Below, one piece after another: positions 1-33,434 of a stretch of 33,434 nucleotides of DNA. This stretch comes from Polyangiaceae bacterium (GTDB lineage Bacteria; Myxococcota_A; Polyangia; Polyangiales; Polyangiaceae). The notes below the pieces were generated by a model. The model was not told where the DNA came from and ran no database searches. It saw only the letters and a program-made list of their open reading frames with translations. Where the stretch lies: positions 1 to 33,434 of the forward strand of contig JABFRG010001241.1 of assembly GCA_013141295.1 (NCBI GenBank). The letters are read 5' to 3'. The first letter of the stretch is position 1, and every line of letters starts with the position of its first letter. Made by a program: the position numbers and the translations under genes.

Positions 1-1917
1 GCGTGGAATCGCCCCAGCAGACTGCGCGCTCGCCGCCGACCAGCGCGCAGGTGTGCCCTACCCACTGAAAGGTGTCTTTGAATAGCGCAGGAGGCATGAC
101 GGCGGCGATGTAGAGGTCACACACCACGCGGCCGGTCGAGGTCAGGTAGCAGGTCTCCGGCAAGTTTCCGTCGACCCGGGGGTAGAGCTGCGCAGCCGCC
201 ATCCCGCGAGCGCTCATTTGGTAGGGTAGCGGGGGTGTCGAGCTCGTCAGAGCGGGCAGGCCGAGACCCCAGCACGAGATCCGGTCGTCGAGGGTGACCC
301 CACATCCATTCCAAAATCCGAAGAATGCGGTCTTGAACGCCGTCGGGCCGGAGAAACCGTTCGGGCCCCAGCACTCGCGCTCGCCGTCGGTGCGCAAGCC
401 GCAGCGGCCCGATGCGGAAATGGAGCGGAATGACGACAAGCTCGGCGCGGCCGTCGGCTGGCCGTAGTACCAACACACGAGCTTGTCGTCGCTGCCAAGG
501 GCACAGAAGCCTCCGAAGAAGGAATCCGCGTCGACCGCCTTGAACGTTCCCGAAGACGTGGGCAGAGATACCCCAGGGCGACCCCAACAAAACAGGGTAT
601 CGTCCAGGCGTACGCCGCACACCCCGTTCTCCGTGGGCACGACCGACTTGAACTTCTCCGTCGTCGGCTCCAGCTCCCACGGGGCCTCATTGAAGCAGCG
701 CGGGCTCCCGTCCAGCAGAAGGCCGCAGATCATGGCATTGCGGCTCACCACGCTCTTGTACAGTTCGGGGCTGGGCGTCGTCGGTGCGCCTGCTGGAAGG
801 CTCTGGGGCGTACTGCTCCAGCACACGAGGCGGTCGTCCGTGCGAATTGCGCAAGCATGGCCAAATCCAGCGACGACCGCCTTGAACGAGCCCGCGGGAA
901 TGCCGTTTTTGGCCGCGTCACCGCCCCAGCATCGAAGCTGGCCATCGCTGCGAATCCCGCACGCTGCCAACGAGTCCGCCGAAATGCTCATGTCCCGGAA
1001 TGTGAAGGCTTCGCCGCTGGCCGCGGCCGAGACGCCGGTGGCCCAGGGGCTCGTGACCACGGCGCGCCAGAAGAACTTGCCGGGGCGCACGTCGCGATCG
1101 ACCCACTCGCGGCCGGTGACAGAGGGGACGTCGCGGTAGGCGCTGTCGACGTCGACGGACGCGCGTTGCCATTGAAAGACCAGGTCGCCATCGCGTCCCC
1201 GGGCGCGGCGCCCCTCGACCGGTGCCGACGGCAAGCTGATGGCCGTCTTGCCACGGGCGCGCACGCGATACTGCGCCGCGGGCACTTCGCCGACCACCGG
1301 CGCGCTCTTCAGGCTCACGTGCATGAGGGTCCGCGGATCTTCCCACTTCACCGTCGCAGCGCCGAGCGCGACCGGCGCCCGAGGTGCGTCGCGATCGAGA
1401 AATGAGGGCGCCTTGCCCGTGGGCTCCCACGTGACGCCATTGTCGCGGGAGAGCTCGTAGGTCTCCAGCTCCGGGGGCGGTGTGGTGCCCATCGCCTCGG
1501 ACGACTCCGGGCCCAGCCGCGCGCCGTACACTGCACGCACGGTGTAACGCCCGGGCAGCACGCCCTTCACCGATGTGGGCGACCACGTCAGGCGCACGCC
1601 CTCGATATCGGAGACCGCCGTGGGCTTCCCCGGCGTCTCGAGCGTGCCCACCACTGCGCCGATATCGATGGTACCCCACGTTCGGCAACGCGCCCCTGCT
1701 CGGCCCCATCGCGGTACACCACGTAGCCGGTCAAGCCGAACGTGCGAAAGGGCGGCATCCAGGTGACCGTCACCGAGCTCGGATCGCCCGTCGACGCGCG
1801 TACCTCGCGCGGCACATCGGGCTCCACCACCTCGGTCGACGCGACCTCCCCGCAACCACCGCTCACGACGCCCACCGCAAGAACCGCCGCCAACACCAAC
1901 CAACGCGAGCTACTCAT
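1..1917 (-). CDS. Fn3-domain plus RCC1-like repeat lipoprotein, partial at window start, with an apparent 1-nt frameshift near 1674-1677
   Basis: ORF 1588..1917 (-) starts MSSSRWLVLAAVLAVGVVSGGCGEV (signal peptide with lipobox VSGGC), then an Fn3-like segment (REVRASTGDPSSVTVTWMPPFRTFGLTGYVVYRDGAEQGRVAERG). In another minus frame the protein resumes (TIDIGAVVGTLETPGKP...) and stays open to base 1 with RCC1-like repeats such as CGVRLDDTLFCWG, CALGSDDKLVCW, CGLRTDGERECWG, CGVTLDDRISCWG, CALVGGERAVCWG. Confidence 0.75.
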
Positions 1918-1954
1918 TCAAACCCCCGACGCTTCATGCGCTGCCCGTAGCTTC

Positions 1955-2015
1955 GCGCCTTCGCGAGGTCGACGCAAGGGCGGTGAGGCGGCCGCTGGAT
2001 TGGCAGCGAAGGCGC
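1955..2015. repeat. 10-bp perfect inverted repeat (GCGCCTTCGC 1955-1964 / GCGAAGGCGC 2006-2015) in a divergent intergenic region
   Basis: Direct reading; 41-nt spacer, between the divergent lipoprotein and AlbA_2 genes. Confidence 0.5.
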
Positions 2016-2069
2016 AAGGACCCGCTGCTTCTCGGCGCAACATCGGGTAAAGTTTTTCCGAAGGGGATG

Positions 2070-2081
2070 TCCCCGCGGGGA
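2070..2081. promoter_or_regulatory. 12-bp perfect palindrome TCCCCGCGGGGA overlapping the Shine-Dalgarno of the AlbA_2 gene
   Basis: Direct reading: GGGGATGTCCCCGCGGGGAGAATCACG-ATG (start codon at 2090). Confidence 0.4.
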
Positions 2082-2089
2082 GAATCACG

Positions 2090-4027
2090 ATGCCGTCGGA
2101 CATAAAGATCGCCGCGAGCGAGCTGGAGCAGCAGGTGGAAGGCTGCGACCTCGAGGCGAAGCTCGCCGCAGGCCGAGATGGGCGCGGAGAGGTTCCCAAG
2201 AACGTCTACGAGACGTATTCCGCGATGGCGAACACCGACGGAGGCGTGATCCTTCTCGGCGTCCGTGAGCACGAGAGCGGCCGGCTCGAGGCTGTTGGAA
2301 TTCCGGATCTACCCCGGGTGCAGAAGGCGCTTTGGGACGGGCTCAACAACCGGCAGCAAGTGAGCGAGAACATCTTGTCGTCGGAATCCGTCAAGGTCCT
2401 GGACGTCGAGGGGAACCGTATCCTTCAAGTCCGCGTCCCACGCGCCAGCCGCCATCAAAAGCCGGTGCATGTCGGCTCGAATCCGCTCGAGGGGAGCTAC
2501 CGTCGCAATCACGAGGGCGACTACCGCTGCTCCGCCGAAGACGTTCGGCGGATGCTGGCAGAGCGGGTCGAGGACGAGCGAGACGGTCGAATTTTGGTGG
2601 GCTACTCGCTCGCGGATCTGGATGCGCAAACCATCGCGAAGTACCGCCAGAACTTCAGAGCGGCCAAGCCAGACCATCCATGGAACAGCGAACCCGACGC
2701 CGAGTTTCTTCGGCTGATCGGAGGCTACCGCCGCAATCGGGAAAGCGGCGAAGAGGGCGTTACGGAGGCCGGCCTCCTGATGTTCGGCAAGCTCGCGGAG
2801 ATTCACGAGCACTTCCCCCACTTCATGCTCGACTTTCAGGAGAGGGCTGAAGCGAAGACGCAAGCGCGCTGGATCGATCGGGTCACCCTCGATGGCACGT
2901 GGTCGGGCAACCTGTTCGACTTCTATCAGCTGGCAATGCCCAGGCTCGTGCGGGACCTGAAGGTGCCCTTCGAGTTGCGAGGCGACACGCGTGTGGACGA
3001 CACGCCGGTTCACGAGGCGCTGCGAGAGGCGCTGGTTAACACGCTGATTCATGCCGACTACTCGGGCCGCATCTCGGTCCTCGTGGTGAAGCGACCCGAT
3101 TTGTTCGGCTTCCGCAACCCCGGAGCGATGCGCATGGCCGTAGACGTTGCGGTACAAGGAGGTGTCAGCGACTGCCGCAACCGGAGACTGCAGACGATGT
3201 TTCGACACGTCGGGCTCGGCGAGCAAGCGGGCTCGGGGCTCTCGAAGGTGTACGCGTCCTGGCGGTTGCAGCACTGGCGGGCGCCGGAGCTGGCCGATCG
3301 GACGACGCCGTACGAGCAAACAGTGTTCACCCTAAGGACGGTGAGCTTGCTCCCGGAGACCACGGTCAGCGGGCTCCAGGCACTGCTCGGCGAGCAGTTT
3401 CGAACAGCGTCCGAGATTCAGAAGCTCGCCATGGTGACGGTGGCGCTCGAGCGGAAAGTGACGCACGCTCGGCTGCGCAGCATGAGCGAGGCGCACCCAC
3501 GGGACATCACCGTCGCGCTGGCTGCGCTCGTCCAGAGAGGCATCCTCGAGACGGGCGGCGCTCACAAGCGCACCTACTACTACTTCCCTGGCCAGCCACC
3601 TCCGGACGATCCGGCGCTGGGCTTTGAGGCCGCGGGCCGCGGCGAAACGCCTCCGCCGCCGGCCGCATCAGGCATGGGCGCGCCGGCAGCGGCCGACCCG
3701 AGCTTCCAACATGGCGACCCGAGCTTCCAACATAGCGACCCGAGCTTCCAACATAGCGACCCGAGCTTCCAACATAGCGAGGAGCTCATGCGGCTGGCCG
3801 CACCCTTCCGCGCGAAGAGGCGCATGAGTGGCGCCGAGATGGAGGCGGGCCTCCTGCAGCTGTGCGACGGGCGATTCCTCACCGTGGCCGAGCTCGCCCG
3901 GCTCACCGGCCGCTCGGCCGACACCTTGCGCAACCACCACCTGACAAGGATGGTCTCCGAGGGCAAGCTGCGCCTCCAGCATCCGGACCAACCGACGCAT
4001 CCGGTGCAGGCGTATACCAAGGCCTAG
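2090..4027 (+). CDS. AlbA_2/Schlafen-type putative ATP-binding (RecG-like, divergent AAA-4) transcriptional regulator-like protein, 645 aa
   Basis: N-terminal AlbA_2 signature (LEAKLAAGRDGRGEVPKNVYETYSAMANTDGGVILLGVRE), ATPase-like C-terminal motif (VHEALREALVNTLIHADYSG... FRNPGAM... RNRRLQTMFRHVGLGEQAGSGLSKVYASW), distal winged-helix-like region; GGGGAG Shine-Dalgarno before the ATG. Confidence 0.85.
   Translation: MPSDIKIAASELEQQVEGCDLEAKLAAGRDGRGEVPKNVYETYSAMANTDGGVILLGVREHESGRLEAVGIPDLPRVQKALWDGLNNRQQVSENILSSESVKVLDVEGNRILQVRVPRASRHQKPVHVGSNPLEGSYRRNHEGDYRCSAEDVRRMLAERVEDERDGRILVGYSLADLDAQTIAKYRQNFRAAKPDHPWNSEPDAEFLRLIGGYRRNRESGEEGVTEAGLLMFGKLAEIHEHFPHFMLDFQERAEAKTQARWIDRVTLDGTWSGNLFDFYQLAMPRLVRDLKVPFELRGDTRVDDTPVHEALREALVNTLIHADYSGRISVLVVKRPDLFGFRNPGAMRMAVDVAVQGGVSDCRNRRLQTMFRHVGLGEQAGSGLSKVYASWRLQHWRAPELADRTTPYEQTVFTLRTVSLLPETTVSGLQALLGEQFRTASEIQKLAMVTVALERKVTHARLRSMSEAHPRDITVALAALVQRGILETGGAHKRTYYYFPGQPPPDDPALGFEAAGRGETPPPPAASGMGAPAAADPSFQHGDPSFQHSDPSFQHSDPSFQHSEELMRLAAPFRAKRRMSGAEMEAGLLQLCDGRFLTVAELARLTGRSADTLRNHHLTRMVSEGKLRLQHPDQPTHPVQAYTKA
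3695..3778 (+). repeat. 4 x 21-bp in-frame tandem repeat (GACCCGAGCTTCCAACATRGC) encoding DPSFQH(G/S)
   Basis: Direct reading: 3695-3715, 3716-3736, 3737-3757, 3758-3778; the last three units are identical, the first differs by one base (atggc vs atagc). Confidence 0.97.
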
Positions 4028-4028
4028 C

Positions 4029-4060
4029 GCGCCGCCTTCGGTCCGGGCACGCGGCGGCGC
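4029..4060 (+). terminator. Possible hairpin immediately after the AlbA_2 stop codon (GCGCCGCC ... GGCGGCGC)
   Basis: 8-bp perfect stem 4029-4036/4053-4060 right after TAG 4025-4027; no clear T-tract, so only a weak intrinsic-terminator candidate. Confidence 0.3.
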
Positions 4061-4215
4061 CGGCGCCACGTCTCCCACATACGAGCAGAGACGTTTCGAC
4101 CCAGACGATTCCCGATGGTCAACCCACGGTTTCGCATGTAACGATCACACGATTGGGGGTTCTCACAAAACGAGCCCCTTTGGTGTGGAGCACGCCGAGT
4201 GCGTGATTCGAACAA

Positions 4216-4956
4216 GTGGGGAGGCCAGTGCGAATCGGAACGTGGAACACGGAATATGCGCGGGGTGCCGACAAGAACGCGGCGCGACTTCGATGCATTC
4301 GCGAGGCCGCGTGCGACATCTGGGTGCTCACGGAGACGAGCGACGATCTCGATCTTGGGCCCGGCTACGCGCACGTCTCCACGGAGCCGCGGCCGGGTCG
4401 ACGGGCTGGCGAGCAGTGGACCACCATCTGGTCGCGGTATCCCATCGTGGAGCGCGTGCCGTTGGCCGATGCATGCCGCACGGTGGCCGCGCTGGTCGAC
4501 AGTCCCCTCGGGCCGCTCCTGGTCTACGGCACTGTCCTGCCCTGGCACTCGGACCGAGGCCCGGAACGTGACGCCGCCGCGCGCGTACCCAACTGGTCGG
4601 AGTTCTACCGCGTAGCGCCGCTGCAAGCCGCGGAGTGGGCCGCGCTCGACGACGCAAGGCCCGACGCGCACCTGTGCGTCGCGGGCGACTTCAACATGTC
4701 GCTCGGCGGCAAGCAGGACTACGGCACCAAGCAGGGGCGCGAGCTGCTTCGAGCTGGCCTGCGCGCGGCGCGCCTCGCGTGCGTCACCGAGTGGGATCGC
4801 CTGCCCTCGGGCTCGCTCGCTCGATCGCCGATAGACCACATTGCGCTGAGCATGCCGCTGGCGGAGCGGACGCGCGTGGTGGCGACGTGGGAGGGGACGG
4901 ACTCGAGCGGCCTGCGCATGAGCGACCACAGCGCACTCGTCGTGGAGGTCGCGTGA
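4216..4956 (+). CDS. Endonuclease/exonuclease/phosphatase (EEP) family protein (alternative GTG start at 4228)
   Basis: RIGTWNTEYARGADKNAARLRCI, DIWVLTETSDD, DAHLCVAGDFNMSLGG, SPIDHIALSM, RMSDHSALVVEV: the spaced catalytic motifs of the EEP fold (TWN, ET, GDFN, DH, SDH). Confidence 0.85.
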   Translation: MGRPVRIGTWNTEYARGADKNAARLRCIREAACDIWVLTETSDDLDLGPGYAHVSTEPRPGRRAGEQWTTIWSRYPIVERVPLADACRTVAALVDSPLGPLLVYGTVLPWHSDRGPERDAAARVPNWSEFYRVAPLQAAEWAALDDARPDAHLCVAGDFNMSLGGKQDYGTKQGRELLRAGLRAARLACVTEWDRLPSGSLARSPIDHIALSMPLAERTRVVATWEGTDSSGLRMSDHSALVVEVA

Positions 4957-5166
4957 GCCGCGCTCACGTTCTCGTGGAAGCCAGATTCAACCGACAAGGA
5001 AGCACCGTTCGCACAACGCCATGGGGGCAGAAAAGGTAAGTGTGATGGAGTACATCGACGAACGATCGCAGCCGGCCCCGACCGCATTGCCAAGACGCCG
5101 TGCGGCTCCAGGTTACTGGCTGCTAGCCGGTCTAACTCGGCCACCAAGAAAGCGCGGCTAACTACC

Positions 5167-5811
5167 ATGGGCGCGTGCCAAGACTGCGATCGATGCACCG
5201 CATCTGCCGTCTCTCAGCTGGGAAGAGGTTTGGCTGCCGTTGGGACTCTGGGCATATCCGAGGTCGCCATCGGTGTGGGAGATGCTTTCAAGCGAACCTG
5301 TCCCACCTGCAAGCATCCACTGACAATGCACGCCGGAGCCAGAGTGCACCTGATGAATCCAGTGCCACCACCCGCCAGTCAACACCTTCCGGTTCCACAA
5401 TACGTTCCGGTTCCGCAATACGTTCCCGTTCCACAATACGTTCCGGTGCCGAGCGCTTACGGACACCAGGCTGCTCAGTCGCCAACGCGCCTTCCGCCGG
5501 TTGGGGCTGGCGGTTGGATATACTGGTCAGACGGTCTATGGAAGCCAGCGGCAATCCTTCAGCATGGCCACGGGCAATCGTACGTCCAGATGCACTGGGG
5601 CGAGCTTCTCTGGGTCTCCAACGACCTCGTCACAGTCGCCCCTCCTCCCGGGCCTGTCCCGAGAATCGGACAGCAAGTCTGGGTATTTTGGGACGACGGG
5701 AGCCTTAGAGTAGGAACCGTCCTTCGCTTCGCACAAGATGGGAGTCTGCAAGTGCGAACGCTGGAAGGCGTGGTGTGCTGGGTCCCGCTGGCCTGCGCAA
5801 GGTTGGCATGA
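5167..5811 (+). CDS. Hypothetical protein: CxxC zinc-ribbon-like N-terminus, VPVPQY repeat linker, two C-terminal Tudor/agenet-like repeats
   Basis: CQDCDRC and CPTCKHPLTMH motifs; (VPVPQY)n; internal duplication GGWIYWSDGLWKPAAILQHGHGQSYVQMHWGELLWVSNDLVTV / QQVWVFWDDGSLRVGTVLRFAQDGSLQVRTLEGVVCWVPLACARL. Confidence 0.6.
   Translation: MGACQDCDRCTASAVSQLGRGLAAVGTLGISEVAIGVGDAFKRTCPTCKHPLTMHAGARVHLMNPVPPPASQHLPVPQYVPVPQYVPVPQYVPVPSAYGHQAAQSPTRLPPVGAGGWIYWSDGLWKPAAILQHGHGQSYVQMHWGELLWVSNDLVTVAPPPGPVPRIGQQVWVFWDDGSLRVGTVLRFAQDGSLQVRTLEGVVCWVPLACARLA
5389..5442 (+). repeat. 3 x 18-bp in-frame tandem repeat (CCGGTTCCACAATACGTT-like) encoding PVPQYV
   Basis: Direct reading: 5389-5406, 5407-5424, 5425-5442, with single-base differences. 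Confidence 0.9.
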
Positions 5812-5837
5812 CTACCGCGACACTCACGAAGCCTGGT

Positions 5838-7226
5838 CTACCCCGCCCTAACGCCGTACTTCTGCAAGAGCGCGCGGGCGCCGGCCTGCCAGCCACTCGT
5901 GTGAAGAATCCGGTCGACCCGCGAACTGGTCTTTAGGTCGTCGTGCGCTCTCAATCGGTTCGCCATGAGAGTGGGCTCGATGCGCTTGTCGAAGTCTGAC
6001 CTCGCGTAGACATAGGCGGCGTTTCCCGTGTCGGAGAACTCCACGACCACGTGGGTGTCAAAGTAGAGGCAGAATGCACTCACTCCTCGCTGGGTGGAAA
6101 ACTGCCTTACTCGTTCGAGGGAGGCCCGCACCTCTGCGCTGCTCCCCGCGAGGCGCCGGCGCAGGTCGCGAGCTGTTTCCGGCCCGAGGACGCAGACGGT
6201 GCGGCGGATGCTCTTGATGTAGGCGAGCCAGAACTTTCTGCGGGCGGGCTCGTTCATGGCGTGCTCGAAGAACAGCGTTAGGTCCTCGCGAACGAGCTGC
6301 TCGAGGAAGTCCGCGTAGGCCTCCGGACTTCTCTCGCGGACCACCTGCCAGCCAGCGCTCTCGGGCGGTATGCGAGGGTCGCCGAGCTCGGAGTCGAGGA
6401 GAGCGGCCGCGAGCCCGTCGTCCACGCCCCGCTTCTCGCGCTTCAGGTTCTGGAGCGCCAAGGCGACGAAGGAAGCTCTCGCTATTCCCGACCCTCGCGC
6501 TGTCGAGGGACGCCCGGCGAAGAACCAGCGAGCATCGCCACGCGACGGGGGCGGCAGCAGAGCCGTCGCAAGGTGCGGCTGGGCGGCGAGCTCCCCCCAG
6601 ACCGCGTCGTGCCCCATGTGCGCGAGAAACTGACCGGCAACCTCGACGAGGCAGTGGGCGGTGAACCCCCAGCGCGGGGAGAATCCACGGTCGAGCAGCT
6701 TTCTCTCGCTCTCGGCGATCGACCGGCCGAGTGATGCCTGCGCGAGAAGACGCGGGCCGGCCGGCGAGGCAAGGCTCTGCGGAGGGATGTCACCGCGCAG
6801 AAAGGATACTTCGGCCGGGGCACCGTCCAGGAGCGCTGCGTACTCCCGACGCGTCGGGAGGGCCTGCGTCACGTCCCACTGTCGAAACATGGTTTCTGCG
6901 AACGTCGGCCAGAGCTCGGACCGATTCCACAGCAGCTTCCACATGGCGCCCGGCGTCAAGCTGGCCATCATCTTCGCAGCGGTCCGCGCCTCCCGCGGCG
7001 TGAGGTCGGCGAAGCGCTCGTGCGCAACCTTCTCGAGCACCGCAGCGCGTACCTCCTCGAAAGCTTGCGCCGCTCGGTGCTCTTGTAGGTCTGCCAGGCT
7101 GGCCGCACGCACGTCGAGCGCGGACCGCGTGGCCTCCACGCGTCGAGCAGCGCTGGCCTCCAGGCCAGTGAGTAGGTTCAACGACTCCTGAAGGCGAGCT
7201 TGAAGAGCGGCGAGTGTTCCGGTCAC
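5838..7226 (-). CDS. zorC: ZorC-like protein (EH_Signature-type domain), Zorya system
   Basis: Downstream of ZorA/ZorB-like genes with a GTGA start/stop overlap; C-terminal FWLAYIKSIRRTVCVLGPE...FCLYFDTHVVVEFSDTGNAAYVYARSDF...ILHTSGWQAGARALLQKYGVR resembles the EH_Signature region. Confidence 0.75.
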   Translation of the reverse strand: MTGTLAALQARLQESLNLLTGLEASAARRVEATRSALDVRAASLADLQEHRAAQAFEEVRAAVLEKVAHERFADLTPREARTAAKMMASLTPGAMWKLLWNRSELWPTFAETMFRQWDVTQALPTRREYAALLDGAPAEVSFLRGDIPPQSLASPAGPRLLAQASLGRSIAESERKLLDRGFSPRWGFTAHCLVEVAGQFLAHMGHDAVWGELAAQPHLATALLPPPSRGDARWFFAGRPSTARGSGIARASFVALALQNLKREKRGVDDGLAAALLDSELGDPRIPPESAGWQVVRERSPEAYADFLEQLVREDLTLFFEHAMNEPARRKFWLAYIKSIRRTVCVLGPETARDLRRRLAGSSAEVRASLERVRQFSTQRGVSAFCLYFDTHVVVEFSDTGNAAYVYARSDFDKRIEPTLMANRLRAHDDLKTSSRVDRILHTSGWQAGARALLQKYGVRAG

Positions 7227-8020
7227 GGTGGCGCCTCGTCAGCGACCAGGCGCGGCGACCGGTAGCGCACCTTCAGAATCACCCGTCGGTCCTTCTGGAG
7301 TGTCTCCTTAGAGAGCTGCGCCAGTTCTTTGACCTGCCTCCAGTCCGCACCAGTGAGCGTGTCCGCGGGGCCGCGTCCCGCGACGACCACGTACTTGTCG
7401 AGGCAGCTACGGATCAGCTCGTGGTCCGTGCTCTCGATCTCCTTCCGCGCTTCGAAGAAGACCTCCTGCGCTCGAGCAGCGCTCAGGCGAACATTGTTGC
7501 GGAAGCCAGTCTCGGCACACGTGACAGGGTTGCCGGTGAGGCACAAGTCCACCGCACCGCACCGCTTGCTTCCGTCGATGAATGGCATGGGGTCGGTGTG
7601 CCCCTCGAGGACAATGCTATCGATGTCCGAAGCCTGCGACGCGCACACGGTCTTGAAGACCGGCACCACCTTGTCCTGGATGTTCCTCACGACGGCCGGC
7701 ACGAGATCGCATTGCCCGGTTTCGAACCACTGGACGGCCTGGAATGTGACGACGAGGAGGAACGGATCGTGGTCGTCGATCTTGGCGATGGGTCCAATCT
7801 TTTCGCCGAGGTCCCGGAGCCTCTTCCGCACATCGATGTCTCGCGTCTCGGTCTTTTTTACGACAGACCGGGCTCGCTCCGCCTCGTGTTGCGCCGCTGC
7901 GTTCGCGCGTCCCGCCTGGATCATGAAGATCGCGGCGAGAAGGAGGAACGTCACGGCCACACCGGCCATGAGATCGGTCATGGAATGCGAGAACCCATGA
8001 TCACCCTGGTCGCGACTCAT
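7223..8020 (-). CDS. zorB: ZorB-like stator protein (MotB/OmpA-like), Zorya system
   Basis: Single N-terminal TM with acidic residue (SHSMTDLMAGVAVTFLLLAAIFMIQ) then an OmpA/MotB-like periplasmic domain (IVLEGHTDPMPF...NNVRLSAARAQEVFFE); ATGA overlap with zorA. Confidence 0.85.
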   Translation of the reverse strand: MSRDQGDHGFSHSMTDLMAGVAVTFLLLAAIFMIQAGRANAAAQHEAERARSVVKKTETRDIDVRKRLRDLGEKIGPIAKIDDHDPFLLVVTFQAVQWFETGQCDLVPAVVRNIQDKVVPVFKTVCASQASDIDSIVLEGHTDPMPFIDGSKRCGAVDLCLTGNPVTCAETGFRNNVRLSAARAQEVFFEARKEIESTDHELIRSCLDKYVVVAGRGPADTLTGADWRQVKELAQLSKETLQKDRRVILKVRYRSPRLVADEAPP

Positions 8021-9981
8021 GCTCGCGCGCCGTTGCCTGCGTGAAGCTTCGCGAGCTTGTCGACAGAGCCCTTCAGGTCCTCCGCGGCTTCAGCCAGTCC
8101 TCCGCCCACGGTGTCGCTGATCTTTCCGAGTGACCCAATGAGCTCGGTCCAGTGCTTGGTCAACGCGCTCGACTTGTCGTCAAAGCTCTTGAGGTACGTG
8201 GCGAAGAGGGTGGGCCATAGCTCTTCGAGCGCGCGCAGCACCTTCTGGTGCTCCTCCACTACGGCGCGCTGCTCCGCACTGTACGAGCGTCCGTCCTCGA
8301 CCGCCGTGCGCATCGACTCCACGGACGCGCGGAGCAGACCGGCGGCGTTCTCGAAAGTCGTCGCGGCCCGTTGCGAGGCGTCCGTATTCTGACGGGCGTC
8401 AACGACGACGCTCCGCGTCTCGTTCGAGAATAGTTTGATCGACTGGGCCGCGTCTTCGAGACCTTCTCGCGCCTCGGAGATGGACCGGGCCGCCGACGCC
8501 ATGCTCGCCTCCATCTGGCCGTAGCCCTGGGCGCTCTGATTCGACACCTGTTGCAGGCGCCCCAACAGGTCGTCAATTTCCGCCCTCGAGGTCTTGAGAA
8601 GCCCGCCCATGACCTGGGCGCTGCCTGCCTCCAACCGGGCCATCATGGCTTCCGCGCCCGCGTTCGACGCCCGGCTGATGGCGGCTATCGCGCCTTCGGT
8701 GGCTGCCTGTTGGCTCTCGAGCCGCTGCAGCAACGCCGCCACCTGGCCGGTGAGCGACTCGCTCATCCGGACGTTCTCCGTAGTGCGTTGCTGCATATCG
8801 TGCGTCATGCCGTGAGCAACCTCTTGGAGCTGGGTCGCAAGGGCAGGCACGACCTCCGCGAACTGCTTCAGCGCCGCGCTCATCTGAGCCGACTCGCCGC
8901 GCATCCCCCCGGATACCACACCCTGGAGCTGCTCGAGCATGCGCTCGACGGGCGAGCTCGCCTGGCTCTCGACGCTCTGTCGAATCCCCTGCAGACTCTC
9001 CAGGATCGTGGGGATCTGGGTATCAAGCGTGCGCTGGAAGCCCTCGAGCAGCTCCGAGCGCAGGCGCTCGGACATGTCGCTGGCCTCTACCATCACCGAC
9101 TGCAGAATCTCTTTGATTTGCTCGCCGAGGTCTTCCTTCAACATCTTGCGAAATTGCGTACTCACCTCGACGCCAATGTCTTTGACGCTTACTTCGATGC
9201 TGCGGAGCTGCTCCAGGTCTTTGCGCGTTCCCTGAAGGGTCGCTCGCATGTCCTCGAGCTGGAGACCCATTGCGGCGACGGAACGGCCGCGCTCTTCATC
9301 GGCGGAGCGCGCTGCCTCTAGGGTTTCCAGCTGCAGGCGCTGAACGGCAGCGGAGAACGACGCCGGCGTGCAGAACAAGTACGCGCATCTCGACGCTGCC
9401 AGGTACGCGTCGCGGAGCACCAGCCGACGCGCGATAGCATTAGCGATCGCGAAGGCGACCGCGATACCGATACCCGTGGCGGATATGGTGAACTTCTGCC
9501 CGAGCAGGGCCATCGCGGTGCCGAGCTCCTTCGTGCCGGCCGTGGCCTTGGAACTGGCTTCGAGTGCGAGCGGGATGTTGTCCTCAAGCACGTGCGCAAT
9601 CAGCAAGAACGTGCACAGGAGCGCAATTCCAGTTGCCGTGGAGCCGAAGGCAAAGCGCAGCGCCGAAAGCTGGTGCTCCGCGTATTCCAGCAGAACGTCA
9701 CCAACGTCCCGCGAGACAAGCAGCTTGGGCCCGGGCCAACGCTTGAGCATAACCCTCTCCGGACCAGCCAGATGGGAACGGACGTGGGAACAGACGGATG
9801 AGTCTGCCTCTGGGTCTTGCTGAGGGTCCCAGTTGGACAGGTCAGTCGCCGCGCCTCGCAGTGTTGCACGAATGAACGACGCCCTTCTCCAGAGCGATCC
9901 AAAGACAGCTCCGAATACGACGACAAGTGCCACGGGTATCGCCCATGAATGAGCCTCCAGAAAGCCGTAGATCGAGCTCAT
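8017..9981 (-). CDS. zorA: ZorA-like stator protein (MotA/TolQ/ExbB-like with long coiled-coil tail), Zorya system
   Basis: MSSIYGFLEAHSWAIPVALVVVFGAVFGSLW...GSTATGIALLCTFLLIAHVL...LGQKFTISATGIGIAVAFAIANAI: TM pattern and TolQ-type core, followed by a ~400-aa helical coiled-coil tail. ATG at 9981 forms an ATGA overlap with the zorD stop; the longer ORF-track start at 10221 lies inside zorD. Confidence 0.85.
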   Translation of the reverse strand: MSSIYGFLEAHSWAIPVALVVVFGAVFGSLWRRASFIRATLRGAATDLSNWDPQQDPEADSSVCSHVRSHLAGPERVMLKRWPGPKLLVSRDVGDVLLEYAEHQLSALRFAFGSTATGIALLCTFLLIAHVLEDNIPLALEASSKATAGTKELGTAMALLGQKFTISATGIGIAVAFAIANAIARRLVLRDAYLAASRCAYLFCTPASFSAAVQRLQLETLEAARSADEERGRSVAAMGLQLEDMRATLQGTRKDLEQLRSIEVSVKDIGVEVSTQFRKMLKEDLGEQIKEILQSVMVEASDMSERLRSELLEGFQRTLDTQIPTILESLQGIRQSVESQASSPVERMLEQLQGVVSGGMRGESAQMSAALKQFAEVVPALATQLQEVAHGMTHDMQQRTTENVRMSESLTGQVAALLQRLESQQAATEGAIAAISRASNAGAEAMMARLEAGSAQVMGGLLKTSRAEIDDLLGRLQQVSNQSAQGYGQMEASMASAARSISEAREGLEDAAQSIKLFSNETRSVVVDARQNTDASQRAATTFENAAGLLRASVESMRTAVEDGRSYSAEQRAVVEEHQKVLRALEELWPTLFATYLKSFDDKSSALTKHWTELIGSLGKISDTVGGGLAEAAEDLKGSVDKLAKLHAGNGARA

Positions 9982-12854
9982 AACTTCTCCTGGGCCAGCC
10001 GCTGAAGTTCTTCGGGAGTCACGTCGTCTGCACGCCGCGGATCGAGGAAGTCCCGCGCCATGCTTCGCTTCCTGGACACGAGCTCGTGGAGCCCAACGTC
10101 GAATCCCGCAGTCACGTCGCCTGGATGGTGCAGAACGGGAAAGTGGACGTGAACGGGCTTGGTTTGACCGATTCGGTAGGCACGGTCGGTGGCCTGGTCT
10201 TCCTTCGCTGGGTTCCACCACCGGCCGTAGTGAATCACGTGGTTCGCTGCGGTGATGGTGAGCCCACTTCCGGCCGCTAGCGGGCTCAACACGAGGACCG
10301 CGAAGCCCGGGTCCTTCTCGAACTCGTCGAGATACTCTTGCGCCTTCCGCTGCTGGTTGGTCTGGCCGTTGATGATTCTCACAATGGGGAGGTCGAACCG
10401 CTCGCGAAGGACTCGCGCGAGCAAGTCCTGCATCTTCGTCCAGAGCGTGAACACCAGCGCCTTCTCACCCGCCTTCCTGACCTCGGCCAGGATATCGAGA
10501 CACATCTGAAGCTTCGGACTCTCGGCAACGATCTCGTCGGTCGTGCGCGAGCCACGCTCGGCCTCCTCCGCTCGCATCAAGAGCCGTGGGTGTTGGTAGA
10601 GCTTCTGGAGACTCTGCAGGGTCTCCAGAATGCTCCGTGACCCGCTTCCTCTGGTCACGATGCGCTCGGTGGCGAGCTGATCCGGCGTCATGGCCACGAG
10701 ACGGACGGTGTCGTGCTTTGGAGGCAGCGACGGCTGCGCCTCCTTCTTGGTGCGCCTTAACAAGCTCGATGCCGCGGATGGTAAGAGCAGTGCCTTCCGA
10801 AGTGCTTTCACGCCGTCCCCAACGTCGGCCTCGTACGTCTCCTCGAAGTCGGCCCTTCTTCCAAACGGCTCACCAGGGCTGATCACCTCATAGAGCGTCC
10901 AAAGGTCGAGGAGTCGGTTCTCCACCGGGGTTCCCGTCGAGCAAATCGCGAACGAGCGCTTCAAACCGCGCGCTGCCAGGGTTCGAAGCGCGTCGGGGTT
11001 CTTGACGGCCTGGGCCTCGTCGAGAACCACCGTGGCGTAGTCGATGCTGAGGAGCTGCTGCTGATACCGCGCAAGGGTGTCGTAGTTCGTCACGATGTAG
11101 TCGTAGTGAGGCAGCGTCGAGACATCGAGCCGACCGTGCTCGACCCGACTTCGCAGGGCCTGGTCGCGGAGGACGAGGAGGGACTCGAAGACCTCTGGCT
11201 TGAAGAACTTGGCCAGCTCCCGGGTCCAGTTCTCGAGCAGGATGACCGGCGCAACGATGAGGGTCGGTCGCTTTCGGTCGACCTCTCGTCCTTCGGTGCG
11301 CTGAAGGGCGAGAAAGGCGGAGATCTGCAGCGTCTTTCCGAGCCCCATGTCATCGGCAAGGCAGACCCCGTGTCGTTCACGCGTGTAGTGATGCCATAGC
11401 CAGGCAATCCCCTGCCGCTGGTGCGGCTTGAGCATCGCGCTTCCGCTCGTCAGGAGCGCGTCCAGCCTGTGCCAGGGCACGATGGCGTCGTCGATGGGAG
11501 AATCCGCCGGGGCGAGGGGCCGCGCTTCGTCCACCTCGCGTATCACAGCGGCAAGGCGGCCTGGCTTGGCTTTGGCCCCCTCGCCACCGGGGTCAGGCAT
11601 CTCGTCGGCGTCGGGCTCCGACACGGGCTGATCCGCCGCGTCAGGCCGGTAGTTTGCGTGGAGGGCCAGCCTCTCCTCGATCCGGTCCGTGAGCGGCTTG
11701 GTCGGGATGATGTCCACTTCCTTGACGCGCATGGGCGTACCGGCGCTGTTCTGCCGTGCCTCGTCGAGAAACGCCTGGCTCTCTTCGGGGGTCGCAAACT
11801 CGATGGTGACGCCGGAGCCATCCGGTTGGGCGATCTCCAGGTGAAGGAACGCACCACCTTCGTCGTCCTTGTACCAGTCGACGCCCGAAGACCGAATGTC
11901 GGCGGCTCGCTCGACTCGCACCACCGGAACGAAGCCGGCGACCCGGGGGCTGTATCGACCGAGGTCGAGCCCGTCGAACGTTCTTCCGCTGGGAAGAACT
12001 GCACTCGGATCGGAGAGGGCCGACGCCACCTGCTTCCTGACTTTGTTCCTGTACTTCTTCTGGATGCGCGCGACGGCGTCGATGTCGTCGCTCAGAATCA
12101 AGTGCTCCTTCCCGGATACGGAGATGACCGGAGCGGACGGATGGAGGTCGCCAACCGGCAAAGGAACACTCTCGCCACTCTCGTTGGTGCGCTCGAGGCT
12201 TAGGTCGTAGATGTCGCCCTTTTTGCCAGCCACCTTCCACACGAGCGCAGCGCGGTCGACGCGCTCGAAGCGAAAACTGGCGAGATGCTCGTCGAGCTCG
12301 ACCGAGACCATGTCGCTTTGGCCGAGCACTGCCTCCAGCCTCGCGGTGTAAGCGCGCAGCGCCGCAAGGGCGGCAAGCTGCTCCTCCCGGCCAAGCCGCG
12401 TACCGCCCCAGAGGGGCTGAGCGAGCCCAAGGACCGCAAGGGCTGGTGGCAGTAGCATTTCCGGCCCCTCGGCGGTCTGCGCCACGGGTGCAGCTCCGGC
12501 TGCGACCCGCGAACCGTTCAGCGAGACGAGGAGGTCGAAGTCCTTCGCACCCACGTGCCCGACGCTGGAGATGCCAATGCGCTGTGCAGAAGTGCCGAGA
12601 AGTCTGGCGAGGGTCTGGAGGTTCGAGCACCACGCATCGACCACCTCGGGCTCGGCGTCCGCGTCGGGGAGGATACCCCACTCGGCCCACCTCGCGAGCG
12701 GCAGGTCGATGGTCACCAGACCGTTCTGGGCCGTCGGTCGCGCGTCGAGCTCGTTCCCGATCCAGCGCGAAACGTCGTCTTGGGATGGCTGGTTCAGCCA
12801 CTCCTCAGAAACGCGAAGTCGGAGGGCGTCGCCAATCACCAGGCCATTCGTCAT
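9978..12854 (-). CDS. zorD: SNF2-family helicase, ZorD-like, Zorya system (958 aa)
   Basis: LKPHQRQGIAWLWHHYTRERHGVCLADDMGLGKTLQ, VVLDEAQAVKNP, STGTPVENRLLDLWTLYEVI, LVFTLWTKMQDLL, LSPLAAGSGLTITAANHVIHYGRWWNPAKEDQATDRAYRIGQTKPV: SNF2 motifs; translationally coupled to zorA. Confidence 0.8.
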   Translation of the reverse strand: MTNGLVIGDALRLRVSEEWLNQPSQDDVSRWIGNELDARPTAQNGLVTIDLPLARWAEWGILPDADAEPEVVDAWCSNLQTLARLLGTSAQRIGISSVGHVGAKDFDLLVSLNGSRVAAGAAPVAQTAEGPEMLLPPALAVLGLAQPLWGGTRLGREEQLAALAALRAYTARLEAVLGQSDMVSVELDEHLASFRFERVDRAALVWKVAGKKGDIYDLSLERTNESGESVPLPVGDLHPSAPVISVSGKEHLILSDDIDAVARIQKKYRNKVRKQVASALSDPSAVLPSGRTFDGLDLGRYSPRVAGFVPVVRVERAADIRSSGVDWYKDDEGGAFLHLEIAQPDGSGVTIEFATPEESQAFLDEARQNSAGTPMRVKEVDIIPTKPLTDRIEERLALHANYRPDAADQPVSEPDADEMPDPGGEGAKAKPGRLAAVIREVDEARPLAPADSPIDDAIVPWHRLDALLTSGSAMLKPHQRQGIAWLWHHYTRERHGVCLADDMGLGKTLQISAFLALQRTEGREVDRKRPTLIVAPVILLENWTRELAKFFKPEVFESLLVLRDQALRSRVEHGRLDVSTLPHYDYIVTNYDTLARYQQQLLSIDYATVVLDEAQAVKNPDALRTLAARGLKRSFAICSTGTPVENRLLDLWTLYEVISPGEPFGRRADFEETYEADVGDGVKALRKALLLPSAASSLLRRTKKEAQPSLPPKHDTVRLVAMTPDQLATERIVTRGSGSRSILETLQSLQKLYQHPRLLMRAEEAERGSRTTDEIVAESPKLQMCLDILAEVRKAGEKALVFTLWTKMQDLLARVLRERFDLPIVRIINGQTNQQRKAQEYLDEFEKDPGFAVLVLSPLAAGSGLTITAANHVIHYGRWWNPAKEDQATDRAYRIGQTKPVHVHFPVLHHPGDVTAGFDVGLHELVSRKRSMARDFLDPRRADDVTPEELQRLAQEKL

Positions 12855-12911
12855 GTTCGGACTCCAGCGTCGATCGCGTGTTCGGTTCCGGCCGCGGACG
12901 TTCCGCGAAGC

Positions 12912-13295
12912 CTAGTCAGCAGCTCGCCGCACCTTGGTGGTCGCCTTGCGCGCCCTCCCCGCCTCGACGGGCCGAATCAGTGCGTCGTCCACGTGATAGA
13001 TCGCGGCGAACCCCTTCACCGGCACCGGTTCGACGCCGCGAGGTTCACGGACGTGCCACCGGTAGTCGCCTTCGGAGCCGGTGATCTTCCACAGTTCCAC
13101 GACGCAGATGGTCGCACCATAGGCGAGGTCCGCGGGGTCGAGGTGCTGGTCGCGACAGTCATCGTCATAGCGACCGGCGCTCGCGACGATGAGCAAGTCG
13201 CCGCGGTAGTTCACCTTCCACGTTCGGTACTCGATCTTCTTCTTGCCCGTGGCGATGAGCGTCGCCCAGGGTTGGCGTACAGAGATTGCCTTCAT
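12912..13295 (-). CDS. ASCH-domain protein, 127 aa
   Basis: MKAISVRQPWATLIATGKKKIEYRTWKVNYRGDLLIVASAGRYD...YGATICVVELWKITGSEGDYRWHVREPRGVEPVPVKG: classic ASCH pattern (sIrqPWa.li..G.K.iE.R.W...yRG.lli.As). Confidence 0.85.
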   Translation of the reverse strand: MKAISVRQPWATLIATGKKKIEYRTWKVNYRGDLLIVASAGRYDDDCRDQHLDPADLAYGATICVVELWKITGSEGDYRWHVREPRGVEPVPVKGFAAIYHVDDALIRPVEAGRARKATTKVRRAAD

Positions 13296-13381
13296 CGGTC
13301 CACCCCTCCTTCTCTACGTCGATGTCGAGGCGAGTCCGCCCCGGCAACAACCAGCCATCGTCGCCCGCGCCTACGGCGCCG

Positions 13382-15502
13382 TCAAGGGGTCGCGCGCGGC
13401 TCCGTGCCCAGCCACCTCACGGTGCCCTCCACGTCGAGCAGGTAGCGCTCGATGACTTCCAGCGCGAAGCGCTCGGGGAGGCAATCTTGAAACTTCGAGA
13501 GCCGGTAGTCGGGCAAGCGTGCCACGAGCGCGCGGCGGGTCGAATCTTCGGTCCAGAAGTCGGGCTGGGCCATCTTGCCGATGGCAGCTCGAACCGACTC
13601 GTGGTTGATGCCATCGCCCTCGATACGGAGCTGGAAGTTGTCGGCGACGACTTTCCAGCCTTCCAGGATGTCGAAGCCGTACTTCAGGGTGTGGTTGATG
13701 CGGCCGCCGGCGAAGGTCCACCACCTGGCCACGACGCCGTCGAGCTGAATGGCGGCGCCGGGGCGACGAAGCAGGGCGCCGAGGTCCGCGCGCTTCTCGT
13801 CGATTTGTTTGAACGCGGTGGGCTCGACGTAGGGGTACCGCGTTTCCTCGGTGAGCACGCCCTTGATGCGTTGGGCGAGCTCGAAGCCGAGGTGTTGGGG
13901 AATGAAGCCGCCCCAGGACGGCTTGACGCCGCGGGGCGCGTCGCGAACGACGACCTCGCGGTCCTCGTGGTTCACGCGGTCGACGGTCCAGGCGCGGCCG
14001 CCGAGGAGGAATGAGCTCATTTGTTCGACCAGGCGGTCGACGAAGTTCTGCTCGAGGGAGCCGACGTCGCGCTTGGCCGCGGTGACGACGCGGTAGAGCA
14101 CGGGGCTAGAGAACACGGCATACAGCTCGAGGAAGTTCTTCTTGCCGTAGCGCTTCTCGGCTTTGGTGCCCATCGAGAGCAGGCCGCCGGACTCGAAGAG
14201 GTAGTCCTCCTGCTTCATGTGAGCCAAGACCCCATCGAATTCGGCGCGCGTAATGCCGCGAAAATCGGGCACGCGTGCGAGCTGCTCCCAGCACCGTTCC
14301 GCGCTCACGGCGCCGAACTGCAATGTCATGGCGAGAACCTGGTGGACCAAGACCGGCCAGCAACGCTGCTGGTCGTCCACCCGCTCGACCCAGCCTGCGC
14401 GCGCAAGCTCGATGAGCGCCACGGCCTGTACGACGGTGTCCGGATCTTCGCAGAGGAAAGTGGTATTTGCGGTCGTGCCCGCGCGACGGCCGGTGCGCCC
14501 CATGCGCTGGAGGAACGACGAGACGCTCGACGGCGCGTTGGCCTGGAGCACGGCGTCGAGATCACCCACGTCGATGCCAAGCTCGAGGGTGGAGGTGCAG
14601 ACGATGCAGGCGTTTGTGCCGTGCTGAAAGCGCTCTTCGGCGGCCCTGCGTTCGTCGAGCGAGACGGAGCTGTGATGCACGAACACGTCGACCGACCGGC
14701 CGCGCATGCGTTCGGCCACTGTCTCGGTGAGCGCGCGCGACTGGCAGAAGAACAGGCTTTTCTTGGCCGTGGCGCGCACGGCGGCCTCGTCGGAGAGAGA
14801 CATGATGCTGTCGTAGAGACCGATGAACAGGTCGCGTTTTGCCGGGTTCTTGGGCGGGTCGACCACGACGCCCTCGCGCTTCGACGAGCCCTTGAGCCAG
14901 GTGAGAATCTGCTCGGGGTTGCCCACCGTGGCAGAGAGGCCGACCCGCTGCACGTCGTTTTGGCTGGCCGGCGCGAGGCGTTCGAGCACCGACATGAGGT
15001 GCGCCCCGCGGTCGGTACCGGCGAGCGCATGCACCTCGTCAATGACCACGAGGCGGAGGTCCTTGAAGAGACGCTGCACCGGCGACTTCGACGAGACCAG
15101 CATGACCTCGAGCGATTCCGGCGTGGTCATGAGGAGCTCAGCGGGCTCCTTGATGAACTTCCGCTTGTCCGAGTCGCTCACGTCGCCGTGCCAGACGAAG
15201 CGGCGGAGCCCGACCATCTCGGTGTACATGCCGAGCCGGTCTTCCTGGTTGTTCAGCAGTGCCTTGATCGGCGCGATGTAGATGACGCCCACACCCTCGA
15301 CGTCGCGCTCCACCATGTTGGCGATGGCGGGAAACATCGACGCCTCGGTCTTGCCCCCCGCCGTGGGCGCGAGCACCACCGCGTTCTTGCCATCGAGGAT
15401 CGCCTCGCCCGCGAGCTCCTGCACGGGACGCAGCGACGTCCAGCCCAGACGCGAAACAATGGCCTCCTGGAGGCGCGGAGGGAACCGGGCGAAGGCTGTC
15501 AA
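13382..15502 (-). CDS. brxHI: BREX Lhr-like DEAD/DEAH helicase BrxHI
   Basis: LRPVQELAGEAILDGKNAVVLAPTAGGKTEASMFP, LRLVVIDEVHALAGTDRGAHLMSVLERL, VGLSATVGNPEQILTWL, STLELGIDVGDLDAVLQ, LQRMGRTGRRAG; TTG start at 15502 overlaps the brxD stop. Confidence 0.88.
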   Translation of the reverse strand: MTAFARFPPRLQEAIVSRLGWTSLRPVQELAGEAILDGKNAVVLAPTAGGKTEASMFPAIANMVERDVEGVGVIYIAPIKALLNNQEDRLGMYTEMVGLRRFVWHGDVSDSDKRKFIKEPAELLMTTPESLEVMLVSSKSPVQRLFKDLRLVVIDEVHALAGTDRGAHLMSVLERLAPASQNDVQRVGLSATVGNPEQILTWLKGSSKREGVVVDPPKNPAKRDLFIGLYDSIMSLSDEAAVRATAKKSLFFCQSRALTETVAERMRGRSVDVFVHHSSVSLDERRAAEERFQHGTNACIVCTSTLELGIDVGDLDAVLQANAPSSVSSFLQRMGRTGRRAGTTANTTFLCEDPDTVVQAVALIELARAGWVERVDDQQRCWPVLVHQVLAMTLQFGAVSAERCWEQLARVPDFRGITRAEFDGVLAHMKQEDYLFESGGLLSMGTKAEKRYGKKNFLELYAVFSSPVLYRVVTAAKRDVGSLEQNFVDRLVEQMSSFLLGGRAWTVDRVNHEDREVVVRDAPRGVKPSWGGFIPQHLGFELAQRIKGVLTEETRYPYVEPTAFKQIDEKRADLGALLRRPGAAIQLDGVVARWWTFAGGRINHTLKYGFDILEGWKVVADNFQLRIEGDGINHESVRAAIGKMAQPDFWTEDSTRRALVARLPDYRLSKFQDCLPERFALEVIERYLLDVEGTVRWLGTEPRATP

Positions 15503-16827
15503 AACTCCACCGAGGTGACGGGGTATCCCTTGTCATCATCGGGCTCGGCTTCGTACTCGATGGGCGTCTTGCCCTCGGCAGCGCGTGTCTCCACGATGGT
15601 GGGGTCGAGGTCCGCGACCACGCGGAGCGCCGGTAGATCGGCCTCGGGGTTCTCGGCGATGGTGTCGAATAGGTTCACCAGGCTGCGCAGGAACTGGCGC
15701 GGGACAATCTTCACGTCGCCACCAAACCCCTTGGTCACCTCTGCTACGCGTCGGGAGATAACTTCTTGAGTCACGCGCTGCGCGACGATGTTCGGATCGG
15801 CCATGGGATAAAGATCGCGAAGGCGCATGCCGACGTCCTTCAGGCGATCGCCGTCGAAGGGCTTGAGCTCGAGCTGAGGCTGGCGAAGCGACACGAAGCC
15901 ACCTTCCTCGTGGAAGCGGATGCGATCGTGGAGCGGCTGAAGGCCCTTCACCCCGCGCGGCGTGTCGAAGAAGTCGGGCGTTCCGGTGAAGACCCACAGA
16001 ACGCCCTTGAAGCTGTCGGCGTCGTCGAGAATCTGCCGAATGCCATTGAGAGACTTGCCGCGGACGTCGCTGCGCGAGCGAAGGATGGTCTCGACCTCGT
16101 CGATCACGATGACAAGCCCTTCGTAGCCGGCAGCCTTCACCACCTCGACGATGCCGCGCAGATAGGCCATGGCGTCTTTGCTGGTGATGTCGCCCTTGAT
16201 GCCCGCGGCCTTCTTCTCGGCGGCGCTGACGTTCTCGCTGCCGCCGAGCCACGACATGAGCGCACCGGCCTCCGACACCTTGCCCGCTTGCTTCAGCTTG
16301 AAGACGTGCCGAAGCACGCGGCCGAGGTCCTCCGGCGCCTTACCGCCTGTGAGCGTCGTGATGTCGTCCTGGATGCGCTTCTGCACGGTGCCGTCGAAGT
16401 CGGGCGCGTTCTCGTCGGCACCGCCAGCGATGAGCGCATCCTCCACCTTGGCGATCCAGCGATCGATGATGTCGCCGAGCGCGCCCCGGGGACAGGAGCT
16501 GGTGCTCAGCTCTTGCACGACCTTGCGGTACACGTGATCGAACCTGTGAAACTGTAGATCGTTCTCGGAGACGACCACGAAGCTGGTGGCGAAGTTTCGG
16601 GCCTGAGCGTCGAGCACTGCGAGGCGCGCCATGAACGTCTTGCCGCAGCCGTAGCCGCCGCGGAGGAACTTGAACACCCCCTCGTCGGCTTCGGCCAGGT
16701 CGAGAAGGCGCCCAATTTCGGCCCGCTGCTTCTCGACGCCCACAGCGAACGCTTCGAGCCCGCGCTCGGGGACCACGCCCGACCGCAGGCGTTCGAAGAT
16801 GTGTTTGCGATCGCGTTGGCTAGTCAT
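15499..16827 (-). CDS. brxD: BREX ATP-binding protein BrxD
   Basis: MTSQRDRKHIFERLRSGVVPERGLEAFAVGVEKQRAEIGRLLDLAEADEGVFKFLRGGYGCGKTFMARL (Walker A), LVIVIDEVETIL (Walker B), GVLWVFTGTPDFFDTPRGV; start overlaps the pglZ stop by 8 nt. Confidence 0.9.
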   Translation of the reverse strand: MTSQRDRKHIFERLRSGVVPERGLEAFAVGVEKQRAEIGRLLDLAEADEGVFKFLRGGYGCGKTFMARLAVLDAQARNFATSFVVVSENDLQFHRFDHVYRKVVQELSTSSCPRGALGDIIDRWIAKVEDALIAGGADENAPDFDGTVQKRIQDDITTLTGGKAPEDLGRVLRHVFKLKQAGKVSEAGALMSWLGGSENVSAAEKKAAGIKGDITSKDAMAYLRGIVEVVKAAGYEGLVIVIDEVETILRSRSDVRGKSLNGIRQILDDADSFKGVLWVFTGTPDFFDTPRGVKGLQPLHDRIRFHEEGGFVSLRQPQLELKPFDGDRLKDVGMRLRDLYPMADPNIVAQRVTQEVISRRVAEVTKGFGGDVKIVPRQFLRSLVNLFDTIAENPEADLPALRVVADLDPTIVETRAAEGKTPIEYEAEPDDDKGYPVTSVEF

Positions 16828-19684
16828 CGGCTACCTCTCGAACATAACGTTTGCCGCCGTCGGCGGTCTCGATGCGTACCCGGAATGGCAACTTCGGAAG
16901 GTGAGTCTCCAGCTCCAGCGAGAACTTGCGGAAGGCGCGCGGTGAACCGAGCAGCTTCGCGGCCTCGGCCTCGGTGATGGATCCGTGCTTCTCGATGTGC
17001 AGGAACATCTTTCGCGCGCCCTCGTCGGCGATGGCTCCGGCCCAGCCCTCGGACCGCGGCGCTCGCTCTTCCTCCGGCGGCGGCGGGATGGTCGAGGCCT
17101 TGGCCGTCTTGGGGGGAAGCGCGGTGGTGCCCAACACCGAGTACCACTGCTCGGGCACCGCGCTCTGCACCCGCTCTACGCTGTCGGGGTGGAATATCTC
17201 CACGCGCGCGAGATCGTCGGTCGGCCCCTCGAGGCCGAAGAACACCTCCGTCCACGCCTCGGTGACGGGTAGCTGAATGCGACCGGTTCGAAGCTCGCCG
17301 GGAGTGGTGACGTGCTTGAAGACGACGCGAATGTCGTCGCGTCCTGCCACCCGCAGGCTGATGTCGACCTTCCGCGGGGCCGCAAATCCCAGGCTGGTGG
17401 TCGTTTGCTTGGCAAAGCACAGGCGAACCTTGAGCCGGTGCGAGCCGAGCACGTCGTCCTGCGTCTGCACCTCCACGGCGTACTCCGAGTAGCCGCCCTG
17501 CTCGGCGCGCTTGCGGGTCACCGTGAGCACCGGAATCACGCGCTCTTGCGGACTGTTGCCGCCGTGCGCGAAGGTGGCACCGGCGTTGCCACTGGCGAAC
17601 ATCGCGGTATCGGTGCGAAACAGCAGGAATCCGGCGACGCCATCGTATCCCAGCGACGACACCGAGACGTTCACCATGCCGTCCTCGGCCCGCGGGTGCG
17701 CGTCGAGAATGTGGCGACGGCTGCGGCCGGCCTTGTCATCGTAGGGCTGTATCTTCGTGGTCTCGTCTTGGAGCAAGAATCCGTGATCGGCGGTGAACAC
17801 GAAGTTCTTTACCCCGGCGAGCTGCAGGTGGTGCCAGGCGGCCTTGATCTGCCGTAGCGTCGATTCGAAGGTGGGCAGCCCCACGTTGGCTTCGCCGGCA
17901 TCGTCGATCTCCTTGGAATGAACCACGATGAGCGCGTGCGCACGCACCTGCGAGGTCAGCTTTTCGGTGGTGGCGTCGCATACGTCGACGAGTCGCAGCG
18001 AAAGGGCGCGCTTGCCCACGCTGCGCATGCCCATGGCGCGCGCACGGTCGTCTGGCTCTCGTACGGTGTACTCGCCGGTTTTGAAGCCGCCGAAGGCCCC
18101 GGCGACGGCGAGGCGCTCGCCCTTGGCCACCGGCGCGAGCACGTTCATCCCCACAGAAGTGATGCTCGGAAGCTCCGCCAACCGCGGCTTCAGGTCGACA
18201 ACGGTGCCCGCGCCACTCAGCTCCTCCACGAGCTCGGTGGCCATCTCGTAGCGGAAGGCATCGATGAGGAATACAGCGACCTTCTCGCCCTTCTCTGTTC
18301 CTTGCGTGAGCGGGTGAACCACCTGCTCGAACAGATTCCGCTGTCGCAGCTCGGGACTGGGCAGGAAGCCGCCGTCCGTGCACAGCGTCGCGAAGTCGGC
18401 GCACAGAGCGTCGGCCCAGTCGCGATGCGCCTGCCGCAGCTCGGTGACCAGTTCGCGGAGCGACGAGTATTCGGGGAGCGTCGACGTAAGCAGCGCGAGG
18501 CGCCGTTGCTCGAAGCGGCGATGCGCGCGGTCCACCTCGAAGGCTCCGGCGGCGTAGCGTTCCGCGGCGTCGTCTACGCTGCGCGCGCCCGCGAGGGGCC
18601 GCGGATGGCGCGCGAGAGCGGCCCCGAGCTCCGCAGCTTCCTCCACCAGCGTCCACGACCAGCGACGCTCGCGATCGCGCTGAATCCAGAAGGATCTGTC
18701 GCCGGCGCGCGCCGCACACCACTCCTTGGCTTTGGCCCACTGCTGGCTGCGCAGCGCCTCCACCGCGCCGCGAAGGACGCGAACCTCCTCTTCCTTGAAG
18801 GTGTCAATCTGACCCAGGTCCTCGGGCGTCATCGCGGCCAGCTCGGTCTTGAAGAACTCCTCGACCTCGTTGGCGATGCGCTCGTAGGCGTCGGCGTTGT
18901 CACGACGAATGCGCGCCGCCAGATCGCAGCAGGCCTTCACCAGGGGCGCCGAGAGGGACTTCAGCGGCAAGAGGTTGGGGTCGTGCGGCGGCCGCCGCAG
19001 ATCATGCACGTACTCCACCGCCAGAATCCACGCGCCGAGCTGGTGCAAGAGCCCGTCGAACGTCGACCTCTGGGCGGAGGGGTAGTAGCGCGTCCACGCC
19101 TCGTCCATGCCCGTGAGCCGATGCACGTAGGCCAGGAGCGGGCCGAGGCTGTCGGCCTTGGTGAGATGAGACGAGGTCGGATTCGCCAGAGCCTCGGCGA
19201 GATCGATGGGGCGAAAGTTGGATTCGCTCACCGCGGCGCCCGCGACTGCCTCGGAGAGCCAGGTATCGGCGGCTTCGAGGCTGGGGCCGGTGGCCACGAA
19301 GGCGTCAACCTCGGCCGGCGCCACCCGGGCGGTGGCTGTCTCGCGAATCAAGCTATCGAGGCCCTTTCGGTAGCGGACCCCTGCCTCGTACAGCTCGAGG
19401 AGCGGCGTCGCACGGATCGAAAGCTCGGTGAAGCCCGGCATGTGGACGAGCAGCGGCTGGTTGTCGAGGCCGTTGCCAAACTCCTCGAGCTTGAACAGGA
19501 GGTCGAGAAAGCTGCCGCGGAAGCCGAGCACCGGGAAGGGAAACGCGCCCTGTGCGTGCTTTGCAGCGAGGTCGTCTGCGAACTGCGTGTAGGACGCATC
19601 CTTGTCGAGCCACACCACGATGCCTTTGCGCCGTAGCTCGCCGAGAACTTCCTGCTCCATCGCCGCCGATACGGGTCCGTTCAT
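16820..19684 (-). CDS. pglZ: BREX alkaline-phosphatase-like protein PglZ (954 aa; alternative ATG about 24 nt downstream)
   Basis: VAVFLIDAFRYEMATELVEEL, LIVVHSKEIDDAGE, AGVKNFVFTADHGFLLQDE, VSVSSLGYDGVAGFLLFRTD: PglZ-type phosphatase motifs in BREX context. Confidence 0.9.
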   Translation of the reverse strand: MNGPVSAAMEQEVLGELRRKGIVVWLDKDASYTQFADDLAAKHAQGAFPFPVLGFRGSFLDLLFKLEEFGNGLDNQPLLVHMPGFTELSIRATPLLELYEAGVRYRKGLDSLIRETATARVAPAEVDAFVATGPSLEAADTWLSEAVAGAAVSESNFRPIDLAEALANPTSSHLTKADSLGPLLAYVHRLTGMDEAWTRYYPSAQRSTFDGLLHQLGAWILAVEYVHDLRRPPHDPNLLPLKSLSAPLVKACCDLAARIRRDNADAYERIANEVEEFFKTELAAMTPEDLGQIDTFKEEEVRVLRGAVEALRSQQWAKAKEWCAARAGDRSFWIQRDRERRWSWTLVEEAAELGAALARHPRPLAGARSVDDAAERYAAGAFEVDRAHRRFEQRRLALLTSTLPEYSSLRELVTELRQAHRDWADALCADFATLCTDGGFLPSPELRQRNLFEQVVHPLTQGTEKGEKVAVFLIDAFRYEMATELVEELSGAGTVVDLKPRLAELPSITSVGMNVLAPVAKGERLAVAGAFGGFKTGEYTVREPDDRARAMGMRSVGKRALSLRLVDVCDATTEKLTSQVRAHALIVVHSKEIDDAGEANVGLPTFESTLRQIKAAWHHLQLAGVKNFVFTADHGFLLQDETTKIQPYDDKAGRSRRHILDAHPRAEDGMVNVSVSSLGYDGVAGFLLFRTDTAMFASGNAGATFAHGGNSPQERVIPVLTVTRKRAEQGGYSEYAVEVQTQDDVLGSHRLKVRLCFAKQTTTSLGFAAPRKVDISLRVAGRDDIRVVFKHVTTPGELRTGRIQLPVTEAWTEVFFGLEGPTDDLARVEIFHPDSVERVQSAVPEQWYSVLGTTALPPKTAKASTIPPPPEEERAPRSEGWAGAIADEGARKMFLHIEKHGSITEAEAAKLLGSPRAFRKFSLELETHLPKLPFRVRIETADGGKRYVREVADD

Positions 19685-19736
19685 GGCTCACTTTTGGGTC
19701 GAAGGCCCCGTACCTTGTTCTCGTGGAGTTTGGTCT

Positions 19737-19925
19737 TCACGCTACCTTGATCTCCGGCGGAATCGGAGACGGCTCGGGAATTGCCTGGCATGCGCAGTCT
19801 CCTCCGCACGTGGGTGTGCACCCACCACCGGAAGTTGGCGGCATGGTTTCGACCCAAGTGCCGCAATTTCGGGCAGTTCGAACCATCCGGAATTTCCGGA
19901 TGGTTGCCCCAGGGTCAGGCGTCAT
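19737..19925 (-). CDS. Possible small ORF (62 aa) overlapping the pglX2 stop; weak
   Basis: MTPDPGATIRKFRMVRTARNCGTWVETMPPTSGGGCTPTCGGDCACQAIPEPSPIPPEIKVA; ATG overlaps the last codons of pglX2 and the frame runs through the perfect inverted repeat. No homology known to me. Confidence 0.2.
   Translation of the reverse strand: MTPDPGATIRKFRMVRTARNCGTWVETMPPTSGGGCTPTCGGDCACQAIPEPSPIPPEIKVA
19881..19905. repeat. 25-bp perfect inverted repeat AACCATCCGGAA-T-TTCCGGATGGTT just past the pglX2 stop
   Basis: 12-bp arms 19881-19892 and 19894-19905 around one T; outer bases allow an interrupted GGGCA/TGCCC extension when read on the minus strand. Confidence 0.9.
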
Positions 19926-22900
19926 CGCTCTCCTCCTCCTGGCCTAGGAGCGGTCCTTCGCCTTCATCGGCTTCGTCGGCCTTGGCGCTCTTCCTGGCGC
20001 GGCGCTTAGCTTCCTTGGCGACAAGCTCGGCGGCCGCGGTGGCGTGGTCCGCGAGGAACTTGGCGCGGGCGGCGTCAGGGCCAGGCTCGTCGATGGTGAA
20101 GTCCTGGCGAATCTCGTCTTGCAGGCGAAGCTCCCAGGCGTACGCCTTGGCCGGGTGCAGCTCCCAGAAGCACTTGTGGGCCACGGCGAGGGACGGATCC
20201 TCGTGGCACTTCTTCTTCACGCGGGTCGGGAAATAGCGGGCCGCCAGGTGGGACCAGTCGTAGTCCTTCTTGCCCTGCGCGTTGGCCAGCTCCTTCCACC
20301 ACTTCTTCGGCTCCTTCCACTGCGGCTCGAGGAGCGGCCACAGCGCGGCGCTGTTGACCATCACGCCGTCGTCGAGGTCCATGGTGTAGCGGGCGTCGAC
20401 CTCGCGCTTCGTGGTCTTGTCGTCCGCCGGCGGCGGTCCCCTCTCGGCGATTTCCGTCACCTTGGCGATGAAGTCGTTGAGCTCTTCGAGGAGCTTCTGC
20501 ACTTCCGTGAATCGCTTCTCGGTCGCACCCTTGCCGCGACCTTCGCGGCGCGCATCTCGTAGGTCAACCAGCTCGCCCTCTAGCACACGGCGCTCCGGGC
20601 CCAGGTGCTCCGCGACGAGAACCGAGAGAGTCTCCGGTTCGAAGCGATGTACGCAGACGTAGGCGACGTAGGTTCGCTTTGACGAAGAAAGCGGAAGGTA
20701 TATCGGACGGCCCTCATACATTGCACGGTGCTGAGCGAAGAAGAATTTGCGCAGATACGAGGAGAGGTCGGCGCCTGGGGAGATCCTCTCGCCAAGATCC
20801 GTCCACGCCTGCCGCAGGGGAGTGCACGTCTCGTGACCGAGCGTCTGAGAAGCGGGACTCAACAGGAGAATCCCATCAGGAACATGCGACTCCTGGTGAG
20901 TTGCAAACCCGCCGCGGCTCGAGAGGCGTCCGAGGCAAACGCCAAGGCACTGCGAAATGGTGTGCCATAGCTCGGGTTCGTCTTCACCGAGCAGAATTTC
21001 TGGTAAGGGCTCGCCCTCGGCACGGTCCACCGCCGTCTGCGCCCAACGTTTTGCGCCAGACCACGATGACCGCCCAACGAAACGATAGTCCACAGAGAGT
21101 TCGTTCCCCCACTCGTGTTGACTGAATGAGGCCCGGAGCGTCGAGAGGATTGTGTCTGTACCCGCAACGGGAGCAAACGGAAGGCGCCTAACGTCGCCAA
21201 GCTGAAAGTTGATGGTTGGATTCAGAGCTGAAGCAAGCTCGCGAACGACCGTCCTATTCAGTGCGCAAACGAGCTCCTCTGCGCTGGCGCGAAGGGGGAA
21301 CACCGAGGCACCAGAGACGTCGCGAACGCAGCGCACACCATGCATCCGGGTTCCAAACCTGTTGCCGATCGTGGTGTACGCAACCCCGAGGTCGGGATCC
21401 CGCTGGGGACGAACGTTCGGCAACAGAACGCGTAGCTCCAGGGAAGCCTGCTCTGCACGCAGTAGCCATCGGTAGGGCTCAATCCACTCACGACCCTCGG
21501 CCCCCTTGATGTACGGCAACAACCCTGCGTCTCGATCGCCCGTTGCGGCGCGGCTCGCAACCTCAGGAGAAACTTCCCAAACGGCGCGAAGGAATCTGTC
21601 GTTGTTGGTCGTCGCTATGCCCCCCTCACACCGAGCAACTTCGCCAATTTTCTGCAGCTCGGCGTAGCGCTCCATGAACTCACGTTCAAGCCAAAACAAG
21701 ATCGGCGCGCCTTGGATGCGCGAGAACACGGCACCGTCGAAGGGAACATAGTTAGACGACTCCGCAAGCGCCCTCGCGATGTCGACCGTCTGGTGTGAGG
21801 TAATGGCGTCCCTGCTTCCAACACGAGCGGCCAACGACATACCGCCTTGGGTCGCGGTCGGAGATGCGACGACCATCGCCGACTGAATCAACTTCGACGC
21901 TCGGCGAAACGCCCCCTTTCCGACGTCGGCGAGGAGCAGAATCTGTCCGCGGAGAAGACGTTCTCTCGTATCCTGAAAGGAGCTCAGGAACATCCAGTTC
22001 GATAGGGCTACGAACGCGATCAACCCATCGGGCTTGCACAGCTCGATCGAGCGCTGCACGAAAGCGGCAAAAAGGTCAGTATTGTCGCCGAACGCTTCCG
22101 CAAGCACCTCAGCAGGTAGCTCAATCTTCGCCGTTGCGAGATAGGGCGGGTTGAAAGCGACGACATCGTACCGCCCCTCGACGAGCAGCGCGCGCAAACG
22201 GACGCCTGCGGCGAGCTGCGCTCCGTCAAATCGTACGCCTAGGTCATTCGCGCGCGTACGAGACGCGAGGAATCGTTCGAGGCTGGAAGCGGGTTCGGAG
22301 AGCAACGCCGGTTGAGCCGCACGGTCGGAGTTGAACCGCATGAGACTCCCGCGGACCCCGACGTGCCGAAGTTCCGCCACCGCATCGGCGAGCTCGGGCC
22401 CATCGGAGGGGAACGCATCCGCGAGCGCGCTAAGGGCTGGGTCACCATCCTTCAGGCCATCTAGGTCAAATTCCGTCGCCACCAAATTCATTGGGGGAAT
22501 ACGGCCATTGGGAGCAAGCCGACGCGCCTTCAAGTAGAGCACCGCCGCGGTGATCTGGACTGCGCGACTGTCGATGTCCACCCCGTGAAGGTTGTGCCGG
22601 AGAATCGCGTCCACGATCGCGCCGTTGCATACTTCTACGCCCCTGTCTCGAGCCTCCTCTCGGTAGAGCGGAACCAGAAGGTCAAAGGCACCAGCGAGAA
22701 AGTGGCCGCTGCCGCAGGCGGGGTCTAGCAACCTCAGGTCGGCGAGCGATGCTGGCAGGCTTTCCGCGGAGGCAGTCACCGCATCAGCAACGAACATCGG
22801 CCACCCGCTGGGCGGTTGCGCTGGCGATCGCGTATCCGACGTAGAACGCGCGCGTCTCATGGCGAGGGCCATGCGTCCGAGGCTGTTCTGGAGCAACCAC

Positions 22901-23625
22901 TCCACCATGTATTGTTCGGTGAACAGCTGTGTTTTTGACGCGATTTCGTGCGGCTCGACCCTACCCCTCGGGCCAACACGCTCGTCGATCGCCTCCCGAC
23001 GAGGATCGTTCCAGAACTGGTAAACCCACCCAAGGCTCGTGTCGTCGTGCCAAACGCTGTCGAGCTCTGGGGCATTCAAGATTCCGATCACCTGGCGCAG
23101 GGCCGCAGCCGAGAGCAGGAAGTAGCGCTCGAGGGGCGTCTCCCCATACAAGCCAGGTAGGTCGATGGCGAGCTCCGCAAAGACAAGGGAGAGGAGGAAG
23201 TCGAGCCCTTCGTAGTCGTCTCGCCCGTGTACGCCGGCGAGAGTCGGTGCGTGCTCTCGGAACTCGAGATAGCCCCGGCTCGTCCACCCACCAGAGAGTA
23301 CCGGAGGGCGCGAGATGCCGCACGCCTCTAGCTGTCGCAAGAGAAACAGGCGTAAGAGCGCGGTGGACGCGATCTCCGATTCGGCTGAGCAGCTTGCCGA
23401 CTGGGTCTGTTGGCCACGTCCGCGGGCTCGAGCTCGTTCGGCGCCCCACGCTTCGAAGCGCAAGCGCAGCACCAAGTCCCGGTGCTCAAGCCCGGCATGG
23501 TCTGCCGCCACCGACAGGCGAAACCTCCGCTCCAGCTGCTGATGCAGGTCTGCTTCCAGAATTGTGCGAAGGCATCGCACGCTGGTCGACAGCGCCTCCA
23601 TCGCCTCTACTGCCATCTCAGGCAT
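19915..23625 (-). CDS. pglX: BREX adenine-specific DNA methyltransferase PglX, second copy (start could be 23664, 23625 or 23616)
   Basis: Motif I LLDPACGSGHFLAGAF, motif IV YDVVAFNPPYLATAK, BREX PglX N-terminal GGWTSRGYLEFREHAPTL...TSLGWVYQFWNDPRREAID...EPHEIASKTQLFTEQYMVEWLLQNSLG, C-terminal YTMDLDDGVMVNSAALWPLLEPQWKEPKKWWKELANAQGKKDYDWSHLAARYFP. Confidence 0.9.
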   Translation of the reverse strand: MPEMAVEAMEALSTSVRCLRTILEADLHQQLERRFRLSVAADHAGLEHRDLVLRLRFEAWGAERARARGRGQQTQSASCSAESEIASTALLRLFLLRQLEACGISRPPVLSGGWTSRGYLEFREHAPTLAGVHGRDDYEGLDFLLSLVFAELAIDLPGLYGETPLERYFLLSAAALRQVIGILNAPELDSVWHDDTSLGWVYQFWNDPRREAIDERVGPRGRVEPHEIASKTQLFTEQYMVEWLLQNSLGRMALAMRRARSTSDTRSPAQPPSGWPMFVADAVTASAESLPASLADLRLLDPACGSGHFLAGAFDLLVPLYREEARDRGVEVCNGAIVDAILRHNLHGVDIDSRAVQITAAVLYLKARRLAPNGRIPPMNLVATEFDLDGLKDGDPALSALADAFPSDGPELADAVAELRHVGVRGSLMRFNSDRAAQPALLSEPASSLERFLASRTRANDLGVRFDGAQLAAGVRLRALLVEGRYDVVAFNPPYLATAKIELPAEVLAEAFGDNTDLFAAFVQRSIELCKPDGLIAFVALSNWMFLSSFQDTRERLLRGQILLLADVGKGAFRRASKLIQSAMVVASPTATQGGMSLAARVGSRDAITSHQTVDIARALAESSNYVPFDGAVFSRIQGAPILFWLEREFMERYAELQKIGEVARCEGGIATTNNDRFLRAVWEVSPEVASRAATGDRDAGLLPYIKGAEGREWIEPYRWLLRAEQASLELRVLLPNVRPQRDPDLGVAYTTIGNRFGTRMHGVRCVRDVSGASVFPLRASAEELVCALNRTVVRELASALNPTINFQLGDVRRLPFAPVAGTDTILSTLRASFSQHEWGNELSVDYRFVGRSSWSGAKRWAQTAVDRAEGEPLPEILLGEDEPELWHTISQCLGVCLGRLSSRGGFATHQESHVPDGILLLSPASQTLGHETCTPLRQAWTDLGERISPGADLSSYLRKFFFAQHRAMYEGRPIYLPLSSSKRTYVAYVCVHRFEPETLSVLVAEHLGPERRVLEGELVDLRDARREGRGKGATEKRFTEVQKLLEELNDFIAKVTEIAERGPPPADDKTTKREVDARYTMDLDDGVMVNSAALWPLLEPQWKEPKKWWKELANAQGKKDYDWSHLAARYFPTRVKKKCHEDPSLAVAHKCFWELHPAKAYAWELRLQDEIRQDFTIDEPGPDAARAKFLADHATAAAELVAKEAKRRARKSAKADEADEGEGPLLGQEEESDDA
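20042..20521 (-). repeat. ~480-nt direct repeat, copy A (3' end of pglX copy 2); partner 23751-24230
   Basis: Sequence colinear at a constant 3709-nt offset with no indels seen and high nucleotide identity by eye. Confidence 0.85.
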
Positions 23626-26600
23626 CCGCATCCTGCCATTGTTCTTGGCTCTCGGACTCTTCAAACGCTATGTCTGCCTGCTCAGGCGCTGGCGTATTCT
23701 TCTTTGCGCGCCTCTTCGCCTCCTTGGCGTCAATCTCCGCGGCCTCCGCGGCGTGGTCGGCGAGGAACTTGGCACGCGCGGCGTCCGAGCCTGGCTCGTC
23801 GATGGTGAAGTCCGGGCGAATCTCGTCCTGGAGCCGGAGCTCCCAGGCGTAAGCCTTGGCCGGGTGCAGCTCCCAGAAGCACTTGTGGGACACGGCAAGC
23901 GACGGGTCCTCGTGGCACTTCTTCTTCACGCGAGACGGGAAATAGCGGGCCGCGAGGTGGGACCAGTCGTAGTCCTTCTTGCCTTGCGCATTGGCCAACT
24001 CCTTCCACCACTTCTTCGGATCCTTCCACTGCGGCTCGAGGAGTGGCCAGAGCGCTCCGCTATTGACCATTACGCCGTCGTCGAGGTCCATGGTGTATCG
24101 AGCGTCGACCTCGCGCTTCGTGGTCTTGTCATCGACCGGCGACGGCCCCTTTTCGGCGATCTGCGTGACCTTCGCGATAAAGTCGTTGAGCTCTTCGAGG
24201 AGCTTCTGCACTTCCGTGAAGCGCTTCTCGGCCTTGCCCTTGTTCGTGCCCGAAGCCCGCGCCGCGCGGAGATCGTCCAGCTCGCCGTCGAGGCGACGCT
24301 TGGTTGGGACGAGGTGATCGGCGAGAAGATCGCTGAGAGTCGTGTCGGTCCACCGATGGATGGAAACGAAGGCTACGAAGCTCCGCTTGGCGGAGGAGAG
24401 CGGAAAGTAGATGGGCCGGTTTTCGTAGACCTTCTTGTGGTAGTCGAAGAAGGACTTGCGAAGATAGGTGGAGAGGTCGTCACCGTTGCCTACTGCTGCG
24501 CCGTGCTGAGCCCACGCTTCAGAGAGAGACTCTCCGATTGCGCGTTCTTCGAGAGAGACGAATAGTGTTCCTTCAGAGATTGATGGCTGACCGCCAGCAG
24601 GCGTAAAACGCCCAAGGGCAACCCCGATCGAGAATGAAACTATGGCCTCGGGCAAGCTCGGCTCGGGGAGTTGCCGAAAGGGTGACGGCTCACCCTGCCC
24701 CTCGTGGTCCACCGCGGCTTGTGCCCAACTCTGAACGCTCGCCCAGCTCGAGGGGCCGGGTTCACTGAACTCTGTGGAAGTCTCGCGATGAGATTCGTGA
24801 ATACCAAACATTTCCTCGACGCACGCAAAAATTGCCTCGGCATGAGGCACCTCGAACATGGGCAACCTGTTGACGTCGCCCACTTGAAAATGGACGGTGG
24901 GATTCAAGGACTCGAGGACATACTTGGCCCGACTAGAATTCATCAAACAGACCGTTTCGGCGGGATTCGGGGGATACAAAGATGCTGCCATTCCATCGAT
25001 CACGGCCCGCCAGCGGTGTGCGCGGCCAGAGAAGGACGCCCCGATCATTGAGAAGCCAACACCGTATCCAAAATATACTCGCTCGTTGCGAATCTGCCGC
25101 GAGTAGCTGCCATACAGATGTGCGGCCAGAACCTTGATTTGCAATCCGTTGCCGTACCAAACACAGACGTCGTCGCATGGGTCAATCCAGCAAATCCCCG
25201 CACTCCCCTTCATATACCTCGTCCAGGTGGTCTCGAGACTGGCCCGATACGGCACATTTGTTCGCGTGCTTAGGCAGGAGGCCCGGGCCACCTCCCAGTG
25301 TTTGCGAAGGAATCGGGCGTTGTTCCCGCTGTTCAGTCCGAACCGCGCCGGGCTCGTCTCTCCGAGCTTGGGAACGGCCGCGTACTGCGAGAGGAGACTC
25401 GGGCTCCACCAATACACAATGGGCTCACCTCCGATCACTTCGAAGCCACGCGGGTCGAAGTCGTGTCGCCCCAACTGAGCCAACAGCGCACCTCGCTTGC
25501 GCTTCGTGCGCTCGCGATCGTAGGACTTGTCGTCTAGCGGCGTTGGTTGCATCGCAACGCTCGGCACGCCGGGGTGCGGGGCGCGGCGGAACACCGGAGC
25601 GGCGACCGCGAGGACCTCGTTCGGCACATCGTCGAAGGCGCCGCGGTCGAAGTCCCCGATGGATCGCAAGTCGTTCTCCCTGAGCAGTCCCTTCCGCAGC
25701 TCCGCGAACTGGCCCAGGAACATCCAGCCGCGCATGGTGAGGAGCGCCGAGATTCCGCCACTTCGTGCGAGCTGCAGACCGCGCTCGAGAAACGCCGCGT
25801 ACAAGTCGGCCTTGCCCCGCGGATAGGTCGCAGCGACATATCCGAACGCATTCGTCTTGCTGGTGCCCTGATAGGGCGGGTTCCCCACGACCACGTCGTA
25901 CGTGCCTTCCTTGGCGATGCGCACGAGGCGCACCCCAGCGGCGAGCTGCTCGCCATCCAGCCGCAAGCCGAGGTCTTCGGACTTCGAGCACTTGCTCAGG
26001 AACTCTTCGAGCTTGTCGACGATGGTCGCCTTGGCCTGCTCGGCGGAGATCTTCACCTTCTTCTTCGGGAAGCCACCGAACAGGTCGCCCTGCCCGCGGG
26101 TGCGCTCGAACTCTAGCTCCACGTGCTTGATGGCATCCTCGACTGCGGCGTCCACCTTCAAGAGCGAGCCCAAGTAGTCGACCCCCGCGAGCGCGGTGAG
26201 CAGCTTGGTGGTCAGGTCCTCGGGAATTCCGGCCTGTTCCTTCAGCTCCCGGCGGAGCTGCACCACGGCCGCATCGTCTGCAGGCAAATTGCCGAGCTGC
26301 AGCACTGGCGCCACCAGGTTCAGGCGCTTGGGGTGCGCGCCCTTCGCGAGCGACTTGGCTTTGAGGTACAGCCCCGCAGCGGCGATCTGAATCGCGCGAG
26401 GGTCGATGTCGATGCCGAAGAGGTTGTTCTCCAGAATCGACTCGGCAATTTCCTTGTCGGTGATCGTCGTGCCATTGTGGCGGGCTTCTTCGCGGTACAG
26501 CGCGGCGAGCAGGCCGAAAGCGATGACCAAGAAGTGCCCACTCCCGCAGGCTGGGTCGAGGAGCTTGATGGCGTGAACGGACTCCGGCGCCTTCTCCACG

Positions 26601-27604
26601 GCGTCATCGGGAATCGGCTGCGGCACGTAGTACTTCCAGTGCTCCTCCAGCTCACCCTCGATGGGCATCAGCGCATCGAGGGCGACCTCGCCGGCCTCGC
26701 GTTTGGCGCGCCACTCCGCGCGCCGCGCATCGAGGGGACCGAGAACCCGGTCGCCGTCCGGGGTCCATCCGTGCTTCTTGCACATCGCCAGCCAGGTGAG
26801 GCCGAGGCTGTTCTGCAGTAGCCACTCCACCATGTATCGCTCGGTGAACATCTGCGTCTTCGACGCAATCTCGTGCGGCTCAATCTTGCCGCCGCCGTTG
26901 ATCTTGGCGTCGAGGGCTTCGCGGTCGGGATCGTTCCAGTACTGGTATACCCAGCCGAGCGTGGTGTCGTCGGTCCACGCCGAAGCGAGCGCCGGCTCGT
27001 CGAGCCGCTCGATCACTTCGCGGAGCGTGGCCGCGGGCACCGGGAACAGCCGCGCGAGGCCGACATCGCCGAAGAGCCCCGGCAGGTCCAGCGCCAGCTC
27101 ATCGAAGACGAGCTGTAGCAGCGTGGCATAGCCCTCGGTGGCGTCGGTGGTGCCGTTGATGCACAGGGTCGGCGCGAACTCGCGAAACTCGCGGTAGCCG
27201 CGGCTGCTCCAGCCACCGGTGACGACCAGCGGCTTGGAGAGGCCGAGCGCCTCTAGATGTCGCAGGAGCACCAGGCGGTTGATGAGCGTGGCCGCCGCCT
27301 CCTTCTCAGCTTGGGCGAATAGGCGCTCCGCCGTAACCTTGTGCTCCGCCTTATTCTTGGGCTTCGTGGCGCGCGCCCGCTCGTCGACCCATGCTTCGAT
27401 GCGCTCGCGCCGCTTCTTGTGCGTCTCGTCGAGGCCCGCCTGCCCAATGGGTACCGAGAGCCGGTAGCGACGGTCGGCCTCGTCGTGGATCGCCCGCAAA
27501 AGGCGACCCCGTAGGCCCTTCTCCGGGTCTTGTTGGGTGCCGCGAATGGTTTCGGCGAGCAGCTTCTTGGCGTTCGGTGCAAGCATTCCAGTGCAACGTG
27601 ACAA
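23618..27604 (-). CDS. pglX: BREX adenine-specific DNA methyltransferase PglX, first copy (TTG start at 27604 or ATG at 27586)
   Basis: Motif I KLLDPACGSGHFLVIAFGLL, motif IV YDVVVGNPPYQGTSKTN, PglX N-terminal TLGWVYQYWNDPDREALDAKINGGGKIEPHEIASKTQMFTERYMVEWLLQNSLG, HWKYYVPQP. Confidence 0.93.
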   Translation of the reverse strand: MSRCTGMLAPNAKKLLAETIRGTQQDPEKGLRGRLLRAIHDEADRRYRLSVPIGQAGLDETHKKRRERIEAWVDERARATKPKNKAEHKVTAERLFAQAEKEAAATLINRLVLLRHLEALGLSKPLVVTGGWSSRGYREFREFAPTLCINGTTDATEGYATLLQLVFDELALDLPGLFGDVGLARLFPVPAATLREVIERLDEPALASAWTDDTTLGWVYQYWNDPDREALDAKINGGGKIEPHEIASKTQMFTERYMVEWLLQNSLGLTWLAMCKKHGWTPDGDRVLGPLDARRAEWRAKREAGEVALDALMPIEGELEEHWKYYVPQPIPDDAVEKAPESVHAIKLLDPACGSGHFLVIAFGLLAALYREEARHNGTTITDKEIAESILENNLFGIDIDPRAIQIAAAGLYLKAKSLAKGAHPKRLNLVAPVLQLGNLPADDAAVVQLRRELKEQAGIPEDLTTKLLTALAGVDYLGSLLKVDAAVEDAIKHVELEFERTRGQGDLFGGFPKKKVKISAEQAKATIVDKLEEFLSKCSKSEDLGLRLDGEQLAAGVRLVRIAKEGTYDVVVGNPPYQGTSKTNAFGYVAATYPRGKADLYAAFLERGLQLARSGGISALLTMRGWMFLGQFAELRKGLLRENDLRSIGDFDRGAFDDVPNEVLAVAAPVFRRAPHPGVPSVAMQPTPLDDKSYDRERTKRKRGALLAQLGRHDFDPRGFEVIGGEPIVYWWSPSLLSQYAAVPKLGETSPARFGLNSGNNARFLRKHWEVARASCLSTRTNVPYRASLETTWTRYMKGSAGICWIDPCDDVCVWYGNGLQIKVLAAHLYGSYSRQIRNERVYFGYGVGFSMIGASFSGRAHRWRAVIDGMAASLYPPNPAETVCLMNSSRAKYVLESLNPTVHFQVGDVNRLPMFEVPHAEAIFACVEEMFGIHESHRETSTEFSEPGPSSWASVQSWAQAAVDHEGQGEPSPFRQLPEPSLPEAIVSFSIGVALGRFTPAGGQPSISEGTLFVSLEERAIGESLSEAWAQHGAAVGNGDDLSTYLRKSFFDYHKKVYENRPIYFPLSSAKRSFVAFVSIHRWTDTTLSDLLADHLVPTKRRLDGELDDLRAARASGTNKGKAEKRFTEVQKLLEELNDFIAKVTQIAEKGPSPVDDKTTKREVDARYTMDLDDGVMVNSGALWPLLEPQWKDPKKWWKELANAQGKKDYDWSHLAARYFPSRVKKKCHEDPSLAVSHKCFWELHPAKAYAWELRLQDEIRPDFTIDEPGSDAARAKFLADHAAEAAEIDAKEAKRRAKKNTPAPEQADIAFEESESQEQWQDADA
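23751..24230 (-). repeat. ~480-nt direct repeat, copy B (3' end of pglX copy 1); partner 20042-20521
   Basis: See copy A. Confidence 0.85.
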
Positions 27605-27613
27605 CGGGTTAGA

Positions 27614-28003
27614 TTAGAGAGCGACATCCAAAACAATGGAGACAATAGCTCCATTTTCGATTCGACAAGAGCCGGGGATGGCAACGTGCTCCGCTGCTGA
27701 ATGATGACGCTGCGCAGCAAACGTGAAGAGTTTGCTGCCGGACGGAGCGGTGAACGACATCTCCCCTGATTGGTTCGCGTACGCCCCCAGCAAAAACGGC
27801 TCTGTGACCCCGCCGTTGCGCCAAGAGATCCCAATCTCCGTCGACCAGGTTTTATTGCTCGCAAGAGCCAGCTGGAGCGCAGGGATGTGACGTGCGACGA
27901 CGTTGGCGTCGCTTCGAGGAAACCAAATTCGATACTGGGCGTCGCCCTTGTTTGTATTCTGTCGACGACTGTACATCTGAATCGGTACGGTTACTACGCT
28001 CAT
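27614..28003 (-). CDS. Hypothetical 129-aa protein encoded between brxC and pglX; candidate BREX accessory
   Basis: MSVVTVPIQMYSRRQNTNKGDAQYRIWFPRSDANVVARHIPALQLALASNKTWSTEIGISWRNGG...IENGAIVSIVLDVAL; strong Shine-Dalgarno (GGGAGGAATCC-ATG), same strand and in line with flanking BREX genes. No family recognised. Confidence 0.75.
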   Translation of the reverse strand: MSVVTVPIQMYSRRQNTNKGDAQYRIWFPRSDANVVARHIPALQLALASNKTWSTEIGISWRNGGVTEPFLLGAYANQSGEMSFTAPSGSKLFTFAAQRHHSAAEHVAIPGSCRIENGAIVSIVLDVAL

Positions 28004-28047
28004 GGATTCCTCCCAAATTCCTGTGGCCGATGCTCAGCCGCTAGGTC

Positions 28048-31000
28048 TCAAACAATCCTCACGCGGGCGCCCTTGTCGAGGAGCGGGCCGATGCGGTCTT
28101 CCAGCTCTTTGAACACGGCCTGGAGCTGCTCGCGGCTCGCCACTTCGCGGCCGCGCAGGTGGGTGTCGACCTTGATGATCTGGCCGTCGGTCTTCTTGCT
28201 CAGCTCCTCGTCGAGGCGATCGTTGGACTGCTCTTCGGCCTGGTGAACGCGGCTGGCGAATCGGTCGCGTACCTCGACGAGCGTGGGCGAAACGGCCTCG
28301 GCGGTGGTGTCGACCAGAATCTCGGCGACCGGCCGCAGGACGCGGTGCGCCTGGTCGGCGTCGAGATGCGCGAACCCGGGCCGCGTCTTCACGCGGGCGC
28401 GAATGGCCTCCGCCTCGGCGTTCTGCTTGTTGAGAATCGCGCGACGTTCCTCGACGTACCGCGCGCGAATGCGCTCGATGGCCGGGGCGAGCGGGCCGAC
28501 ATCCCGCCAGGGGCGTTCGGCTGCCATATGGCTCGTGAGGGCCGCAGCGTCCTCCTCGATGCCGCCGAGCGCTTGCAACTGATGGAGCTGCGATAGCTGG
28601 ACATCGCACGTTGCCGCCGCTTGTTGCGCCGTCTCGATGGCGCTGTCGGTCAGCTCGCCGGCGAACATGCCGAGCTGCTGCAAGCCATCGCGCAAGACGT
28701 CGAGGCTGCGCTTCACCTCGACCACCGTCTTTTGCACCTGGCGGGAGCGACAGCACTCTTCGAGTGCCTTCGCGAGCTTCTGGAGCGCGGCGGGAAGCGG
28801 CGGGCGGCCGGGCAGCTTGTCGAAGCGACGCTCCACGTCGCGAAGGCGGTCGCGCTGCTGGGGAAAGACCTGGAAGGTTGCGTCGGCGATGGGCTCGTCG
28901 TCGGGCTCGGGATCGAGCTGCAGGTAGGTTTGAAACAACTTGCGAATGGCGATGCGGTCGCGCGCGCTCACCTCGCCCTCGGTGGCGGGGAAGAGCTCGG
29001 CGCGGCGAAAATCACGATCGCGAATGAAGAGGTCGCGAACGCCAGGATCCTGGTGCGACGTGATGTCGTCCCCGTGCTCCGGTCGAATGCGAATCTTCTT
29101 TCCGCGCAAGAGGCCCGCGCAGCAGGCCTTCACCAGGTCGGGCGCGTAGCCATACGGAGGGCTGACGAACGTGCCCACCAGGGTCTGGCCGGAGAGTCCG
29201 CCGTTCTGCTCGATTTCCTGGGCAATGCGCGTGGGGTACAGGCCCGCGCAAGAGGCCACGTACTTGCCGGCGTCGAGCGTGAGAATCCCGAGCCCGCCGT
29301 CCATGAACTTGGTGGAGGGGCCGGTGAGGTCCTTCTCCAGGAGCTGGTTCAGCTCGGCGGGCGAAATGGCAATTTCCGAGAAGTGCGGATACAGGTCAGG
29401 GAGCACGCGGGTTGCGACGGCGCTGAGCGCCGCAGCGAACGAGCTGCCCGCGTCGCGTGGTCGAATGTGCTGTCCGCGAAAGTAGACGGCGCCTTCGAGG
29501 AACGACTCGGCGACTGCGTTGCGCACCCGTGCGTCGAGCTCGTCGAACCGTGTCTCCTCTTCGACGAGCAATCGCTGCTTCTCGCGCGTGAGCGACTCGC
29601 GCCGCGGGCGGTAGCGCTCCAGCATACGGTCGGAACGCGCCACCTGGCGTGCGTGTTCTTCAATGGCCGCCGACTCCCCCACGAGCCAGAGCAAGCGGTT
29701 CCGAAGCTGATCTTGATCGCTCTTCGGCACCCATGCGCTGGAAAGGCGGTCCTCTTTGCGGCCGAGAAAGCGGAAGTCGACGGCCACCGTGGAGTCTTCT
29801 CGCGCGTCCTGAAGTTTCACGTCGTGTGCCTGACGGCCGTCGGAGAACCAGAGCGTCCACGGGAAGGTGCGACCTTTCCAGCGAGGTCGCTCTTGCATGG
29901 CCCCCACCAGCGCCTTGATGGCCTGCTGCGTGATCTCGCTGATCTGCTCCTGCGTGACGCCAATGTCGTCGCGCTCCCGCTGCCATTCCTGGCCGGCGGA
30001 GCTTTGAATCTTGAATCCGTGTTTCTCGGAGTACGAGAGCAGGCTGGCTGTTCGCAGCTTCTCGAGCGCCTCCGTTACTGCCTGCACGCGGTTGCCTTCG
30101 CCGAGCCGCGAATACAAGCATGCAGCCACCAGCGGCGGCATGGTGGGTGTCTGCTCCTGAATGAGCTCGAGGAGCGCCACCGCCTTGGCAACACGCTGTG
30201 CGAGAACGTCGTCGCGCACCAAGGGATCGTTGAAGATGCGCGCGAGCGTGGTCTGCACGTCGGCGTCGAGTGCGGAGTGCTGCACCTCATAGATGGCGTC
30301 GATGGTCACGAGCGAGCCCACCTCGCCGTCGGCCAGCTTCTGCTCGCGAAACAGCTCGCCCAGGAGCTGAAGGAGGCCGCGAATGGCGTGGTCATCGCCC
30401 TGAATGCGCGTCGATCGGGTGCGAAGGTTGGATGTAACCTGCATGAGAAGGTCGATGTGCCCGGGTAGCATCGGATACACTTCGGCGAAGTCTTCTTCGG
30501 TAATCTCCTCGCAGGCGTAGCCGTAGAGCTTGAGATCGCCGCGATGCTTGGCGAAGACCTCGCGGAGCTGGCTCTCCATGGCCGGCTTCTTTTTGAGCAG
30601 GCGCTTGTGGACGACGTCGCGAATGTTCGTCGTGCCGAGGTGCACGCGGAGGTTGGTGGGAAAGCGGTCCTTCAGCTTGCCGAGGTTGTTGTTCTCGGCC
30701 TGGTCTTCCAGCTTCTGCTGACCGGTGGCGAAGAGCCACACGCGGCCCTTCAGCCGCTGGCCCAGCTCCGACACGAACGATTGCAGCTTGAGCATGCGGC
30801 TCTCGTCCTGGTGAACATACTGGCTCACCTCGTCCACGACGATGAACAGCGCCTTGCCGTCGGCACGGATGTTGACCATCGCGTCGATGGACTCCACCAC
30901 CTCACGCACGCTGGTGCCGGCTCCCGTGCGAGCGCCGGCGCGACTGTCGATCCAGCTCGTGGGCTCGGGGTAGCGGTCGGGCTTCATCACGTGCAGCACG

Positions 31001-31683
31001 TGCGAGAAGTGGTCGTCGGCCTGCTCTTCTTCCTTGGCGAGCTTCCAGTCCTTCCCGAGCGCCTTCTTTGCGGTGGCGACGAAGGCTTCCCACTCCCCGT
31101 CTCGCTCGAGCTTGAGCTCGAAGTCGGCCACCAGGTTGCTCTTGGAGCAGTACCCGAGCCGCGCTTGCACCAAGCGGACGATGGCCGAGTGAATGTGCTC
31201 GTTGTCGCGGGCGACGCCGCCGATGTCGAATACCACCGCGATGGGGTTCAAGCGCTTGGCGAGGGCATCCCATGCGTCCACCAGCTCTTGCCGTCGTGGC
31301 GAATCGTCGCGGTTGAGCAGTGCCGTCGAGAGCAGCGTGCCGTCGGGCAGCTTCACGCCGTCGAGCGACAGACCCAAGAGCTTGGCAAAGCTCGACTTAC
31401 CGGAGCCGAAGAAGCCGGAGATCCAGGAGGCCGGCAGCTCGGGACCGTTCTTCTTTTGCAGCTCGGCATGTACGTTCCGCAGCAGATGCACGAACTGCTC
31501 GTGAATACCCGACTTCACGCGGCGCCCGCGCGGATCGCCGTCAGGGTACCCACCGGTGATGATGTACTCACCGACCTCGGCCTGGAGCTTCTCCGGCGAC
31601 TGCTCGTGGAAGTAGACGACCGGCGGAATGTCCCGGGTGACGTCGGCGACGAACAGATCTCGAATCTTCATGGGTGGGCTCAC
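28048..31683 (-). CDS. brxC: BREX ATPase BrxC (PglY-related), 1211 aa
   Basis: MKIRDLFVADVTRDIPPVVYFHEQSPEKLQAEVGEYIITGGYP...SWISGFFGSGKSSFAKLLGLSL (Walker A), LFIVVDEVSQYVHQDESRMLKLQSFVSELGQRLKGRVWLFATGQQKLED; GTGA overlap with brxB. Confidence 0.95.
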   Translation of the reverse strand: MSPPMKIRDLFVADVTRDIPPVVYFHEQSPEKLQAEVGEYIITGGYPDGDPRGRRVKSGIHEQFVHLLRNVHAELQKKNGPELPASWISGFFGSGKSSFAKLLGLSLDGVKLPDGTLLSTALLNRDDSPRRQELVDAWDALAKRLNPIAVVFDIGGVARDNEHIHSAIVRLVQARLGYCSKSNLVADFELKLERDGEWEAFVATAKKALGKDWKLAKEEEQADDHFSHVLHVMKPDRYPEPTSWIDSRAGARTGAGTSVREVVESIDAMVNIRADGKALFIVVDEVSQYVHQDESRMLKLQSFVSELGQRLKGRVWLFATGQQKLEDQAENNNLGKLKDRFPTNLRVHLGTTNIRDVVHKRLLKKKPAMESQLREVFAKHRGDLKLYGYACEEITEEDFAEVYPMLPGHIDLLMQVTSNLRTRSTRIQGDDHAIRGLLQLLGELFREQKLADGEVGSLVTIDAIYEVQHSALDADVQTTLARIFNDPLVRDDVLAQRVAKAVALLELIQEQTPTMPPLVAACLYSRLGEGNRVQAVTEALEKLRTASLLSYSEKHGFKIQSSAGQEWQRERDDIGVTQEQISEITQQAIKALVGAMQERPRWKGRTFPWTLWFSDGRQAHDVKLQDAREDSTVAVDFRFLGRKEDRLSSAWVPKSDQDQLRNRLLWLVGESAAIEEHARQVARSDRMLERYRPRRESLTREKQRLLVEEETRFDELDARVRNAVAESFLEGAVYFRGQHIRPRDAGSSFAAALSAVATRVLPDLYPHFSEIAISPAELNQLLEKDLTGPSTKFMDGGLGILTLDAGKYVASCAGLYPTRIAQEIEQNGGLSGQTLVGTFVSPPYGYAPDLVKACCAGLLRGKKIRIRPEHGDDITSHQDPGVRDLFIRDRDFRRAELFPATEGEVSARDRIAIRKLFQTYLQLDPEPDDEPIADATFQVFPQQRDRLRDVERRFDKLPGRPPLPAALQKLAKALEECCRSRQVQKTVVEVKRSLDVLRDGLQQLGMFAGELTDSAIETAQQAAATCDVQLSQLHQLQALGGIEEDAAALTSHMAAERPWRDVGPLAPAIERIRARYVEERRAILNKQNAEAEAIRARVKTRPGFAHLDADQAHRVLRPVAEILVDTTAEAVSPTLVEVRDRFASRVHQAEEQSNDRLDEELSKKTDGQIIKVDTHLRGREVASREQLQAVFKELEDRIGPLLDKGARVRIV

Positions 31684-32318
31684 GGATAGATGCGGGGGCG
31701 GTAGTCGCGGTCGGCGTCGAGCTCGCCCATGAACGACAGGGCAGTCGTGTCTTTGCGCTCGCCGGGGTACAGGAGCACGACCGGGATGTTGCGGGTCTTG
31801 CCATCGATGTGCTTGAGCAACGCCGACGAGCGGAAGAACGGGTAGAGCGCGCCGGCGCGACCGATGAGCACGAGCGTGCGGTCGGCGCCGTCGGGATGCT
31901 TCTCGGCGAAGTCGGCGATGAGCGCCGCGACGTCGGCCGCGATGCCATCGGGCCCCTCGATGTGAGGCGCGATCTTGTCGCGCAGGTGCGCCAGAGCCCG
32001 CTCGGGATCTTTCTCGAAGAGTCGCTTTTCACGGGTGATGAGCGCCTGCACGTTGGCCTCTCCGGTCTTGCGAATACGTGCGAGAAGGAGTTGCTGCAGT
32101 GAGATGGGCAGGACGCCCCAGCCGGCGTTGCGCAGATCGTCGGTCAGCCGACGCATGAGGCCGCGGAGCTTGAACTCGTCGGCCGGTCGATAGGGAAGTA
32201 TCGCAAAGCGATAGTTGCGCATCGTGCTGATCTGCGGTCCGCCCTCGGCGAGCAGATCGCGACGCAGGGCCGCGACGCCCTCGTCGAGCGTCTGTTGCGT
32301 GAAGAGCGGCTCGGTCAT
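31680..32318 (-). CDS. brxB: BREX protein BrxB (DUF1788)
   Basis: RTLVLIGRAGALYPFFRSSALLKHIDGKTRNIPVVLLYPGERKDTTALSFMGELDADRDYRPRIYP: BrxB/DUF1788 C-terminal signature; ATG at 32318 overlaps the brxA stop (ATGA). Confidence 0.92.
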   Translation of the reverse strand: MTEPLFTQQTLDEGVAALRRDLLAEGGPQISTMRNYRFAILPYRPADEFKLRGLMRRLTDDLRNAGWGVLPISLQQLLLARIRKTGEANVQALITREKRLFEKDPERALAHLRDKIAPHIEGPDGIAADVAALIADFAEKHPDGADRTLVLIGRAGALYPFFRSSALLKHIDGKTRNIPVVLLYPGERKDTTALSFMGELDADRDYRPRIYP

Positions 32319-33121
32319 GACGGGCTCACCCCCGCGAGCTCGGCCCACGCCGAGAGCGAGGGCGCGTGCCACTCCACCTCCGTGAGCTGCGCCATGCGGC
32401 GGAACTGGATGTTGGGCAGCGCACGCAAACGCTGGTCGAGAAAGCCCTCGGTGAGACCCACGGATGCGAGGTACGCGTTCTCGGTGAGGGTGCCTGCGAA
32501 GCCGAGCCCGCGCAGGAGATAGAGCAGGTACTCCAGCGCCACGTCGGGCACCTTCGGCAGCAAGAGCGGCCGCGGATTGGGTTTGGCCGCGATGAGACCG
32601 GCTTCGGAGGCGGCGGAGATCAGCTTGCTTGCAAATTGCACGCAGGTAGCTTCGGCCCAGCGCTCGGGGAACTCCGTTTTTACCCAACGAAGGGCGACAT
32701 CACGGTCCACCTTCGGGCTCGGGAGGCCGCGACGCTGCACCAGAAACTCCCCGGTGAACCGGCGGTACAGCGGATCGGAGAGCTGGAGGTGCCAGTGACA
32801 GATGGCCTGCCGCGTGGAGGTCTCCATCCCGCGCCACCGGCGGAGCACCGCGAGCGACTCCGGATACACATCGTAGCGATCCGCGAAGTTCGCGAGCAGG
32901 AAGCGGGTGCGCTCGAGGCTCTTGCTGCCGAACCATCGCTTCTCGAAGGCAAGGAGCGCGCGGCTCGGCCCCGCCACCATCGGGTCCGCATGCTCCCAGT
33001 AGGAGCGCGAATCTTCGACGCCGAGCGCCAGGCGCAGAATCCGCGTGTGCACGGTGGTGGCCTCGGAAAGCCGCGGCGCGCGGGGGGCATCGGGCTGAGC
33101 GCTAAGGGCCACCGCGAGCAC
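32315..33121 (-). CDS. brxA: BREX protein BrxA (DUF1819-like)
   Basis: 268 aa, immediately upstream of brxB with ATGA overlap; ARFLLANFADRYDVYPESLAVLRRWRG-type region and C-terminal helical domain consistent with BrxA; position matches the BREX operon. Confidence 0.82.
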   Translation of the reverse strand: MLAVALSAQPDAPRAPRLSEATTVHTRILRLALGVEDSRSYWEHADPMVAGPSRALLAFEKRWFGSKSLERTRFLLANFADRYDVYPESLAVLRRWRGMETSTRQAICHWHLQLSDPLYRRFTGEFLVQRRGLPSPKVDRDVALRWVKTEFPERWAEATCVQFASKLISAASEAGLIAAKPNPRPLLLPKVPDVALEYLLYLLRGLGFAGTLTENAYLASVGLTEGFLDQRLRALPNIQFRRMAQLTEVEWHAPSLSAWAELAGVSPS

Positions 33122-33122
33122 C

Positions 33123-33434
33123 CTACCCCTCCACCTTGAAGAACGGGAGCGGGTACTCGGTGGGAAGCGGGCTGGCGGAGACGAGCGCCGCCGCCAGCCG
33201 CTTCACCGCAGCGTCGGGAGCTGCAGGGGCCGCGCCTTTGAGTTGCCGGCCTCCGGGCACCACCGTGAACGGCGCTTCGCCGCCGAGGCCCGCGAAAGCC
33301 TCGGCGAGCTTCGCGGGTGAGAGCGGGCCCACGAGCGGAAGCGGCAAGGGGAGTGCGTCCGCAGGGCTCCGTCCGCTGCGCTTGAGGGCAGCGAGGCGAT
33401 CGGAGACCTGCTCGTCGACCTCGAAGCCGAGGAA
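33123..33434 (-). CDS. C-terminal part of a gene running off the window; BrxE candidate by position
   Basis: Minus-strand frame open to the window end: FLGFEVDEQVSDRLAALKRSGRSPADALPLPLPLVGPLSPAKLAEAFAGLGGEAPFTVV...PLPTEYPLPFFKVEG*, ending 1 nt before the brxA GTG. Identity inferred from operon position only. Confidence 0.45.
   Translation of the reverse strand, partial: FLGFEVDEQVSDRLAALKRSGRSPADALPLPLPLVGPLSPAKLAEAFAGLGGEAPFTVVPGGRQLKGAAPAAPDAAVKRLAAALVSASPLPTEYPLPFFKVEG

Follow-up and report, generated by a model that had tools for sequence, protein, structure and literature searches.

A 129-aa orphan gene next to pglX in a type 6 BREX operon: a putative horizontally acquired accessory gene

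A 129-aa open reading frame (ORF) lies between brxC and pglX of a BREX operon from a Polyangiaceae bacterium, at a position where the core type 6 system has no gene. Is it a gene at all, and if so, is it a part of BREX or cargo carried by the operon? We addressed the question in the window, the whole 33,434-nt stretch of DNA analysed here, and in related BREX loci.

The BREX operon and its small ORF

The operon around the ORF belongs to type 6 BREX. The models NF033455, NF033443, NF033438 and NF033441 all scored above cut-off in it, and BrxA, BrxB, BrxC and BrxHI were found by PADLOC. The predicted gene order is brxA, brxB, brxC, pglX, a second pglX, pglZ, brxD and brxHI, with the following features:

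32315-33121, minus strand: brxA (PDLC02448, E=3.2e-110)
31680-32294, minus strand: brxB (PDLC02459, E=1.3e-93)
28048-31683, minus strand: brxC, the upstream neighbour (PADLOC PDLC02486, E=0; NCBIfam NF033441), N-terminal ATG at 31671
27587-28047, minus strand: brxC-pglX slot, 461 nt from the brxC stop codon to the likely pglX ATG, 55% G+C
28004-28016, minus strand: ribosome-binding site region of the 129-aa ORF, GGGAGGAATCC before the ATG by direct reading
27614-28003, minus strand: 129-aa orphan ORF, 14.0 kDa, pI 9.4, ATG start
23618-27586, minus strand: pglX, the downstream neighbour, BREX-6 methyltransferase and specificity protein (NF033455, 2015.6 bits against a cut-off of 900)
24727-25276, minus strand: low-G+C patch of pglX, aa about 770-953, in the variable middle part of PglX
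19915-23664, minus strand: second, tandem pglX in the pglX-pglZ slot (NF033455, 1312.5 bits), true start within the ORF
16820-19684, minus strand: pglZ, BREX-6 type (NF033443, 1075.7 bits)
15499-16827, minus strand: brxD (NF033438, PDLC02494)
13382-15502, minus strand: brxHI helicase (PDLC02501, E=2.5e-295)

The contig ends (position 33434) 313 bp upstream of brxA, and brxE, which stands first in a type 6 operon, would lie beyond that end if present. Among the surveyed loci, only L052 has a complete tandem pglX pair comparable to that of the window.

The original prediction described a complete ORF in the orientation of its neighbours with a strong GGAGG Shine-Dalgarno sequence, 44 nt after brxC and about 10 nt before pglX, in a stretch of reduced G+C. 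Most of this was confirmed exactly. The complete ORF is present at 27614-28003 on the minus strand, and its upstream coding-strand sequence, GGGAGGAATCCATG, carries GGAGG followed by 5 nt and the ATG; this ATG is 44 nt from the brxC stop codon (28050-28048), and a count of 27601-27660 returned the G+C of 25/60 obtained earlier by hand. The distance to pglX is the part that has to be revised. A TTG in the pglX frame does occur 9 nt past the stop codon of the ORF, but the gap is likely 27 nt, because ATG 27586 is where the homologous PglX proteins of related loci begin.

The ORF has a G+C content of 55.1% and ranks among the lowest-G+C 390-nt stretches of the window. In a scan of the whole window, only 0.3% of the 390-nt windows were that low, and all of them fall either on the ORF or on the pglX patch at 24727-25276. 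Judged by composition, this would be a point for foreign origin of the ORF, while the pglX patch is the probable target recognition region according to its place in the PglX sequence. No promoter-like site, terminator beyond chance, mobile-element flanking repeat or Rfam match was found at the ORF, which would be read on the BREX transcript from its own Shine-Dalgarno site, co-transcription being the likely arrangement.

Coding potential and search for relatives

A same-strand ORF of such length arose in 2.3% of Markov-simulated inserts of 461 nt, and homologs are lacking, both of which leave some room for a spurious ORF in non-coding inserted DNA. Against this stand the correctly spaced GGAGG and the in-frame codon score, which is the best of the six frames and exceeds that of random codons without stops at the same composition by z=2.7, with codon statistics trained on the window's genes only and slightly weakened by the second pglX having entered the training set in the wrong frame. 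The score is well below that of the neighbouring brx genes, as expected from a foreign composition. A contrast also came from single-sequence AlphaFold2 predictions: the 129-aa protein reached pLDDT 75.4 and pTM 0.62, with two of five models above 70, while the overlapping antisense ORF, the one sequence used as control, gave 41.5 and 0.21. This supports a real folded protein with a fairly confident beta-rich fold. We thus take the ORF as a real, predicted protein-coding gene and consider a spurious frame very improbable.

The model comprises seven strands and three short helices, and no known domain or transmembrane segment was found in the protein, which agrees with the small, soluble, beta-rich product anticipated from its composition. 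The product as modelled would be of that kind. An idea that it could be a DNA mimic was ruled out by the pI of 9.4.

Structure prediction with fold comparison and a survey of gene neighbourhoods had both been proposed as checks. The first yielded a folded beta-rich model, but no known fold matched it with an E at or below 0.001; the hits to GFP-type barrels (TM at most 0.37) and to a prohead protease (0.42) superposed with an rmsd above 10 A and are meaningless. The second found no homolog between brxC and pglX or elsewhere in about 80 related loci, including the closest, L005, whose BrxC is 79% identical. Searches of sequence collections gave the same picture. Within its own genome the protein matched only itself, and no homolog was present in 290 genomes of the same class, 378 of the phylum and 184 of the order (overlapping sets), nor in 40 genomes with related loci and 274 genomes of another class; the whole-genome searches total roughly 880 genomes from overlapping samples. 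The best match in the phylum was in L085 (E=1e-4); it coincides with part of a 742-aa kinase/repeat ORF of the opposite strand and was rejected. A tblastn search of plasmids and phages returned nothing better than E 0.03, and scans of viral and genome contigs with peptide patterns, which detect close relatives only because the patterns are exact peptides, gave no homolog. Pfam, PADLOC, PHROGs, NCBIfam and PDB sequences contained no family match, the best hit being a flavin reductase at E=0.04, far below cut-off. Since no homolog was found, evolutionary proof of selection and a family-level link to defence are absent for this gene.

Its orphan status and modest coding score are also what would be seen in a passenger without a phage role, that is, DNA imported with pglX or the decayed remnant of a larger insert kept by chance. 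The low G+C, resembling that of the imported-looking pglX patch, is in line with this, as are some slots in other loci in which, instead of defence genes, a transposase or repeats occur or no gene is evident. A remnant, however, would not usually keep its ORF intact, with a good start site and a compact fold in the prediction, and the compact spacing leaves no leftover DNA. We regard a passenger as a rather unlikely explanation.

Insert positions and occupants in related loci

With related brxC genes as bait, 80 loci were retrieved, along with three loci on plasmids and additional stretches of genome. The brxC-to-pglX distance, available for 69 complete junctions, was 59 nt or shorter in 31 of them and 375 nt or more in 30. 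When every operon junction was judged by a stricter rule, counting as inserts those of 350 nt or more, brxC-pglX (28/65) and pglX-pglZ (19/40) were frequently occupied, and the other four nearly never: brxA-brxB 1/76, brxB-brxC 1/81, pglZ-brxD 0/27 and brxD-brxHI 0/20, in total 2/204. The excess at brxC-pglX is highly significant (Fisher p=7.5e-18), and co-occupancy of the two pglX slots exceeds expectation (p=9e-4), though kinship among the loci makes them less than fully independent. Because loci were cut where contigs end and at 10 kb, the counts overlook very long inserts. Extra genes in type 6 loci are hence concentrated at the two junctions flanking pglX and nearly absent at the other four.

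The non-core position claimed for the 129-aa gene is borne out by these junctions. The gene is conserved at brxC-pglX in no other type 6 locus among about 80, and tight type 6 loci have no gene there, so BREX does not require it as a component. It does have the position of a BREX accessory, being non-core and located in the brxC-pglX slot.

A number of occupants of this slot in other loci could be assigned to families by family scans. Pairs of an ATPase and a DUF4276 protein (AAA_21+DUF4276) match HEC-01 in L005 and L058 and were recognised by Pfam domains in L046. A PDC-M07A-like ATPase was found in L124, PDC-S27 in L130, an AbiEii-like nucleotidyltransferase in L025, a Fic-like/AlbA_2 protein in L142 and a very long helicase-nuclease in L047; AAA_21 ATPases are among the occupants in L053 and L081. 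Further occupants, judged from translations by eye only, resemble PIN, GNAT/DUF1778, zeta-toxin, Uma2 and transposase proteins, and some appear toxin-antitoxin-like by inspection. Two loci each have one small orphan in the slot, L002 at 12631-13083 (150 aa) and L027 at 13630-13989 (119 aa). Neither has a Pfam match or detectable similarity to the 129-aa protein, which is therefore not the sole small orphan in the slot. Type 1 BREX uses the same two positions: a DUF262 gene occupies brxC-pglX in pEFER and pglX-pglZ in an Acinetobacter plasmid, and the PARIS pair is listed at pglX-pglZ in StySA (PMC9009780). In some loci of type 1, both slots are empty.

Two side observations concern these loci. 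In the closest relative, L005, the PglX frame (15380-17831) ends after 768 aa, some 60% of the full length, and represents either a broken gene or an assembly error. The weak PADLOC matches to SIR2/pAgo-associated models shown by the Fic-like/AlbA_2 protein of L142 are the same as those of a 645-aa protein encoded at 2090-4027 on the plus strand of the window.

The surroundings of the gene could also be read as those of a BREX-specific modulator, a small protein binding BrxC or PglX and tuning restriction or relieving self-toxicity in this lineage only. The gene is on the same strand as both neighbours, closely spaced, and has its own strong Shine-Dalgarno site; it adjoins the gene for the specificity subunit, and the two pglX genes of the locus might need balancing. 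Such a role is nevertheless unlikely in our judgement: none of the other type 6 loci examined has the gene, not even the closest, other loci with a junction of 0-60 nt do without any gene there, and the slot accepts many unrelated genes. Of the original prediction, an accessory gene remains plausible given the non-core slot position, whereas a specific regulator, anti-self-toxicity factor or phage-protein sensor is not supported: the gene does not recur, and its position is a variable slot.

Comparison with known accessories and proposed role

Our preferred reading is that the 129-aa ORF is probably a real, horizontally acquired gene, acting independently as accessory cargo of putative function in an exchange slot flanking pglX. 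Cargo is favoured because the genes that occupy the slot are unrelated and several are free-standing defence genes. The gene would have entered the brxC-pglX slot of the operon by horizontal transfer, and its product would most likely be a free-standing accessory and not a BREX subunit, probably serving in phage defence like BrxU, BxaP and PARIS. An independent defence accessory is preferred to a BREX regulator because BrxU and BxaP protect independently of BREX.

A positional precedent is BrxU, encoded at the brxC-pglX junction of the type 1 BREX locus on plasmid pEFER (PMC8565348), which acts independently of BREX (PMC12707154). Like the 129-aa gene, it is an extra gene exactly at this junction, on the same strand and tightly spaced. 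BrxU is a GmrSD-family type IV restriction enzyme with DUF262 and DUF1524 in a type 1 system, whereas the gene in the window is 129 aa, without family and in type 6; its product gave no Pfam match up to E=1, to DUF262 and DUF1524 or otherwise. The rare BxaP is located beside pglXI in type 3 BREX, between pglXI and brxHII, and protects alone (PMC10799925). It resembles the 129-aa gene in rarity, few relatives and placement beside a BREX methyltransferase gene, and differs in its BREX type, its exact junction and its own demonstrated protection. PARIS, an ATPase with a DUF4435 protein between pglX and pglZ in StySA (PMC9009780), is likewise an accessory beside pglX, but it is a two-gene ATPase-nuclease module in the other slot, while the gene here is single and small and has neither domain. 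The HEC-01-like pairs share both the slot and the BREX type; they are unrelated to the 129-aa protein and form inserts of about 1.7-2 kb compared with 461 nt. No PADLOC or Pfam match to an ATPase with TOPRIM, DUF4276 or DUF4435, as in PARIS and HEC-01, was present in the slot, which consists of the single 129-aa ORF. A BrxR-type regulator (WYL plus helix-turn-helix) had no Pfam match in the protein either, and the predicted fold is mainly beta.

For the 129-aa protein, binding or sensing is favoured over enzymatic activity solely for want of a recognised catalytic family. With its fold unmatched in the PDB, it might conceivably be the first member of an undescribed single-gene family of anti-phage or BREX-inhibition-sensing proteins carried as cargo of the exchange slot, a proposal we put forward tentatively.

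Accessory effectors within BREX loci, those of type 6 among them, were previously reported (PMC12839542), and the passages of that paper considered here describe no position-specific slot. Embedded extras are known, but the papers considered here treat them one at a time or as an enrichment of the neighbourhood in general. The position-specific slot is the more useful result, and the novelty is modest. The slot predicts where new BREX-linked defence genes should be sought, small orphans overlooked by family-based tools among them. The other AT-rich patch of the window falls within the most variable part of PglX, which suggests that specificity region and cargo arrived together; slot cargo would then be exchanged along with the pglX specificity region. 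If this is true, the pglX-flanking slot would allow joint exchange of target specificity and accessory defence genes among BREX loci, a pattern that the slot distribution also suggests and of which the 129-aa gene would be one example.

Further genes were noted on the minus strand downstream of the operon. Between brxHI and the next gene set lies a 127-aa gene (12912-13295) whose start looks ASCH-domain-like by eye and which has no PADLOC match. The set itself, just downstream of the BREX operon at 5838-12854, is a Zorya-like group of four genes with remote matches to ZorA, ZorB and ZorC and a strong match to a ZorD-type helicase.
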